The notes under the pieces: model-generated
What the model was told of the DNA's origin: nothing
Seen by the model: only the letters and a program-made list of their open reading frames with translations
The model's database searches: none
Source of the DNA: Ignavibacteriaceae bacterium
Lineage (GTDB): Bacteria; Bacteroidota; Ignavibacteria; Ignavibacteriales; Ignavibacteriaceae
Assembly (NCBI GenBank): GCA_013360295.1
Contig: JABWCL010000005.1
Location: 62,001-126,000 of the forward strand
Length of the DNA stretch: 64,000 nt
Direction of reading: 5' to 3'
Translations under genes and position numbers: made by a program
Part shown: positions 1-64,000 of the stretch, piece by piece
Layout of the letters: the number at the start of each line of letters is the position of its first letter
How positions within the stretch are numbered: position 1 is the first letter of the stretch

Positions 1-512
1 AGAATGAAGGCGATTTCATTTATATCCTTGGGGAAGATAACGAAGAACTCGGCGGCAGTGAATACGTGAAAGTGGTTTTGGGAAAAACGGCCGGCGACGC
101 GCCCGAGCTTGATACAGGTAAAGAGAAACAACTTCATAATGCTACTTTAAACCTGATCCGCGCAGGACTTATAAATTCAGCGCACGATATTTCCGAGGGG
201 GGGATATTCACAGCTCTCGCCGAGTGCTGCATAACGGGAGAAAGACTTATCGGTGCTGATGCAACAATCAGTTACAAAACCCGCGCAGACCTGTCACTGC
301 TTAGTGAAACGCAGTCAAGAATCATAATCTCGGTAAGTGAGAGCAATAAAGAGAAAGCTGAAGAATTACTTAAAAGGAGCGGCATACACTATTCCCTGGC
401 AGGAAGGACAGGCGGAAACCGCTTATCAATAAATGGTGACCTTTCCTTCGACACTGGTAATCTGAGGGCGGCTTATTATAATACAATTGGCGAAGTAATG
501 GCGCACAAATAA
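1..512 (+). CDS. purL: PurL, phosphoribosylformylglycinamidine synthase (C-terminal part, cut by window edge)
   Basis: This is the end of the large FGAM synthase subunit, which makes FGAM from FGAR, ATP and glutamine-derived ammonia in purine synthesis. The reading frame is open from base 3 and has no start in the window, so the GTG codon at 66 is internal. Early residues read LGGSEYVK, and further on AHDISEGGIFTALAE matches the conserved PurL C-terminal AIRS-like domain (SAHDISDGGL-type motif). The last base of its TAA stop is the first base of the next gene's ATG, so the two are probably co-transcribed. Identification rests on these two motifs. The ATP-binding N-terminal half lies outside the window. 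Confidence 0.92.
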   Translation, partial: NEGDFIYILGEDNEELGGSEYVKVVLGKTAGDAPELDTGKEKQLHNATLNLIRAGLINSAHDISEGGIFTALAECCITGERLIGADATISYKTRADLSLLSETQSRIIISVSESNKEKAEELLKRSGIHYSLAGRTGGNRLSINGDLSFDTGNLRAAYYNTIGEVMAHK

Positions 513-1459
513 TGCTGGATGGCTTAAAAGAAAAATTCGGGAATCTGAAAACTCATTTCCTCAGAAAAGCCAGGCTCCTTTACCACATCTCCCCGGTCGT
601 AAAAAGGATCTGGAATTTTCTGAAGTATTACGGTGTAGGGCTGTATAATAATTTTAACGACCACCACCTCTTCCTCTTTTCCGGCGGGCTTGCGTTTTCA
701 TTATTCATTTGTATCATACCTATAACACTGCTGCTGCTGTGGGGACTGGGATACCTGCTTGATTCGGCGGAAGTGGAAATGCAGATATCAACTTTTATTG
801 ATACGCTTATCCCTTATGAAATCTACGCAAGCTACGCGAAAGAAATAATTTACGGAAGAATGAAAGAGATGATCGATTACCGCGATGCCGCCGGGATCGC
901 GGGTGTGATAGGTGTTTTCCTTTCAGCCAGCGGTTTTTTCAGCAGCACGAGAACAATACTTAACCGTGTCTTCGGCGCCACTTCGGACCACAATTTCATT
1001 TTTGCTAAATTGAAAGATTTCGCGCTGATAATTCTTGTCATCATGATCTTCTTCATCTCGACATTTTTCCTGCCGCTTTACGAAGCCCTGAGGAAAACAT
1101 CCGAAGCCACAATTAATTTTTATTTCGTGGAGATCACTTTCCTCGGAAGGCTGACTACAACAATAATATCATTCATTGTTATCTTTGTATTGTTCCTGGT
1201 GCTTTACCGTATAGTTCCCTTCAAAAAACTTAAAGTCAAATCCTTATTGGTCGGGACACTATGGGCGGCGTCCCTGTGGGAGGCAGCGAAGCAGGGGTTC
1301 GGTTATTATATTTATAATCTTGCTTCTTACGGTAAAATTTACGGTGCGTACGCGGTACTTGTAGTTATCGCGTTTTGGGTATATTATTCGGCCGTTGTGT
1401 TCATTATTGGGGCGGAAATCTCAAAATTATACAATGACAGGGAAAGAATGCCCCTCTGA
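512..1459 (+). CDS. YihY/BrkB family integral membrane protein
   Basis: A 315-residue polytopic membrane protein of the YihY (formerly 'RNase BN') family. About six hydrophobic segments are visible, beginning near residue 50 (LFLFSGGLAFSLFICIIPI) and ending near residue 300 (VVIAFWVYYSAVVFIIGAEI). The family signatures are an early short segment with a small-residue patch, the LLYRIVPF motif before the fifth helix, and the last helix ending in GAEI(S/T)K. The ribonuclease BN activity once assigned to this family is not supported, so the molecular function is unknown. The start overlaps the purL stop by one base, which suggests translational coupling. Confidence 0.85.
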   Translation: MLDGLKEKFGNLKTHFLRKARLLYHISPVVKRIWNFLKYYGVGLYNNFNDHHLFLFSGGLAFSLFICIIPITLLLLWGLGYLLDSAEVEMQISTFIDTLIPYEIYASYAKEIIYGRMKEMIDYRDAAGIAGVIGVFLSASGFFSSTRTILNRVFGATSDHNFIFAKLKDFALIILVIMIFFISTFFLPLYEALRKTSEATINFYFVEITFLGRLTTTIISFIVIFVLFLVLYRIVPFKKLKVKSLLVGTLWAASLWEAAKQGFGYYIYNLASYGKIYGAYAVLVVIAFWVYYSAVVFIIGAEISKLYNDRERMPL

Positions 1460-1544
1460 CACGCGAAAACGCCACGCTATTGAATGTTTTTAGGCACAAT
1501 ATTTGTGTATTAGTAATGATTATTAAATAAATTCGTCATATAAA

Positions 1545-4500
1545 ATGGATACATTGAGAGAGTTATCAAAAGAAACTCGTGACCTGTTGGAAGTCATCCC
1601 CGCGGGATTCCTGATTTTCGACGCGGATTTTCTCGTATTGTATTCTAATCAGAACCTATCGCTGTTTGGTATCTCAGAAACAGAGATAGAAGCGGGTAAG
1701 GACCTTCGCTTCGGGGTGTTTAGAAAAGAATATTCGATCGAGCCTGAAATTGAGAAGATGAAAGAGGGAGTTCCTTTCGAGAAGGAACTGAAGAGTCAGC
1801 GCACTACCGACGGCGGGGAGATATCACTGATACTGAAAGGCGTTCCGATATTTGAAGACGAATTCAAAGGCGGGATATTGCTGCTTGAGGACCTGAAGGT
1901 TATTTCCGATTCCAGGAAAAAGGGGGAGGATGTTCTCTCATCCGCCAACAGCCACATACTTGATAATACATTAGCCCTTATGCTTATCCTCAACCGTGAA
2001 CTGGAGATCCTCCATTCGAACGGAAAGCTCTCGCCAAAAATAAATATCGCCGTTAAAAAGGGAAAAGTTTTACGCCCCGATTCATTATTCGGAGACGAAT
2101 TGCTCTCCGTGCTGCAGGATGGATTGATAACACTCCAGAGTGACAGCAGGGGGGTATTCTACGGCGAGACGGAATATTTCTCGGGCAGCGATCAGTATTA
2201 CCTCAGATACAACCTTGTCAGAGTACCTTCGGGAAAATCCAATCTAGAAATGTACGCCCTCGTCTTTGAAGATATTACGGAACTTAAAACCACTATCAGC
2301 CTTCAACTGAAGGCAATCGAAGAACTTGAGCATTACCACGCTATTGCGGAAAAACTTGAGTTCGCGCTCTGTATGGTAGACAGCAGGGGCAATATTACAC
2401 ACTGGAACCGGGGAATCGAAAACCTCCTTGGTTACAAAAAGAGTGAAGTGTTCGGGAAGGATTTCCTGAAACTCACCGGACTTTCCTCGCGTTATGATGC
2501 TTCCCGTTTGTATGAGCAATTACTCGAAGCGGATGAAGTTCAGACGGAAACGGATTTTTATTCCAAACTCGGTGAACTTCGCAAAGTAAAGATAATATTC
2601 AAACTTCTTTCCCTCAGTGAAGCAGAACCTCAGATTTCAATTCTTGTTTCCGATATAAGCGAAGAAAAGAAAAAAAATTCCGAAATCAGCTCCAGCCTGA
2701 ACAGTTTTTCTAATTTCGTGGGGAATTTTGACAGGCCGGTTTGTTTCTACGATGACGAACTGCAGGTGAACTACGCTAACACAGCCTTCATGGAATTTTT
2801 CGCGCTCCCCGGTGAATCGATAAAGGGTGAATACCTGTGGAAGTTTTTTGCCGGAAGCAATGCTTATAAAAATCTGAAGTACGCCAAAGAATTTTTCCGC
2901 AGTCCCGTGACAGGGCACGAAGTTATTCTATACAAAAAAGCGGACCAGGATCAGCCGCGCAGATGTTTTATTGATATTCTGAAATCAGAATCCGAAGGAA
3001 GTAACAATTTCATACTTTCATTCAGGGATATGACTGACGCCATTCTGGACGCGAGGGAGCTCGCGGAATTAAATGGAATTTTCTCAACCGCCGATGACGG
3101 GATGGCACTTTTATATAAAGGTGTACTGAAGCTTGCCAATGACAGTTTTATCAAACTCTTCAATTTCCCTTCATACGATACTGTTATCGGAAGAGAACTG
3201 GGGAGCTTGATTGAATCCGGTGATAAAGACAAACTTTTTACTTTTCTGGGCTCTGATGAGCAGAGCGGGATTAATCAGCACCGTCTGACTCTACCGGTCA
3301 GAAGCGCTTCAAATGATCTCGTCTATGTCGAGGTGGTAGCCAATGACGCGAGAATAAATGATGAGAACTACCGAGTGCTCATTGCGCGCGATGTTACGAG
3401 GGAGAAAATCGCGGAAGAAAGGCTGAAAGAGTCCGAAATCAAATACAGGAGCCTTACTGAAAACCTTGACGATTTCTTCTGGATCGCGGAGCGGAGAGAA
3501 AACGCTATTCGAGTACTCTTCTATACTTCTTCAGTTATTAAAATTACCGGGCACGACGCGGATTATCTCCTCTCGGATTCGAAAAACTTTTTAAAGCTTA
3601 TCTACCCTGATGACTTTGGAATGTTTAAGAGCAAACTGAAGCGGTTTTATCTTAACTATTATAAGGGGACGGAAGAAATAGAATTCCGTATAATAAATAA
3701 GTTCGGAAATGTCGTTTGGGTGCGGAACAAAATGAGCGCCGTGAGGGAAAAGAAAGGCGCGATACAGAAGATATTCGGATTGGTTACCGATGTTTCTTCT
3801 CAGAAGAAGGCAGAACAAATATTAAAGGAATCAACTTCCAACCTTCAGAAACTGAATGAAACGAAGGATAAGTTTATATCCATCATTTCTCACGATCTGA
3901 GGACTCCGTTCAGTTCAATACTCGGCTTTACCGACCTCCTCATCAGTGATGATGAGCTGACTGTGGAAGAGCGAAAACAGTATGTTGGGTATATAGCTGA
4001 GTCCTCCCGCTCTATGTTAACGATGGTCAACTCGCTTCTTGAGTGGACCAGACTTCAGACCGGAAGGATTAATTTCGAACCCGACCGTGTAAACCTGAGC
4101 GAACTGGCTGAAAAATCCATTGTGAGCCTCAAGGGTTACGCGATGAAGAAGAAGATCGATCTGATCAACGAAATTACCGGGGAGATATACACGTTTATTG
4201 ATGAAGGTCTTGTAATGCAGGCCTTTAACAATCTTATGTCTAACTCACTCAAGTTTACCTCGGAAGGAGGGTTTGTAAAGATTTCCGCCAGGCAGAGCGA
4301 TCTGCCAAGGTTCATTGAAGTGACTGTCGAAGACAATGGTGCCGGAATCAAAGCGGAAAATCTTTCCAAGATATTCCAGGTTGATTCAAAGTTCACTACT
4401 GTCGGTACGGGCGGGGAAAAAGGGACGGGATTGGGGCTGAGCCTGGTGCACGAGATCATAAGTAAGCACGGCGGCGCTATACGCGTGGAGAGCGAATACG

Positions 4501-4919
4501 GAAAAGGCGCAAAATTCATTTTTACTTTACCGAAAGCATCCGCGTCTATTTTGCTTGTTGACGACAACACAACCGATAAAATATTATATACAAAGATCAT
4601 AAAGGGGATAGCTCCCGATTACAGCATCATCACCGCTTCAGACGGGAAGGAAGCGCTTGAAATGGTAGCGAAACATTCCCCCGCGCTCATAATCACCGAT
4701 CATATTATGCCCGTGATGTCAGGTTATGTATTCGTTAAAACTCTGCTGGAAAGAAATATCAAAGGGAAACCGCCGATCATAGTTCTCAGCGGGGACATGA
4801 GGAAAAACGAAGGCCTGATTTATAATGATCTCGGCGTTGAGTTTGTGTTCTCAAAACCCGTCAACCTCGCGAGTTTCAAATCCGCGATAGAAAGCTGCCT
4901 TAAGAAACTGATCGTCTGA
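1545..4919 (+). CDS. Multi-PAS hybrid sensor histidine kinase with C-terminal receiver
   Basis: A 1124-residue signalling kinase with no clear membrane segment, so probably cytoplasmic. At least four or five PAS-type folds precede the kinase: roughly residues 10-120, 265-380 (MVDSRGNITHWNRG), 395-500, 505-620 and 630-760; the last has a clear PAC segment. The HisKA box ISHDLRTPFS places the phospho-accepting His at about residue 783. HATPase motifs follow: an N-box (NNLMSNSLKF), VEDNGAGI and GTGLGLSLVHEI. The C-terminal receiver starts at ILLVDDN and has the phospho-Asp in ITDHIMP at about residue 1052. The receiver being fused suggests either a phosphorelay to an unlinked Hpt or regulator, or self-control of the kinase. 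No partner regulator is adjacent and the signal cannot be read from sequence. Confidence 0.93.
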   Translation: MDTLRELSKETRDLLEVIPAGFLIFDADFLVLYSNQNLSLFGISETEIEAGKDLRFGVFRKEYSIEPEIEKMKEGVPFEKELKSQRTTDGGEISLILKGVPIFEDEFKGGILLLEDLKVISDSRKKGEDVLSSANSHILDNTLALMLILNRELEILHSNGKLSPKINIAVKKGKVLRPDSLFGDELLSVLQDGLITLQSDSRGVFYGETEYFSGSDQYYLRYNLVRVPSGKSNLEMYALVFEDITELKTTISLQLKAIEELEHYHAIAEKLEFALCMVDSRGNITHWNRGIENLLGYKKSEVFGKDFLKLTGLSSRYDASRLYEQLLEADEVQTETDFYSKLGELRKVKIIFKLLSLSEAEPQISILVSDISEEKKKNSEISSSLNSFSNFVGNFDRPVCFYDDELQVNYANTAFMEFFALPGESIKGEYLWKFFAGSNAYKNLKYAKEFFRSPVTGHEVILYKKADQDQPRRCFIDILKSESEGSNNFILSFRDMTDAILDARELAELNGIFSTADDGMALLYKGVLKLANDSFIKLFNFPSYDTVIGRELGSLIESGDKDKLFTFLGSDEQSGINQHRLTLPVRSASNDLVYVEVVANDARINDENYRVLIARDVTREKIAEERLKESEIKYRSLTENLDDFFWIAERRENAIRVLFYTSSVIKITGHDADYLLSDSKNFLKLIYPDDFGMFKSKLKRFYLNYYKGTEEIEFRIINKFGNVVWVRNKMSAVREKKGAIQKIFGLVTDVSSQKKAEQILKESTSNLQKLNETKDKFISIISHDLRTPFSSILGFTDLLISDDELTVEERKQYVGYIAESSRSMLTMVNSLLEWTRLQTGRINFEPDRVNLSELAEKSIVSLKGYAMKKKIDLINEITGEIYTFIDEGLVMQAFNNLMSNSLKFTSEGGFVKISARQSDLPRFIEVTVEDNGAGIKAENLSKIFQVDSKFTTVGTGGEKGTGLGLSLVHEIISKHGGAIRVESEYGKGAKFIFTLPKASASILLVDDNTTDKILYTKIIKGIAPDYSIITASDGKEALEMVAKHSPALIITDHIMPVMSGYVFVKTLLERNIKGKPPIIVLSGDMRKNEGLIYNDLGVEFVFSKPVNLASFKSAIESCLKKLIV

Positions 4920-5972
4920 TCAGCCGGCGAGCAGCCTGTTCAGCAGCAGGCAGGTGATGTCAGGGCTTTCGTCAATCTGGAACATATAACGGGTGCCGGA
5001 ATTGAGATTTATCTCGAAACCGTTGCGGAAAATGTTGTAGTCCTTGATGTTTTCATAATCAAAGAAGATAAAGTTTGCGTTCCCCGCGAAATAGATTCTT
5101 TTGTTGGTGAAGTAAATTTTTCCCGCGTCGCTCAGTGAGTAGTCTTCTATTTTCCGTTCCATAAAGTCAAGCCCCGAAAACTGTGAGGCGATTGCCGCGT
5201 TAAGTTTCCGGCGCATTGTTACGCGGTTCCACGGCTCAGCGGGATCCGCGCCTTCTGCTTCATACCATCTAGCATTATCAAGATAAAAATGACAAGCCTC
5301 ATTATCATCAAGATTAATGTCCACCGGTACCACAGGCAGTTCACCGTTGTCAATTAGCCAGTAAATTTTATATCTCTCAAGAAGATCGCGGGTGTATTTA
5401 TCAGTTTTGATCCCGATGTTAAGATTCTCTGAGAGCCTGAATAGCTGCTCCTCTTCATCCGGAGAGAGCCTCTCATCAGCCAGCGCCTCTTCAAGGTAAT
5501 TTTTAAGGTAATTTTCAGACGCCTGTTTCAAAATTCCCGCGGCGATTGTATCATCAAGATAAAGATCATCCCTGAGATTCCTCAGAAAGTCCTTCTCTTC
5601 GTTTGTGACAATACCGTCCTCCAACACCTCATCAACCGCCTGTAAATATATCTCGCTTATGATCTTATCACTGTACTCCCTTACCTCCTTATCGCTAAGA
5701 AGAAATAGTTTTTTAAGCTGCTTTAATTGCGAGAGTTCCTCTTTGCTCAGTTTTTTGTCAATGAGGCACCACTTGAAATAACGTATATACAACTCAAGAA
5801 GCATCGCGGGCATAGCGGGATCGCTTATGTCAGTCAGTTTTTGCAATTCAGTTGTATCTATTGTTTCAATGCTGTTCACGGAAGCGAGGAGGTTATTAAT
5901 CCTGAACGCCCTGTTCATTGCATTATCAGGGGAGTCATCTGGGAGGGAGAGCATATTGTAAGGCTGCATCAT
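4920..5972 (-). CDS. TerB-like helical protein with C-terminal PH/GRAM-like domain
   Basis: A 350-residue soluble protein I cannot name. Residues 55-200 are helical, with two or three copies of an acidic D-G/E-x-(V/L)-(S/T)-x-(E/D)-E-E motif (EDGIVTNEEKDFL, DERLSPDEEEQL). These resemble TerB-type helical repeats with metal-binding acidic turns. Residues 250-350 look like a bacterial PH/GRAM domain (IYFTNKRIYFAG, then alternating strands). Such domains usually sit at membranes or in stress modules, but no partner gene is adjacent. Its stop codon abuts the stop of the convergent kinase gene with no spacer. The domain assignment is by eye. Confidence 0.7.
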   Translation of the reverse strand: MMQPYNMLSLPDDSPDNAMNRAFRINNLLASVNSIETIDTTELQKLTDISDPAMPAMLLELYIRYFKWCLIDKKLSKEELSQLKQLKKLFLLSDKEVREYSDKIISEIYLQAVDEVLEDGIVTNEEKDFLRNLRDDLYLDDTIAAGILKQASENYLKNYLEEALADERLSPDEEEQLFRLSENLNIGIKTDKYTRDLLERYKIYWLIDNGELPVVPVDINLDDNEACHFYLDNARWYEAEGADPAEPWNRVTMRRKLNAAIASQFSGLDFMERKIEDYSLSDAGKIYFTNKRIYFAGNANFIFFDYENIKDYNIFRNGFEINLNSGTRYMFQIDESPDITCLLLNRLLAG

Positions 5973-6077
5973 TTTCTCGGATATTTGAAAATAGGCTGCC
6001 TAAATTTCACACTATCCGCAGTTAAAAACAAGCTAAATAAACGCGATAGGGCAAAAAATCAAAACGGCAGTTTAAGT

Positions 6078-7295
6078 TTATAACTCGTGGCCGTGGTTCT
6101 TTACGATCAGTTCAGCTATTTTATTCCCGATGCTCAGAGACGAAGTCGCCGCCGGTGAAGGCGCGTTAAGCACGTGGACCATCCTCTCACGTTCCAGAAT
6201 GTAAAAGTCATCCAAAAGTTTTCCGTTCCTGTCGAGAGCCTGTGCTCTTACTCCCGCGCCGCCCCGAACCAGGTCTTCTTTCCGGATATCCGGAATTAGT
6301 TTCTGCAGGGAGTGAGTAAAAAGGGATTTCGAAAATGAGCGTCTGAATTCTCCGATACCCATCTTATAATACTTTGAAGCCATCTTCCAGAATCCGCCGT
6401 AAGTTATCATCTCCGCAATATCATTCCAGCTGACCGCGGACCACTTATAACCTTCGCGCTTAAAGGCGAGTACCGCGTTCGGCCCTGCCTCCACTCCTCC
6501 CTTAGCCATCCTTGTGAAGTGGACGCCCAGGAAAGGGAAGCGGGGATCGGGGACCGGATAAATAAGGTTTCTGACCAGGTGTTGCTTCTCTTTTTTAATT
6601 TCGTAATACTCACCACGGAAAGGGATAATCTTAATTTCAGGATCAACTCCGCACGCAGACGCCACGCGGTCTGAGTGAAGGCCAGCGCAATTAATCAGCA
6701 CTTTGGCTGAATACTCGCCATTGGTGGTTTCAAGTACCCACCTGCCTCCTGATTGCGCCAGGGAGAGGAATCTGGCTTTGGTGTGTACCTCACCGCCATA
6801 CTCCATAAAGACCCTGCCAATTGTGTGGGTAACGTTAGTGTAGTCAACGATTCCGGTTTGTGGCACAAAAAGCCCGGCAATTCCTTCAACATAAGGTTCA
6901 TACTGCCTTAGTTCTGCCCTGCTTTTAAGGCGTATCAGTCCTTCCAGGCCGTTTGCCTTTCCGCGCTTTTCGAGTTCATCCAGCGAAGCAAGTTCATCTT
7001 TCGAAGACGCTACAACGATCTTGCCGCAGCGCTCGTGTTTAATATTGTACCTCTCACAGAACTCATACATCATCTCCCTGCCGGCGGTGCAGTTCTTTGC
7101 TTTTAGCGAACCGGGTTTATAATACAATCCCGAATGGATAACCCCGCTGTTATTTCCGGTCTGATGCGCCGCGAGGCTGCTTTCCGCCTCGAGGATCAGG
7201 ACGGAAATCTGCCTTTTCTGGATTAACTGGTATGCGGTCGCGGTGCCAACAATCCCGCCGCCGATAATCACGGCATCATATGTTCTGGGATTCAA
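6078..7295 (-). CDS. lhgO: L-2-hydroxyglutarate oxidase (FAD-dependent)
   Basis: A 405-residue FAD oxidoreductase of the DAO/LhgO family, which oxidises L-2-hydroxyglutarate to 2-oxoglutarate and passes electrons to the quinone pool. The N-terminal dinucleotide-binding motif is AVIIGGGIVGTATAYQL. It is followed by the family-typical HQTGNNSGVIHSGLYY segment, which contains flavin and substrate contacts. The C-terminal GGAGVRAQALD stretch is characteristic of LhgO as against glycerol-3-phosphate dehydrogenase. Length equals the usual 395-420 residues. It is divergent from the GDP-fucose genes, with a 104-bp shared spacer. Confidence 0.9.
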   Translation of the reverse strand: MNPRTYDAVIIGGGIVGTATAYQLIQKRQISVLILEAESSLAAHQTGNNSGVIHSGLYYKPGSLKAKNCTAGREMMYEFCERYNIKHERCGKIVVASSKDELASLDELEKRGKANGLEGLIRLKSRAELRQYEPYVEGIAGLFVPQTGIVDYTNVTHTIGRVFMEYGGEVHTKARFLSLAQSGGRWVLETTNGEYSAKVLINCAGLHSDRVASACGVDPEIKIIPFRGEYYEIKKEKQHLVRNLIYPVPDPRFPFLGVHFTRMAKGGVEAGPNAVLAFKREGYKWSAVSWNDIAEMITYGGFWKMASKYYKMGIGEFRRSFSKSLFTHSLQKLIPDIRKEDLVRGGAGVRAQALDRNGKLLDDFYILERERMVHVLNAPSPAATSSLSIGNKIAELIVKNHGHEL

Positions 7296-7399
7296 AATAT
7301 TATCCTTTTTATTTTTATCTTAGGAGTTCGTAAATATTATTTCTGAAGTTTAATTTAGAAAAATAACCAAATTCGATACTTTATAAAAACCGGAGAAAA

Positions 7400-8377
7400 A
7401 TGAGCGATTTCGCGCTTAACAGTGACACAAAAATTTACATAGCCGGGCATACCGGGATGGTTGGTTCAGCCATAACCAGAAGGCTTACCGCCGGCGGGTT
7501 CAAAAACCTCGTTACCCGCTCGATGGAGGAACTTGACCTTACGCGACAGAAGGATGTCGAGATTTTTTTTGAAGAGGAAAAACCCGAAGTAGTTATCATT
7601 GCTGCCGCCAAGGTGGGAGGGATACACGCTAATAACGTTTACAGAGCGGAGTTCCTTTATATTAATCTTATGATTGAAGCGAACGTTATTCACGCTGCCC
7701 ATAAACACGGAGTGAAAAAACTGATCTTCCTCGGAAGCTCCTGCATTTATCCTAAATTGGCTCAGCAGCCACTCAGGGAAGAGGAACTGCTTTCAGGTTA
7801 TCTCGAATATACTAACGAACCTTACGCCATCGCGAAAATTGCGGGGATAAAACTGTGCGAAAGTTATTACAAGCAATATGGATCGAATTTTTTCTCGGTG
7901 ATGCCAACAAACCTTTACGGCCCATACGATAATTTTAACCTAGAAACTTCGCACGTTCTTCCGGCGATGATCAGGAAGTTCCACGAAGCATCGTTAAAAG
8001 GAAGCGAAGAGGTATTGCTCTGGGGGACCGGAACGCCGAAGAGAGAATTTTTATATGTGGAAGACCTGGCGGATGCCATTGTTTATTTAGCCACGAGGAT
8101 CAACGCTTCCGAGATATATGAAAAGGGAATTACACATCTTAATATCGGAACCGGTGAAGACCTTACAATTGCCGAACTCGCTGAACTGATCAAATCAGTT
8201 ACTGAGTTCAAAGGGAAAATTGTCTACGATTCATCCAAACCGGACGGAACCCCGAGAAAACTTATGGACGTTTCCAGGCTGAGCTCTCTGAACTGGAGAT
8301 ACAAGACAAGCCTGAAGGACGGTATTTACAAAACCTATCACTGGTTTATCAACAATTATCAGAAAATTAACAGCTAA
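7400..8377 (+). CDS. fcl: GDP-L-fucose synthase
   Basis: An extended short-chain dehydrogenase of 325 residues that epimerises and reduces GDP-4-keto-6-deoxy-D-mannose to GDP-L-fucose with NADPH. The Rossmann motif GHTGMVGSA is near residue 17. The conserved LGSSCIYP segment and the catalytic Tyr/Lys pair in YAIAKIAG follow, with the GFYGPYD-like NLYGPYD and a complete C-terminus. A GGAG ribosome site precedes the ATG. The next gene, 11 bp downstream, makes its substrate, so the pair is an operon for cell-surface polysaccharide fucosylation. Confidence 0.95.
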
Positions 8378-8388
8378 GGATTTTTAAT

Positions 8389-9507
8389 TTGAAAAAAGCA
8401 TTAATCACCGGAATAACCGGACAGGACGGCAGTTACCTGGCGGAAATATTACTCAAAAAGGGCTATGAGATACACGGTATAATCAGAAGGAGCAGTTCCT
8501 TCAATACGGGAAGAATAGACCATCTCTACAATGATCCCGAAATTATGGGAAAAAGGCTTTTCCTTCACTATGGTGATCTTGTGGATACAAGCAACCTGAA
8601 CCGCCTGCTTGAAAGGATCGAGCCGGATGAAATCTATAATCTTGCCGCGCAAAGCCACGTTAAAGTATCATTTGAAGTTCCTGATTATACCGCACAGGTT
8701 GACGCCCTCGGAACGTTGAGGTTCCTTGACGCCATTCGTGAAGTAGGGCTTAGGGAAGTTAAGTTTTATCAGGCATCCACCAGCGAACTCTACGGAAAAG
8801 TACAGGAGATACCACAGAGTGAAACAACTCCTTTTTACCCCCGCTCCCCGTATGGTGTGGCTAAACTTTACGGATACTGGATCATCGTCAATTACCGCGA
8901 AGCATACAATATATTTGCCAGCAACGGGATATTATTTAACCACGAATCACCGCGCCGGGGCGAGACCTTCGTTACACGTAAGATAACAAGAGCGGTTTCG
9001 AGGATCCTCTTCGGCATAGATGAAAAACTGACGCTGGGAAACCTGGACGCAAAGCGCGACTGGGGTTACGCGCCCGAATACTGTGAGGGAATGTGGATGA
9101 TCCTTCAGCACAAAACCGCTGAGGATTTTGTGCTCGCCACCGGAGAAACACGCGAGGTGAAGGAGTTCACTCAGAGAAGCTTTGCCACTGCCGGAGTTGA
9201 GATCGAGTGGACAGGTAAAGGAAAAGATGAAAAGGGAGTTGTAGTAAAAACCGATGAAGCGAAACTTGCCGCGGTCCTTGAAAAAGAAGGCGCGACTGGA
9301 ATAAGAAAACCTGTTATGCCAAAGCCGGGAACCGTGCTCGTTGAAGTTAATCCCAGGTACTACCGCCCGACTGAAGTGGATCTGCTGATTGGCAACCCCG
9401 CGAAAGCGGAAAAGTTACTTGGCTGGAAAGCAAACACCAAATTTGAGGACTTGGTTGATCTTATGATAACTGCCGATCTCGCTAAAGTAGCTAAACGAGG
9501 CTATTGA
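8389..9507 (+). CDS. gmd: GDP-mannose 4,6-dehydratase
   Basis: A 372-residue dehydratase that turns GDP-D-mannose into GDP-4-keto-6-deoxy-mannose, the step before Fcl. The NADP-binding [13 protein letters not shown] motif starts at residue 7. Catalytic residues lie in TSELYGK and in the YxxxK motif [10 protein letters not shown]. The strongly conserved [17 protein letters not shown] stretch identifies Gmd rather than another sugar dehydratase. The start is a TTG codon eleven bases after the fcl stop; no ATG fits, because the GITGQDG motif must be preceded by only a few residues. Confidence 0.95.
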
Positions 9508-9603
9508 TTCAGTGTCAGTATCAGAGACTGAATTACAATAAGAGTTGATCTAAAGTGGGGGATACAAAATGAACGGGGACAATAAAAAATTATTAATTTT
9601 TCC

Positions 9604-10116
9604 TTATTTTTTTATTTGTCCCAGTTTACTCAGGACAGCCTCAAGTTCATTCTGTTTCTGTGTACCAATAAGCAGTTTTTTCCCGTTATTAAATACCAAC
9701 TGTAATCCGGTATTCCCGGACATATTATACGCGTTTCCTTTGCCGAATAATCCATACCTTATTCCCCAGCCGCCGTATTCAAGGATAGGGGAATATTCCC
9801 TCACATAAACTTTCGCCAGGTTATCCCACGGGTAAAATTTCGGCTTGCGGTGGAAAGGAAAGAACCGGACGTAAATACCATCCTTTTTAATTTCCGTATC
9901 GAGCCGGAAACTTAGGAGCATAAAAGTGATGGCGAATAAAAAGAGCATTACAAAAATCAGTCCTGCATCGCTCATTGGCTTATCGCCAGAAGGTATGCCC
10001 GCGAATACCTGAACTATCACGCCATAAATGAAAATGCCGTTAACACCAAGCAGCAGAATCAATATCCACCGCATCCGGAACTTCTGCGTCTCTGAAAATA
10101 AAATATCTCTTTCCAT
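9604..10116 (-). CDS. Small membrane protein with PH-like cytoplasmic domain
   Basis: 170 residues with two membrane segments (about residues 16-38 and 52-72) followed by a beta-rich domain of about 95 residues. The layout resembles bacterial PH-domain membrane proteins: a strand of form IKKDGIYVRFFPFHRK, then YPWDNLAKVYVREYSP, then a Gly-rich hairpin, ending in a helix (ELEAVLSKLG). The family function is unknown. It is convergent with gmd; the 96-bp gap holds only a weak 7-bp hairpin just after the gmd stop and AT-rich sequence. Confidence 0.75.
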   Translation of the reverse strand: MERDILFSETQKFRMRWILILLLGVNGIFIYGVIVQVFAGIPSGDKPMSDAGLIFVMLFLFAITFMLLSFRLDTEIKKDGIYVRFFPFHRKPKFYPWDNLAKVYVREYSPILEYGGWGIRYGLFGKGNAYNMSGNTGLQLVFNNGKKLLIGTQKQNELEAVLSKLGQIKK

Positions 10117-10292
10117 CTCTCTCTGAAATTATCTGGTACATATTTGTAACGCGGGTAATTTTTATCTATACCCGATCAGAACACAATACTGATATCGAAT
10201 CGTTTATTATGAAATAAATATATTAAACACAAAATAATTTTTCAAATCAAAAAGGAAGTAAGTAATGGGGAGGGGTATTGGCAATACAAATC

Positions 10293-10325
10293 AAAAGATG
10301 CCGCGCCGGGCGCGCGGCATCTTTT
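10293..10325 (-). terminator. Intrinsic terminator of the S9 peptidase gene
   Basis: A perfect 14-bp inverted repeat (AAAAGATGCCGCGC and its complement) encloses a five-base loop, and TTTT follows on the minus strand. It lies 6 bp beyond the stop of the minus-strand peptidase gene. The short T-run also allows weak action on the other strand. Confidence 0.85.
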
Positions 10326-10331
10326 AGAAAA

Positions 10332-12374
10332 TTATCGGATATCGTAGTACATCGGGGGCATTTTTGTTTTATCTTTATTATCACGCAGATAATAATTGAA
10401 CCAGTCCATCGTCCTCACAACGTAATCAAGACGGGAGGTGTTTTTACGGTTCCCGTGCCCTTCACCCGGATAGAAAACCAGCCTTACGGGAGCCTTGCCG
10501 TGTAGTTTCAGCGAGCGGTATAATTCCACGCTCTGAAGCGGCGGAACCCTAGGATCTTCTTTACCGTGCAGAATGAGTGTGGGCGTCTTCGCGTTCGGCG
10601 CGTATTTAACAGGGCTGCGGTCAAGATAAAGTTCAAAATTTTCGTGCGGCCAGATTCCCCAGTGTACATAATAATCTTCGTAAGGAATATCCGTGGTAAG
10701 CGCTTTTGATATCTGATTGCTTACTCCAACAAATACCACCGACGCGGCAAACCTGTCGGTGTACCTTGTCGCGCCCCAGGCTGAAAAGTATCCACCGTAC
10801 GACCCGCCGCCGATACCAACGCGGTTTTTATCAACCTTGCCTTCGCTGATAAGGAGGTCTATTCCGTCTATTACATCTTCAAATTCTTTACCGACAAGAT
10901 CACCCCTGTCAGCTTTCGCGTAATCAACGCCCCTGCCGGAACTGGCGCGGTAATTAGGGAAGAAAATAAAGTAACCTTCACCCGCGGCTATCTGCCCCCA
11001 GGTTCCATAACCTGTAAGCCAGCCGTTTGATACACACGCTTCGGGACCGCCGTGGATATAAGTGATCAGCGGGTAGCTTTTCCCGGAGGAGTAGTCCGCG
11101 GGATACATTAATACGCCTTCGATCGTCCAGCCATCGCGTGACTTATAGGAAATTTTTTCCTGCCTGCCGAATTTAATATCCTTGAGAAAAGGATTGTGAT
11201 CAGTAAGTTTTTCCGTCGATTTACTTTTCACGTCGAATAAAATCAGTTCGGACGGATGCGCGGCTGAATTCCCAAGGAGCAGTATCTTGGTATCAGCAAG
11301 TTTAAATGCGGGGAAAATATACTTGCCGCCGGCAAAAACCAGGTCACGTTTTTTACCGTCGAGTGATACACTCCTGAGCGTATGATCAACGCTCTCTTCG
11401 GAAGAATAGATGACGGTGTTATCGTCAAGCCAGTCAACTCCCGTAACGGAGCCTTCGAAATTAAGGGTATAATTTGTAAGGCTGGTGAAAGGCTTATAGT
11501 TATCAGCGGACGCGACAAAAAGTGACCCGCTTACCGGATCATTTATATCCACTCCGGCTACGAAAGCCAGGTGCTTACCGTCGGGACTCCACGCCATATC
11601 GCTTACCTTACCGGGGTTTTCCGCGAGAAGTTTCTTTTCTCCCGTTTCGGTATTTACGGAAAAAATCTTCTTGAACATATAAGAATCGTCAACTAAATTT
11701 TTTTCGGCGATCTGGCAGGCAGCGAATTTGCCATCCGCGCTCAGGACAAAGCTGAAAACCGATTCATTTTTTGTAAGCGGCTTGACTTCCTTGGTAGAAA
11801 TATCATAAGAATAAAGAGTGATATTTTCGTACTCTTCTTCGAAAATCTCCGCATCAAATCCGCGGTTCAGGTAATCTTCCTTCTCCGGGAAACGTTTTTC
11901 ACCCGCGGTGTATATTATTTTCTTACCGTCCGGTGAAAGGGTGAAGTTCTGGATCGGGGTCTTAAAATCGGTAACAACTGACGGTTCTCCCCCCTGAACG
12001 GAAATAAAATAGATCTGCGGAGCGCCGGAGGTTGCGAGCCTTGCCCGGAATGCAACTTGTTTTGATCCCGGCACCCATTGAATTGTGGAAACATTAACTT
12101 TGCCTGTCAGGAGTTCTGATGTCTTCTTTGAGTTGAGGTCATATAAATATAACTCCCTGTAGTCGCCTCCCGGTTTATCGGTAAGCGGACGGGGAGTATT
12201 GACCGCGAAAGCAATGTACTTGTTGTCCGGTGAAACGGCTGCTTCGGCAACCTGCCTTAATTTCAGCAGATCATGGTAGTCAAAAACTCTGGATTGCGCC
12301 GATAAAACAATGTTTATGGCGAATAAAAGAAATAATAGTATGTGTCCCGTGCGATGGTGTGACCGGTAAATCAT
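10332..12374 (-). CDS. Secreted S9 family peptidase (prolyl oligopeptidase type)
   Basis: A 680-residue serine peptidase of family S9, probably exported: the N-terminus has a hydrophobic signal (HILLFLLFAINIVLS) followed by AQS. Residues 30-410 form a beta-propeller with repeated SPDGKxI(A/I)-type blades (SPDNKYIAF, SPDGKKIIY, SPDGKHLAF). The C-terminal alpha/beta-hydrolase domain has the nucleophile in GGGSYGGY (Ser about 525), Asp in HGKEDPRVPP and His in GEGHGNR. It probably releases acyl-amino acids or dipeptides from peptides in the periplasm. It is monocistronic, with its own terminator. Confidence 0.92.
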   Translation of the reverse strand: MIYRSHHRTGHILLFLLFAINIVLSAQSRVFDYHDLLKLRQVAEAAVSPDNKYIAFAVNTPRPLTDKPGGDYRELYLYDLNSKKTSELLTGKVNVSTIQWVPGSKQVAFRARLATSGAPQIYFISVQGGEPSVVTDFKTPIQNFTLSPDGKKIIYTAGEKRFPEKEDYLNRGFDAEIFEEEYENITLYSYDISTKEVKPLTKNESVFSFVLSADGKFAACQIAEKNLVDDSYMFKKIFSVNTETGEKKLLAENPGKVSDMAWSPDGKHLAFVAGVDINDPVSGSLFVASADNYKPFTSLTNYTLNFEGSVTGVDWLDDNTVIYSSEESVDHTLRSVSLDGKKRDLVFAGGKYIFPAFKLADTKILLLGNSAAHPSELILFDVKSKSTEKLTDHNPFLKDIKFGRQEKISYKSRDGWTIEGVLMYPADYSSGKSYPLITYIHGGPEACVSNGWLTGYGTWGQIAAGEGYFIFFPNYRASSGRGVDYAKADRGDLVGKEFEDVIDGIDLLISEGKVDKNRVGIGGGSYGGYFSAWGATRYTDRFAASVVFVGVSNQISKALTTDIPYEDYYVHWGIWPHENFELYLDRSPVKYAPNAKTPTLILHGKEDPRVPPLQSVELYRSLKLHGKAPVRLVFYPGEGHGNRKNTSRLDYVVRTMDWFNYYLRDNKDKTKMPPMYYDIR

Positions 12375-12439
12375 TATTGTTCCTCTTTTAGTGAAATGAA
12401 AGTGAAATAAATCTTAATCTAAGAAAAAAAATGTTGTAA

Positions 12440-12550
12440 GTCGAGGCAAACCGGCCTGTTATACCCAACCGGGATGATTTTTCGGTTGGGAGGTTTGGTG
12501 ACCATCGTCACATTACACCTGTTCGGAGGTGTATTTGTAACCTGTGACAT
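12440..12550 (+). promoter_or_regulatory. Hairpin-rich intergenic leader, possible RNA switch
   Basis: Three consecutive stems can be drawn. CCCAACCG (12464) pairs with CGGTTGGG (12483) inside an outer CAAACC/GGTTTG pair. GTGAC (12498) pairs with GTCAC (12507). ACACCT (12515) pairs with AGGTGT (12527). GTCACA (12507) can instead pair with TGTGAC (12543), which would exclude the middle stem. It lies upstream of the plus-strand gene at 12600 and, in reverse, upstream of the S9 peptidase. I do not recognise a known riboswitch class. Confidence 0.4.
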
Positions 12551-12599
12551 AACGGAGGTGTGGCGAATAGTCTATATTGACTTCAGAGAAAGCTGAATT

Positions 12600-13019
12600 A
12601 TGAAAGCCCTGAACAAATATTTTGATAATTATATTGACGTTATGATCGCCGCGGTCGAAAGAGTGCTGGCAATGGAGAATTGCTGCCGCGCGGATATGAT
12701 GAAGATCAGACTTCTGCTTAGCGAGTTTCAGCTCAATATTGAGGGGGATCACCGCTTTAGTACAATTATCAAGAATAGAGTGGCGTCACTGGAATTACAG
12801 TATATGGAACTTGATTCGCTGATGGCAGGGGAGAAGATATTCGGCTTTTTTCATTCTGAAGAAGAGAGGATCAGCGCGAAGGAGAACAGAGCGGTGAAAC
12901 TGCTCCTGAAGAATTTTAACGAAGAACTTCATTCGCTGAGGATCTTCGCGAAGCACTGCGACATCGCCCGCCCAAAAGAGAAACTAACCACCCGCTATCT
13001 GCGCTTCGCTTCGTTTTGA
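12600..13019 (+). CDS. Hypothetical helical protein, 139 aa
   Basis: I do not recognise this protein. It is predicted almost wholly alpha-helical and charged, with no signal peptide or membrane segment. It contains a Cys-Cys pair near residue 29 and one Cys near residue 120. A helical hairpin is suggested by the regular heptad-like leucines in residues 35-110. Codon use looks like that of neighbouring host genes. No strong ribosome site precedes the ATG, which is common in this group. It stands alone between divergent and convergent neighbours, behind the structured leader. Confidence 0.55.
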   Translation: MKALNKYFDNYIDVMIAAVERVLAMENCCRADMMKIRLLLSEFQLNIEGDHRFSTIIKNRVASLELQYMELDSLMAGEKIFGFFHSEEERISAKENRAVKLLLKNFNEELHSLRIFAKHCDIARPKEKLTTRYLRFASF

Positions 13020-13141
13020 GAATTAAAAATTCAGAATGAAGAATTATTCTTTGTCTGAATAATCCTAATTTTCTTTTATAAGATAACTGACACTGTAACT
13101 GACACTGATACAGTTACTGAAACTACTTTTGTGAACTTTGA

Positions 13142-13531
13142 TCATTGAAGCAGGGCTGTGACTTCAATCTCGACGAGCATATCAGGATCAATCAAGGACT
13201 TTACTTCAACCATAGTTGATGCGGGTTTAATGGTCCCGAAAAATTCCCCGTGGGCGCGGGCTACTTCCTCCCAGGTATGCGCAATCTCCACGACATATAT
13301 TCGAGTACGGATTACATCTTCCAGTCCCGCGCCGGCTTCCTGCAAGGCTTTCTGAATTTTCTCAATTATGAATCTTGCCTGAAGGTACGCGTTACCGGGA
13401 GCGACAACCCCCTTTTCATCCACTGCCGCGGTTCCTGATACCTCTATAAGATTACCAATACGCACCGCCCGGCTATAGCCAACGATATCCTCCCATTTAG
13501 CGCCGGACGAGATTAGTTTTCTTTCCTGCAT
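13142..13531 (-). CDS. ridA: RidA family enamine/imine deaminase
   Basis: A 129-residue member of the RidA/YjgF/UK114 family, which hydrolyses reactive enamine/imine intermediates of amino-acid enzymes. The N-terminal half has the family pattern (VEVSGTAAVDEKG) and the C-terminal half the RTRIYV...STMVEV pattern, with the conserved substrate-carboxylate-binding Arg in RTRIYV. Most RidA proteins form trimers. The start lies one base after the nadA stop (TGATATG), so the two are translationally coupled; see the nadA entry. Confidence 0.88.
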   Translation of the reverse strand: MQERKLISSGAKWEDIVGYSRAVRIGNLIEVSGTAAVDEKGVVAPGNAYLQARFIIEKIQKALQEAGAGLEDVIRTRIYVVEIAHTWEEVARAHGEFFGTIKPASTMVEVKSLIDPDMLVEIEVTALLQ

Positions 13532-13532
13532 A

Positions 13533-14483
13533 TCAGCTCATCTGAAGCATTTTTTCAAGCGGTGCAAGAGCACGCAGGCGAAGATCATCACTCATCTCAA
13601 TTTGCGGGGAGAGATTCTTCATACAAAGGTAGAGTTTTTCCATAGTGTTTAGTTTCATATGGGGACAATTATTGCAGGCGCAACTATCATCCTGAGCCGG
13701 GGCAGCGATGAAAGTCTTGTTTGGCTGTGATTTCTGCATTTGGTGGATTATTCCGGGTTCCGTCGCCACGATGTAGGCGGAGGAAGTGTCGTCTTTCACG
13801 TATTGCAGCAGCCGGCTTGTTGAACCGATGTAATCGGCGTGCTGCAGCAATACTTCTTCACACTCAGGGTGGGCGATCAGTTTTGCCTCAGGGTGCTGCA
13901 GTTTCAGCTTTAATATTTTTTCTTCGCTGAATGCTTCGTGAACGATGCAGGCGCCGTCCCAGATAAGCATATCCCTGCCCGTGGTTTTGGCTATATACCT
14001 TCCGAGATTTTTATCGGGGGAGAAAAGGATAGGCTGGCTTTCCGGAATCTGCCTGATTAGTTTTTCTGCATTGCTTGATGTGCAGATAATATCGCTCAGA
14101 GCCTTTACCTCGGCAGAGCAGTTGATGTATGTGATCGCAAGATGGTCAGGGTGCTGACGGCGGAATTCCGCGAACTTATCCGGGGGGCAGCTATCCGAGA
14201 GAGAACAACCCGCTTGCATATCCGGAATAACGACCGTTTTCTCAGGGTTTAGAATTTTCGCGGTTTCAGCCATAAAGTGTACCCCGCAGAAAACAATCAC
14301 ATCAGCAGTGGTGGTCTTAGCTTTTTTGGCTAATTCCAGGCTGTCCCCGATAAAATCAGCTACGTCCTGTATTTCTGATTCCTGATAATAGTGCGCCAGG
14401 ATTACGGCGTTTAGCTCTTTCTTTAATTTTAGAATTTCATCTTCCAGTTGCTTTTTGGTCAAATTCATCGTTTCTGTTGTCAT
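13533..14483 (-). CDS. nadA: Quinolinate synthase (type with C-terminal 4Fe-4S cysteines)
   Basis: NadA condenses iminoaspartate with dihydroxyacetone phosphate to quinolinate for NAD synthesis, using a 4Fe-4S cluster. The conserved AHYYQ motif, [10 protein letters not shown] (first cluster Cys) and CTSSNA (second) are all present; the third Cys lies in the C-terminal CACNNCPHM segment. The reading frame extends 14 codons upstream, but I chose the ATG giving [11 protein letters not shown] because the extension is not family-like. nadB and nadC are not in the window. The overlap with ridA suggests that imine chemistry is handled jointly (inference). Confidence 0.93.
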
Positions 14484-14604
14484 AGTTCGTATTTTCTGGC
14501 TATAATAGTAAATTTTTATTATCAAATATGGAAAAAAATTCTCACTTATAGTAATTTTTAAGCGACAGGGGCGAAAAATCTTCCAAAAACGCAGTTTATT
14601 GCGA

Positions 14605-14620
14605 TGGCACGGAATTTGTT
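14605..14620 (+). promoter_or_regulatory. Sigma-54 (-24/-12) promoter
   Basis: The sequence TGGCACGGAATTTGTT matches the RpoN consensus (TGGCACG-N4-TTGC[A/T]) except for GT in place of GC at -12. The GG and GT elements are separated by exactly ten bases. Predicted start of transcription is about 14631. No enhancer-binding site is obvious in the 80 bp upstream, and no activator gene is nearby. Confidence 0.72.
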
Positions 14621-14630
14621 AATATTAGAG

Positions 14631-14726
14631 TGAAACGGAGCAAATGTTTCAAACATAGCACCCCCTCCTTATAGTAACACACATAACTGTCGTGGTCACG
14701 CCCTCTTCCACGACAGTTTTCTTTTT
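14631..14726 (+). ncRNA. Candidate sigma-54-dependent small RNA with anti-SD motif
   Basis: A transcript from the sigma-54 promoter would run about 95 nt to a textbook terminator and contains no reasonable ORF. It would have a small 5' hairpin (ATGTTT-C-AAACAT, 14644-14656), then an unpaired stretch with CACCCCCTCCTT (14659-14670), then the terminator stem AACTGTCGTGG/CCACGACAGTT (14685-14718) followed by TTCTTTTT. The C/U-rich stretch is complementary to strong Shine-Dalgarno sequences (AAGGAGGGGG), and the terminator loop holds a second C/U-rich run (CCCTCTT). CU-rich loops that block ribosome binding are known from Gram-positive regulatory RNAs. Function here is inference. Confidence 0.6.
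14685..14726 (+). terminator. Strong intrinsic terminator of the candidate small RNA
   Basis: A perfect 11-bp stem (AACTGTCGTGG with CCACGACAGTT) has a 12-base loop and a TTCTTTTT tail on the plus strand. No plus-strand ORF lies between nadA's start region and this terminator, which is the main reason to propose an RNA gene here. Confidence 0.85.
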
Positions 14727-14820
14727 AAAGAGTTCCTTCCACTTTTTTCTTTCAGGATTTCCGCCGACTGGTTAAAATTGATGATATTAATTTATTTTTC
14801 TCTACAAAGGAGAATTAAGG

Positions 14821-16377
14821 ATGACCTCAGCGGTTATCAACAGGATGATCTATGGTAATTCTTATGCCGGAAATATCGCTCCCTCCGTGGCAGTTTTCAG
14901 TAAATCCGGAACAGCTGCATTCTTCACCGAAGCGCTGAAGCAGGAAATACTTTTATGCGTGAGCGCGCTCGATCTTATGCCCGGCCGTGATCTTATCCGC
15001 AAAACCGAGCTTGCCTCCGAACTCCGGGAAAGAATCAAGAGGCTGAATGAAATGCAATCCCACCCCTTCCAGGATTATGCCGATGAGCTAATGATCGACC
15101 TTACCGTGCCGAGATGGTTATACCGGCAGGCTTTCACAGGAACTGATACTTACACTGAACAACTCAAACTGAACCGTTCAAAAGAAGTGAATGAGAAAAT
15201 AGGCAGCTGCCTGATTGATTATCACAATGGCAATATTGAAAATGCAGGAAGAGGATTTGCCGAACTCGCGGAGGAGAGGGGGGCTGATTACCAGGTGCTT
15301 CTTAACGCGGGGATCTTTGCCGTGATAGCCGGTGACCTTCAGCGGGCGACAGACTATTTCAGGATGGCGGATCAGATGTGCAGCAGCCCTGACGGGATAG
15401 TTAGGGGGCGGCCTTTCTGGCTTCTCTCCCGGCTGAACTATGCGACGGAAAATTTCCCTTTAGCGCTTGAATATTCGGAGCTTTCATTAAAAAGGAACTC
15501 TTCTCCCCGCCATCGGTACCGGCGTGTAGTTAATCTCTACTTTTGCGGTTTTGTTGAGAAAGCTGTATACGAATTAGCGTCGGTACTCGAGGACAATCCT
15601 AAACTGAGACTGACCGCGCTTACTGATCCTGATATAGTTCCCTCGTCTGCCATCTTCTTTCCAGTAATTGATGATCTGGTAAACCGTGAGCAGTCTGAGA
15701 TAACAAGACTGAGGAGAGAAGTTGCAGAGCGTATAAAAGATCCGATGTCCGGATTACCGGAAAATGATGTTAAACTGATTGAAGGTGTGCTGCTAAGAGA
15801 ATCGGAGAAGGATAGCGTATTTTACCCTGATATTATTAATGAAAGAATAATGATGCTAGATGGCTGCAGGAAACTGTGTTCATCCGTCAACGACTGTGAA
15901 CTGCTTGAGAAAGAAAAAAGCGAGACTGAAAAAGATTATCAGAGGTATAACCGGCTATCGGATGAGGAAAAGGCGCGAATGAATTTTTTCTACCGCTATT
16001 TCCCTGTGCGTGATATAAAGTGGTTTATTGGGAACTGGTTCTTTACAATATTTTTTTCTGTACTAAGTCTAAGTTATTTGTACGTGAATTTACCGGTTTA
16101 TATTAAAAGGTTTAACGAAGGGGAGTCAATAATTTCTCAGGCAGAGTTTTTAGCAATTCTGTTTTTGGGAGTGGGAGTGGTATTTATTCTGCCTATGCTT
16201 AACTGGATCAAGAACCGGCTTTCTGAAGCAGAAGACCCTTCGCCTGATAAATCATTCAACAGCAGTAAAGCTAATCTCTTACAGGAAGATATGAAAATTG
16301 TAACCGGCAGAATAGATGCCCACGAGAAGAATGTAGCGGAACTGCGCGCGAGCTTGTTAAAGTGGAAGAACGGGTAA
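14821..16377 (+). CDS. TPR-like protein with two C-terminal membrane segments
   Basis: 518 residues of unknown function. Residues 120-275 look like tetratricopeptide-type helical repeats (for example GSCLIDYHNGNIENAGRGF, then GIFAVIAGDLQRATDYF, then YATENFPLALEYSELSL). Two membrane segments follow at about 402-422 (WFFTIFFSVLSLSYLYV) and 440-460 (FLAILFLGVGVVFILPML), then a short coiled-coil tail. A good ribosome site (AAGGAG) lies 11 bp before the ATG. No family name is offered. The large helical domain would face the cytoplasm if the absence of a signal peptide is taken at face value. Confidence 0.75.
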   Translation: MTSAVINRMIYGNSYAGNIAPSVAVFSKSGTAAFFTEALKQEILLCVSALDLMPGRDLIRKTELASELRERIKRLNEMQSHPFQDYADELMIDLTVPRWLYRQAFTGTDTYTEQLKLNRSKEVNEKIGSCLIDYHNGNIENAGRGFAELAEERGADYQVLLNAGIFAVIAGDLQRATDYFRMADQMCSSPDGIVRGRPFWLLSRLNYATENFPLALEYSELSLKRNSSPRHRYRRVVNLYFCGFVEKAVYELASVLEDNPKLRLTALTDPDIVPSSAIFFPVIDDLVNREQSEITRLRREVAERIKDPMSGLPENDVKLIEGVLLRESEKDSVFYPDIINERIMMLDGCRKLCSSVNDCELLEKEKSETEKDYQRYNRLSDEEKARMNFFYRYFPVRDIKWFIGNWFFTIFFSVLSLSYLYVNLPVYIKRFNEGESIISQAEFLAILFLGVGVVFILPMLNWIKNRLSEAEDPSPDKSFNSSKANLLQEDMKIVTGRIDAHEKNVAELRASLLKWKNG

Positions 16378-16646
16378 ACGCGAACTCAATCACCGGGACT
16401 GTAAAAAATTAGTTCAGGTGGAGCGGGGCAATTGGAATGTAAGATTCTTTGTGGCTTTAGAGTTGCTTTTTCAAATTTTGTTAAAACCATACAAGGTTTT
16501 GATAAGTTACATTAACTATGACAATTTATACTTAAACTTATTAGGTTTTCTTTTATTAAGGAGATGTTTAATAAAGTTGGCGCAGCAGGTTTTGTTGGCA
16601 TCAGGGTGAGTTTGGACTATTTGGGCGGGAGATCTATGAAACGATA

Positions 16647-17231
16647 TTAAAGTATTTCAATATCGTACTTTGACAGTAGTCCTGATAATTGATTTGAAGA
16701 AAATCTGGCTTTCTTTAGTTTGTTTTTTTCAGGGTCAATCGTGAAACCAAATGATGAGGTTAAGTCGCATTTTTCAAGGATTGAGAGGTCGAAGATGGAA
16801 CGAGTCAGGTCGCAGCCTTCGAAGACTGAACCGGAAAGATCAGCTTCGGTAAAATCGGTTTCAATTAACTCACAGCCTTTGAATATGGTTTTCCTTATTC
16901 TCATTTTGTAAAATGATGCCTGTTCAAGTCTGCATTTGTGAAAGGAAACGGAGAACCCGAATTCAGAGCAGTTATCGAATCTGAATCCTGTTAATTTACA
17001 GTCTGTAAATTTCACATTACGAAAAACTGACAGATCCGGGCGAGCGAGGCTGAGGTTGCAGCCAGAAAAGGAACAGTCAACAAATACAATTTCACTAAGG
17101 GCGGAACCTGAAAAATCGCAGTTTTCAAAAACGCAAAGCTCATATTCACCTTGCGGGAGCCGGTTTTTCGTGTAATCTTTTTTACTAAATTTCTTTTCAG
17201 AAAAATAGGGCTGTTCTTCCGCCCGCCTCAT
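16647..17231 (-). CDS. Pentapeptide-repeat protein
   Basis: 194 residues made largely of A(D/N)LXX-like pentapeptides that fold as a right-handed quadrilateral beta-helix: [43 protein letters not shown]. The repeats run from about residue 30 to 165. Such proteins act as structural scaffolds, and some (Qnr, MfpA) mimic DNA and bind gyrase, but no sequence feature points to gyrase here. Its ATG overlaps the metH stop by four bases, so it is co-translated with methionine synthase. The link to methionine metabolism is unexplained. Confidence 0.88.
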
Positions 17232-20200
17232 TCGCCGCCGTCATAGTTCAGTACATACGCCAGCCACTTTTCAAGCTCCGCGATGCTCATTCCTTTTCTC
17301 CGGTGATAGTCAACCACCTGATCTTTACTCAGCTTACCAACCGTAAAATATTTCGCTTCCGGATGCGCGAGATAGTATCCGCATACAGATGCAGCCGGGT
17401 TCATAGCAAGGCTTTCGGTTAATGAAATTCCGGTATTTTCTGTTACTTCCAGAAGATCGAATATTGTCCATTTTTCCGTGTGGTCGGGACAAGCCGAATA
17501 ACCCGGAGCGGGACGAATACCAGTGTAGTTTTCACTGATCAGTTCTTCATTTGTTAAAGCCTCGTCCGCTGCGTATCCCCAGAACTCTTTCCTTACTCTC
17601 TCGTGGAGATGTTCGGCAAATGCCTCCGCGAATCTGTCGGCGAGCGCTTTCAGCATAATTGAAGAATAATCGTCGTGATCCTTTTCATAAGAAGCGATGA
17701 GCGGTTCTATATTTATTCCGGCCGTTACGGCAAACGCGCCGATATAGTCATTCACTCCGCTCTCTTTTGGCGCTATAAAGTCAGCAAGGGAATAGTTCGG
17801 CTGACCTTCTACTTTTTGTATCTGCTGCCGGAGCATATGGAATTCGGTGATAATTCCTTTGCGCGATTCATCGCTGTATATTTCGATATCATCACAGTTA
17901 ACAGTGTTCGCGGGGAAGATTCCGTATACGCCATTAGCTTTAAGGATATTCTCGCTGACAAGTTTATCAAGCATCTTATTCGCGTCATCGAATAACCGCA
18001 ATGCTTCCTTTCCGTATTTCGGATCTTCAAGTATAGCAGGGTACTTCCCTTTAAGTTCCCACGTAAGGAAGAACGGAGTCCAGTCAATGTACTTTCGCAG
18101 TGTCGCGAGAGAGTAGTCCTTCAGCACGTGTACGCCTGTTTTCTTCGGAGGTTTAATCGTACCGGTTTTCCAGTCATACTTAAACCTGTTCTTTCTCGCG
18201 TCTTCAATACTGACCAGCTTTTTATTATCAGATTTCTTTCTGTGGTCATCTCGTATCTTATCATATTCTTCTTTAATCGCGGCTGTATACGCGGGTTTAG
18301 AATCTTTGTTCAGTAAGCTGCCTGCGACTGTAACGCTGCGTGACGCGTCAAGCACATGAATGACCGGCTCGCTGTAGTTAGGCGCGATTTTAACAGCCGT
18401 GTGGATGCGGGAAGTTGTCGCGCCACCGATAAGAAGCGGCACCTTTAAGCCGTTCCGTTCCATCTCTTTTGCAACGTGGCACATCTCATCAAGCGAGGGG
18501 GTAATCAGTCCGCTCAACCCTATAATGTCAACTTCTTCCTCGATCGCCGTCTGTATAATTCTTTCAGCGGGGACCATCACTCCGATATCAATTACCTTAT
18601 AATTATTACAACCAAGAACAACGCCTACAATATTTTTACCGATATCGTGAACATCTCCCTTAACTGTAGCGAGCAGGATTCTGCCCGCGTCACTTGGTGC
18701 GCCGGAAGCTTTTTCCGCTTCAATGTATGGAATAAGATAAGCCACGGATTTTTTCATCACACGCGCGCTTTTCACAACCTGGGGGAGGAACATCTTTCCC
18801 GCGCCGAAAAGATCACCGACAACATTCATCCCCGACATTAGCGGCCCTTCAATAACCTGCAGCGGCGCCGGATATTTTTTTCTGGCCTCCTCGGTATCTT
18901 CATCGATATGATCAATAATTCCTTTTATCAGAGCGTGCTTTAGCCTCTCTTCGACCGGCCAGGAACGCCATTCATCCGCAACCGCTTCTGACTTTGCCTT
19001 TCCCTTAACATTTTCAGCGAAAGTGATCAGCCTTTCGGTCGCGTCGTTCCTTCTGTTAAGCAGTACATCCTCAACCAGCGTCCTTAACTCAGGATCAATC
19101 TCTTCATAAACGGCAAGCTGACCCGCGTTCACAATTCCCATATCCAAACCTGTCTTTATAGCGTGATAGAGGAACGCGGAGTGCATTGCTTCGCGGACAA
19201 CATCATTGCCTCGGAAGGAGAATGAGATATTGCTGATTCCGCCGCTCACCTTCGCGTAGGGGAGGTTGTTTTTTATCCAGCGCGTTGCTTCTATAAAATC
19301 AACCGCGTAGTTATTATGTTCCTCAATACCTGTGGCAACTGTCAGAATGTTGGGGTCAAAGATTATATCCTGGGGAGGGAATCCGACTTTTTCCGTGAGG
19401 ATTGTATATGCACGCTTACATACTTCCACCCGCCGTTCAAATGAATCAGCCTGTCCCTTTTCATCAAATGCCATTACAATCACGGCAGCGCCGAATTTGA
19501 GCACTTCTTTAGCGTGCTCAATAAATGCCTCTTCACCTTCCTTCAGACTTATGGAGTTAACGATCCCTTTCCCCTGCAGGCATTTTAGTCCCGCGAGAAT
19601 CACGGACCACTTCGATGAGTCGAGCATCACAGGCACCTTTGCGATATCAGGTTCGGCCGCGATCAGGTTCAGGAACCGGGTCATCGCCGCTTCGGAGTCG
19701 AGCATCCCCTCGTCCATATTTATGTCAATCACCTGAGCGCCGTTTTCCACCTGATCTTTCGCGATGCTGAGCGCTTCTTCATAATTTCCGGAAGTGATAA
19801 GCCGCGCGAACTTCCTTGATCCTGTTACGTTTGTCCGTTCGCCTATATTAACGAAATTTGTTTCGGGACGAATGACAAGCGGTTCAAGTCCGCTTAACTT
19901 GAGATATTTATTCCCTTCGGGTATCTTCCTCGGGGGGTAGGTACTTACAAGTTCCGCGACCTTTTTAATATGGGGAGGCGTTGTACCGCAGCAGCCGCCG
20001 ACGATATTCATAAAACCGGCTTCAGCAAAATCCTTTATCTGGAGCGACATCTCATCCGGTGTCTCATCGTATCCACCGAACGCGTTTGGCAGCCCGGCAT
20101 TTGGATAAACGCTGACGAAAAAGGGAGCGAGGCGTGAAAGCTCTTCCAGGAAAGGGCGCATCTGCTTGGCTCCGAGAGAACAGTTCAGCCCTACGGATAT

Positions 20201-20914
20201 TAAGTTTTTAACGTTGGCAATCGAAATGAGGAACGCCTCTGTCGTCTGACCGGAGAGTGTCCTGCCGCTCATATCAACGATGGTCCCGGAGATCATAACC
20301 GGCAGTTCTTTGCCGGTATCAGAAAGGGCGGAAGAGACGGCATAAGCCGCGGCCTTGGCGTTCAGGGTGTCGAATATTGTTTCAATGAGCAGAATATCCG
20401 CGCCTCCGTCGATCAAGCCTTTCGCCTGTTCGTAATAGCTTGCAACAAGCTCATCAAAAGAAATTGCCCTGTAGCCGGGGTCATTGACATCAGGAGAGAG
20501 GGAGGCAGTTTTATTTGTCGGACCGAGCGCGCCAGCCACAAATCTTGGTTTTTGATTTTTATCGCCTTTGAATTCATTAACCGCCTCTTTGGCAATCTTT
20601 GCGGATTGAAAGTTCATTTCGTAAGCTAGTGGTTCAAGGTGGTAATCAGCCTGGGCTATTGAAGTGGAACTGAAGGTATTTGTCTCAATGATATCTGAGC
20701 CTGCCTCGAGGTAGGCGGTATGGATTTCCTTAATAACGTCGGGACGGGTTATGCTCAGGAGGTCGTTATTCCCCTTCAGGTCATAAGGATGTTCCTTGAA
20801 ACGTTCGCCGCGGAAATCGCTTTCCGTCAGTTTATATCTCTGGATCATCGTTCCCATAGCTCCGTCTATCACAAGGATCCTGTCTCGGAGCAATATTTCC
20901 AATTGTTCTTTCAT
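17228..20914 (-). CDS. metH: Cobalamin-dependent methionine synthase
   Basis: A full-length, four-module MetH of about 1228 residues, which transfers the methyl group of methyltetrahydrofolate to homocysteine through cobalamin. The N-terminal module has the zinc ligands in GLNCSLGA and [10 protein letters not shown]. The pterin-binding module starts near residue 350 ([12 protein letters not shown]). The cobalamin module has the [18 protein letters not shown] lower-ligand His motif. The activation module ends with [12 protein letters not shown] and [12 protein letters not shown] prefer the internal ATG giving MKEQLEILL over the GTG twelve bases upstream, from family N-termini. No cobalamin or SAM riboswitch was found in the 150 bp upstream, only a small nested hairpin. 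Confidence 0.97.
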
Positions 20915-21069
20915 TAACGCTTTCACTAAAAAATTTGTCTTATTTATATTTCGGGTACGCGGACTGAAGAAATCTTCACCGCCGAATGTAACACATAAAA
21001 ATTTGAACCAACAGCAAATATAATTAAATTGAAGTCTATTATAAATTAACTTTTGAATAAAGGCTTAAA

Positions 21070-22044
21070 ATGATCATAGTTACAGGCGGCGCCGGTTTTA
21101 TCGGGAGCGCGATAGTATGGCGCCTTAATCAGTTAGGGAAGAACGATATAATAATCGTGGATGAGCTTGGAAAAGACGAAAAATGGAAAAACCTGGTGAA
21201 ACTCGATTATATTGATTTTCAGAACAAGTGGGATTTCCTCGATAAGGTTGAGAAGAATCTGATCAATTATAAGATCGAAGCCATCATACATATGGGCGCA
21301 AATTCTTCCACTACCGAAAAAGACGCGGACCATCTGATATCCAACAATTATGAGTACACGAAAAAGCTCGCGTCATACGCGGTGAAGAACAGCATACGTT
21401 TTATTTACGCTTCTTCTGCCGCCACCTACGGAGACGGTGCTCTCGGCTTCAATGACAGGAACGATGAAGGGCTGAAGCTGAAACCTCTTAATATGTACGG
21501 TTACTCCAAAAATCTGTTTGATATCCGTGCCTATAAAAAAGGACTCCTGGATAAGATTGTTGGGTTAAAATATTTTAACGTTTACGGCCCTAATGAATCT
21601 CACAAGGGGGATATGCGTTCGGTGGTTCATAAGGCGTTTGAGCAGGTGAGGGACTTTGGCTACGTAAAATTATTTAAGTCTGCCAATCCCGAGTATAAGG
21701 ACGGCGAACAGATGCGTGATTTTGTTTACGTGAAGGATGCTGTTGAAATGACGCTCTATTTCCTGAATCATCCGAATGTCAATGGTCTGTTCAATGTCGG
21801 TTCAGGGCAGGCAAGATCATGGAATGCCCTGGTCACCTCTCTTTTCATCGCGCTTGATAAACCCGTGAATATCCAGTACATCGAAATGCCTGAGCACCTT
21901 AAAGAAAAGTACCAGTATTTTACGCAGGCTGATATCAGCAAGATAAGGTCGGCGGGATACGCGAAGAGGCTATATACCCTCGAAGAGGGGATCGCCGATT
22001 ACGTGAGGAACTACTTGGTGAAAGGCGTGTACCTGGGAGAGTAG
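21070..22044 (+). CDS. hldD: ADP-L-glycero-D-manno-heptose 6-epimerase
   Basis: A 324-residue extended SDR that inverts C6 of ADP-D-glycero-heptose for LPS inner-core heptose. The N-terminal NADP motif is VTGGAGFIGSAIVW. HldD-type segments are HMGANSSTTEKD, YASSAATYGDG, the catalytic YGYSKNLFD (Tyr/Lys), and LKYFNVYGPNE followed by HKGDMRS. The last two stretches separate HldD from GalE-like epimerases. It is followed by a strong bidirectional terminator. It implies a heptose-containing LPS in this organism; the other heptose genes are outside the window. Confidence 0.93.
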   Translation: MIIVTGGAGFIGSAIVWRLNQLGKNDIIIVDELGKDEKWKNLVKLDYIDFQNKWDFLDKVEKNLINYKIEAIIHMGANSSTTEKDADHLISNNYEYTKKLASYAVKNSIRFIYASSAATYGDGALGFNDRNDEGLKLKPLNMYGYSKNLFDIRAYKKGLLDKIVGLKYFNVYGPNESHKGDMRSVVHKAFEQVRDFGYVKLFKSANPEYKDGEQMRDFVYVKDAVEMTLYFLNHPNVNGLFNVGSGQARSWNALVTSLFIALDKPVNIQYIEMPEHLKEKYQYFTQADISKIRSAGYAKRLYTLEEGIADYVRNYLVKGVYLGE

Positions 22045-22073
22045 TATATACAAGAATACATTTAGTCCTTAAT

Positions 22074-22109
22074 AAAAAAGCCGTCCCGATTTATCGGGAC
22101 GGCTTTTTT
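22074..22109. terminator. Bidirectional intrinsic terminator
   Basis: An inverted repeat GCCGTCCCGAT/ATCGGGACGGC with flanking A6 and T6 runs serves hldD on the plus strand and the acidic-protein gene on the minus strand. Confidence 0.9.
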
Positions 22110-22120
22110 ATAAACGGATA

Positions 22121-22480
22121 TTAAAACTCTTCCTCGTCTTCTTCCTCGTCTTCGTCGAAGTCGTCAAGGTCGTCGAGTTCTTCTTCATCAAAATCATATT
22201 CGTCTTCGTAGAACGCTTCATCGTCTAAGTCTTCGATGTCATCTTCGAATTCTTCTTCGCCAAGTTCTTCGTCTTCATCATCAAAATCATCAAAATCTTC
22301 ATCGTCAAAATCTTCATCGTCATCAAAATCTTCATCGCCTAAATCTTCTGAATCATCCAATGATTTCGCGAATTCAGCATGGGGCAATACGTTAATCAGG
22401 GGCGAGCACGCGTCTGCCGGGATATTTTCGTTTTCAAATTTCTCTTCTGGCATTTCAAATACGCCGTTTTCTATTGTCAT
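22121..22480 (-). CDS. Small, extremely acidic low-complexity protein
   Basis: 119 residues. The first 40 are ordinary; residues 41-119 are almost only Asp, Glu, Phe, Tyr and Leu in a (D/E)nF(D/E)n pattern. The minus-strand reading is preferred because a GGAG ribosome site sits 7 bp before its ATG, and the plus-strand alternative is a serine-rich shadow of the same repeats. Acidic tails of this kind occur in RNA polymerase-associated, chaperone-like or DNA-mimic proteins, but nothing here decides between these. Length could vary between strains by repeat slippage of GAA/GAT triplets. Confidence 0.75.
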   Translation of the reverse strand: MTIENGVFEMPEEKFENENIPADACSPLINVLPHAEFAKSLDDSEDLGDEDFDDDEDFDDEDFDDFDDEDEELGEEEFEDDIEDLDDEAFYEDEYDFDEEELDDLDDFDEDEEEDEEEF

Positions 22481-22577
22481 TAATTTTCTCCTTAAATCTG
22501 AAATATTGAGATTAAAAGATAATAGCCTATATAAAATAAAAAAAATGGTAATTAATTTTCCGGTACGTGCAAAGTGA

Positions 22578-23058
22578 AAAAATCTCTCAAAGTATATAGC
22601 CTAAAAATATTGGCGGGTAAGGATAACCGGAGGAAGTTTTTCGAAGGACCGGAGGGCGAATAGATGTGAGATGGGGAAGTAATCTTAAACAGATGTATAG
22701 AAAATACTCCACCGCCAGGGATGACAGGACAACCTCCTATTCTTAATCATGGTAATTACCCCCTTTTTTAATTCTCAAAAATGAGATATTCCTGAAAAAT
22801 TGGTTAAATAATGAACATTCAGCAAGTATTAATCTTTGGCATTTGATTTGATAATAACTAAGTGAAAATAATAGTCTGAGAACAGTGACGAAAAATGACA
22901 CAATATGTGATTTCTGTCAAGTCAAAACCAGGATGTGTTCGATGAATTTAGTGGTCTGTTATAACTATTTTTTTGTCGCTTAGTAACCGGCTGTTGTTTT
23001 GGGTTCTTTACCCTGATTATTAGTAAACTTTTAACATTCTTAAACCCAGGTATATATT
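22578..23058. other. Gene-poor spacer upstream of the cytochrome locus
   Basis: About 480 bp without a supported gene. It holds a possible operator (TGACA-N14-TGTCA around 22896-22919, with CACAATATGTG inside it) and a weak GG-N10-GA sequence near 22836 that only partly fits sigma-54. The rest shows nothing I can name. It probably contains the promoter of the cytochrome genes. Confidence 0.3.
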
Positions 23059-23406
23059 ATGAAAAATGTTCTTTCATTCGTTCTTTTTCTCGCTTTTATT
23101 ATCGCGATGTATGGTTTTGCTTTCGCTTCCGCGCCGGTATCAGATCCTCCGGGAAAGAAAGTATTTGTTGACAGCAAATGCCAGACGTGCCATTCAGTTA
23201 CTTCGCTTGGCTTAGAGTCAAAAAAGAAAAAAGACGTTTCTGACCTCTCTGACGTCGGCGGAAGCCTGAAAGCTGATTTCATCGAGAAATATCTCCTGAA
23301 AAAAGAAAAAATCGAAGGCAAAGCTCATCCTTCCAACTTTAAAGGCAGCGAAGAAGATTTGAAGAATCTCGCCAGCTGGCTTGCTTCGCTTAAAAAGGCA
23401 AAGTAA
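23059..23406 (+). CDS. Small periplasmic monoheme cytochrome c
   Basis: 115 residues with a signal peptide (NVLSFVLFLAFIIAMYGFAFA) and one heme-binding CQTCH motif near residue 48, followed by a helix-rich domain (DLKNLASWLASLKK at the end), as in class I cytochromes c. No methionine occurs after the signal peptide, so the usual Met axial ligand is missing; His in KAHPSNF is a possible sixth ligand. It is the first gene of the respiratory locus and a likely soluble electron carrier between the membrane cytochromes and a partner. Confidence 0.88.
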   Translation: MKNVLSFVLFLAFIIAMYGFAFASAPVSDPPGKKVFVDSKCQTCHSVTSLGLESKKKKDVSDLSDVGGSLKADFIEKYLLKKEKIEGKAHPSNFKGSEEDLKNLASWLASLKKAK

Positions 23407-23501
23407 TTATTATTCATTGAGTATTTTTAGTCCGGAGTGTTTTCTTTTCCTCAAGGCACTCCGGATTTTTAATTAATAAACAACCAAATCAAATTAGTCT
23501 T

Positions 23502-25688
23502 ATGCACTCAGATTACCGCGGAACATCTTTTTTAAGTAATATTAACAGTCTCTTTCTTGTATTAATTTTCCTTTTTCTTCTGCCTTTAAGCAGTAATTTA
23601 CTCGCACAGGCAACGGACGAAGATTGTTTGACCTGCCACAGCGATGAAGAACTGACCATGGAGAAGAAGGGCAAGACAGTACCGCTCTACGTGAATGAGA
23701 AGACTCTGAAAAGTTCTGTTCACTCAAAGATAAGCTGCACTTCCTGCCACACAGGATTTAACGCGGAAGAAATGCCGCACAAGGAAAACATTACACCGAT
23801 CAATTGCGTTACCTGTCATAAAAACGCCGGAGTAAAACATCTTTTCCACCCGCAGATACTGAACGCCAAAGGAACCAACGGAACCCCTGACGTCAGCTGT
23901 AAAGGATGCCACGGTACCCACGATGTAAAAAGAATAAAATCATCCAAACCCGAACTCAGCCGCCAGAATAAAATCAACTACTGCAGCAAATGCCACGCTG
24001 ACCAGGTGAAGGAATATGAGAGCTCAATCCACGCGCGCGGGCTGAAAAATAACGTTCAGGGATCGCCTGACTGTCTGCTCTGCCACACGAGTAATATTGT
24101 TATAAAACCGGAAAAGAGCGATACACTTAAGATAAAGATCGCGCAGGGCGATATGTGCCTTAGCTGCCACCTTGATGATCCGAATGTGAAAGGGAGAGTG
24201 TCCCCGACCGCAAATTTTATTAAATCATATGAAAACAGCGTTCACGGCAAAGCGCTTAAAGCAGGTAATAAAGAAGCGCCCACCTGCGTTGACTGTCACG
24301 AATCGCATAATGTCCTGCCGGGAAGAGAGAACTTATCCTCCGTTGCTAAAGTAAATATTCCCGCTACCTGCGGAAAGTGCCACGCCGATATCGCGAAGGA
24401 ATTCAGCGAGAGTATTCACGGCGTTGCGGCAGCCAGAGGTAATAATGATTCCCCGGTTTGCACGGACTGTCACGGCGAACACAATATATTAAAGGCACAG
24501 GATCCGAATTCTCCTGTTGCTTTCCGCAACGTGGCCGAACAGGTTTGCGCGCCCTGCCATAGTTCAGTCAAGCTATCGGAGAAGTACGGAATTTCCGCAA
24601 ATAAGTTTTCATCATTTGTGGATAGTTACCATGGACTCGCGATTAAAGGCGGTTCCAAAACCGTAGCCAACTGCGCGAGTTGTCACGGCGTGCATAATAT
24701 TAAGCCTTCAAGCGATCCGACTTCGCTGATCCACAAATCAAACCTGGCAAACACCTGCGGCACCTGCCATCCGGGCGCCAACGAAAACTTTACTAAAGGT
24801 TCCGTTCACGTAACGCTTGAGAAGGATGAAGAACCGATACTCTACTGGATAGCGTATATCTACATCTTACTCATCGGTTCAACAATTGGAGCTATGTTCT
24901 TCCATAATTTTATTGACTTTGTTAAAAAGGCGAAGATCAGGAAGATGAAACAGCGCGGACTGATCAAGCATGAACATCACGGGCATTCATTGTATCTCAG
25001 AATGACTTTAAATGAAAGGATCCAGCACGTCGCGCTCTTTACAAGTTTCTTCGCGCTCGTTATAACCGGATTTATGCTCCGGTTCCCGGATGCCTGGTGG
25101 GTGAGAAGTATCAATGATCTCAGCCCCTCAGTTTTTGAACTCCGGAGCCTTATTCACAGGATCGCGGCAGTTGTTATGGTCGCCGCGAGTTTCTATCATA
25201 TGTATTACCTCGCTTTCACTCCGCGCGGGAAACAGTTATTTGTTGATTTGCTGCCGAGGTTGCAGGATGCAAAAGACGCGGTAGGCGTTTTGAAATTTAA
25301 CCTCGGGCTCTCTTCAGATAAACCAAAACTCGACAGGTTCAGCTACATAGAGAAAGCCGAGTACTGGGCGCTTATCTGGGGAACAATCGTAATGACTGTT
25401 ACCGGTGTTATTATGTGGTTCGATAATACATTTATGAACCTCTTTACAAAACTCGGTTGGGATATTGCCCGGACAATCCACTATTATGAAGCGTGGCTCG
25501 CGTTCCTTTCGATTGTTATATGGCACTTCTATTTTGTGCTGTTCAATCCTGATATATACCCGATGAGCCTCGCGTGGATAAAGGGAACTCTCACTGAAGA
25601 AGAAATGGCGGAAGAGCATCCTCTCGAACTGGAGAGAATAAAAGCAAAAGAAGAAGAACAGAATAAAAGCGAAGAAACCAAAAACTAA
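23502..25688 (+). CDS. 13-heme cytochrome c fused to a cytochrome b membrane domain (CbcL-like architecture)
   Basis: 728 residues. A signal sequence is followed by thirteen CXXCH motifs between about residues 40 and 425 (CLTCH, CTSCH, CVTCH, CKGCH, CSKCH, CLLCH, CLSCH, CVDCH, CGKCH, CTDCH, CAPCH, CASCH, CGTCH). From residue 445 on there are five membrane segments with His pairs (HRIAAVVMVAASFYH; HYYEAW with IVIWHFYF) typical of diheme b-type quinol-binding subunits. Inner-membrane fusions of this design (CbcL in Geobacter) take electrons from menaquinol toward periplasmic acceptors. The heme count here is higher than in CbcL. It probably works with the next gene, 12 bp downstream. Confidence 0.9.
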   Translation: MHSDYRGTSFLSNINSLFLVLIFLFLLPLSSNLLAQATDEDCLTCHSDEELTMEKKGKTVPLYVNEKTLKSSVHSKISCTSCHTGFNAEEMPHKENITPINCVTCHKNAGVKHLFHPQILNAKGTNGTPDVSCKGCHGTHDVKRIKSSKPELSRQNKINYCSKCHADQVKEYESSIHARGLKNNVQGSPDCLLCHTSNIVIKPEKSDTLKIKIAQGDMCLSCHLDDPNVKGRVSPTANFIKSYENSVHGKALKAGNKEAPTCVDCHESHNVLPGRENLSSVAKVNIPATCGKCHADIAKEFSESIHGVAAARGNNDSPVCTDCHGEHNILKAQDPNSPVAFRNVAEQVCAPCHSSVKLSEKYGISANKFSSFVDSYHGLAIKGGSKTVANCASCHGVHNIKPSSDPTSLIHKSNLANTCGTCHPGANENFTKGSVHVTLEKDEEPILYWIAYIYILLIGSTIGAMFFHNFIDFVKKAKIRKMKQRGLIKHEHHGHSLYLRMTLNERIQHVALFTSFFALVITGFMLRFPDAWWVRSINDLSPSVFELRSLIHRIAAVVMVAASFYHMYYLAFTPRGKQLFVDLLPRLQDAKDAVGVLKFNLGLSSDKPKLDRFSYIEKAEYWALIWGTIVMTVTGVIMWFDNTFMNLFTKLGWDIARTIHYYEAWLAFLSIVIWHFYFVLFNPDIYPMSLAWIKGTLTEEEMAEEHPLELERIKAKEEEQNKSEETKN

Positions 25689-25700
25689 TTCGGAACAGAA

Positions 25701-27197
25701 ATGAAAAAGAGATTCCCGGACAGTTTCTATAATCCCACGACATTCCTCGGGCTTGCGGTCTCGGCTGTAAGTTTTGGACTTATATTGTTCCTTATGGTCA
25801 TAGAGATGACCTCAAAGACCCAGAAACCGTATATGGGAATCATCGCTTTTGTGATATTACCGTCGTTCCTAATCATCGGGCTTTTACTGATCTTCTTCGG
25901 AGCGTGGCGTGAAGCCAGGAGAAAAAAAGCGGGAAAATCAGGCGAGTATCATTTTCCTGTGATTGATCTTAACAACGACCGCCACCGGGTGATGGCACTG
26001 ATTGTAATGGTTGGCACAGTTTTCTTTCTGGTACTCTCTGCCTTCGGAAGTTTTAAAGCCTATGAATACACCGATTCGGATGAATTCTGCGGAACATTAT
26101 GCCACGAAGTAATGCATCCTGAGTATACTGCTTACCTGAATTCACCTCATTCCAAAGTCGGATGCGTGAAGTGCCATATTGGCCCCGGCGCGGATTGGTT
26201 TGTACGGGCGAAGATATCAGGAAGTTACCAGGTATATTCTGTATTGTTCAATAAATATTCGAAGCCAATACCAACACCTCTTCACAACCTGCGCCCTGCG
26301 CAGGAAACCTGCGAGCAATGCCACTGGCCGAAACATTTCTATAGTGAAAAGAAAGTAACAAAAGATTATTACCTCTCCGATAAAGAGAACACCCATTCCA
26401 CTTTCGCGATGCTGCTGAAGGTTGGCGGCGGAGACAGCGAACACGGGATTACATCCGGCATCCACTGGCACATGAATATAGCAAATAAAATCACCTATGT
26501 TTCTTCAGATTCCTCGAAACTAAGTATACCATATATAGAAGTTGAAAGCCCGGGCAAGAAGAAAAAGATTTATCGTGCTTCTGATTATGATTTTACCGGC
26601 GGTTTACCCAAAGATGGAGTCAGGAAAACGATGGATTGCATTGATTGTCATAACCGCCCGTCTCACATCTATCACGAACCTTCGGGTGTAATTAACATGG
26701 CGATTGCATACGGCGATATTGATCATACACTACCTTATATCAAGAGTGTATCTAAACAGGTCCTTGAGGCGGAATACCTTACGACAGACGTTGCCGAAGC
26801 CGGGATAGTCACTTTTATAGATGGCTTTTATTCCGCCAATTATCCAGATGTGTACAAGGCAAAAACTAAAAGTATACAGAAGGCAAAAGAAACCCTTATC
26901 GGGATTTATAAACGTAACTTCTTCCCCGAGATGCGGGTTGACTGGTCGAAGTATCCGAATCATATAGGGCACACATACTTTGACGGATGTTTCCGCTGCC
27001 ACGACGGCAAACACTTTGATGAGGAGGGGAATAAACTAACGAATGACTGCAATGTCTGCCACACCATAATAAAGCAGGGCACTACCAGAGAATTAATTCA
27101 GGTATCCCTCACCGGCCTGGAGTATGTTCACCCCGTGGATATTGGCGAGAACATTGAGGGGAAGAACTGCACGGTCTGCCACGCGCCGAAGCAGTGA
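25701..27197 (+). CDS. Seven-heme NapC/NirT family cytochrome c (ImcH-like)
   Basis: 498 residues with two N-terminal membrane segments, then a third at about residues 95-115 leading into the heme domain. The first heme site is FCGTLCH, a CX3CH spacing, followed by HEVMHPEY as in NapC/NirT proteins. Six CXXCH sites follow (CVKCH, CEQCH, CIDCH, CFRCH, CNVCH, CTVCH). Length, heme number and membrane anchor resemble ImcH of Geobacter, which is needed for electron transfer from the quinone pool to high-potential acceptors. The role here is inferred from that likeness and the adjacent multiheme/b fusion. Confidence 0.88.
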   Translation: MKKRFPDSFYNPTTFLGLAVSAVSFGLILFLMVIEMTSKTQKPYMGIIAFVILPSFLIIGLLLIFFGAWREARRKKAGKSGEYHFPVIDLNNDRHRVMALIVMVGTVFFLVLSAFGSFKAYEYTDSDEFCGTLCHEVMHPEYTAYLNSPHSKVGCVKCHIGPGADWFVRAKISGSYQVYSVLFNKYSKPIPTPLHNLRPAQETCEQCHWPKHFYSEKKVTKDYYLSDKENTHSTFAMLLKVGGGDSEHGITSGIHWHMNIANKITYVSSDSSKLSIPYIEVESPGKKKKIYRASDYDFTGGLPKDGVRKTMDCIDCHNRPSHIYHEPSGVINMAIAYGDIDHTLPYIKSVSKQVLEAEYLTTDVAEAGIVTFIDGFYSANYPDVYKAKTKSIQKAKETLIGIYKRNFFPEMRVDWSKYPNHIGHTYFDGCFRCHDGKHFDEEGNKLTNDCNVCHTIIKQGTTRELIQVSLTGLEYVHPVDIGENIEGKNCTVCHAPKQ

Positions 27198-27251
27198 ACG
27201 GAGACGGGAAGACACCCCCCCGGTTTTGATTTAATCTTATGATTTTTCTGA

Positions 27252-27280
27252 AGCGCCTGAATTACCCGGGCGCTTTTTTT
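27252..27280 (+). terminator. Intrinsic terminator of the cytochrome genes
   Basis: The stem AGCGCC/GGCGCT, with a CCCGGG-containing loop, is followed by T7, 55 bp after the stop of the NapC/NirT gene. Confidence 0.8.
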
Positions 27281-27318
27281 ATTCCATCCATTATAATGCT
27301 GATTTTATAATCGCTTTC

Positions 27319-27334
27319 ACGCAATTAAATGCGT
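27319..27334. promoter_or_regulatory. Possible enhancer-binding site (palindrome) for the sigma-54 promoter
   Basis: The palindrome ACGCA-ATTAAA-TGCGT is centred about 85 bp upstream of the -24 element, a usual distance for sigma-54 activators. It is a single short site, so support is weak. Confidence 0.35.
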
Positions 27335-27407
27335 TTTCCACGCAGATGAACAAGCGTTAAAACCTCAAAAATATTCCATTTATGGCGTTTTTGTACCGAT
27401 ATGTATG

Positions 27408-27424
27408 TTGGCACGTAATTTGAC
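27408..27424 (+). promoter_or_regulatory. Sigma-54 promoter of the envelope operon
   Basis: TTGGCACG-TAAT-TTGA fits the RpoN consensus with the correct GG-N10-G spacing; only the -12 C is replaced by A. Predicted transcription start is about 27435, 40 bp before the preferred start codon of the first lipoprotein gene. Confidence 0.7.
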
Positions 27425-27474
27425 TCTTTAGGGCAGAAGTTTTTAATCAACAATAACTAATGAAAGGTTCTCTT

Positions 27475-28425
27475 ATGTTTAACAGATCATTTCTTTTTCT
27501 TCGTTCGTTCATTTTACCCCTGGTTCTGGTGTCCTTCCTTCTTACAGGCTGTAAAGAGGAAGTTACTTCACCGGAAGAATACCATTCAGATCAGCTGGTT
27601 CTTCAGCAGATGGTGCTTGAAGATTCGAGCAATTCCTCTTTTGAAGCCGCATTTAATGACGGCGACCCGATGGGTTATTTTAGCAAGGAATTAACTAATG
27701 TATATCCTATCCGTATCGGAAGGCGGATCACCACGGCTTCGCGTACAATTAATAGTACTGTTCTTACTGATACTGCTTACGTGACAGCTACGTACAATTT
27801 TACAGGTAATTTTTTCCTCGTGGCAAGTTATGATTCCGCTGCAGTCGGTGACACGACCGCGATTGATACTACTATAGTTAAGCCGTTTTCATCGGTCGTA
27901 GTCCGGAAGCTGATTTTTGCCAAGGTCGCGAATACCCGCAATCCCCGTTTAAACTGGAGGCTCATTGCGGTATCACTTCCTGACGGAGGGACAGTTACCA
28001 ATAACCTGAAAATTAATAAGCTTTCTGTTTACCTGCCCAACGGTGACAGCATTATAGTTACTTCCCCTTCGGATTATTACCTGAATAAGTTTCCGGGAAT
28101 GAGAAGGCAGATACCGGTCATTTCACGTAACCAGTCAGTTACGGTGAAGCTGGAAGTTTTTTCGGCCTACGATGTGGATGATCTTGTAGTGCTGACATTT
28201 GGCGCTGATCCACTCGGCAGAAACCGGCAGAAAGTCCGCTTCTCGCTCGTCTCATCCGAGCCGGCAACCGGCGGATATAATAAGGTATATGAGCATACGT
28301 TCCGCCCGACACAGGCAGCGGGTTACTACCACGCGCTGATGGATGTGATGTCTAACGGAAGTATTTTTACCGACAATCAGCCGTTTGAAAATAAAGTTTG
28401 GGGAATGCCTTATATCGTAAGGTAG
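27475..28425 (+). CDS. Lipoprotein of unknown function
   Basis: A secreted lipoprotein of about 316 residues. The signal (FLFLRSFILPLVLVSFLLTGC) ends in the lipobox LLTGC. The mature part is beta-rich with many Thr/Val/Asp and no recognised domain; it may be an Ig-like surface protein. I prefer the second ATG because AAAGG lies seven bases before it, while the ATG at 27460 has no ribosome site. Expression is predicted to depend on sigma-54. A GC-rich hairpin follows the gene and may separate it from the next three. Confidence 0.8.
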   Translation: MFNRSFLFLRSFILPLVLVSFLLTGCKEEVTSPEEYHSDQLVLQQMVLEDSSNSSFEAAFNDGDPMGYFSKELTNVYPIRIGRRITTASRTINSTVLTDTAYVTATYNFTGNFFLVASYDSAAVGDTTAIDTTIVKPFSSVVVRKLIFAKVANTRNPRLNWRLIAVSLPDGGTVTNNLKINKLSVYLPNGDSIIVTSPSDYYLNKFPGMRRQIPVISRNQSVTVKLEVFSAYDVDDLVVLTFGADPLGRNRQKVRFSLVSSEPATGGYNKVYEHTFRPTQAAGYYHALMDVMSNGSIFTDNQPFENKVWGMPYIVR

Positions 28426-28437
28426 TGATTGATGAAG

Positions 28438-28466
28438 TGAAGCCCCGGCGGAAATCCGGGGCTTCA
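28438..28466 (+). terminator. Hairpin terminator/attenuator between the lipoprotein genes
   Basis: A perfect 11-bp stem (TGAAGCCCCGG and its complement) with a seven-base loop is followed by TTAATTAATT rather than a pure T-run. It may end or attenuate transcription from the sigma-54 promoter. Confidence 0.6.
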
Positions 28467-28510
28467 TTAATTAATTGGTTATTCCTGTTGCTTATGTTAA
28501 TTTATCTGAA

Positions 28511-29425
28511 ATGAAAAAGAATTTAATTTATATCCTTGCATTACTTTCCCTGCTGATCGGCGCCTGCGACAAACCATCGCCGGTGGAACTTACTACCGGT
28601 GAGCAGCAGCCCGAAGACCCGATTGAGCTGACAATTCTCAATCAGAATCCTTCGGCTGAAATGAACAGCACCGAACCTGATTCGGGGCTTGTGTTCATTC
28701 CGCCGCCTGACCTGAGGTTTGGAGCTCACATCGTCGTGGTAAAGAGCAAAATAAAAGACGGTGATTCCGTTAAAAAAGCGAACCTTGCGCAGGGGATATT
28801 CTATGATTTATCTTCCCCGGTGAAGGATGAATCCGGAAAGATCGTTTCTTTCAAAACTCTTCCCGTGCAGTTCATCCGATTTAAGAACATCACCGCGAGG
28901 GAGGTGCAACATATCGCGCGATTCCGCCGGAACTCCCAGATTGTGGATACTCTTCTCGGCCCTAAATTTATTCTTGTGCGAAGGCCGGGACAGTTGGGTG
29001 ATCCTTTTGATTATGAACCCGGTACGGTGATCCCCATAGATATTAAGAAACATTTCTCACCGGCTGAAAGATTCAATGTGACTGCTCCGCCCGACATAAC
29101 GGGAGAAGTGGAAGTCATTACCCGAAACAACGGCGCAAAGGCCTTCAGCCTTAAGTGGGATAAACTGAACCATAATTCAATTGATATAGTCCTGAGCGGA
29201 ATATCTCTTTCTTCTTCCCGCGTGGTCCCGCTCTTCAGAATCAGGACTACCGACGACGGAGCGCTTGTGATACCCGCGAATATTATGAGGTCAATCCCCG
29301 TTTCTTATTTTAGCAAACTAGTTGTGACCTTTATCCGTCAGACTGAAAGCCTCGCGGATTTTTCTCCCGGAAGGATATATTTTCAGATACAAAGTTTAGA
29401 TAACAAAGTAATCAGTCTCAATTGA
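28511..29425 (+). CDS. Lipoprotein of unknown function
   Basis: About 304 residues; the lipobox LLIGAC ends a short signal (KKNLIYILALLSLLIGAC). I chose the internal ATG (MKKNLIY) because the 12 codons before it would spoil the signal peptide. The mature protein is beta-rich with a Pro-rich start and no family I recognise. Its TGA stop overlaps the TTG start of the next gene (TTGA), so the two are translationally coupled and probably act together at the outer membrane. Confidence 0.78.
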   Translation: MKKNLIYILALLSLLIGACDKPSPVELTTGEQQPEDPIELTILNQNPSAEMNSTEPDSGLVFIPPPDLRFGAHIVVVKSKIKDGDSVKKANLAQGIFYDLSSPVKDESGKIVSFKTLPVQFIRFKNITAREVQHIARFRRNSQIVDTLLGPKFILVRRPGQLGDPFDYEPGTVIPIDIKKHFSPAERFNVTAPPDITGEVEVITRNNGAKAFSLKWDKLNHNSIDIVLSGISLSSSRVVPLFRIRTTDDGALVIPANIMRSIPVSYFSKLVVTFIRQTESLADFSPGRIYFQIQSLDNKVISLN

Positions 29426-31407
29426 TCTCTATCGAGGGTAAATTAACATTACTGGCGCTTATGTTAGCGGTAAACTTACACGCTCAGTCCCTCGCGGGAT
29501 ATTCGGGTTATTCGACTGACAGCAGATTCAGGGATACTCCCTTTTCCTCGGTTGAGACAGGGGGATATCTTTTCCCCGTTGTTAATGATCTTGTGTTCAG
29601 CGGGTCTTTCGGAAGCGAGTTTAGCGCTCCGGCATACAACAGTATTAATTTCCTGAGCGCGGGGAAAAGATTAAACAGGCACTTTTTCTATCTGCGTTAT
29701 ACTCCCGGAATAACTAAAGAGTTTGATTTCCCGAACGCGAATTATTTTACCGGGGTTGATTCGATTGAATCCGAATTGAAAACAAAAATCAATTACAGTG
29801 AAATAGCAGGCGCGGCTTATTCATACAGCATAACTCCCACGCTTTCCGCGGGGATCAGCGTAAGGTACTTTACGCAAAAATTCCTTAACGATATAGTCGG
29901 AGTAGTTTTTACTTCTGATACACTATACCTGTTCAGTGAGAGCGAGGCGGAAAATATGAGTATGCTCAAAGCTGATATCGGGATAGGTTATTTGTGGAGT
30001 GATAATCTCAGGTTTAGTCTTCTGAGTGATAACCTTCTCACTCTTAAGGACGGGGTAATTAGTGAAATTAATAACAGGTATATAATGAAAACACCGCTGA
30101 AATTCAGATTCGCGGCACATTATCAGCCTTTAACCGGACTGAATCTGAGCGGCATAATCGGAACCGGCGGAGACTTTTACTTCAATAGTGATTACAGCCT
30201 GGACTTATTTAACGGCCGCTTATTTTTTGGAGGAGGATTTTTCAGCAGTGTATCAGGGGAGAGGCTGAACGCATTAACCATTTCAGCCGGGTTCGGAACG
30301 GAGAACTGGGGATTATCAGTTACAGGTTTTAATTATCTGAATGATGAGAATAAATTTTCTCTTATTGATTTTAATGAATCTGCGATCTCGGATATTTATC
30401 ACAACAGGTACAGTTCAAATAAACTCAACGCGGGGATATATTACAGGATCAACAGGGTACAAGAAAGATATGCGGAGATAACTGAACTCAAAATAGTCAG
30501 GAATATTTTTACTGGGCTTGGAGATATGTATCTGACCGAACCGTTTGCTATGGCGAAGGTATATAATTTTTCTGATGAAGCGATAACGCTTCGCCCCTCA
30601 TCTAAAATAGAGGGGATAAACAGTGAGCCGGTTTATTCTGAACTTGTCAGGGTTAATCCCGGGGACACAGCCCTGGTTAAGTTTTATACAATTGTTAATG
30701 AAAAAGACTTAAACGCGAATCCCCGGATTTCATCCGCGGAGTTTTCCATCTATACCTTAAATGATACTCCGGATGATACGAGGCAGATACCGGTGTTAAT
30801 TCACGGGAAAAATTCCTGGGACGGAAATGTATCAAACCTCAGATATTTTGCGCTGTCAGAAATGGATTATTCTCTTAAGTTCGCCAGGGAGATCCTCTCC
30901 GGATACAAAAATCAGCTTGACACTATCCCGCCGGCGCTTTCAGGTTATTATAAGGCCAGGATGGTTTATGATGAGGTTGTCAGAAATTTGCAGTATGTTT
31001 CCGACCCGAACGCGAATACAGACAGGGTGCAGTATCCTTCTGAGACCATTAAATTAAAAGGGGGAGACTGTGATGACCTTAGCGTGTTGTTCAGTTCTCT
31101 TTTTGAAAGTATCGGAATTGAAACCGCGTTTGTTGATTATAAATCGGAATCAGGTATCTCTCACGTTAACTTACTGTTTAATACCGGACTTGCACCGGAG
31201 TTTACCGGGCTGATAACCGAAAATGATAAAAAATATTACATAAGAAAAGACGCCGCGGGAAGGGAATATGTTTGGCTCCCGCTTGAAGCCACAATATTAA
31301 AAGGATTTGATCACGCGTGGGAGACGGGATCAGAAAAGTTTTATGAAGAAGCGATATCCGGTTACGGATTATTAAAGAATAAAGTTGAAATTATCGAAGT
31401 TTATTAA
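29422..31407 (+). CDS. Outer-membrane beta-barrel fused to a transglutaminase-like domain
   Basis: 661 residues. A signal peptide ends in LHAQ. Residues 25-330 are alternating amphipathic strands rich in Gly, Tyr and Phe, as in PorV/PorQ-type barrels (for example NYFTGVDSIESELKTKINYS and GIGYLWSDNLRFSLLSDN). A beta-rich linker follows. The last 170 residues form a papain-fold transglutaminase-like domain: nucleophile in KGGDCDDLS (Cys about 550), His in SHVNLLF (about 581), and WLPLEAT where the usual Asp is Glu. The start is TTG, fixed by the signal peptide. It could be a surface protease or crosslinker displayed by a barrel; the function is not established. Confidence 0.78.
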   Translation: MISIEGKLTLLALMLAVNLHAQSLAGYSGYSTDSRFRDTPFSSVETGGYLFPVVNDLVFSGSFGSEFSAPAYNSINFLSAGKRLNRHFFYLRYTPGITKEFDFPNANYFTGVDSIESELKTKINYSEIAGAAYSYSITPTLSAGISVRYFTQKFLNDIVGVVFTSDTLYLFSESEAENMSMLKADIGIGYLWSDNLRFSLLSDNLLTLKDGVISEINNRYIMKTPLKFRFAAHYQPLTGLNLSGIIGTGGDFYFNSDYSLDLFNGRLFFGGGFFSSVSGERLNALTISAGFGTENWGLSVTGFNYLNDENKFSLIDFNESAISDIYHNRYSSNKLNAGIYYRINRVQERYAEITELKIVRNIFTGLGDMYLTEPFAMAKVYNFSDEAITLRPSSKIEGINSEPVYSELVRVNPGDTALVKFYTIVNEKDLNANPRISSAEFSIYTLNDTPDDTRQIPVLIHGKNSWDGNVSNLRYFALSEMDYSLKFAREILSGYKNQLDTIPPALSGYYKARMVYDEVVRNLQYVSDPNANTDRVQYPSETIKLKGGDCDDLSVLFSSLFESIGIETAFVDYKSESGISHVNLLFNTGLAPEFTGLITENDKKYYIRKDAAGREYVWLPLEATILKGFDHAWETGSEKFYEEAISGYGLLKNKVEIIEVY

Positions 31408-31418
31408 AGGAAAATAAA

Positions 31419-32102
31419 ATGAAATTACTCATCACATTACTGTTATGCGCACCGCTTGTTTTCGGCCAGGTTTACAGAGTGGAAAACGTTACCGGTAAGG
31501 TAAAGGCGCTCATAGGCGCGTCAGAGTCCTGGGTAGACGTTCAGCCGGGTATGGAACTTAAACCCACGACAATGATAATGACCGACGCCAGTTCAACCAT
31601 TTCGGTTTCGGGCGAGTCAGTACGGTTTACCCTCAGGCCTTCGGCGGTATTAAACGTAGGCAGTATTAAGAAAATGACTCTCGATGATCTGCTTCTGGCG
31701 CTCGCGCTGGAGGAGATTTTAACCGCGCCACGGAAGGAAGATAACGGGAAAGCAAGAAATACCGTAATCTACGGAGCGCCCGCGGGAAAAGCTGTACCGG
31801 GTAGTAAATCGCTTGATGAACTTGGACAGTTGAAACTGAACGGTGCCCGGCAGTTAGCGGAAAACGGCTTTGAAAATTCCGGATTAGTCGCGGCGAAAGA
31901 AACATTCAGGCAGTACCCCGGAACCAGGGCGCGCATCTCTGACAGGTTGTACTTTGCCGACCTGCTCTATTCGATGAAACTGAATGAAGAAGCGTACTCG
32001 GAGTATAATGAGATACTGAAGCTGAAAGTATCGGCAGAGGAGAGAAGAGTAATTACCGAAAAGCTGGGGGAGATAAAAAAGAAACTGTCGGGATTAAATT
32101 AA
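31419..32102 (+). CDS. Secreted FecR-like protein
   Basis: 227 residues with a signal peptide (KLLITLLLCAPLVFGQ). Residues 18-90 follow the FecR-type pattern of a small beta-domain that gives the 'WVDVQPGMELKPTTMI...TDASSTISVSG' course, known from periplasmic FecR-like proteins. The second half is helical, with two TPR-like helix pairs (FADLLYSMKLNEEAYSEYNEIL). A ribosome site (AAAGGAAA) precedes the ATG. It is the last gene of the envelope operon and is likely a periplasmic partner of the barrel protein. Confidence 0.75.
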   Translation: MKLLITLLLCAPLVFGQVYRVENVTGKVKALIGASESWVDVQPGMELKPTTMIMTDASSTISVSGESVRFTLRPSAVLNVGSIKKMTLDDLLLALALEEILTAPRKEDNGKARNTVIYGAPAGKAVPGSKSLDELGQLKLNGARQLAENGFENSGLVAAKETFRQYPGTRARISDRLYFADLLYSMKLNEEAYSEYNEILKLKVSAEERRVITEKLGEIKKKLSGLN

Positions 32103-32111
32103 TTCACCGGG

Positions 32112-32438
32112 TCAGTATTTTCCGAAGAAGCTTGTAATATCAAAGTAGTAATCATAGCGGGTCCCATTGGAAAGCACAATTTCGACCTGTTCTATCTGGC
32201 GGGAGTTTACCTTTAATTGGCGCCTGCCGGTTACCTTCCAGTCAATATCCTTCCGCCCGAATTCCTGCGCGAGGATATCGTTTTCAGCGGGCGCTCCATA
32301 AAGCGTGGAAGACGCCTTGATGATAACGGCATCATCTACGGATGCACCGTTCCCTCCTCCGATCAGGACGAGGCTTTTATCATCATCGATACTAAAGTGA
32401 TGAGAGTTCATTAAATATATTTTAAAGTGGTTACGCAT
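32112..32438 (-). CDS. Small hypothetical protein
   Basis: Up to 108 residues; an internal ATG nine codons in (MNSHHFSIDD) is also possible. It is a small beta-rich protein with no signal or membrane segment and no recognised domain. Its proposed first ATG lies 6 bp after the stop of a 50-codon open stretch that looks like the C-terminal end of another host gene, so it may be the distal gene of an operon whose first gene was cut by the island next to it. Confidence 0.55.
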   Translation of the reverse strand: MRNHFKIYLMNSHHFSIDDDKSLVLIGGGNGASVDDAVIIKASSTLYGAPAENDILAQEFGRKDIDWKVTGRRQLKVNSRQIEQVEIVLSNGTRYDYYFDITSFFGKY

Positions 32439-32444
32439 TAATAT

Positions 32445-32606
32445 TCAAATTTTTTCCATAATTGGCAAGTCAAAAGAGATAAATGATATATTTTCGCCCG
32501 CGAAATCCGCCTTTGGTGCCGTAAAAGATACATTCCGGTAATATCCCCGGGCAACGAACAATACAGCAGACAGAATGTTGCTCCCTGACTTCCATTTTTC
32601 GCTTCA
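32445..32606 (-). pseudogene. Possible C-terminal remnant of a host gene at the island edge
   Basis: An open minus-strand stretch of about 50 codons, without a convincing start, ends in TGA just before the small hypothetical gene. The translation (VARGYYRNVSFTAP, then FAGENISFISFDLP near the end) and its GC-rich codons look host-like, while the sequence to the right turns AT-rich. I read it as the surviving 3' end of a gene broken by island insertion. It is short, so chance is not excluded. Confidence 0.35.
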
Positions 32607-32621
32607 GTAAAATGAGGAAGA

Positions 32622-32636
32622 CTATACAGCGTATAG
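32622..32636. promoter_or_regulatory. Palindrome CTATAC-AGC-GTATAG
   Basis: A perfect 6-bp inverted repeat with a 3-bp centre lies next to an AGGAGG box and a 17-codon TTG-started reading frame (32648). It may be an operator or just an edge scar; nothing nearby decides it. Confidence 0.3.
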
Positions 32637-32722
32637 GAGGCTTAAACTTGAACCCTCCGTGCCGGAATCCCCATAAGGCACCGAACGCCCAGCAGTGCTA
32701 AAAAGATTATTAGGTTTGCAAA

Positions 32723-32863
32723 ACAGGCTATTTTACCCGTGACGGTGTTGAGAGGTCGGGGCTTATTAAAAGCGGGCGGGTGATGAATTATCCTGCTTTC
32801 CCTGCAGAGTAATGCTGTTCCGCGTTAGGCACTGGTAAAATAACCTTCGTTGCAGGAGAATAA
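32723..32863 (+). repeat. 141-bp repeat, copy 1 (left of the nuclease gene)
   Basis: It matches the second copy at 129 of 141 positions with no gap, and weaker similarity continues to about 32951. An inner 120-bp unit is bounded by the inverted repeat GGCTATTTTACC (32726) and GGTAAAATAACC (32834). It contains a GTTAGGC box as in integron core sites, but the matching inverse core is missing. It may be a recombination site, a small non-autonomous element or a structured RNA. Confidence 0.85.
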
Positions 32864-33065
32864 TTATTCTAATTAAGAAGTCTAACATACATATAAAAAA
32901 GCGCTTGCCTCTATATCTGACTAATATTATATTTGTTTGATAAAAAATGCATAACAGGAAAAAGCCAACCCTATTTGCAGGCACATTGCAAAATCTTCTC
33001 GAGCCAAGGCTTTGTCATAGATTGCAATCTTCCTGATACAAACTAATAATCGAGAATGAACCATT

Positions 33066-34004
33066 ATGTATTATAGAGAATCTGAGCGGGAAAAAGCCCT
33101 AAGAATCAGAGATGAATTCTTCAAAGACCCCGGTTATGGTGAACATCTAAAATATAAGTATCCTTATGTTTTAGAGCAAGCGGAGAAAAACCTATGGACA
33201 AAAATCCGAGAGGAAGCTATTAAATATTTTGCTGATAATAAAATAGTCTGGTGGCCTGGTGCAACGGAACCATCAGGACATCTTCTATCTTCGCAGGTTT
33301 CATGTGTCAATCATTTGTTTTTTTTAAGAAATGACAAAGCTGCTGCTCTTAAGATTTTGCAAAATTTAAATCCTGATTTCACGGAGGTTTGCCCTGACTT
33401 TGAAAATGGTTATATCGGTTTTGAAGTAGTGAGTAAACACAGTTATCTTAGAGAAGTTGTAGATGAGCAAGTTCAAACAAGAGGGGCTAACTGCACTTCA
33501 GTTGATGCAATGATGACCGGGAAATTAAAGGACGGCAAGAAAATTAAAGTTCTTATTGAATGGAAATACACTGAACATTATTCTAAATCTAATAAGTCGG
33601 AAGGATCAAGAGGGACAACCAGGAAAAGCAGATATGACGCGCTAATTGATGACAAGAATTCTCCAATAAATAGAACCGTAAGCATCGACAACTTATATTA
33701 CGAGCCATTTTATCAAATTATGCGACAAACCTTATTGGCTTGGCAAATGACCAAAAACAAAGAAAATGAATTAAATGCCGATGATTGGTTGCATTATGAT
33801 GTGATTCCAGAGAACAACTTAAATCTTCGATATCAGGTTCCGGCACCTGATTTGCTACAAACTGGGATTGAAGAGGCATGGAAATCTCAACTCAAAGAAC
33901 CACAAAAATATAACGTAATCACTCCTCAAAAACTGCTGAAACCTATTATTGTTGACCTTAAATATCGTAGATTAATTAACTACCTGAATTATAGGTATTG
34001 GTAA
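33066..34004 (+). CDS. Putative PD-(D/E)XK restriction endonuclease (PGN_0703-like)
   Basis: 312 residues. A nuclease core is readable as Asp 147 (SVDAMM), then a beta-strand ending LIEWKYTEH with Glu 165 and Lys 167, the D...ExK arrangement of the PD-(D/E)XK fold. The segment SSQVSCVNHLFFLRND upstream is typical, as I recall it, of the 'PGN_0703 family putative restriction endonuclease'. It lies alone between two 141-bp repeats and may pair with the DNA methyltransferase of the next operon or be an orphan. Codon use is more AT-rich than host genes, in keeping with transfer. Confidence 0.72.
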   Translation: MYYRESEREKALRIRDEFFKDPGYGEHLKYKYPYVLEQAEKNLWTKIREEAIKYFADNKIVWWPGATEPSGHLLSSQVSCVNHLFFLRNDKAAALKILQNLNPDFTEVCPDFENGYIGFEVVSKHSYLREVVDEQVQTRGANCTSVDAMMTGKLKDGKKIKVLIEWKYTEHYSKSNKSEGSRGTTRKSRYDALIDDKNSPINRTVSIDNLYYEPFYQIMRQTLLAWQMTKNKENELNADDWLHYDVIPENNLNLRYQVPAPDLLQTGIEEAWKSQLKEPQKYNVITPQKLLKPIIVDLKYRRLINYLNYRYW

Positions 34005-34628
34005 TTTGCTTACTATGGGAAAAAAGTACAGGCTATTTTACCTGTAACGGTGTTGAGAGGTCGGGGCTTATTGAAAGTGGGCGGGTGATAAATTATCGTG
34101 CTTGCCGTGCAGAGTACTGTTGTTCCGCGTTAGGCACTAGTAAAATAACCTTCGTTGCATGAGAATAACTTTTCACGAAAACAGGTTAAGATCTTTGTTA
34201 AAAAGCTCTTGCTTCTTCATTTGGCTGTTATTATCTTTCTATGAGAAAATGCGTTTATTATGCAGAAAATACAATTTTTAAAGTAACTCTTACGCAAATT
34301 TGTGTAAAAAAAGTTAGGTGCAAGTGTAGCCGAAAACACAATAACCATCAAGAGACAGACAATTTAAAGAAAAGGTAAACCAATTTGACAAGTGACCAAA
34401 AGATAGACTATTTCCTGAGCGAACAACTAGCAAACCGTCACGCCTTGCCGACTCCAATGTATTTTTTATTTTTTCGCACCACACTTTTTAATTCAATTTT
34501 ATCCCGCCACACAACCGGCACATTTGGTTTTGCGCTGCCCGCAAGCCAACTCCTTAGTAAAACTAAAAAGCCATTTTGGCTATAATACCAGCAAAAATGA
34601 ATAAATTTAACAACAAGAAATTGATGAT
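34005..34628. other. Spacer with second 141-bp repeat and no supported gene
   Basis: About 620 bp. The repeat copy occupies the first quarter. Downstream is an imperfect hairpin (TTACGCAAA/TTTGTGTAA near 34289-34306), followed by GTTAGGT. The 66-codon reading frame inside has no ribosome site and a composition unlike a protein, so I do not call it. The promoter of the HerA operon is presumably here, but no clear box was found. Confidence 0.4.
34028..34168 (+). repeat. 141-bp repeat, copy 2 (right of the nuclease gene)
   Basis: Same orientation as copy 1, with twelve substitutions and no insertion. Weaker similarity runs on to about 34255. In this copy the right inverted-repeat arm is AGTAAAATAACC, one more mismatch. 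The two copies enclose the PD-(D/E)XK gene as a 1.2-kb cassette-like unit. Confidence 0.85.
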
Positions 34629-36734
34629 ATGAGCATAGAACAAGGACTTAACTCAAGACGAGAAGACGACAAGCAGGTTGAAAGCCAGCAATGGTTTCAA
34701 AAGCTGATTCAAGCAGACCAGTATGTTGGTGACATCTACTCTATCAACTATGAGACGGCAAGGGTAATCATTCACGAATTTTACAGAGAAAAAGTCGGTG
34801 GAATACCAAGTTTAAGTTTTCTGATTGCGACAAGAGTTGACCCGAGCAAGACAGACATTGACTTTAAAAAGGAAGATGCTTCATTTGTTCTTTTGCGTGT
34901 AATGGATGCAGCGGCATTGCCACAAGACAAAGAAGCTGAAAGGATAAGGGTTGAAACAGCTCAAAGGATAAGCGGAGAAACTGAAAAACATTGGGATGAC
35001 GCAGGTTCGATGGACTTGCGAACAAAAAACATTCTTGGTTTTGCAGGGGTTCAATGCCGAATCATTGGAACATTCTTTCTCGAAGAAAATGGAAACAATG
35101 GTGAAGCTCCACTAAACCTTAAATTTGGTAGCGACATTTCTAATTACTACCCAAACAGGGGATTGAAAGTATATAAGCCTAATGGAAAAGCACTTGAACA
35201 AATCGTAAATTACGCTGACCCGTCAAGCATTCAGGCTCACATTGAAAAATATGGAAATACTGAAAGAGTTAAACTTGGGTTTGTTCGCTATGCTTCAACA
35301 AATCGTAAGTATCAGCAAATTGATGATGTCCCTGTTTACATTTACCCTGCGGACTTGCTATCTCAAAAATCTGCATTGTTCGGTATGACCAGAACAGGTA
35401 AATCAAACACTACGAAAATTATCGCCAAATCAGTATTTGAATTACGAACAAATGAAAATCCAAATGATAGACCACTACGAATAGGTCAAATTATTTTTGA
35501 CCCTAATGGTGAGTATGCAAACGAAAATGTTCAAGACAATAATTCCGCACTAAAGAATGTTTGGCAACTACTTCCAAATGGCGTAAAAGCCAATGAAGTT
35601 GTAACCTATGGAATAACACGTCATCCAAACGACCCTGACAGAACCTTAATGCTTCTAAACTTCTTTGAAACAAGTAACACACAGATTGGAAAAAGTATAA
35701 TTGATAGCATCTTATCAGAAGATAGCACTAATTACATCAAACAATTTTGCCAAGTAAGCTTTGATGAACCTGACCCAAATGACCGAAGTGCAACTACACG
35801 TTATAACAGACGATTATTAGCCTATCGTTCAGTATTAGCCAGAGCAGGTTTTCAAGTTCCTCCAAATTTAAGGGCAAGCACAAGGGGTTTATTTAATCAA
35901 GACTTGATTACTGCCCTTCAAACAGGAAGAAATAATAATCCACCAACTCCTGAGTATGTTTCAGCAGCTCAAGTATTCTCAAATCTAAATCCTGCTTGGG
36001 GGCAACTTGCTAATGCTTTTGAAGCATTAGATAAATTCATTCGAGATAGCAGTAGCAATTACACCACATTTGAAAATGCCTATGTAAGTCGTCCGAATGG
36101 TTCAGGCGACAGATGGGCTGATGAAGATTTGAAAAAAATCATTGGCATTTTTCAATATCCCAACGGAACAAGAAAGATCGGTAAAGCGGCAGAACAACAT
36201 AGTGCCGACACAACAAGTGATTACGCTGAAGATATTTACAACCACCTTGTTCAAGGTAAATTGGTAATAATTGACCAGTCAAGTGGTGAACCCGAACTCA
36301 ACAAATCTTCTGCGACCAGAATAATGACAAAGATTTTCAAAGAAAATCAAAGAAAATTTGTTCAAGGCGAAACTAACATTCCTGAGATTTTAGTCTATGT
36401 TGAAGAAGCCCATAATATTTTACCCGCAGGTAATGATTTAGATTTATCTGACATTTGGGTAAGAACTGCCAAAGAAGGTTCTAAGTATCGAATTGGAATG
36501 GTATACGCTACACAAGAAGTGAGCAGTATTCAAAAGAACATCTTAAAAAACACTGCTAATTGGTTTATCAGTCACTTGAACAATACAGATGAGACAAAAG
36601 AACTTTGCAAGTATTACGACTTTGCAGACTTTGAACCATCAATAAGGCGAGCACAAGACAAGGGATTTTTAAGAGTAAAAACATTAAGTAACCTATTTGT
36701 CATTCCTGTTCAGGTTGACAAGTTTGAAGTTTAA
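34629..36734 (+). CDS. HerA-like hexameric ATPase/translocase
   Basis: 701 residues. An N-terminal beta-barrel-like region (about 20-200, with [20 protein letters not shown]) precedes a FtsK/HerA ATPase. Walker A is [10 protein letters not shown] at about 252-261, a first acidic strand is [10 protein letters not shown], and Walker B is [10 protein letters not shown] with Glu near 592. A TQ sensor (YATQEVSSI) and a final Arg-rich stretch follow. HerA proteins pump DNA and partner with NurA nucleases in archaeal end resection and in several bacterial defence systems. The NurA-like gene follows after 12 bp. Confidence 0.9.
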
Positions 36735-36746
36735 AGCACTATCATT

Positions 36747-38132
36747 ATGAGTTTTGAAGGAGAATTTGCCAGTTACGAGCCTTTAAGACGGTTACTTGAT
36801 AGTGAAAAAGTTAAAGCACTTCAAAACCGACTTAAAATAAGGCAACAAGAAGAAGAAACAGAAGACTTTGAAGGTTCAATAGTCAAAAAATCTGATTTGA
36901 CTGAAAGCACATTGCAACCTGATTTAGTTCTTGCAATTGATGGAAGCAATTTAGCTGCTAAAGCAGAAAACGGATTTCCCGGTGCTGAATTTGGCTACAT
37001 TACAATAGCTTCTGTTTTAATTGACTTAAAGTTAATTGGAGAGTTAGAAAAAAAGGAATTTGTAGAACCAAAGAAATTTCGGGAAACTGAGAAGGCATCA
37101 ACTATTGAAAGTGTTTTTCCCGGCTGTAATGTAATTCTTGATAGAGAAAAGAATGCCAAATCTTCTTTAAGGAGAGCTTTGTTTGAAGAGTTACGAAACA
37201 ACACCATTTTCACAGATGGGGAAACTTTGCTTGACACTTACGAGCATCTTTTTACAATAAAACGGGAGCATTTTAAAGAAAAGAATTTACCAAGAAGTCC
37301 AATTGAAGGAGTTGAAGAAGAAATGACATATGACTTTGGGGAATATACTTGTCCTCATTCAGGTGAGCCGCTTTTCTCAACTGATGCTTTACGTTTACAC
37401 GAACTTATGAACCCAGGCGGGAGTAATGGTGAAATGTTTGGACAAATAATGTCCACTCTTGAAAAACTTTGGCTTGTTCATATTCTTAGAGCATTTGAAC
37501 GCAAAGGTTGGCTGGCAACACTTCGGAGAGTTGCTTTTATAATGGATGGCCCTTTAGCTGTGTTCAGCACTTCATCTTGGTTGACGAAAGTTATTAGCCA
37601 CGAATTAACCCGCCTAAATGACCTTCAAAGGAAAGTAAACGGGCAAGACCTTCTTATAATTGGAATTGAAAAATCAGGAACATTTTTTGATCACTTTATT
37701 GAAATTGATACTACCAAAGACGGAGTAACAGACAAGTTTCCAAAGCAATCAGCCCTGCTTTTGAATGATGGTTACATAAAAAGAAATATCATATTTTCTG
37801 AAAGTTCTAAACCATACGGACAAGACACCTATTTTGGCAGAAAACTGTTCTATAAAGCAGCATCAGGTCAAAAGATTGTTGCCGTTATAGCTATACTTAG
37901 AAGTTTTGCCTCTAATCAAGAATACAAAGATTATTTAGAATCAAGTGATCCATCAAACTTTACGAGATTAGCAGATGTTATGAACATACTCGACCAGCTT
38001 GTGTCAAGCAGATATCCTAATTCAGTTTCACCATTAGTTTCAGCACACGCAGAAGCAGCTATCCCATTGAACTTAGGCAAACGAATATTTGAAGATATAG
38101 CAAGAGAAATCAGAGAGAAATCAAAAGAATGA
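36747..38132 (+). CDS. NurA-domain nuclease
   Basis: 461 residues. The NurA fold is suggested by LVLAIDGSNLAAK (Asp 65), then FIMDGPLAVF (Asp 267) and the strand LLIIGIEKSGTF, the spaced acidic positions of this RNase H-like family. Family members are Mn-dependent 5'-to-3' nucleases driven by HerA. The protein is longer than archaeal NurA (about 330-350) because of a N-terminal extension and an insertion around 130-220. It overlaps the methyltransferase gene by four bases, so the two are translated together. Confidence 0.82.
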   Translation: MSFEGEFASYEPLRRLLDSEKVKALQNRLKIRQQEEETEDFEGSIVKKSDLTESTLQPDLVLAIDGSNLAAKAENGFPGAEFGYITIASVLIDLKLIGELEKKEFVEPKKFRETEKASTIESVFPGCNVILDREKNAKSSLRRALFEELRNNTIFTDGETLLDTYEHLFTIKREHFKEKNLPRSPIEGVEEEMTYDFGEYTCPHSGEPLFSTDALRLHELMNPGGSNGEMFGQIMSTLEKLWLVHILRAFERKGWLATLRRVAFIMDGPLAVFSTSSWLTKVISHELTRLNDLQRKVNGQDLLIIGIEKSGTFFDHFIEIDTTKDGVTDKFPKQSALLLNDGYIKRNIIFSESSKPYGQDTYFGRKLFYKAASGQKIVAVIAILRSFASNQEYKDYLESSDPSNFTRLADVMNILDQLVSSRYPNSVSPLVSAHAEAAIPLNLGKRIFEDIAREIREKSKE

Positions 38133-39256
38133 TAGCAAAGGAAAAAACATTAAAAGGTTTTGAAACAGCCGAAGCACGTTGGGCAAGGTTTGGGCCATAC
38201 TATGCTATGTTTCCTTTGGAATTTGCATTTGATGTAGTTGAGAAGTATTCAAAGAAGGGTGATTATATCATTGACCCTTTTGCAGGCAGATGCAGTAGCA
38301 TATATGCAGGTGGTGTTTTAGGAAGAAACAGTTTGGGTATTGAAATTAATCCTGTAGGTTGGCTATATGGTACTGTAAAACTTCAACCAGCGGTGAAAGA
38401 AGAAGTTGTTGACCGACTTCTTGAAATTTATGGTAAGAGAAACTATTACAATAGAGCCATACAGCGAATGCCCGAATTTTATCGTTTTTGCTATTGTGAT
38501 GAAGTTCTGAAATTCCTTTTGGCTGCCAGAACTCATTTAGATTGGAAAAACAATAATGTTGATGCGACTTTAATGTCAATCCTTCTAATTTATCTACACG
38601 CAAAACTTGGCGAAGGACTTTCCAATCAGATGAGAATGACTAAATCAATGGGAATGAATTACTCGGTGCAATGGTGGAAGAAAAATAAAATGTCCACACC
38701 ACCTGAAATAAATCCTTGCGATTTTATTCTCAAAAAAATTGAGTGGCGTTATGAGAAAGGAAAGCCTAAAGTTACTGAGAGTGTCGTAGTGTTTGGCGAC
38801 AGTTCAAATGAATTAGTGAACATTGCAGAACGAGCAGTAAAAAACGATATAAAATTTTCATTGCTGTTTACTTCACCACCCTATTACTCAATTACTGACT
38901 ATCACGCTGACCAATGGTTGCGACTTTGGCTTTTAGGTGGTTCTGAAAATCCACAATCACTAAAGGACAAACACAAAGGACGATTTGTAAACAAGCAAGA
39001 TTATTATGACCTGCTTGACAATGTTTTTGGTCTTTGTGCCAAAATGATGAAACGGAAAAGCACTATTTACGTTCGGACAGACAAGAGAGAATTTACATTC
39101 AACGCGACACTTGAAATCCTGAAAAAGCATTTTCCAAATCATTCAGTAAAAATTGTAGAAAAACCTTTAACAAAAGATACTAGGACACAAACAAAACTTT
39201 ACGGAGATAAGACAATGAAACCCGGAGAAGTTGATATAATAATGACAAGAAAATAA
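38129..39256 (+). CDS. DNA methyltransferase (SAM-dependent)
   Basis: 375 residues. The SAM-binding motif I appears as IDPFAGRCSSIYAG (Asp 49) and the catalytic motif IV as LLFTSPPYYSITDYH (Ser 249-Tyr 252). Motif I precedes IV with about 200 residues between, where a target-recognition region could fit. The SPPYY form is seen in N4-cytosine and N6-adenine enzymes. It could mark self DNA so that HerA-NurA attacks only unmodified DNA; this is inference. It is five bp from the dGTPase-like gene. Confidence 0.85.
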   Translation: MIAKEKTLKGFETAEARWARFGPYYAMFPLEFAFDVVEKYSKKGDYIIDPFAGRCSSIYAGGVLGRNSLGIEINPVGWLYGTVKLQPAVKEEVVDRLLEIYGKRNYYNRAIQRMPEFYRFCYCDEVLKFLLAARTHLDWKNNNVDATLMSILLIYLHAKLGEGLSNQMRMTKSMGMNYSVQWWKKNKMSTPPEINPCDFILKKIEWRYEKGKPKVTESVVVFGDSSNELVNIAERAVKNDIKFSLLFTSPPYYSITDYHADQWLRLWLLGGSENPQSLKDKHKGRFVNKQDYYDLLDNVFGLCAKMMKRKSTIYVRTDKREFTFNATLEILKKHFPNHSVKIVEKPLTKDTRTQTKLYGDKTMKPGEVDIIMTRK

Positions 39257-39261
39257 TAAAT

Positions 39262-40641
39262 ATGAATTGGAAGAATTTACTAAATGAAAATAGGCTAAGA
39301 CCTTCATCAAGAGATAAGTCTGATGATTTTAGAAATGAATTTGAAAGTGATAATGGCAGGATAATTTTTAGTCCAGCAGTAAGAAGGATGCACGATAAAA
39401 CTCAGGTATTTCCTTTAACAAATGACGACAATATCCATTCGAGATTAACTCATTCACTTGAAGTTATGTCGGTTGGGGAATCAATTGCACTAAATATTTT
39501 AAATAATCAGAAATTTAAAAATATCAGTGGCCTAGATCAATCGCATTATTTAAGACAAATACCCGTAATAGTAAAAAACGCATGTTTAGTTCACGATATA
39601 GGGAACCCTCCTTTTGGACATTTTGGCGAAGCAGTAATTCAAGGATACTTCAAGAACTTATTTATGCACGACCGTGAAAATGAAGAAAAAAATTTAAATC
39701 CAAAATTTGAGATAAGTAATTTAGAGAGACAAGATTTTGAATATTTTGACGGGAATGCTCAAGGATTAAGAGTTTTAACAAAACTGCAAGTTTTGGATGA
39801 CTCATTCGGTTTAAATCTAACTTATGCAACTTTGGGAGCATATATAAAGTATCCGAACTTTGATGAATTAATATCAGACAAGAGTAGTGTTGAATATTTA
39901 ACCAGAAAGAAAAGGGGGATTTTTCAATCCGAAAAGGAATATTTTAAAACCATAGCTTCAAACTTAGGCATAGAGTCAAATCAAAAATATCTGCGTCACC
40001 CATTGGCTTATATAGTGGAAGCCGCAGATTCAATATGTTACTTAATTATGGATATTGAAGATGGATATAATAAAGGTTGGTATAATTATGATTATATTAA
40101 AGATGTGTTATCTAAAAATAAACCATTGAAAGATCTATTTGAAAAAATTGATAAAGCGTCTAAAAGTGAAATATCCAACATTGTAAATCTAAGGCATGGT
40201 TTGATTAAGTATTTTGTTGTGTTATCTGTAAATAACTTTATTAATAACTATGATAGTATAATGAATGGAGCTTATTTAAAAGAATTAATTAAGGACGACG
40301 AAAATGAAGTTGCTAAAGAGCTAAGCAATTATTGTACTTCAAAAATATTTTCAAATAGGGAAATTACATCACTAGAGTTAACCGGACATTCCGTAATAAA
40401 AGGATTACTGGATTATTTTATTGATTTTACCTTTTCAACTAATTGTGCCTATAGAAAAAGAGCTGTTGGATTGATTTCGAAAAGCATTAAAAAGGCAGCA
40501 ATATTAGAAACAGGAAAAGATTCATTCGAAGAGTTATCTTCTTATTATAAGCTTAGAGTAATTGTTGATTTTATTTCGGGGATGACTGACCAATTTGCTT
40601 TAAATCAATTCCGGAAAATCAGTGGCCAAAAAATTATCTGA
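39262..40641 (+). CDS. dGTPase-like HD-domain triphosphohydrolase
   Basis: 459 residues of the Dgt family, which removes tripolyphosphate from dGTP and related dNTPs. Family signature at the N-terminus: RRMHDKTQVFPL; HD metal ligands in RLTHSLEV (His 64), LVHDIGNPPFGHFGE (His 111, Asp 112) and a later Asp in EAADSICYLIMDIEDG. Length equals the usual 450-510. dGTPases are known to protect bacteria from phages by depleting dNTPs, so a defence role in this operon is reasonable. Its codons are more AT-rich than the HerA-NurA-MTase genes. Its end overlaps the next gene by 20 bp. Confidence 0.9.
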   Translation: MNWKNLLNENRLRPSSRDKSDDFRNEFESDNGRIIFSPAVRRMHDKTQVFPLTNDDNIHSRLTHSLEVMSVGESIALNILNNQKFKNISGLDQSHYLRQIPVIVKNACLVHDIGNPPFGHFGEAVIQGYFKNLFMHDRENEEKNLNPKFEISNLERQDFEYFDGNAQGLRVLTKLQVLDDSFGLNLTYATLGAYIKYPNFDELISDKSSVEYLTRKKRGIFQSEKEYFKTIASNLGIESNQKYLRHPLAYIVEAADSICYLIMDIEDGYNKGWYNYDYIKDVLSKNKPLKDLFEKIDKASKSEISNIVNLRHGLIKYFVVLSVNNFINNYDSIMNGAYLKELIKDDENEVAKELSNYCTSKIFSNREITSLELTGHSVIKGLLDYFIDFTFSTNCAYRKRAVGLISKSIKKAAILETGKDSFEELSSYYKLRVIVDFISGMTDQFALNQFRKISGQKII

Positions 40642-41323
40642 TATCGAACTATTAGTAAATGAATCTAACCACTCTTTTGTAGACTACTTGCAAAGCAACT
40701 TTGACAAAAGAGTGATTGATTTGTTGAACGAATTATCTGAGGAAACCGATATTTACATATTTAGTGGAGTAATCAGAAATTACTTCCTTAAAATTAACGA
40801 GAATAGAGATTTAGACTTGGTTCTCGAAAAAGAAATAGAGTTGCAAGAACATCTTTCTAATTATAAAAAATCAGTTAACAGTTTTGGTGGGTATAAAATT
40901 GAACATGAAAAACTAAACATTGATTTGTGGTTTATGAATGATACTTGGTCAGTAAAAAATCATCAACTAACACTAAATTATGAACTTGACAAGTATATCC
41001 CACAGACAGCATTTTTCAATTTCTCTGCAGTAATGTTTTCTTATAAGAGAAAGGAATTTATATGCACTAAATATTTTCTTAGGTTTCTGCGGGATAAAAA
41101 ACTCGAATTGGTTTACGCACCGAATCCTAATAATGCTCTTTGCATCGTAAACACATTTTATTATAGTGAGAAATATAAAATGAAGATTGGAGACAAACTG
41201 AAAGTTCATATTAAAAAAATATCTGTTACTAATCTAGAGCAAACAATTGATGTTCAAATAAAGCATTTTGGTAGAGTCATTTATTCTATTGATGACCTAA
41301 AAAGCCGAATAGACAAATTATAA
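40622..41323 (+). CDS. Nucleotidyltransferase-fold protein (CCA-enzyme-like head)
   Basis: 233 residues, GTG start. The Pol-beta nucleotidyltransferase motif reads SGVIRNYFL...NRDLDLVLE (Asp 63, Asp 65), with the third acid in LNIDLWF (Asp 101), like the GGxVRDxLL-DxD arrangement of CCA-adding enzymes; the first Gly is Ser here. There is no HD or tRNA-binding domain. The last hundred residues are basic and helical. It is co-translated with the dGTPase-like gene by a 20-bp overlap, so the two are functionally linked. Substrate unknown: it might add nucleotides to RNA or a protein, or make a signal. Confidence 0.72.
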   Translation: MAKKLSDIELLVNESNHSFVDYLQSNFDKRVIDLLNELSEETDIYIFSGVIRNYFLKINENRDLDLVLEKEIELQEHLSNYKKSVNSFGGYKIEHEKLNIDLWFMNDTWSVKNHQLTLNYELDKYIPQTAFFNFSAVMFSYKRKEFICTKYFLRFLRDKKLELVYAPNPNNALCIVNTFYYSEKYKMKIGDKLKVHIKKISVTNLEQTIDVQIKHFGRVIYSIDDLKSRIDKL

Positions 41324-41605
41324 AACTCATGGAAAGCAGTCACACAGAATGCCAAGTTGCGAAAGTATACCTATAAGACTAAATATGGCGAATTGAAGTT
41401 GTACCTGCCGACTGAACACAGGAACCTAAAGAAAGAAAATTGAGAGACGAATAAAAAATGGCTGTTAACAATGGATATGCGTCAGGTGGGGTGACTTGTC
41501 CTGATGCATCGGGATGCTCCGAAACCCGCTAGAACGCCACGCTCAGAACCATTATGCCTTATTGAGGATAAAATACAACGATCCCTGATACCTAATTTCA
41601 CGGTA
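41324..41605. other. Spacer between the HerA operon and the type III island
   Basis: About 280 bp without a supported gene. A 35-codon open stretch directly after the NTase stop (ending LYLPTEHRNLKKEN, stop at 41441) might be a decayed gene end. The rest is featureless, with a mixed base composition unlike the AT-rich operon to the left. Confidence 0.3.
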
Positions 41606-41653
41606 CTAATTGGCTGCTATCCATTCCTCCCACACTGAGGGCTGGTAACCGAC
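41606..41653 (-). pseudogene. 3' end of a second arsC/Spx-like gene
   Basis: The minus strand encodes VGYQPSVWEEWIAAN and a stop, matching the C-terminus VGYQPAVWEEWIKSEK of the intact gene at the right side of the island. Upstream codons are missing because the sequence changes into the RecG/AlbA-like gene. It is read as a displaced gene end left by integration. Confidence 0.75.
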
Positions 41654-41654
41654 C
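41618..41654 (+). repeat. Left copy of 37-bp direct repeat (attachment-site-like)
   Basis: 34 of 37 positions equal the right copy; the differences are two synonymous sites and one Ser/Ala codon. With the right copy it encloses 5.8 kb carrying the type III restriction system. Confidence 0.8.
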
Positions 41655-42631
41655 GCAGCCGCTCGGTAGACGTAGATATTCAATACGAAATTCCTCGCTT
41701 TGCCGTAACCGAAGCCATCGTGAATGCCATTGCCCACCGCGACTATACCAGCAACGGCTCAGTACAGGTGATGGTTTTCCGCAACCGCGTTGAAATATGG
41801 AACCCCGGAAAACTCCCAAATCAGTTATCACTCGATGACCTGAAAAGAACCCACGAATCGTTCCCGGCCAATCCTGTCATTGCCGAAGCAATGTTTTATG
41901 CCGGCTACATTGAAAGGTTGGGTACCGGCATCCCCGATATGATACAACACTGCCTCGACTCCGGTTTGCCTGAACCGGAATTTATACAGGAAGCCGCTTT
42001 CAGAACGATACTGTGGAGAAAAACCAATGCTACCGAACAACCTATCGAACAACCTACCGAACAACTTGCTGGGGAAGTTGCTGGGGAAGTTACCAGGGAA
42101 GTTGAGAGGGTACTTTTAATTATGAATCGTGAAATGAAAAGAGCTGAAATGCAGGTTTTATTACAGTTGAAGCACGATGATTTTTTCAGAACCAATTACC
42201 TTCTTCCCGCTTTACATGCCGGATATTTAAAAATGACCGAGCCGGACAGCCCTACAAGCCCCAATCAACGATACAGGCTTACCACCAAAGGCATGGCATT
42301 GAAAAAAGACCTTGAAAACAAAATCCGTACAACAATACTTACCCCTCATGATACCCCCTATGATGCACCTCATGATACCCCCTATGTTACACCCTATGAA
42401 CTTGATCAACAACTTATTCTAGTTTTGTCAGGCGAAATGAACAGACCTGATCTGCAAAAAAAACTTGGCATAAAAGACACCAAACACTTCCGGAATAGTT
42501 ATCTGAAACCTGCTCTGAAAAAGGGATGGATTGAAATGACCATTCCCGATAAACCCAAAAGCAAAAATCAGAAATACCGCCTCACTGAAAAAGGCAAACT
42601 ATTGAAGAAAAAACTAAAAGAAAAGAAATAA
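41639..42631 (+). pseudogene. 5'-truncated RecG/AlbA-like ATP-binding protein
   Basis: The open frame starts right after a stop inside the direct repeat and has no proper N-terminus; a GTG at 41720 might still start translation. The first readable residues (VTEAIVNAIAHRDYTSNG, then VEIWNPGKLP) are the GHKL-like ATPase part of the 'ATP-dependent DNA helicase RecG-related' family, whose N-terminal AlbA domain is absent. Downstream are two copies of a winged-helix module ending in QRYRLTTKG and QKYRLTEKG, joined by repetitive linkers (EQPIEQPTEQ and HDTPYDAPHDTP). Such genes often neighbour type III systems. Probably inactive. Confidence 0.75.
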
Positions 42632-42632
42632 T

Positions 42633-44516
42633 ATGAGCAAAATTGAAATTAAAAAAACCGAACTCGTTTGGCGTGGAAAGTATGATGACGAAGGGAAATT
42701 AGTACCCGTTGAAAAACCCGGTCCCTTTCCCTTTCAGATAGTGGAAAGTATTAACGAACCTCGGGTTGAAAAAGGTGATGAAGTTCCAAAGCAAACCACT
42801 CTGTTTGATACATGGAAAGGAGATGAGGGAAGCACCTTTGAAGACGGTTGGAAAAATAAACTTATCTGGGGCGACAACAAGTTTGTGATGAGCTCCCTGT
42901 ATGAAAAATTTGCCGGCAAAATTGACCTTATTTACATTGACCCGCCATTTGCGACCGGTGCGGATTTTAAGTTTGAGCTTTTAGTAGGTGATAAAGGGGA
43001 GACAATAAATAAAGAACACTCAATTTTAGAAGAAAAAGCTTATAGAGATACTTGGGGTGAAGGAATAGATTCATTTATACAAATGTTATATGAACGACTT
43101 TCGCTAATGAAGAATCTTCTTTCAGATACTGGTTCAATTTATATTCATCTAGACTGGCGTGTTCACAATTACGTAAGAATAATTCTTGAAGAATTATTTG
43201 GTATTGATTGTTTTCAAAGAGAAATTATTTGGTATTTTGATAATGTCTCTGGTTATAAGAGCATTGCAAATAATTGGATCAGGGACCACGAGACAATATT
43301 ATGGTTCACAAAATCAAATAATTATACATTCAATAAGGTGTTTGGTGATTACCCACAAGGTTATGAAAATAAATTTTCCAATATTGATGACAATGGGAGA
43401 AGATTTATGAAACGTGCTGGAAGAAAACAATACCTCGATGAATTAAAAGGTAAACCACTAGGTGATGTTTGGCGAATTCCCTTTATTAATAATATGTCTT
43501 TAGAGCGGGTTGCATATAGTACACAAAAACCTGAAACACTTTTAGAAAGAATTATTAAAGCAAGCAGTGATGAGGATGACTTAATCGCCGATTTCTTTTG
43601 CGGAAGTGGCACAACCTGTGCGGTAGCCGAAAAACTAAACCGCAGATGGATAGGTGTGGATTTGGGACGCTATGCCATCCACACCACCCGCAAGCGCCTT
43701 CTTGAAATTGAAAACAGTAAAAGTTTAACTGAGGAGGGGAAGAAATACGGTAAGAAAGCAAAGCCGTTTGAGATACTCAACCTCGGCAGATATGAACGGC
43801 AATTCTGGCAGATAAAAGCGTTTGGCAAAAAAGACGAGAAACAGGCATTGTTTGAATACCTCGCTTTCATTCTAAAACTTTACGGCGCAGAGCCGCTGCC
43901 GGGTTCTTCAAGCATACACGGAAAGAAGGGAAATGCATTGGTGTATATTGGTGCAGTGGATGCGCCGGTAACCATTCAGGAAGTAACCGATGCTCTGAAC
44001 GATACCAAACAGATGGGGCAAAAGGAACTGCACATACTCGGATGGGAGTGGGAGATGGGGCTGAACGATGCCATACAGGAAGTGGCAAAGCAAATGGCTG
44101 TCCGGCTTAAACTACGCATCATTCCTATGGATGCCATTGACCCGCAGGCATCCGGTAAAGGAGATGTGAAATTCTTTGAACTGGCTTATTTCAAAACCAA
44201 TATTGAGACAAACGGGCTGAAAGTTAAAGTAAAATTGGAAGATTTTGTAATTCCGCATACTGATCTTATTCCGCCCGATGTAAGAGAAAGCATTAAAAAA
44301 TGGAGCGACTGGATTGATTACTGGGCTGTGGATTTTGAATTTCAGAATGATACCTTTAATAATGGTTGGACAAGTTACCGCACCAAACAGGAACGTAAAC
44401 TACGCCTTATTGCCGACTATGCATATTCCAAAGCCGGTACTTACAAAATTTTTGTGAAGATAATTGATATTTTCGGAATTGATACATCGCAGGTTTATGA
44501 AATCAAGGTGAAATAG
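42633..44516 (+). CDS. mod: Type III restriction-modification methyltransferase (Mod)
   Basis: 627 residues. The beta-class order is seen: catalytic DPPF in LIYIDPPFATG (Asp 103) comes before the SAM-binding ADFFCGSGTT (Asp 320). The target-recognition region between them (about residues 125-315) is markedly more AT-rich than both flanks, as if exchanged by recombination. Mod modifies N6 of adenine in an asymmetric site and gives the complex its sequence specificity. The res gene follows two bases after the stop. Confidence 0.93.
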   Translation: MSKIEIKKTELVWRGKYDDEGKLVPVEKPGPFPFQIVESINEPRVEKGDEVPKQTTLFDTWKGDEGSTFEDGWKNKLIWGDNKFVMSSLYEKFAGKIDLIYIDPPFATGADFKFELLVGDKGETINKEHSILEEKAYRDTWGEGIDSFIQMLYERLSLMKNLLSDTGSIYIHLDWRVHNYVRIILEELFGIDCFQREIIWYFDNVSGYKSIANNWIRDHETILWFTKSNNYTFNKVFGDYPQGYENKFSNIDDNGRRFMKRAGRKQYLDELKGKPLGDVWRIPFINNMSLERVAYSTQKPETLLERIIKASSDEDDLIADFFCGSGTTCAVAEKLNRRWIGVDLGRYAIHTTRKRLLEIENSKSLTEEGKKYGKKAKPFEILNLGRYERQFWQIKAFGKKDEKQALFEYLAFILKLYGAEPLPGSSSIHGKKGNALVYIGAVDAPVTIQEVTDALNDTKQMGQKELHILGWEWEMGLNDAIQEVAKQMAVRLKLRIIPMDAIDPQASGKGDVKFFELAYFKTNIETNGLKVKVKLEDFVIPHTDLIPPDVRESIKKWSDWIDYWAVDFEFQNDTFNNGWTSYRTKQERKLRLIADYAYSKAGTYKIFVKIIDIFGIDTSQVYEIKVK

Positions 44517-44518
44517 TT

Positions 44519-47251
44519 ATGCCAAATTCGATAGTTCATTACGACAAAACACTTCCATACATTGAAGACCGCAACCCGTGGGAGGTGCCAACCTGCTTTT
44601 TGAAGAAGAAAGCTGCAAATGAATATGAAGTGGTGCAGGGGCGAAGACCCAGCAAAATGCTTCTGGTTAATAAACTCCGTTCTGAAGTAGATAAATGGCG
44701 TAACGATGGTTATACCGGAGCTACAGCAACTTCACAGGAATTGCTGGCATTTTGGTTTGACCAGTCGCACCCGCCTGTTTTTGGCAATGAGCCATTCCAT
44801 TTCTATTTCTGTCAGCGTGAAGCAGTGGAAACAATCATCTATCTTTTTGAAATAAAAAAATTCACAGATGTAATTCCGCTTATCCAAAAGTACCATGAAA
44901 AATTTAGCGGTAACCTGTTTGCTTCAACCATCGAATTCAGTGAAGATTTAGAAGGCAAGCGAAAAGTAAAAAGATACTTCCCCGAAAAAGACCAGGAAGG
45001 TGAGCAGGAGTTGCCGGAAAAAGATTTGTTGCGGTATGCTGTTAAAATGGCAACCGGCTCTGGAAAAACCTTTGTGATGGCTTTTGTGGTGGTTTGGAGT
45101 TATTTCAATCGCTTAAGGGAAAAAGACAGGCGATATGCCAACAATTTTTTACTGGTAGCTCCTAATGTGATTGTTTATGAGAGACTCGCAAAAGACTTTG
45201 CCAATGGTAAGGTTTTTATGGAATTTCCTTTCATTCCCGATGCATGGAAATCGCAATGGAAACTTAATATTAAAGTACGTGGAGATGAAAGCCCGCTTGC
45301 TGCTGAAAACAATTTTATACTGAACAATATTCACCAGCTTTACGAAAGCCGTACTAAAGAATTTAACCCAAATACAATCATAGAAGCCATTCTTGGCCGT
45401 AAACCACAAAGTGATCCGGGTAAATCACCCCAAACCTTACTGGAAAGAATAAAAGAACTGGACAATTTGCTTGTGATGAACGATGAAGCACATCACGTGC
45501 ATGACGATGAATTAAAATGGAATGAAAGCTTGCTTGCCATTCACAAAAACTTACCTGGCGGTTTAAAGATGTGGATTGATTTTTCAGCAACCCCTAAAAC
45601 ACCCGAAAACACTTATTACCCCTGGATTATTTGTGATTATCCATTAGCACAGGCAGTGGAAGACCGAATTGTAAAAGTTCCTTTAATAGTTCACTCAGTA
45701 AATAAGAAAGACCCGGAAAAAATCACAAAAGACAATGTGGTTCAGAAATATGGAGATTGGATTTCAGCTTCCCTTGCCCGTTGGAAAGAACACAACGAGG
45801 CTTATAAAGGTGTGAAAAAGAAACCCGTGCTTTTTATTATGGCTGAAAAAAATGCCTTTGCTGATAAAATAGCTGAGGCAATTACAAAACGTGGTCAAGT
45901 CTATGGTATAACCAATGATGAAGTAATGATCATTCACACAGATACAAAAACCGGTGAAGTTCGCAAAAGCGATCTTGAAAGTTTAAGAGAGGAGGCCAGG
46001 GATGTAGATAATCCAAAAAACAAAATCAAAGTAATTGTTAGTGTCCTTATGCTTCGTGAAGGTTGGGATGTTCAGAATGTAACTATTGTTTTGGGTTTAC
46101 GTGCATTTGATTCTGCTATACTCCCGGAACAGGCAATTGGTAGAGGTTTACGTTTGATGAGAGATATCAGTCCCGACCGCACCCAAACGCTGGAGGTAAT
46201 TGGAAATGAAAACTTTGAGAAGATTGTTAAACAATTAGAGATCGAAGGTGTGGGCATTAACACAACCAAAACACCGCCACCACTTCCGGTTACCATTGCT
46301 CCTGAGAAAAAGAGATTACCTTATGACATCGAGATTCCGGCTACTGACTTTTCATATACCAGGGCATATAAGAATCTTTCTGGAATTGACGGCAAGAAAT
46401 TTCCATCGCTGTTTTCATCTTCAAAACTGAGCGAGGACAGGAAAACGCTTTTGAGAATGGAAGTGATGAATCTGGGCGTTGAAGTTCATCAGACTGCTAT
46501 TGAATCTGAATTTCTCGAATTAGGCAGGGACCTGACATCGTACATTGTTTCTCAGGTTATGAAGAAAGCCGGCTTAACGGATTGTTTCCAATTTGTTTAC
46601 CCGATTTGTGAAGACTATATTTTGAATAAATGTTTTGAAGTTAAAATTGATGATATTGAGAAAGAAGAATTAAGAAAGGTTTTACGAGAACTCTCTATTC
46701 AGGAGGCTATCATTGAACTTTTGGCAAAAGAAATAGGAAAAGCCACAGTTGAGAAAAAGCAGGTAAAAATCAAAGGAAAAAGCTTAAAACTATCAGATAC
46801 GCCAAAATTTACCTGGAGGCGGGGTCACATACGTCTGAAGAAAACCGTGTTTAATTTCGTTGCCACCTACAACCCGTTTGAAGCTGAGTTTGCTGAATTT
46901 CTTGATAATGCAGTCGACATAGAAGCTTTTGCCGCATTAGCAGACATTTTCAGAATAGATTATCTTTCAAATACCGGAGCTATTCGTTATTATTTTCCTG
47001 ATTTTGTGGCGGTACAATTGGCTGGGAACAAAAAGGTATTCTGGATTTTAGAAACCAAAGGACGTGAATACCCCGATCTTGACAACAAGAACAAAGCTAT
47101 CGGGCGCTGGTGCAAAGCAGTATCAGAGCAGACAGGTTTGGAGTGGAATTATTTGTTAGTTAAGCAAGCAATATTCAATGTGAATAAAAAGTCAACGAAA
47201 ACTTTAAAGCAGTTAGAAGATAAAATTAATAGTCAGACAAAAATTGAATAA
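44519..47251 (+). CDS. res: Type III restriction enzyme Res subunit
   Basis: 910 residues. The superfamily 2 helicase has Walker A in ATGSGKTFV (178-184), the DEAH box in NDEAHHVHDDE (Asp 322), a SAT motif in DFSATPKTPE and motif VI in EQAIGRGLRLM. A C-terminal PD-(D/E)XK nuclease is seen as FPDFVAVQ (Asp 828) and WILETKGRE (Glu 845, Lys 847). It cuts when two unmodified inversely oriented sites meet. The gene appears intact, so with Mod it should form an active system. Confidence 0.94.
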   Translation: MPNSIVHYDKTLPYIEDRNPWEVPTCFLKKKAANEYEVVQGRRPSKMLLVNKLRSEVDKWRNDGYTGATATSQELLAFWFDQSHPPVFGNEPFHFYFCQREAVETIIYLFEIKKFTDVIPLIQKYHEKFSGNLFASTIEFSEDLEGKRKVKRYFPEKDQEGEQELPEKDLLRYAVKMATGSGKTFVMAFVVVWSYFNRLREKDRRYANNFLLVAPNVIVYERLAKDFANGKVFMEFPFIPDAWKSQWKLNIKVRGDESPLAAENNFILNNIHQLYESRTKEFNPNTIIEAILGRKPQSDPGKSPQTLLERIKELDNLLVMNDEAHHVHDDELKWNESLLAIHKNLPGGLKMWIDFSATPKTPENTYYPWIICDYPLAQAVEDRIVKVPLIVHSVNKKDPEKITKDNVVQKYGDWISASLARWKEHNEAYKGVKKKPVLFIMAEKNAFADKIAEAITKRGQVYGITNDEVMIIHTDTKTGEVRKSDLESLREEARDVDNPKNKIKVIVSVLMLREGWDVQNVTIVLGLRAFDSAILPEQAIGRGLRLMRDISPDRTQTLEVIGNENFEKIVKQLEIEGVGINTTKTPPPLPVTIAPEKKRLPYDIEIPATDFSYTRAYKNLSGIDGKKFPSLFSSSKLSEDRKTLLRMEVMNLGVEVHQTAIESEFLELGRDLTSYIVSQVMKKAGLTDCFQFVYPICEDYILNKCFEVKIDDIEKEELRKVLRELSIQEAIIELLAKEIGKATVEKKQVKIKGKSLKLSDTPKFTWRRGHIRLKKTVFNFVATYNPFEAEFAEFLDNAVDIEAFAALADIFRIDYLSNTGAIRYYFPDFVAVQLAGNKKVFWILETKGREYPDLDNKNKAIGRWCKAVSEQTGLEWNYLLVKQAIFNVNKKSTKTLKQLEDKINSQTKIE

Positions 47252-47356
47252 GCCAACGCATTTGTAAGTTATTGCCAAAGCCACACATTCCAACGCTCCG
47301 ACCGAAGCTTTGTCAGGGAGCTTTTGTAGCTAGCATAAGAGGTCAATTTCAAAGTT

Positions 47357-47390
47357 AACTTCCTCGCTCAAAAAACTGATGTAGGAAGTT
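47357..47390 (+). terminator. Weak hairpin after the res gene
   Basis: An 8-bp stem AACTTCCT/AGGAAGTT has an 18-base loop and no T-run. It may be the end signal of the island operon, but support is weak. The surrounding 235 bp hold no gene. Confidence 0.35.
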
Positions 47391-47487
47391 GAGAGGGGAC
47401 AGGAATTAAACGGCAACAGGAACTTTCTGAGAACCTAATGACAGGTGTTCAGTTTTAAAATTTAACAATCGCCAGGATCCGAGCGTT

Positions 47488-47832
47488 TCATTTTTCGGAT
47501 TTTATCCACTCCTCCCACACTGCGGGCTGGTAACCAACCGTTACGAATTTTCCGTTTCTTACGATCGGCGTCTTAAAAAGGAGAGCGTCGTTTAACAGTT
47601 CATCTTCGATGCTGAATCGCATATACGACAAATTTCTTTTCTGATACTGCTTTCCTTCCTTATCAATCAGTTCCTCAACAGGTATGACTCTCTTAATGTT
47701 GTCAAGTTCCCCCGGCGCTATCCCTTTTTCGGAAAGGTCACGGTAATGGAACTGAATCCTTCTTTCTTTGAAGAATCGCTCGGCTTTACGGGAATCGGCG
47801 CACTTTTTGGTGCCGAATATCTGGATGTTCAA
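47488..47832 (-). CDS. ArsC/Spx-family thioredoxin-fold protein
   Basis: 114 residues of the arsenate reductase-like family (ArsC/Spx/YffB). The N-terminus reads MNIQIFGTKKCADSRKAERFF, with the single Cys at position 11 in a C-x-x-S context rather than Cys-x-x-Cys. The KRNLSYMRF and FKTPIVRNGK segments match the family's C-terminal part. The second Cys needed by arsenate reductases is absent, so a different thiol role is likely. Its last codons are duplicated 5.9 kb to the left, which marks this gene end as an integration site. Confidence 0.85.
   Translation of the reverse strand: MNIQIFGTKKCADSRKAERFFKERRIQFHYRDLSEKGIAPGELDNIKRVIPVEELIDKEGKQYQKRNLSYMRFSIEDELLNDALLFKTPIVRNGKFVTVGYQPAVWEEWIKSEK
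47503..47539 (+). repeat. Right copy of 37-bp direct repeat (attachment-site-like)
   Basis: It lies within the 3' end of the arsC/Spx-like gene; see the left copy. Gene 3' ends, especially tRNA and small protein genes, are usual sites of integrative elements, which restore the coding end on insertion. Confidence 0.8.
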
Positions 47833-47907
47833 TTTTGGTTAACCTCTTATAAATCCTTAAATTGGCTTTCCAATTTACAATTAATCATCAAATTAAAGAG
47901 GACAAAA

Positions 47908-48336
47908 ATGCCAGTAAGAAGCGCGAATGCCGTATGGAACGGCGACTTAATGACAGGAAACGGAACCCTTAAAACAGAAACAGGCGCTGCAAGCGGACAA
48001 TATTCTTTTTCTACCAGGTTTGAGAACGGTATCGGAACAAATCCGGAAGAACTGATTGCCGCCGCTCACGCTGCCTGCTATTCAATGGCTCTTTCAGCCG
48101 GGCTCGCAAAGAACGGATACAAACCGATTTCAGTGAATACCTCGGACAAACTCCATCTCGAAAAACTTGAAGCAGGTTTTACCATTACCAAGATAGAAGT
48201 AACTGTCGAAGCTAAAGTAGAGGGAATTGACGACGCGACTTTTCAGAAATTCGCGGAAGACACCAAAAAAGGTTGCCCTGTATCCAGAGCGCTGACGGGA
48301 AATGTTGAGTTTATCCTTAACGCTAAATTAGTCTAA
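47908..48336 (+). CDS. OsmC/Ohr family peroxiredoxin
   Basis: 142 residues. The family Cys pair is visible in HAACYSMALSAGL (first Cys near residue 53) and KKGCPVSRAL (second near 119), the thiol pair that reduces organic peroxides. The RSANAVWNGDLMTGNG start is OsmC-like. I chose the ATG after AAAGAGG, although the frame is open further upstream, because the extension is the reverse of the divergent gene. It is divergent from the arsC/Spx-like gene, and both deal with thiol chemistry. Confidence 0.92.
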   Translation: MPVRSANAVWNGDLMTGNGTLKTETGAASGQYSFSTRFENGIGTNPEELIAAAHAACYSMALSAGLAKNGYKPISVNTSDKLHLEKLEAGFTITKIEVTVEAKVEGIDDATFQKFAEDTKKGCPVSRALTGNVEFILNAKLV

Positions 48337-48358
48337 AGAAAAATATAACCCGTTTTTT

Positions 48359-48394
48359 AACCCTCAGTAAACGGACTCCTGTTTACTGAGGGTT
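48359..48394. terminator. Bidirectional terminator between osmC and the amylase gene
   Basis: A 14-bp perfect stem (AACCCTCAGTAAAC with its complement) and an 8-base loop are followed by TTTATTTT on the plus strand; the A-rich upstream side offers a similar end for the minus strand. Confidence 0.88.
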
Positions 48395-48400
48395 TTTATT

Positions 48401-50212
48401 TTACCGTGTTTCGGGAATTATTTTATACATGGAAAATGATTCTCCCCAGAGCACAAACCGGAGTTTTCCTTCCTCAAGCTGCACCCGCTCATTGTGGTAA
48501 ACATCCATAATATAATTTGAGGGGACTGAATATTCCATCAGTTCAGATTCGGGAGAAAGATTAAAGAAGATTATATAAAGGTCATCTTCATATCTCCGCT
48601 CAAATCCGAAGCTGCGGTTTTTATCGTCAGTGTAAATGAAACGAACATCCCCTTTAGTGAGAGCGGGGCTTGCGTTCCGGATATTAATGATCGTCTTGTA
48701 GAAATCGTGGAGGTCAAGATCAAACTCAACTTTATAGACTCCTCTCCCTGACGAGAACCCGGACTTGCTGTCAATATCTTCATACTCGTAAGTATAGTTT
48801 CCCCACAGCATCGGTTTGCGGTCGTGCGGATCATCGGCTCCCCACATACCGGCTTCATCGCCGTAATAGACCATCGGGGCGCCGCGGTATGTCATCTGAA
48901 AAGCAGTGATCAGTTTCTGGCGTGCCTTTACCCAGGCGGGAGGTTTACCGGGATTAAAGTCAGAATTCCTTTCGTCACCGTCCCTGTCATAACCACGGTC
49001 AGGATTATAAATCATTGATGACAATCTTTCCGTATCGTGCGAGTTCAGGAGGTTCTGAAGAACGTGGAGGTTTTCCTCCGGGTAATTTTTATCAATTTCC
49101 TGAAGCTGTTTGATGAACTCCGAAACGGAGATTCGTTTTCTGTCAGCCATAAACAAGTCCTTTACCGCAAAAGCAAAGTTATAATTCATAAGCGCGTCAA
49201 AGGCGCCGTCGCTGCTGACAAAGTCAGGGGATAATTCCCAAAGTTCGCCGATTGTTATTGCTTCGGGGTGGACCGACTTAACGTGTTTCTTCCACTGCAC
49301 CCAGAAATTTACGGGTACATCCCTCGCAACATCCAGCCTCCAGCCGTCTACTCCGTCTCTTGTAGCAGGGTTGCCGTCAGGGTCCAGCCATCTTTTTGTA
49401 GCGGCAAAGATATATTTTTTAACTTCGGGATGAAGGTCGTCTTTGGTGCGGTTGAATTCAGGTAATCCCTTATAGTTCCACCACCCTTTATAATCAAATT
49501 CGTTTTCGGATGTTTTGGGATCGTCAAACTTCTTTATCTGGAACCAGTCTGCGTATTTTGAAGCTGCGCCATTCTTAACAATATCCTGAAACGCCCAGAA
49601 CTGTACGCCGGTATGATTAAACACACCGTCAATGATTATATGCATATTCCGTGCGTGCACCTGCCGGATCAGTTCAAGGAACATTAGATCGGCAGAAGTG
49701 AATTTCCAGGTGGAAGGGTCATCAGGTACTTCAGATCTGATGATCTCAAGATCACCCTTTGGGTCAGGGCCGAAGTGAACATCTACGTGGTGAAAAGTTG
49801 AGCCGTCATATTTATGGAGGGACACCGCGTCGAAGATCGGGTTAAGGTATATCGCGCCCACGCCGAGTTTTTTCAGGTAGTCCAGCGATCTGATAATTCC
49901 TGCGAGATCACCACCGTATCTTCTGTGAAGCAGCACATCGCGGAATTTTTTTCCGGTTTTCTTTTCCCATTCGGAAAGCGCGAACCAGTCTGAAGTCCAG
50001 GGAGTGATTCTCCATCCGGCGGTATCAATGTTCCTTTCGTTAACAAAGACCCGGGCAGGGGACGGATCGTTAGTTGTATCGCCGTTCGCGAATCTCTCAG
50101 GGAAGATCTGGTACCACACGATCCCTTTTGCCCATTCCGGCAGTTGTGAATAAATGTTTGAATTTAATAAGAATATAAACGCGAGTAATCCCCCGAAGCG
50201 GAGAAAAGTCAT
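48401..50212 (-). CDS. Secreted GH13 alpha-amylase family enzyme (neopullulanase-like)
   Basis: 603 residues with a signal peptide (FGGLLAFIFLLNSNIYS). The (beta/alpha)8 barrel holds the GH13 catalytic triad: nucleophile in GWRLDVARD, acid/base in ITIGELWE and the transition-state Asp in LNSHDTERL, with IIDGVFNHTG as region I. The pattern is near cyclomaltodextrinase/neopullulanase enzymes, which cut short alpha-glucans, but no N-terminal starch-binding domain is present. It is the last gene of a four-gene minus-strand operon and overlaps the previous gene by four bases. Confidence 0.92.
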   Translation of the reverse strand: MTFLRFGGLLAFIFLLNSNIYSQLPEWAKGIVWYQIFPERFANGDTTNDPSPARVFVNERNIDTAGWRITPWTSDWFALSEWEKKTGKKFRDVLLHRRYGGDLAGIIRSLDYLKKLGVGAIYLNPIFDAVSLHKYDGSTFHHVDVHFGPDPKGDLEIIRSEVPDDPSTWKFTSADLMFLELIRQVHARNMHIIIDGVFNHTGVQFWAFQDIVKNGAASKYADWFQIKKFDDPKTSENEFDYKGWWNYKGLPEFNRTKDDLHPEVKKYIFAATKRWLDPDGNPATRDGVDGWRLDVARDVPVNFWVQWKKHVKSVHPEAITIGELWELSPDFVSSDGAFDALMNYNFAFAVKDLFMADRKRISVSEFIKQLQEIDKNYPEENLHVLQNLLNSHDTERLSSMIYNPDRGYDRDGDERNSDFNPGKPPAWVKARQKLITAFQMTYRGAPMVYYGDEAGMWGADDPHDRKPMLWGNYTYEYEDIDSKSGFSSGRGVYKVEFDLDLHDFYKTIINIRNASPALTKGDVRFIYTDDKNRSFGFERRYEDDLYIIFFNLSPESELMEYSVPSNYIMDVYHNERVQLEEGKLRFVLWGESFSMYKIIPETR

Positions 50213-51123
50213 AGAGCAAGTTCTTTCTTCATAATTGCCAGGGATTCATCTATCGAAACCGGCTTGTAGTTAAATTCTGATTCTGCTTTTAATATGATCA
50301 GCCCTGATTTCAGAGGGCGTTTCGCGGGCTGCTTAAGGTCTTCTGTTACTATTGCAGTTACAAAAGAAGGATCAAGTCCGAAGAAATCAACGATACGCAT
50401 CGTGAAATCATATCTTGATAAAAGTTCACGCCCGCCAATATTATAGATCCCGTACTTTTTGAACCGGATAATGTCAACAATGGCGATTGCAAGGTCATCG
50501 AGAAAAGTGGGGTTGTTTATCTGGTCGGTCACGATCCTTATTTTCTCTCCCTTGCGAATGGAGTTAACGACCCACCTTACAAAGTCAAGCCTGCCGCTGG
50601 CGATCACACCATAAAGAACATTCGTCCTGATTATCGTGTGGAGCGCGCCGCTGATTTTAATCGCGTTTTCGCTTGCAAGCTTTGTCCTGCCGTAATAGCT
50701 GACCGGTGAGGGGACGTCAACCTCCGAATATGGCCCGGCAGTACCGTCGAAAATATAGTCAGTTGAGATATGAATGAGATGAGTATCAAGCACCCGGGCT
50801 GCTTCGCAGATGTATTCAACCCCCTTTACATTTACCTTCCAGGCGAGTTCCCGTTCCGTTTCGCATTTATCCACGTTGGTATAGGCTGAAGCATTGATTA
50901 TCGCGTCGGGGACAAAATCATAAATTAATTTCTTAACGTCCTCTCTTTTAGTTATATCACACTGCAGGTATGCCAGGCCGGGAAAGATGGACTCATTTTC
51001 TGATGAAGAAGTAAGAAGTTCTATGCCCGGCTGGTCTTTATATAGCTCAATGACTCTCTGTCCGAGCATTCCGTTTGCTCCGAAAACAAGGATTCTTTTT
51101 TTAATCAGGTCTTGAAATTGCAT
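50209..51123 (-). CDS. RmlD-like sugar-nucleotide reductase (dTDP-4-dehydrorhamnose reductase family)
   Basis: 304 residues, short-chain dehydrogenase with GANGMLGQRVIELY at the N-terminus, HISTDYIFDGTAGPY and the catalytic YYGRTKLASENA. These are the RmlD hallmarks. Yet rmlABC genes are not adjacent and the operon mates are a PfkB kinase and glycosidase-like genes, so the true substrate may be another keto-sugar nucleotide. It overlaps the kinase gene by 23 bp. Confidence 0.85.
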   Translation of the reverse strand: MQFQDLIKKRILVFGANGMLGQRVIELYKDQPGIELLTSSSENESIFPGLAYLQCDITKREDVKKLIYDFVPDAIINASAYTNVDKCETERELAWKVNVKGVEYICEAARVLDTHLIHISTDYIFDGTAGPYSEVDVPSPVSYYGRTKLASENAIKISGALHTIIRTNVLYGVIASGRLDFVRWVVNSIRKGEKIRIVTDQINNPTFLDDLAIAIVDIIRFKKYGIYNIGGRELLSRYDFTMRIVDFFGLDPSFVTAIVTEDLKQPAKRPLKSGLIILKAESEFNYKPVSIDESLAIMKKELAL

Positions 51124-51988
51124 CTTTCTTTAAATTAATTAAATCATAAACAGAGTTGTAACCGGTCGCAAGGCCGGAGTATTTTACTGCAGCGTACAAT
51201 GAAGTTACTGCATTCTTTTCTTTGACAAAATAGTAAAAAAAAGCCGCACCAAAAACATCGCCGCACCCAACGGCGGTTACGGTCCTGGTTTTTACCGGAG
51301 ATAGATAAACCGATCTCAGGTCTCCTTTTTCCCTGAAGTACATCTTTGCGCCATCGGCACCCAATGTTACAAGGAGGTATTTCACACCGCAACTCAGAAC
51401 AAAATCGGCAATAAGGTTATGTGACTTCAGAGGGGAAAGCATCTGCAATTCATTTTCATTGCATTGAACAATATCAGTATTTTTCAGCCATTCTTCAGCT
51501 TCTGGTACCGGCCGGAAGATTCTCCGGTTGGATGCATCCAAACCGCGGGCAAGTGTGTGAATATCAACATAAATTATTCCGCTGAAATTTCTTCTTACTT
51601 CACGGAGGCTCTCAAGAGTAAGATCGAAACCGGTAATCATATTCACCAGAAGACCATCAAAGTTACCTAGTCCGTTTAGGGGAACGTCTAATGGAATATC
51701 ACAAAAATCAAAAACCTCATCGCGCTCACGTTCTTTATGAATCGTAAGAGTAACTGAAGGGAAAGAGGAGGCAGGCGATACTTTGTAATATTTAATGTCT
51801 TTAAATACCGGCTTCATCTCTGAAGGAATCTCCTTCGGCAGTACAGTTGCCACCCATAACTCATCATCCGCGCCGGCAAAGGATTTAAGAGCGGTAAGCG
51901 TGTAGGAAATACCGCCGGGGCTCTTGGTAACCTTACCGTTTTCGATGATTGTATCCTGAACCGCGGTGCCGGCGACTAATAACTTCAT
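51101..51988 (-). CDS. PfkB family carbohydrate kinase
   Basis: 295 residues of the ribokinase/PfkB superfamily. The C-terminal signature reads VGCGDVFGAAFFYYF, where the catalytic Asp base lies in the GxGD motif, and the start has GTAVQDTIIENGK. The second, central PfkB motif is weak. It phosphorylates a sugar, nucleoside or sugar acid; which one cannot be read. Overlaps on both sides show co-translation with the heparinase-like and reductase genes. Confidence 0.85.
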   Translation of the reverse strand: MKLLVAGTAVQDTIIENGKVTKSPGGISYTLTALKSFAGADDELWVATVLPKEIPSEMKPVFKDIKYYKVSPASSFPSVTLTIHKERERDEVFDFCDIPLDVPLNGLGNFDGLLVNMITGFDLTLESLREVRRNFSGIIYVDIHTLARGLDASNRRIFRPVPEAEEWLKNTDIVQCNENELQMLSPLKSHNLIADFVLSCGVKYLLVTLGADGAKMYFREKGDLRSVYLSPVKTRTVTAVGCGDVFGAAFFYYFVKEKNAVTSLYAAVKYSGLATGYNSVYDLINLKKDAISRPD

Positions 51989-53955
51989 AAAAGTGTGTAC
52001 TCGATGATATAAAAGGCAGGGAGCCGGTCATCCAGCGTAAGCACTAGACGCGAAGAATTGTGAAGGATATTATACTCCGGTGAATAAAATGATTCCCTAA
52101 GAATCACGGTGGCATTTTCTGAGGGGAATACAAATTTTACTTTTACTGCTGATGATTTCCCGGTTAACAGATATTCATTACCGCCGGATTTTTCGATTTT
52201 AATATCCGGGTGAATATTGATAATGCTTGTAATCTGATGGTAAGCGCCGCCGATAAACTCATCCTTAATGGTGATCTTGTTTTTATTCTTATCAAAAAAG
52301 AAACCGCGTTTGCAGATAACCGGGTCAGGCAACCGGACGTAAGCGTGATTGAGGATTACAAGGTTATCCTGCGCGTCTGTCGTGTTCCATTCAACTACTT
52401 TAGGTTTGCTCAGATCCACCGCGGTTCCTCCGTCGCTAAGCGAGGGAGTGTTGTCAATCAAAAATGTGTTATGGTGCCAGGCTGATCGCATCTTATCGAA
52501 TAACGTCAGGTCTTTAAAATATGAGCATACACCCGGATTTACGATAAAACTCTCCCCTTTATTTCGCAGTTCATAACTGAAAATATCATCGAATACAACC
52601 GGGAGCGGAAGGTCTGAATGAGAAGAACGAATAGAGATATAAAGTTCAGAATCCCGCGACCTTAAAAAATATTTCCCTCCCTCTGTATATCCGGCAGAAG
52701 ATAAATGTGTGGCATCATTAGCTGGCAGTCCGCTTCCTTCAAAAGTTACCTCTGTAAAAAAGTTTAAGAGTATGGCGCCGATCTCATTTTTGCCTGATGA
52801 ATGAAGCAGGTAACTTAGCGGAGATAAAATTTTTGAAAGACTGAAATTATATTTCGCCGCGAGACACGAGTGGAAACGGCTGAACGGGATCTTTCCTGAG
52901 CGGAATAATTTACCTTCACTGCCGCCGGCAGCGGTCAATACTTCAAGTAATTTTTCAAAAAGTTTCTTTGTTTTGGCATCCGCCGGAAGATCGAAGATAT
53001 TCGCCAGGGTAAGGTAGAGCGTTACCGATTCTGCCAGGTGCCAGTAAGGAGCGGTAGATGATTCCCTGAGCGAACCATCCTTTAAGATCTGTTTTTCCGC
53101 CTCAGCCCGGAAGCGTTTTACTGTCTGTTCGAAAAACTCTCCGGCGAGCGAATCCCCTTTATACAACCTGCTGAAAAGAAGAAGAAAGTTATGTCTGGCA
53201 AAAGCCCTGTAATCATTTTCGCCGGCACGCTGAATATTCTGGATGTACAACAAGCACGAGAGAAGGAAGGTGTTTATTTGGTCTAAGTTTTCCCCGAAAT
53301 GAACCGACCTACTGATCCAGGGCAAAGTCAGCATCAGGTTAACACCTCTCAGGCAGACTTCAGTGCCGTCATACCAGTTTATCCCTTTGCAAAAAGGATT
53401 CGAGTCCATAAAGGAAGTTACCATACTGAAGTAACCCCCGGCATATTTTTCTTCAGAAGTAAGTAAGTAAGCCAGAGCCAGATCGTATAACTGATGGAAC
53501 CTGGCTATATCCCACCCGTTCACCGGATCAGCCGCTTCGCTGAGCTGCGCGGGGAGGTTATCCCATATATAAACGAGGGGATAAGATATCCTGTTCAGGT
53601 AATCATAGTGCCAGTCAATCTGGGGTGTTGATATTTTGATGCTTGTGCGGAAAAGGGGGAGTTCATTTCCGAGCACTTTATCCGCGGATTCAATAATTTG
53701 CCGGAAATCCTCCCTGGGGAAACGGGAAATAATCTCCTGAGCCGGGAAGGAAAGCAGGTATTCGGGAAGCGCTTTATCCAGCACCTTCCGGTACCTTTTC
53801 AGTATACTGTCCGGAGGATAATGCTTTCCGGATGTATGGGCGGATTTCACCTCATTCCTGAAAAAGGCGCTCCCAAAAGCCGGTTTCGCGGGTTTTTTCC
53901 CAAACTCAAAAAGCTTCACCGTCGCAAGGCTCCTGCTGATATCCAAAAGTGGCAA
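51985..53955 (-). CDS. Heparinase II/III family protein
   Basis: Up to 656 residues. It has the alpha/alpha-toroid N-terminal region (LPWISRSVHFGENLDQ, ARHNFLLLFSRLYKGD) and the beta-sandwich Hepar_II_III C-terminal region (RSAWHHNTFLIDNTPSL, then KVVEWNTTD). Family members are uronic-acid polysaccharide lyases; in LPS/EPS clusters many may process glycans in ways not yet known. No signal peptide is visible. The start is uncertain: TTG at the upstream end, or GTG about 13 codons in. It begins the four-gene overlapping operon. Confidence 0.85.
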   Translation of the reverse strand: MPLLDISRSLATVKLFEFGKKPAKPAFGSAFFRNEVKSAHTSGKHYPPDSILKRYRKVLDKALPEYLLSFPAQEIISRFPREDFRQIIESADKVLGNELPLFRTSIKISTPQIDWHYDYLNRISYPLVYIWDNLPAQLSEAADPVNGWDIARFHQLYDLALAYLLTSEEKYAGGYFSMVTSFMDSNPFCKGINWYDGTEVCLRGVNLMLTLPWISRSVHFGENLDQINTFLLSCLLYIQNIQRAGENDYRAFARHNFLLLFSRLYKGDSLAGEFFEQTVKRFRAEAEKQILKDGSLRESSTAPYWHLAESVTLYLTLANIFDLPADAKTKKLFEKLLEVLTAAGGSEGKLFRSGKIPFSRFHSCLAAKYNFSLSKILSPLSYLLHSSGKNEIGAILLNFFTEVTFEGSGLPANDATHLSSAGYTEGGKYFLRSRDSELYISIRSSHSDLPLPVVFDDIFSYELRNKGESFIVNPGVCSYFKDLTLFDKMRSAWHHNTFLIDNTPSLSDGGTAVDLSKPKVVEWNTTDAQDNLVILNHAYVRLPDPVICKRGFFFDKNKNKITIKDEFIGGAYHQITSIINIHPDIKIEKSGGNEYLLTGKSSAVKVKFVFPSENATVILRESFYSPEYNILHNSSRLVLTLDDRLPAFYIIEYTLL

Positions 53956-54077
53956 AATATGGCAATCATAAACATTAAAATAATATTTATGTTTATCTTA
54001 TCTATCGAATTTTTTTTGAAAATGATTTGTTGAATACTCCAAGAGGATATTATTATTACCAATTGCCAGGATAGAAT

Positions 54078-55202
54078 ATGAAAATCGGAATTACCTGTTA
54101 TCCCACTTACGGGGGGAGCGGTGTTTTAGCCACCGAACTCGGAAAAGAATTAGCTTTAAGGGGACACGAAATCCACTTTATCAGCTACGCGCTCCCTTTC
54201 AGACTTAACCATTATGTCGAAAATATTTTTTTTCACGAGGTTGAGATAAGCACTTACCCTCTTTTTGAGTTTCCACTTTACGGTCTGGCGTTAACCAGCA
54301 AAATGGTGGAAGTCGCGACATACGAGAACCTTGACCTTCTTCACGTTCACTACGCCATACCGCACGCGACTAGCGCGTATATGGCGAAACAGATATTAGC
54401 TGAGAAAAAAGACCTGAAGTTTATTACAACTCTGCACGGAACCGATATTACTCTCGTGGGCCTTGAACCTTCTTTTGTCCATCTCGTTAAATTCAGTATC
54501 GAGCAGAGTGACGGAGTGACGGCGGTCTCGCGGCATCTGAAGGAGAAAACTCAGGTTAATTATCACATTGATAAGGATATCGAAGTTATCCATAATTTTG
54601 TGGATACGAATGTTTATAAACGAATAGAAGATGCCCCGCTGAGGAAACATTTTGCCCCCAACGGTGAGAAAGTGATTGTTCATACATCGAATTTCAGGGT
54701 TGTGAAGAGAGTTACCGACGCGATCAGAGTGATGAAAGAAATCGAGAATGAAGTAAACGCGAAACTTGTATTGGTGGGCGACGGTCCCGACAGGTCGGAA
54801 TGCGAACGACTCTGCAGGGAACTGAATCTTTGCGGCAAGGTAATATTCCTTGGTAAGCAGGATGCCCTGGTTGAAATCCTGAGTGCGGCGGACTTGTTTA
54901 TTATCCCTTCCCAGTCCGAGAGTTTTGGCCTTGCCGCGCTGGAAGCGATGGCCTGCGGTTTGCCCGTCATCAGTTCAAGCGTGGGCGGGCTGCCGGAATT
55001 AGTAAGGCACAACGAGACCGGATACATCGCGGAGATAGGCGACATCAGCAGGATGGCGAAATATACAGTTGAATTGCTTACTAACGAGAAGAAGTATAAA
55101 CTCTTTTCCCAGAGGGCCAGAGAGAGGGCGGTTAACAATTTTGATAAATCACTTATAGTGCCCGCCTATGAGGATTATTATAAGAAAATTCTTGAGGGAT
55201 AG
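54078..55202 (+). CDS. bshA: BshA, N-acetyl-alpha-D-glucosaminyl L-malate synthase
   Basis: 374 residues, family 4 retaining glycosyltransferase that joins UDP-GlcNAc to L-malate, the first step of bacillithiol synthesis. The BshA-type start KIGITCYPTYGGSGVLATELG and the donor-binding segment SESFGLAALEAMACGLPV identify it. Bacillithiol-type thiols are found in Firmicutes, Bacteroidota and relatives. bshB and bshC are not in the window. It is 10 bp from the rRNA methyltransferase gene, so they are co-transcribed. Confidence 0.94.
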   Translation: MKIGITCYPTYGGSGVLATELGKELALRGHEIHFISYALPFRLNHYVENIFFHEVEISTYPLFEFPLYGLALTSKMVEVATYENLDLLHVHYAIPHATSAYMAKQILAEKKDLKFITTLHGTDITLVGLEPSFVHLVKFSIEQSDGVTAVSRHLKEKTQVNYHIDKDIEVIHNFVDTNVYKRIEDAPLRKHFAPNGEKVIVHTSNFRVVKRVTDAIRVMKEIENEVNAKLVLVGDGPDRSECERLCRELNLCGKVIFLGKQDALVEILSAADLFIIPSQSESFGLAALEAMACGLPVISSSVGGLPELVRHNETGYIAEIGDISRMAKYTVELLTNEKKYKLFSQRARERAVNNFDKSLIVPAYEDYYKKILEG

Positions 55203-55212
55203 TTACTAAAAA

Positions 55213-56664
55213 TTGGGAAACAAGAACATACCGGTCAGTTCCAATATTGAGGAATACCTTTCCGCGGTATACGACAAAGACTGGTTCAATGCTTATAAAG
55301 AATATATAACCGGCGATCATTCCGAGACCATCAGGGTTAATGATCTCCGTATCAGTCCCGAAAAGCTTGGTGAAAGGCTATTAAGGGATTATAAAATTGA
55401 GACAACACCACTTGACGGGATTGGCAACGCACTCAGGCTTGAGGACCCGTCTAATCTAGCGGGGAAGACTCTGGAACATATTATGGGGCTTTACTATATA
55501 CAAAGTTTATCCTCAATGATACCTCCTCTGGTTCTCGACCCGCAGCCCACTGAGCAGGTTCTTGATATGTGTTCCGCGCCCGGCTCTAAATCCACAATGC
55601 TCTCCCAGATGATGCGTAACAGAGGGACACTTATATGCAACGAAGCGGACTACGAGCGCGCTAAATCCCTCATATTTAATATTGACAGGACGCATTCGCT
55701 GAATGCCGCGGTTACCAACTATAAAGGAGAACAGTTACCACACTATTTTTACAGTTCATTTGATAAAGTCCTGGTTGACGCCCCGTGCAGCGGGCTCGGC
55801 ATATTGCACAAGAAGGGAGAAGTGAGCAAGTGGTGGAACAGGAATAGGATGGAAGCGCTCGCCGAGACGCAGTATAAATTGCTTGTCTCCGCTGTAAAGT
55901 GCTGTAAACCCGGCGGGATAATTGTTTATTCCACGTGTACGCTCACACTCGAGGAGAATGAAAAAGTTGTAGACAGAATATTAAAGAGATATCCGGTCGA
56001 AGTATTACCCTTTGAATTGCCCGTGGCTTCCGAGAACGGGTTCACGGTCTATGGCGAGGAGGCATTAAGCCCCGCGCTCGCGCAATCGCAGCGGATGATC
56101 CCGTGGCAGATCAATTCCGAAGGTTTCTTTGTTGTTAAACTGAGAAAGACGGGGGAATTTGAAAACCCGCTTGTTAAAGAGGAAAAACTTGAAAGAATTG
56201 AGTTTACCCCGGTCAACCGTATTAAAAAGAATTTTCAAATTCTTGAGGATTATTTTGGCATCCCCACGGATGAATTTCTAAAGTATAAATATATGTTCAG
56301 GTCAGGGGATTATTATTTCTTAAATGATGATTTCACCGGCGCGCACCTCCCAAAAATATTAAAGGCCGGGAGTAAACTGGGAGCAGAGGATAAATACGGA
56401 AATTTTATACTGAGTTCCGCCGCCGCGCAGTTTTTTGGAAGCAGCATCACCAAAAATATTATTGAGATTAACAATCTGCACGATCTCACCGTATATATGC
56501 AGGGTTTGAGTTTTAAGGTACCCGAGGAATTTAAGGGATACCGGGCTGTCAAATATAAAGGTTTTGTTCTTGGCACGGCCGCGGTATCGGAGGGGAAGGC
56601 GAAAAGCAGATTCCCAAGATCATTCCGAACGCAGCGGATACAGTTTCCGGATGATGTTGCCTGA
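55213..56664 (+). CDS. rRNA (cytosine-C5) methyltransferase, RsmF/NOL1-NOP2-Sun family
   Basis: 483 residues, TTG start. The SAM motif is LDMCSAPGSKSTML; the two family Cys residues lie in VDAPCSGLGI (release) and YSTCTLTLEENE (catalytic nucleophile). A C-terminal extension of about 160 residues resembles the RsmF pre-PUA/PUA part (GYRAVKYKGFVLGTA). The likely target is a C in 16S rRNA. The substrate base cannot be read from sequence. Confidence 0.9.
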   Translation: MGNKNIPVSSNIEEYLSAVYDKDWFNAYKEYITGDHSETIRVNDLRISPEKLGERLLRDYKIETTPLDGIGNALRLEDPSNLAGKTLEHIMGLYYIQSLSSMIPPLVLDPQPTEQVLDMCSAPGSKSTMLSQMMRNRGTLICNEADYERAKSLIFNIDRTHSLNAAVTNYKGEQLPHYFYSSFDKVLVDAPCSGLGILHKKGEVSKWWNRNRMEALAETQYKLLVSAVKCCKPGGIIVYSTCTLTLEENEKVVDRILKRYPVEVLPFELPVASENGFTVYGEEALSPALAQSQRMIPWQINSEGFFVVKLRKTGEFENPLVKEEKLERIEFTPVNRIKKNFQILEDYFGIPTDEFLKYKYMFRSGDYYFLNDDFTGAHLPKILKAGSKLGAEDKYGNFILSSAAAQFFGSSITKNIIEINNLHDLTVYMQGLSFKVPEEFKGYRAVKYKGFVLGTAAVSEGKAKSRFPRSFRTQRIQFPDDVA

Positions 56665-56903
56665 AAATCGCGCTAGTATTTAAATCCCTTAACGTGGGTT
56701 ATTTGCCCCGCAGGGATAAACTTAACAAGACAACGTTCCACCAGCCCACGGCTTTCAAATAGAATATGATGCCATAGCACCGTTCACGAGAAAATCGATC
56801 TCCCTGCCTGTGTGATCCCTTATTACGATGGAGGGGCTAATTATTACTGATTGTCAGGACAGTTACTCCTTAGTATATTTAAAATTTACTTATTTTGGAA
56901 TTA

Positions 56904-58697
56904 ATGAACACAATACGCAATTTTTGTATCATAGCGCATATTGATCACGGGAAATCCACCATAGCGGACAGGCTCCTGGAGTATACGGGAACTATCACTG
57001 CCCGCGAGGCAAAGGACCAGGTGCTTGATGATATGGATCTTGAAAGAGAGCGCGGGATAACTATCAAGTCCCACGCCATCCAGATGAAATATAAATCGAA
57101 ATCAGGCGGAGAGTTCACCCTGAACCTTATAGATACCCCCGGCCATGTGGACTTTGCCTATGAGGTATCGCGGTCACTCGCCGCGTGTGAGGGAGCGCTG
57201 CTTATAGTTGACGCATCGCAGGGCGTTGAAGCTCAAACGATAAGCAACCTCTACCAGGCTATTGATTCCGGGCTGGAAATTATACCGGTACTTAATAAAA
57301 TTGACCTTCCGAGTGCGGAGATAGAAAAAGTAAAACACCAGGTCATAGACCTGATTGGGTGTAAGGATGAAGACATAATCCTTGCAAGTGCCAAGGCTAA
57401 CCTCGGAATACAGGATATTCTGGAAGCGGTGATCGCAAGAGTGCCGCCGCCGGTGGGCGACCCTAATCTGCCTCTTCAGGCTTTGATTTTCGATTCTGTG
57501 TTTGATAGCTATCGTGGCGCGATTGCCTACATCAGAATAGTAAATGGTACTCTGCGTGAAAAAGATAAACTGATGTTTTTCGCCCATACAAAAGATTATG
57601 ACGCTGAAGAAGTGGGAGTTCTGGGGTTAAAGAGAATGCGGACCGGGGAATTATCAGCCGGCAATGTTGGGTACCTTATTTCCGGAATCAAGGATGTTCA
57701 CGACACTAAAGTCGGTGATACCATAACCCTGCGCAAAGGCGGGGCTTCTGAGCCATTACCGGGTTACAAAGAAGTTAAACCGATGGTCTATAGCGGCTTG
57801 TTCCCGACTAATTCCGAAGAATTCGAAAACCTGCGTGACGCGCTCGAGAAATTTAAACTTAATGATTCGGCTCTGGTTTATCAGCCGGAGTCCTCGGCTG
57901 CGCTGGGTTTTGGTTTCAGGTGCGGTTTCCTCGGGCTGCTTCATATGGAAATAGTGCAGGAAAGGCTCTACAGGGAATTCAATCAGTCCATTATTACCAC
58001 GCTGCCGAACGTTGAGTATATTGTATATAAAAAGAATGGTACTGAACTGGTGGTTGATAACCCCGCGGAAATGCCGCCGGTCGGAGAGATAGACAGGATT
58101 GAAGAGCCGTATGTAAAATCGCAGATCGTCACTCCGAGTGAGTACGTGGGGAATATTATGAAACTCGCGACTGATAAAAGGGGCATATACAAGAATACAA
58201 CATACCTGGACCCGACAAGAGCAGACCTGCAGTATGAGTTCCCCCTTTCCGAGATCATATTCGATTTTTATGATAAATTAAAATCCACTACACGCGGTTA
58301 CGCTTCTTTTGATTATGAATTTATGGGCTACCGCGAGTCCGACCTCGTTAAACTCGATATCCTGCTCAACGGCGATACTGTTGATTCACTTTCAATGATC
58401 GTTCACCGGTCCAAGTCTTACGACTGGGGGCGGAAAGTATGCGACAAACTAAAGGAACTAATCCCGCGCCAGTTGTTTGAGATATCAATCCAGGCGGCGA
58501 TCGGGACAAAAGTCATTTCCAAGTCTGTTGTAAAAGCTTTGCGCAAAAATGTTATCGCTAAGTGTTACGGCGGGGATATCAGCCGTAAGCGGAAACTCCT
58601 CGAGAGGCAGAAGGAAGGAAAGAAGAGAATGAAGCAGGTCGGAAATGTTGAAATTCCGCAGGAAGCCTTTTTGGCAGTGCTTCAGATAGAAGATTAG
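56904..58697 (+). CDS. lepA: Elongation factor 4 (LepA)
   Basis: 597 residues, the usual length. G1 is [11 protein letters not shown]3 DTPGHVDF, G4 NKIDLPSA; the LepA-specific C-terminus ([26 protein letters not shown]) is complete. LepA is a translational GTPase that back-translocates ribosomes under stress. The ATG is chosen over a TTG three codons upstream because family members start MNTIRNF. The 240-bp spacer before it has no gene, only short inverted repeats. Confidence 0.97.
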
Positions 58698-58709
58698 TCC
58701 TGCCCAAAT

Positions 58710-59582
58710 ATGGATACCGGCGATAAGAAAGCGGGATTCTTTAAACATCACGGGTTTAAGGATATCATTAAGATATTACTTATTTCGGTTGCGGTTGTTG
58801 TTTTTCTCCGGTTCTTTGTGCTTGGTATGTATCTCATTCCATCCTCCTCTATGGAGAAGACGCTGGTCTCAGGCGATATCGTGATCATAAACAAGATGTC
58901 GTATGGCATCAAATTTATCTTTCCTGATAATAAAAGAATCGCAAATAAAAGAAATTTTACCTTCCTTGAATATGGCAGGCCGGAAAGGAACGATGTTATC
59001 GTATTCCAGTTACCTCAGTCCCCGGCTGAATATGAAAAATCTGAGGAAGTAGACTACATTAAAAGAGTTGCCGGCCTGCCCGGTGAAAAGCTTGAAATTA
59101 TTAATAAAAAATTGTATATCAATGGTGCATTTGTTCCGCCTTTGCCGCCTTTTCTCTTTGATAAATCTGTTAAAGAAAGAGGAAGGGAAGAGCCAAGAAT
59201 ATTCCCCAAAGGTGCACGGTGGAATGAGGATAATTACGGCCCGGTATTTGTCCCGTATAAAGGCTACAAACTTAAACTCAATGCAATAAATATTGAAACG
59301 TGGATTGAAACGATCAACCACGACCTGGGGAGGGATGCCGTAACGAGGGAAGGGGGGAAAATATTGATTGACGGCAGGGAGAGCAATGAGTATATTTTTA
59401 AGAAGAATTATTACTTTGTGCTTGGTGATAACCGTGATGACAGTTTCGACAGCAGGTTTTGGGGCTTTGTTCCCGAAGACCATATTGTCGGTAAGGCGTT
59501 CCTTGTTTTTGTATCATTCAATGAAGAATCTGAATCAATAGAACAGAGTATCAGAAGAGACCGAATACTTAAAAGAATTTAA
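58710..59582 (+). CDS. lepB: Signal peptidase I
   Basis: 290 residues with one N-terminal membrane anchor (residues 18-38). The catalytic Ser 47 lies in SSSMEKTLVSGD and Lys 118 in DYIKRVAGLPGE; the conserved box E region LGDNRDDSFDSRFWGFV follows. It removes signal peptides of exported proteins. The lepA-lepB order with a 12-bp gap matches the E. coli operon and many others. Confidence 0.95.
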   Translation: MDTGDKKAGFFKHHGFKDIIKILLISVAVVVFLRFFVLGMYLIPSSSMEKTLVSGDIVIINKMSYGIKFIFPDNKRIANKRNFTFLEYGRPERNDVIVFQLPQSPAEYEKSEEVDYIKRVAGLPGEKLEIINKKLYINGAFVPPLPPFLFDKSVKERGREEPRIFPKGARWNEDNYGPVFVPYKGYKLKLNAINIETWIETINHDLGRDAVTREGGKILIDGRESNEYIFKKNYYFVLGDNRDDSFDSRFWGFVPEDHIVGKAFLVFVSFNEESESIEQSIRRDRILKRI

Positions 59583-59585
59583 CAA

Positions 59586-61574
59586 ATGAAAATATTAAAT
59601 TTCCACACTGCAATTTTTGTGCTTGTTGCCCTTATGTTTGCCGCCCCTCCGGAGGCTGCTTTCGCTAAGGAGCGTACAAAGTATTTTATTTTCTTCCGTG
59701 ATAAGGGGGAAGGAAATTCACTTCAGAAACTGCAGTCGAAACTTAGCGAAGCATCAAAATCGCTTTCTCCGTCTGCGCTTCTAAGGAGAGAGAAAACCAG
59801 CGCCGGAGAAAATGTTACATACGAAGATATTCCGGTTGAGCAGGTTTACGTAAATGCTCTGGAGAATTATGGTATTGAGATAATCCACCGGTTGGACTGG
59901 TTCAACGCAGTTTCCGCTTACCTGGATCAGAATCAGCTTAACGCGGTAAAAAATTTGAAATTTGTATCTCGTATAGAACCCGTGAAAAAACTTCCTCTGA
60001 AAGGTATGCCTGAAGAGGCAGCTAACATAGCTAGCAACCCCGCGAAGTTTAGTTCGGACAGGTACGGGCAATCTTACACACAACTTGCGATCTCGGATGT
60101 AACAAGGGTGCACTCCGCAGGAATAACCGGGTCAGGCGTTAAGGTGGGGATCCTTGACACCGGATTTGACTGGCAAAGGCACGAGGCTCTGAAGACGAGG
60201 AATGTAATCTCCGAAAAAGATTTTATCTTCAACGATAATATAACAGCGAATGAAGCCGGTGACGCGACGGGACAGCATAATCACGGCACATACGTTTTTG
60301 GTATTATCGGAGGGTATAAAGACAGCGTAATGATCGGCGCGGCTTACGATGCGTCATTTATGCTTGCGAAGACGGAAGATGTAAGGTCTGAAAAACATAT
60401 CGAAGAAGATAACTATGTCGCCGCCCTTCAGTGGATGGAGAATCAGGGTGTTGATATTACCACCAGTTCGCTTGGCTATAATACATTTGACGCGGGGGAA
60501 ACCTCTTATACATACAGTAATATGGACGGTAAAACCACGATCGTAACAAAAGCGGCGGAACTTGCTTTCAGTAAAGGGATACTCACTATGACTGCGGCAG
60601 GGAATGAGGGGAACGGTGCCTGGTTTCACGTCATTGCACCCGGGGATGGTTTTAATACGATGGCAGTCGGAGCTGTTTCCGGTGATGACAGTGTTGCTTC
60701 TTTCAGTTCACGCGGCCCGACCTACGACGGCAGAGTAAAGCCGGATATTGTTGCACAGGGTGTTTTTGTTTATGGTACCAGGGCTTCAACGGATGATGAA
60801 TATCTTTTTAATAACGGAACATCTGCAGCAACTCCGATTGCATCCGGCATAGCGGCGCTTGTCCTTTCGGTGCATCCGCATCTCAGTAACGTTCAGCTGC
60901 GTAGTATACTAAGGCAGACGGCGAATAATTCAGCGACGCCGAATAACTACAGGGGATACGGGCTCCTCTCTGCAGTGAGAGCCATCGAATTCCCGACTAT
61001 CGAACAGCAGGGATTCAATTTTATGATGCACAAAGTGGTTGTTGATAGTATTGACCGGAACGCTCTGTTTTATATGCACTTTAATGTGGATAACAGGAAA
61101 GATTCCGTTCTGATGACTCTCAGTGGCGTGAAGTATAAAGCAGCCATCCCTTCATTCGGCGCGGATCAGCAGGTCAAATTCCGTTTCTCGTATTATGGCG
61201 AAGACGGCAGTTACAGGATGTATCCGCGGAAAGGTTATCTCAATTTCAATTACGGGAGTACCGATGTCCGTACTACTTCGGTATCAAATGTTACTTTAGG
61301 TTTTTTAATAAACCAGAACTATCCGAATCCTTTTAACAGCGGAACTACGGTTTCCTTCGTATCAGCTTTCAAGGATGACGCGCTTGTGGAAATATACACC
61401 ATACTCGGAGAAAAAGTAAAGATTCTGCACGCAGGTGTAATCAATTCTGGCCTTAATGAGTTTATATGGGACGGACGGGATGATGCCGGGAACCCCCTCG
61501 CGACGGGTGTTTATATCGCGAGAGTCAAAATGGGCACGGATATCCAGGCGTCGAAGATGCTGCTTCTGCGCTGA
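59586..61574 (+). CDS. Secreted subtilisin-like protease with C-terminal sorting domain
   Basis: 662 residues with a signal peptide (FVLVALMFAAPPEAAFA). An inhibitor-like prodomain (about 30-150) precedes the S8 catalytic domain: Asp 191 in GILDTGFDWQ, His 233 in QHNHGTYVFG and Ser 413 in NGTSAATPIASG. The last 85 residues (from NYPNPFNSGT to SKMLLLR) are a FlgD-like/T9SS type A sorting domain common in Ignavibacteria. It should be exported to the surface or medium. It starts three bases after the signal peptidase gene. Confidence 0.94.
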   Translation: MKILNFHTAIFVLVALMFAAPPEAAFAKERTKYFIFFRDKGEGNSLQKLQSKLSEASKSLSPSALLRREKTSAGENVTYEDIPVEQVYVNALENYGIEIIHRLDWFNAVSAYLDQNQLNAVKNLKFVSRIEPVKKLPLKGMPEEAANIASNPAKFSSDRYGQSYTQLAISDVTRVHSAGITGSGVKVGILDTGFDWQRHEALKTRNVISEKDFIFNDNITANEAGDATGQHNHGTYVFGIIGGYKDSVMIGAAYDASFMLAKTEDVRSEKHIEEDNYVAALQWMENQGVDITTSSLGYNTFDAGETSYTYSNMDGKTTIVTKAAELAFSKGILTMTAAGNEGNGAWFHVIAPGDGFNTMAVGAVSGDDSVASFSSRGPTYDGRVKPDIVAQGVFVYGTRASTDDEYLFNNGTSAATPIASGIAALVLSVHPHLSNVQLRSILRQTANNSATPNNYRGYGLLSAVRAIEFPTIEQQGFNFMMHKVVVDSIDRNALFYMHFNVDNRKDSVLMTLSGVKYKAAIPSFGADQQVKFRFSYYGEDGSYRMYPRKGYLNFNYGSTDVRTTSVSNVTLGFLINQNYPNPFNSGTTVSFVSAFKDDALVEIYTILGEKVKILHAGVINSGLNEFIWDGRDDAGNPLATGVYIARVKMGTDIQASKMLLLR

Positions 61575-61602
61575 GTTAAATACTATTCATATTCCGGGGT
61601 GA

Positions 61603-61935
61603 TTATGCAGGCACCCCCACTTTACCGTCTATTACCGGTGTTACGAGTATAAGGGGTTCATCGGGTACGCCGAACTCTGAAAAGATCTCCTCAAATAAAC
61701 CTATTTCAAGGTTTCTCTTACGAAGTTTTTCGAACGACTTCCAGGTCATTAAGCCGCCACGCTCATCCTGCGGGGCGTCAAATTTATAAGAGGAGGAATA
61801 ATCCTCTTCAACTTTCGAGCGGAGAAAATTGACCTTCTCCTCATCGCTGCCGTCAATCCTGTAACTCGCCGCCCGGAAATTTTTAATCCTTCCGTCGTCA
61901 ATATCAAGATAGATGTTAAGGACTATTTCTTCCAT
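61603..61935 (-). CDS. Small hypothetical protein
   Basis: 110 residues without signal or membrane segments; alpha/beta, acidic, start MEEIVLNIYLDID. I do not recognise a family. It follows the small membrane protein gene by 15 bp as the third gene of the symporter operon. Codon use is host-like and a purine-rich site (TGAAAAATGG) precedes the ATG, so I believe it is real. Confidence 0.6.
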   Translation of the reverse strand: MEEIVLNIYLDIDDGRIKNFRAASYRIDGSDEEKVNFLRSKVEEDYSSSYKFDAPQDERGGLMTWKSFEKLRKRNLEIGLFEEIFSEFGVPDEPLILVTPVIDGKVGVPA

Positions 61936-61950
61936 TTTTCACTCAGAGGA

Positions 61951-62154
61951 TCAGTTTACGGCTTTGTCTTTATTCTTCACGACAAATATCACTCCGGCAA
62001 CTATCATAACTGCGCCCCACCAGAGATTAGGATGTGTCTCACCGAGTACGGTAGAAGGAATCTTTCCCGAAACAACGTCAGTAATACCAGCCGCCAAAAT
62101 GATCAGTCCCATTAATCCGAGAATCAATCCGACAAAATACCAGATAGGTTTCAT
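61951..62154 (-). CDS. Small two-helix membrane protein
   Basis: 67 residues, mostly two membrane segments (WYFVGLILGLMGLIILAAGI and WWGAVMIVAGVIFVV) joined by a short polar loop and a basic tail. Found directly after the symporter gene (13 bp). It may be a small accessory subunit of the transporter; no family was recognised. Confidence 0.72.
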   Translation of the reverse strand: MKPIWYFVGLILGLMGLIILAAGITDVVSGKIPSTVLGETHPNLWWGAVMIVAGVIFVVKNKDKAVN

Positions 62155-62167
62155 TGTTATACTCCTC

Positions 62168-63829
62168 TCACCAGAACATTATATTAAGAATTACCAGAAT
62201 GACAAGCGAGATCACAGCCCAGAATTCCGGCCTCTTTAATAGCGGCACATCCGCGTTGTGGTTTTCCGCTGTAAGTCCCTTGACCAGCCCCACTAGTTCC
62301 TCTTTCGGGCGTTTCTTTGTAAAGAGGCTTATGACGATTGTCAATACAAAACAGATTACCCAGGCCCACCACGCGCGCCAGAAATTTGCCGCCATATCGC
62401 TTGAGACATTCGACATTGTGATGAGGCTTTCGTCCAGCCATTTATATTTAACTCCGAGGAACATCGTAAACGAAGATACCATACCGGCAACAAGCCCCCA
62501 GAAAGCTCCGTTTGGCGTTATCCACCAGACGAACATTCCGAGAAGCATAGTAGCGAAGAGCGGCGCGTTGACCCACGAGAAAATCGCCTGCATATAGTCC
62601 ATTATACTAGGGAAACTCTTTGCCCAGTAAGCGGTAACGATACTTATAAGTATGCCCACAATCGTTGCGACCCTTCCCATCCAGAGGAGGTGTTCGGGTG
62701 ATGCCTTCTTGTTAATCACAGATTTATATATGTCGTAAGTCCAGACTGTGTTAAACGCGCTTACATTTCCGGCCTGCCCTGCCATAAATCCTGCCAGCAG
62801 CGCGGTGACTCCTAAACCAACCAATCCGGAGGGATAATAACGCGCGATCAGCAGAGGGAGGGCCGAGTCGTAATTCACTACCCCGTTATCCTCAAGCAGT
62901 TTGAATCCGCTGTTTGCGTCATTTGCAAGTACAAGAGCGATCAGTCCGGTAACGATTACGAGAAACGGAACCGCCATTTTGAAAAAAGATGCAAGCACCG
63001 GGGTCATCCTCGCGGCGCGGAGGTCTTTCGCCGTAAACGCACGCTGAACAACAAGGAAGTCAGTAGTCCAGTAGCCGAAGGAAAGGACAAAACCGAGTCC
63101 GAGAACTATCCCTCCCCAGGTAACCAGCATACCATTATCCGCGGGGTTTGCCGAAGTTGACCAGAGAGTGTTAAACTGTTGAGGGACTCTGGCGAATACC
63201 TGGTCAATTCCGCCGATTTCAATTATGCCGAGAAGCGAAACAAGAAAAAGCCCGAACCAGATAAGGAAGAACTGGATTATTTCCGTGAAGATTGCGGAGA
63301 GGAGGCCGCTCATTGTGACGTAAACAGCTACCGTGGCAGCTGATACCCACATACTTACGTCCCAGTTCCATCCGAGGAATGTATGCATTACAAGCGCCAT
63401 CGCGTAAAGGTTTATTCCGGAGACAAGTACAGTCATAACGCCAAACGCGATGCCGTTCAGCACACGGGTTTTTTCATCAAATCTTTCTTTAAGGTAACCG
63501 GGTACAGAGTTGATTTTACTGCTGTAATAAAAGGGCATCATATAGATACCGAGGAAGAGCATCGCTGGGATAGCGCCGATCCAGTAGAAGTGCGCGACAT
63601 ACATTCCGTATTTGAACGTATTGCCTGCCATTCCGAGAAGTTCAAGCGCGCCGAGGTTGGCGGAGAGAAAAGCAAGCCCTGCTACCCAGGAACTGTTTTT
63701 TCTTCCTGCCATAAAAAAATCATTTTCGCCTTTAGTGAATTTTTTAAGGTACCATCCGATACCAAGAATAAATCCAAAGTATGCCGCTATTATAAGCCAG
63801 TCGGCAAACGTAAGTCCTATTGTATTCAA
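62168..63829 (-). CDS. Sodium:solute symporter (SSS family)
   Basis: 553 residues with about 13-14 membrane segments. The SSS pattern begins with FADWLIIAAYFGFILGIGWYL, the motif GRKNSSWVAGLAFLSANLGA and the Na-site region QAGNVSAFNTVWTYDIY. Sugar-type SGLT transporters share these features, but the substrate (sugar, amino acid or carboxylate) is not given by the sequence. It is the first gene of a three-gene minus-strand operon. Confidence 0.93.
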   Translation of the reverse strand: MNTIGLTFADWLIIAAYFGFILGIGWYLKKFTKGENDFFMAGRKNSSWVAGLAFLSANLGALELLGMAGNTFKYGMYVAHFYWIGAIPAMLFLGIYMMPFYYSSKINSVPGYLKERFDEKTRVLNGIAFGVMTVLVSGINLYAMALVMHTFLGWNWDVSMWVSAATVAVYVTMSGLLSAIFTEIIQFFLIWFGLFLVSLLGIIEIGGIDQVFARVPQQFNTLWSTSANPADNGMLVTWGGIVLGLGFVLSFGYWTTDFLVVQRAFTAKDLRAARMTPVLASFFKMAVPFLVIVTGLIALVLANDANSGFKLLEDNGVVNYDSALPLLIARYYPSGLVGLGVTALLAGFMAGQAGNVSAFNTVWTYDIYKSVINKKASPEHLLWMGRVATIVGILISIVTAYWAKSFPSIMDYMQAIFSWVNAPLFATMLLGMFVWWITPNGAFWGLVAGMVSSFTMFLGVKYKWLDESLITMSNVSSDMAANFWRAWWAWVICFVLTIVISLFTKKRPKEELVGLVKGLTAENHNADVPLLKRPEFWAVISLVILVILNIMFW

Positions 63830-63958
63830 TCAGCCACCTACAGTGATTAATAGAAGAATTTTAACTCGCTTAATCTAATTAAAATAAATGGTTTTTTATA
63901 GTGAAGACGGCAGATAAAACTGAACTGTGGCGAGGTTTTTCCGGAGAATTGAGAAAAC

Positions 63959-63995
63959 AAAAAAAGCTGTATCGTTCAGTTGACGATACAGCTTT
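63959..63995 (-). terminator. Intrinsic terminator of a gene beyond the right edge
   Basis: A perfect 13-bp stem (AAAGCTGTATCGT/ACGATACAGCTTT) with a 7-base loop and a T7 run on the minus strand would end a minus-strand gene lying to the right of the window. The 130 bp between it and the symporter start should hold the symporter promoter. Confidence 0.8.
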
Positions 63996-64000
63996 GATGA

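Follow-up and report, generated by a model that had tools for sequence, protein, structure and literature searches.

Two putative anti-phage modules in one operon of an Ignavibacteriaceae bacterium: a HerA-NurA-methyltransferase trio and a Clover-like gene pair

Five consecutive genes in the window, i.e. the whole stretch of 64,000 nucleotides of Ignavibacteriaceae DNA that was analysed, quite likely represent two anti-phage modules that have been joined. The first is a Tdp-like trio of HerA, NurA and a DNA methyltransferase that would mark DNA by methylation. The second is a Clover-type pair of a dGTPase and a nucleotidyltransferase with an altered control site and a signal that may differ, and it was probably inserted behind the trio. 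Chance is excluded for the trio and for the pair because each recurs in many genomes. We regard as evenly balanced the reading that the trio is an undescribed, near-pan-prokaryotic methyl-mark restriction system which phages counter by capture of its methyltransferase, and that the pair is a Clover subtype with a nucleotide other than p3diT.

Gene content and setting of the operon

The five open reading frames are all located on the plus strand. The first two are separated by 12 bp, the second and third overlap by 4 bp, 5 bp lie between the third and fourth, and the fourth and fifth overlap by 20 bp. The features of the locus with their predicted functions are as follows.

33066-34004: REase-ARP, a PD-(D/E)XK neighbour upstream of the operon (match 3.3e-47)
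34504-34628, + strand: conserved 5' leader of the trio (DNA homology with loci L053, L054 and L101-L104 begins at 34504-34510)
34629-36734, + strand: HerA/TdpA-like DNA-translocating ATPase, 701 aa (DUF87, 3.6e-12)
36747-38132, + strand: NurA/TdpB-like RNase H-fold nuclease, 461 aa (NurA PF09376, 1.6e-31)
38129-39256, + strand: amino (N6/N4) DNA methyltransferase, 375 aa (N6_N4_Mtase PF01555, 4.7e-14)
39262-40641, + strand: CloA-like dGTPase (HD phosphohydrolase), 459 aa (PADLOC 5.5e-69; NCBIfam PRK01096 1.9e-120)
40622-41323, + strand: CloB-like nucleotidyltransferase, 233 aa, GTG start (D63, D65 and D101 invariant)
41336-41430, + strand: degraded hairpin relative, displaced behind the pair (local alignment with L053 and L101-L104)
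42633-47251: type III Mod/Res downstream of the operon (Pfam/PADLOC)

An earlier note on this DNA had given the content, order, direction and spacing of the five genes, and the ORF coordinates together with the Pfam and PADLOC matches bear it out exactly. It was also right about the flanks, where REase-ARP is the PD-(D/E)XK nuclease on one side and an ATPase/Fic-C protein followed by type III Mod and Res is located on the other. The AT-rich setting was confirmed by the GC content, which is 43% for the window but 36-38% in genes 1-3 and 29-30% in genes 4-5. The drop in GC between genes 1-3 and genes 4-5 is a first hint of two origins. The defence-type nature of the genes, likewise proposed earlier, is supported. 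HerA contains a Walker motif ([12 protein letters not shown]) and the Walker B motif VYVEEAHN. PADLOC 2023 covers HerA, but returned no model for the window NurA. The nucleotidyltransferase ORF had no significant match in Pfam, NCBIfam or PADLOC.

The HerA-NurA-methyltransferase trio

A search for HerA in 395 genomes of the phylum yielded close relatives, in which NurA and the methyltransferase (fused in G108) come after HerA without the dGTPase-nucleotidyltransferase pair. Loci L053 and L054 from genomes of another family showed 89% DNA identity to the window, with the homology starting 125 bp before HerA and stopping at the methyltransferase stop codon. For L053, L054, L101, L102 and L104 the homology covers positions 34504-39254 at 86-90% identity, for L103 the identity is 82%, and the hosts are distant. 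HerA is 98% identical between distant genomes, which shows mobility.

One genome per species was scanned in GTDB and the best 80 HerA loci were taken. Among these, HerA, NurA and the methyltransferase occurred together in all 72 loci with enough sequence. The canonical compact order and spacing was seen in 69 of the 72, usually with a 4-bp overlap of NurA and the methyltransferase. The exceptions were L111 with an 862-bp gap separating HerA from NurA, L131 with the methyltransferase placed first and L157 with a split HerA. Judged by the record titles, the trio ranges among these best 80 loci over more than 20 phyla, both bacterial and archaeal. Examples besides archaea are Bacteroidota, Chloroflexi, Cyanobacteria, Planctomycetota, Spirochaetes, Nitrospirae, Omnitrophota, Gemmatimonadota and Actinomycetota. 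The majority of the trio loci come from MAG contigs, in part short ones, and individual host assignments may be wrong; the breadth of the distribution is not in doubt. The trio was also found on plasmids of Halorarius and Deferribacter, while in E. coli genomes it had no DNA match. The earlier note had asked whether the genes recur as a unit, and HerA-NurA with the methyltransferase does keep its order across distant genomes.

The proteins of the trio were compared with solved relatives. The best match of HerA in the PDB was TdpA (8wet; 3.9e-14 by single sequence, 2e-25 by profile; next 5e-13), and the sequence match spans the C-terminal ATPase part. An AlphaFold2 model of NurA (pLDDT 84) superimposed on TdpB (8wfd_G) with a Z of 19.5 and an rmsd of 3.7 over 298 residues. 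The next family reached a Z of 12.9, and archaeal and Deinococcus NurA were at about 11-13. In 73 sequences D65, E286 and H316 of NurA are invariant and position 267 is D or E. Likewise, DPFxGR followed by TSPPY is invariant in 73 sequences of the methyltransferase; TSPPY presumably points to an amino methyltransferase (m4C or m6A).

TdpAB breaks down DNA without phosphorothioates, which are placed by TdpC. The trio shares with TdpABC the combination of motor, nuclease and self-marking enzyme, and TdpA and TdpB are the closest solved relatives of its HerA and NurA. In contrast to TdpABC, the third gene in the window and its relatives codes for a PF01555 DNA methyltransferase and not for the phosphorothioation enzyme TdpC. 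Because of this third gene, TdpAB logic with methyl marks is the simplest reading, and by analogy the trio would seem to be a restriction system of the Tdp type in which the methyltransferase is the self-marker. It would operate as a three-gene, translocation-driven restriction-modification system, in effect TdpAB with a DNA methyltransferase replacing the phosphorothioation enzyme. The methyltransferase would mark self DNA, a HerA hexamer would thread unmarked duplex DNA and thereby feed the NurA nuclease, and the methyl marks on self DNA would block the action of HerA-NurA. In the anti-phage systems DUF4297-HerA and SIR2-HerA a HerA motor is likewise coupled with an enzyme as effector. Yet, their effector is DUF4297 or SIR2 instead of NurA, they are without a methyltransferase and their HerA is distantly related.

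HerA and NurA belong to the same protein families as the archaeal pair that acts in DNA double-strand-break repair, where HerA-NurA performs end resection (PMC12977600). A repair function of the window pair is nevertheless very improbable. With 41 bits against 970 bits its HerA was far below the NCBIfam cut-offs for repair HerA. The methyltransferase is an obligate partner, and the distribution is patchy and mobile: of the 164 genomes from the order, 6 gave any NurA match. In addition, mre11-rad50 linkage was absent from the window operon, whose neighbours are restriction genes.

A scan of viral contigs identified a methyltransferase with 92% identity to that of the window on a contig of 28.7 kb (L086), which also carries a gene for a tail tape-measure protein and further phage-like ORFs. 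Neither HerA nor NurA was present within the 17 kb examined of this contig. The homology to the window starts 62 bp before the methyltransferase, and these bases encode the last NurA residues in frame. Because the in-frame nurA tail remains upstream, we concluded that the methyltransferase of L086 was derived from a HerA-NurA-methyltransferase operon. Its retention alone is expected if methylation protects against HerA-NurA. This suggests stolen self-protection with only the self-marking gene kept, and the orphan phage methyltransferase would be a natural counter-defence experiment. The case for phage capture is this one good contig; in the wider viral scan there was no second close methyltransferase, and one distant relative (32%) was seen in another viral contig.

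The captured methyltransferase also bears on the proposal that the trio, like TdtA of Thermus ICEth1, serves DNA donation or mobility and not defence. In ICEth1, NurA, TdtA of the HerA/FtsK superfamily and a pfam01555 methylase are joined in one mobile operon that is needed for transjugation (PMC5365140). A tyrosine recombinase near the trio in L053, the only locus where a recombinase was seen, keeps the proposal alive, and the mobility of the near-identical HerA also speaks for it. On the other hand, the ICEth1 operon as described has the order NurA-TdtA-methylase versus HerA-NurA-methylase, an added type IIG restriction enzyme and a known role in DNA donation (PMC5365140). Furthermore, TdpAB provides the closest relatives of HerA and NurA, the phage retains the methyltransferase alone as predicted by self-protection, and the window operon is surrounded by restriction genes. 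We consider a donation module improbable and favor a Tdp-type restriction system.

In open papers a HerA-NurA-methyltransferase defence system under a name was not found, although an earlier mention in the subscription literature is possible. The trio is a candidate restriction system for which the resources searched gave no name. Its almost constant gene order over more than 20 phyla would make it a large family of restriction systems, in which the logic of motor, nuclease and methyl mark can be tested.

The dGTPase-nucleotidyltransferase pair

The first recurrence of the nucleotidyltransferase was on Phaeobacter plasmids, directly after a dGTPase. A two-row profile (A1) retrieved the nucleotidyltransferase from a further six genomes, all of which have a dGTPase next to it, and overall it adjoined a dGTPase in 8 of 8 places found. 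The six further pairs usually had the 20-bp overlap seen in the window and a GC content of 22-33%; in G383 (L090) the nucleotidyltransferase frame contains an in-frame stop. Because only profile A1 recovered further nucleotidyltransferases, the pair counts are lower bounds. DNA patterns detected none in the genome and viral contigs, and tblastn of the nucleotidyltransferase against phages gave no match. A match in G076 (5e-4) was dropped as it resembles an unrelated ORF. The neighbours of the pair were type III RM (L087), type I RM with KwaB (L089) and type I RM (L091), each preceding it, while in L088 the pair was near SIR2-HerA. Judged from these neighbourhoods the dGTPase and the nucleotidyltransferase are a portable pair.

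The assignment of the fifth gene as a nucleotidyltransferase in the earlier note holds. The family profile matched poly(A)/CCA polymerases weakly with an E of 0.0018, and D63, D65 and D101 (DxD...D) are invariant in seven homologues. A single-sequence structure model of the nucleotidyltransferase had a pLDDT of 33 and was discarded. A comparison of profile A3 with P0006 was set aside as circular, P0006 itself being part of A3.

Adjacent genes for a dGTPase and a Pol-beta-type nucleotidyltransferase in defence islands match the architecture of Clover. There, dTTP activates the dGTPase CloA, and p3diT, which is made by CloB, inhibits it; the reported hosts are proteobacteria, Bacillus, Clostridia and Myxococcia (bioRxiv 2025.07.09.663793 / PMC12265719). 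Residues were numbered according to CloA in PDB 9p8t, whose sequence agrees with the paper at every position checked apart from 377 (E versus Q in the text). The six catalytic residues H69, H117, D118, H126, E129 and D242 (HD motif and HE dyad) are all conserved in the window dGTPase. At the dTTP-activator site, which would appear mostly retained, R47, D61, Q172, S418 and T449 are kept in the window protein and K256N, N420S, A444F and Y452F are changes. Among the six Bacteroidota-type members S418 is kept in five, and R47, D61, Q172 and T449 are kept throughout.

The p3diT pocket of the window-type dGTPases, on the other hand, did not match that of CloA. R34S, D37G, N75S/A/E and Q311V/I were found in 6 of 6 Bacteroidota-type members (the window and five relatives). 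D37, N75 and Q311 are the CloA residues that read both thymine bases of p3diT. The Phaeobacter dGTPase with 53% identity to CloA retains R34, D37, N75 and Q311. The window dGTPase is 33% identical to CloA, no closer than to unpaired dGTPases (33-36%). In a tree the window-type dGTPases formed one Bacteroidota-type clade (support 100/100). This clade lay with CloA, and a split supported at 100/100 set them apart from eight unpaired dGTPases; two others of the unpaired kind also fell on the CloA side. The link of the nucleotidyltransferase to CloB runs via the Phaeobacter pair and not via a CloB of proven activity. The pair closely resembles Clover and we call it Clover-like; because of the deviating p3diT pocket full Clover membership is not claimed.

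Ordinary Clover with p3diT as the inhibitory signal despite the pocket changes is a possibility we consider rather unlikely. The residues R29, R38, F41, N181 and R314 are kept, and p3diT was also reported from the distantly related CloB of Xanthomonas (bioRxiv 2025.07.09.663793 / PMC12265719). Opposed to this are the four contact residues, including the thymine readers, that are changed in every Bacteroidota-type member. The data are consistent with an inhibitory signal of Bacteroidota-type pairs that may differ from that of Clover. The window dGTPase also resembles the single-gene anti-phage dGTPase NF041026 as a predicted dGTP hydrolase, but with 183.9 bits it is below the cut-off of 400 and it is paired with a nucleotidyltransferase.

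The earlier note had the HD hydrolase either drain dNTPs or process a product of the nucleotidyltransferase; this is supported in so far as the dGTPase is probably controlled via the nucleotidyltransferase as in Clover. A nucleotide produced by the nucleotidyltransferase would hold off the dGTPase, and a rise of dTTP upon phage infection would release it and dGTP would be drained. The inhibitory nucleotide in this branch is probably other than p3diT. Because the pocket lost the residues reading both p3diT thymines, the pair is a direct test of signal diversification in Clover. The earlier note had supposed the set to be undescribed; by the resources searched this stands for the trio and fails for the pair, which apart from its pocket closely matches Clover.

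Junction of the two modules

Close relatives of the trio have a hairpin directly 3' of the methyltransferase with A.A mismatches flanking a C-G pair; 6 of 19 pairs are kept with both sides changed. In the window, the dGTPase begins 5 bp after the methyltransferase, and it is only behind the nucleotidyltransferase that a degraded sequence related to the hairpin is located. Local alignments of the displaced hairpin with L053 and L101-L104 had scores of 42-53, and 0 of 1000 shuffles scored as high. Because the degraded 3' hairpin of the trio now follows the nucleotidyltransferase, the pair probably entered the operon by insertion between the methyltransferase and the hairpin downstream of it. By its position between the stop codon of the methyltransferase and the hairpin the pair would be co-transcribed with the trio, and dGTP depletion would likely be the second layer of defence.

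Spacings of at most 12 bp and the 5-bp junction suggest one transcript, as would be expected if all five genes were one functionally integrated system, in which e.g. HerA-NurA damage or dNTP release triggers the dGTPase. The distribution of the genes makes such integration improbable. The pair was absent from the best 80 GTDB trio loci and from the other trio loci examined, it was found with other partners, and the displaced hairpin indicates recent joining. A dGTPase near the trio in L110 was not counted as a pair member, since its ORF is truncated and lies 590 bp downstream; a dGTPase-type match in L127 is weak and on the opposite strand. The earlier note had taken the five genes for one system and had made this dependent on their co-occurrence elsewhere and on the lack of a match to a named system. 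The complete five-gene unit was searched for and found nowhere else, the trio is without the pair in each of its other loci examined, and the pair, which resembles Clover, is in turn found elsewhere in the absence of the trio. Thus the claim of a single system fails and we favor two joined modules.

A model of the hairpin (R1) matched after the methyltransferase in 11 trios. It had no match in the genome of the window and hence no cassette array is claimed; an identity of the hairpins as integron attC sites was weighed from their shape and not established. R1 also matched a related imperfect hairpin just before HerA in eight relatives.

Probable transfer and rearranged forms of the HerA-NurA-methyltransferase trio

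The HerA of the window is 98-99% identical to its counterparts in L053, L054, L101 and L102, contigs whose genomes belong to other families or phyla. Such identity points to transfer in the very recent past or, where the MAG contigs are short, to misbinning. A trio-type methyltransferase (92%) is also encoded on the phage contig IMGVR_UViG_3300045922_000579 (L086:7940-9128), where it is preceded by an in-frame nurA tail; neither HerA nor NurA was found in the examined stretch of this contig. The phage gene is thus a candidate for stolen self-protection.

Interrupted and fused forms of the trio were seen as well. On the Deferribacter megaplasmid pDF308 an IS200/IS605 TnpA-TnpB insertion splits the trio HerA (L011:6141-9939). 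In genome G108 residues 1-107 of NurA are fused in frame to the methyltransferase (L014:8547-9947), with the remainder of NurA absent and the upstream HerA intact. An arrangement of HerA-NurA unlike the trio was present in two genomes of one genus (L060:7019-14488 and L062:6630-14099), both with the order 327-aa gene, HerA, NurA, SMC/AAA ATPase (742-743 aa) and 297-aa gene.

Hairpins flanking the trio

Paired imperfect hairpins flank the trio on either side, and the downstream hairpin shows compensatory changes. Examples are:

L101:4952-5030, L053:9259-9337, L112:12643-12721 and others, downstream hairpin
L102:171-248, upstream copy

The hairpins bracketing the trio may be sites at which a mobile cassette recombines. 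In L054 a 438-aa ORF without Pfam match (7909-9225) starts at the hairpin and overlaps the end of the trio methyltransferase; it is absent at the same place in the sister contig L053. The hairpin model weakly matched the window at 47260-47337 (17.5 bits, E 0.42), 9 bp past the stop of the type III Res gene, a match that may be due to chance.

dGTPase and nucleotidyltransferase genes elsewhere

Genome G383 carries a stop inside the nucleotidyltransferase frame (L090:2297-2976) beside an intact dGTPase. By the logic of Clover, where the nucleotidyltransferase product holds the dGTPase off, such a break should be harmful, so that the stop may be an assembly error or may be tolerated. The genome encodes a second dGTPase, of the unpaired type, on G000:C35 (L019:374-3281); a small ORF and a DNA methyltransferase (SSPPYN) lie next to it, perhaps making this another locus that combines a dGTPase with restriction.

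Follow-up and report, generated by a model that had tools for sequence, protein, structure and literature searches.

A partial copy of an arsC/Spx-like gene end inside a defense island of an Ignavibacteriaceae genome looks like a recombination scar

Gene content of the variable region

The window is the whole 64,000-nucleotide stretch analyzed here (G000:C72:62001-126000), part of a 4.46-Mb genome in 92 contigs with a listed contamination of 0.58%. Between a FecR-like gene, which ends at 32102, and an arsC/Spx-like gene, which ends at 47488, lies an interval of ~15 kb made up of two defense-type modules (Table 1). The right-hand module carries the type III restriction genes described in the initial annotation, and profile matches to both subunits bear that description out. 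Mod, a predicted N6 DNA methylase, and Res, a predicted DEAD helicase and nuclease, are encoded next to each other, as in type III restriction-modification (R-M) systems; the Mod/Res translations contain DPPF, FCGSGTT, GSGKT, DEAH, and ETKG motifs, and Res matches the NCBIfam BPTD_3080-like model at a score under its cut-off. The arsC/Spx-like protein likewise scores under the NCBIfam Spx/MgsR cut-off. No tRNAs or Rfam RNAs were found in the window.

Table 1. Features of the variable region and its arsC border (window positions)
Feature	Position	Strand	Basis or remark
Whole stretch differing from the sister genome G001, from the FecR-like gene to arsC	32103..47487	.	Synteny with G001:C314
Left-hand defense-type module (REase-ARP, HerA, NurA, DNA methylase, dGTPase-like, unassigned 233-aa protein)	33066..41323	+	
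Left repeat copy, probably the terminal codons of another arsC allele (VGYQPSVWEEWIAAN + TAG)	41606..41655 (repeat proper 41618-41655)	-	Unique in genome
Putative illegitimate junction: 4 to 5 nt that fit both the arsC tail and D-R codons in the truncated gene	41651..41656	.	Codon comparison with three full-length homologs
5'-truncated gene, C-terminal 324 aa: HATPase_c_4 + Fic-like_C	41657..42631	+	
Type III R-M methyltransferase (Mod)	42633..44516	+	PADLOC MTase_III 7.1e-146; Pfam N6_N4_Mtase 1.7e-47
Type III restriction subunit (Res)	44519..47251	+	Pfam ResIII 3.8e-16; PADLOC REase_III 5.8e-22
Intact arsC/Spx-like gene, 114 aa, bearing the right-hand copy	47488..47832	-	ORF; Pfam ArsC 5.6e-9
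Right copy of the 38-nt repeat, within the 3' end of the intact arsC/Spx-like gene	47503..47540	-	

The left-hand module has a repeat structure of its own. Direct repeats of ~223 nt (32723-32945 and 34028-34249; 82% identical, higher over the first 120 nt) lie on either side of the REase-ARP gene (33066-34004). The repeats have inverted ends (GGCTATTTTACC...GGTAAAATAACC) and a core that contains GTTAGGC. No third copy was found elsewhere in the genome. The REase-ARP gene with these repeats is possibly a cassette-like unit.

Comparison with related genomes

The nearest relatives in the collections are Ignavibacteriales/Ignavibacteriaceae, mostly metagenome-assembled genomes (MAGs), and the same-genus comparison rests on one genome, G001. 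There (contig C314, L051), OsmC is followed in turn by arsC, ~930 nt with a VapC-type PIN gene, and FecR, with the same genes as in the window beyond this interval on both sides. The G001 arsC gene, 94% identical to that of the window, thus lacks the island, but it is followed by VapC and unrelated sequence. The intergenic parts of the island had no nucleotide match in 20 relatives, and comparison with the G001 interval gave nothing matching except the arsC and FecR coding sequences.

The earlier proposal that foreign, variable DNA lies behind this gene therefore stands as a description, given ~930 nt with VapC in one genome versus ~15 kb of defense genes in the other; as evidence of an attachment site it does not. 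Relatives without variable cargo at this position, which had been expected to speak against such a site, are common: many carry conserved housekeeping genes directly behind arsC, the exceptions being an EcoRV-type R-M pair in G028, VapC in G001, and a XerA/integron-type recombinase in G074. The G028 pair consists of an EcoRV-type restriction endonuclease and a D12 methylase directly behind arsC (L066:4890-7287, G028:C85).

The HerA module and the Res gene are also found in other genomes, at places unrelated to arsC. Searching plasmids and phages for the cassette with the Res protein returned two distant plasmid matches (31% identity) and no phage match.

Two copies of the arsC/Spx-like gene end

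The direct repeat of the arsC/Spx-like 3' end noted initially is real. The two 38-nt copies agree at 35/38 positions, and a degenerate 36-nt pattern spanning both, with up to 3 mismatches allowed, occurs twice in the window and never in 100 dinucleotide-preserving shuffles. Across the whole genome, this pattern finds the two window copies and no third. As also reported before, the left copy retains codons and a stop, reading VGYQPSVWEEWIAAN and then TAG on the minus strand.

The safest arsC-derived span of the left copy is 33 nt (41618-41650, 31/33 identical). The next five nucleotides (GACCG, 41651-41655) can also be read as codons of the neighboring truncated gene (..D-R-S..), so the true arsC changes may number two instead of three. 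Exact matches between the copies reach 13 nt at most. They differ from each other at 3/36 positions, whereas each differs from G001 at 8/36 (28/36 identity). Because the copies are closer to each other than to the sister genome, the second allele would stem from this species or from a strain very near to it.

Similarity between the copies ends abruptly past TGGATA, and the flank downstream cannot be aligned. Among relatives, ArsC residues beyond WI vary freely in both length and sequence. The outer limit of the repeat thus coincides with the naturally variable C terminus of ArsC, which leaves one real breakpoint to explain and no need for a second. Beyond the repeat, the intact gene and G001 have the codons IKS in common (AAATCC encoding KS), whereas the left copy reads IAAN. 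This sharing of AAATCC makes the intact arsC end the ancestral-looking one and leaves it undecided which allele came in.

A truncated gene at the left copy

The gene that abuts the left copy lacks its 5' part. Both G004 and G140 encode full-length homologs, ~500 aa with an N-terminal DUF4062 domain, as does another locus of the window's own genome. Three of them (L086, L088, and L089) all align to the truncated gene from their residue 281, which means that 280 codons are missing exactly at the edge of the repeat. A microhomology of 4 to 5 nt may lie at this joint, as read from inferred ancestral codons.

In G004, the DUF4062 gene is part of a longer row (L086:5214-15288, G004:C27): radC, uvrD with PD-(D/E)XK, the DUF4062 gene, mod (in a split frame), and res, the first genes overlapping and a dGTPase fragment following res. 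This row may be a fuller form of the cassette in the window. Since it has radC and uvrD ahead of the DUF4062 gene, the window cassette would be one without its upstream genes. The dGTPase fragment is related to the dGTPase-like gene of the HerA-NurA module (39262-40641), so that the two modules share parts in a different order.

The left copy, at 41.6 kb, sits between the two defense modules, and the repeats accordingly do not bound the whole variable segment; the left copy is internal to it. The gene broken off at the inner side and the possible microhomology make the joint at the left copy look illegitimate rather than like the end of an element.

A parallel case elsewhere in the genome

Contig C29 carries a full-length DUF4062/HATPase_c_4/Fic-like_C gene with duplicated host-gene sequence on either side (L088:3857-8819; G000:C29, about 53856-58818). 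On one side of the DUF4062 gene is a truncated 5' copy, on the other the intact gene of a large secreted protein; the duplication spans 172 nt at 94% identity. The duplicated part has these two close copies in the genome, plus one other weak match. Gene order is conserved at the equivalent place in G001, where the host gene is uninterrupted and the DUF4062 gene is absent. Because the leader of the secreted-protein gene in G001 is nearer to the truncated copy than to the intact one, the intact C29 gene appears to have been given a new 5' end along with the DUF4062 gene. The listed C29 neighborhood contains no recombinase gene.

This putative scar is of the same kind and the same divergence as that at arsC, and both members of the DUF4062/HATPase_c_4/Fic-like_C family found in the genome adjoin a partial host-gene duplication (the arsC tail and the 172 nt on C29). 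If the parallel is more than coincidence, a defense-linked gene family would be arriving repeatedly with a copy of its target gene's end. That such genes are the recurrent cargo of a mobile unit which carries part of its target gene and keeps the target intact strikes us as a long shot.

Origin of the duplicated gene end

We consider it probable, with some reserve, that the locus is a mosaic formed when DNA of a ~94%-identical strain was acquired, one of its ends being joined by homology and the other illegitimately. The left copy would then be what remains of the 3' end of a second arsC allele, that of the donor strain, left behind as the foreign DNA recombined into the locus. One incoming end would have joined through ordinary homology, located in arsC/OsmC or else toward FecR. 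The other would have joined illegitimately, the arsC tail meeting codon 281 of the DUF4062/HATPase/Fic-like_C gene at the putative 4 to 5 nt of microhomology. Such an event would leave arsC with two ends, cut the cassette gene short, and place the two defense modules next to each other.

Recombination of this kind, in which homology anchors one end while a few base pairs join the other, is known as homology-facilitated illegitimate recombination (HFIR; de Vries and Wackernagel, 2002; discussed in PMC6382021). Joints of 3 to 10 bp have been documented in transformable bacteria (PMC6382021). We favor HFIR because the truncation falls at the repeat edge, the upstream cassette genes are missing, a single breakpoint suffices, no recombinase was detected in the window or on its contig, and C29 offers a parallel. 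The partial duplication also shows allele-level divergence, with 35/38 positions identical, or 31/33 over the safest span, versus 28/36 to the sister species. Against this reading, the remnant is short at 33 nt, and a similar picture would result if a site-specific event had taken place and the integrase end had then been deleted. No donor or recipient genome with the pre-event arsC locus was found, the comparison covering one same-genus genome.

That site-specific event, in which an integrase inserted DNA into the arsC 3' end, the two copies are attL and attR, and the integrase and the outer end of the element were later deleted, is the leading rival, although we think it unlikely. The copies do form a direct repeat of which one completes a gene, at a gene 3' end with a variable region behind it. 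Gene-end attachment sites are well known, as in the staphylococcal pathogenicity islands at rpsR with their 15-nt core (PMC8407400). An arsC/Spx-like attachment site, as the initial annotation proposed, was not found in the literature searched.

Several results speak against such a site here. With the repeat internal to the variable region and its inner side occupied by a gene cut at residue 281, insertion by an integrase would require that a further deletion stopped precisely at the edge of the core. A purpose-built tyrosine recombinase profile detected no recombinase in the window, a Pfam scan of the island proteins gave no recombinase domain of any type, and none of the five tyrosine recombinases of the genome is on contig C72; the integrase expected to use the site thus did not turn up. 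Nor was the predicted pattern of other cargo at the same breakpoint seen in the relatives searched, none of which is of the same species. No second copy of the arsC tail was found near arsC in 40 relatives or in 80 further loci (~120 related loci, the sets partly overlapping), and the top tail matches in the 80 loci were at the level of a reversed-query control. The repeat core, with up to 3 mismatches, gave nothing outside its own genome in a search of 59 relatives, and it was absent from viral contigs.

Recombinase genes do occur near arsC in three related loci, at 22 nt, ~9 kb, and ~5 kb; none of these loci has the arsC tail twice. The closest, in G074, is a XerA/integron-integrase-like (XerA/IntI-type) gene that ends 22 nt past arsC, at a contig end (L043:5090-6310, G074:C53), and it fits insertion by an integrase. 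However, relatives have ~7 tyrosine recombinases per genome, so that finding one within ~1 kb of arsC in 1/65 relatives is near chance (by rough estimate, 0.2 expected). The earlier suggestion of an incoming, separate version of the gene end may still hold, with allelic recombination as the route, while delivery through an integrase attachment site is unsupported.

Improbable, too, is a local duplication of the arsC tail, by tandem duplication or slippage, that preceded the insertion or deletion of the cassette and was followed by drift. The copies resemble each other more than they do the sister species, as this would predict, but their abrupt divergence past TGGATA and the unalignable downstream flank do not fit, and duplication alone does not explain the truncated gene at the junction. 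An assembly chimera of strain variants is very improbable even for a metagenome-derived genome in 92 contigs whose relatives are mostly MAGs, since the 13-nt longest exact match and the ~4- to 5-nt junction are too short to mislead a k-mer assembler and listed contamination is low. In order of decreasing probability, the alternatives are an integrase event with later loss, local duplication, and misassembly.

Taken together, the arsC-tail scrap looks like a fairly ordinary scar, left when DNA of a closely related strain was exchanged into the locus, and not like an integrase footprint at a new attachment site. On this reading, ordinary recombination among near-identical strains can splice defense cassettes with no integrase involved. 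A gene-end repeat found within an island does not on its own prove an attachment site.

Comparison with known systems

The right-hand module resembles type III R-M systems in that mod and res are neighbors whose products clearly match Mod and Res profiles. It differs in that a truncated DUF4062/HATPase_c_4/Fic-like_C gene precedes them and in the distance of Res from prototype profiles. The left-hand module shares HerA and NurA, together with a DNA methylase and a dGTPase-like gene, with defense modules of the HerA-NurA type, although its composition matched no named PADLOC system.

With integrative elements that use a gene 3' end as attB, such as the rpsR islands (PMC8407400), the locus has in common a short direct repeat of which one copy completes a conserved gene. 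Unlike those elements, it has no detected integrase, its repeat lies off the island edge, a truncated gene stands at the joint, and no such repeat occurs in the relatives searched. With HFIR, compared here from sequence in which the homologous anchor is not visible, the locus shares partial duplication and sequence loss at the joint, and it would also share the pairing of a homology-anchored end with a few-base-pair joint.
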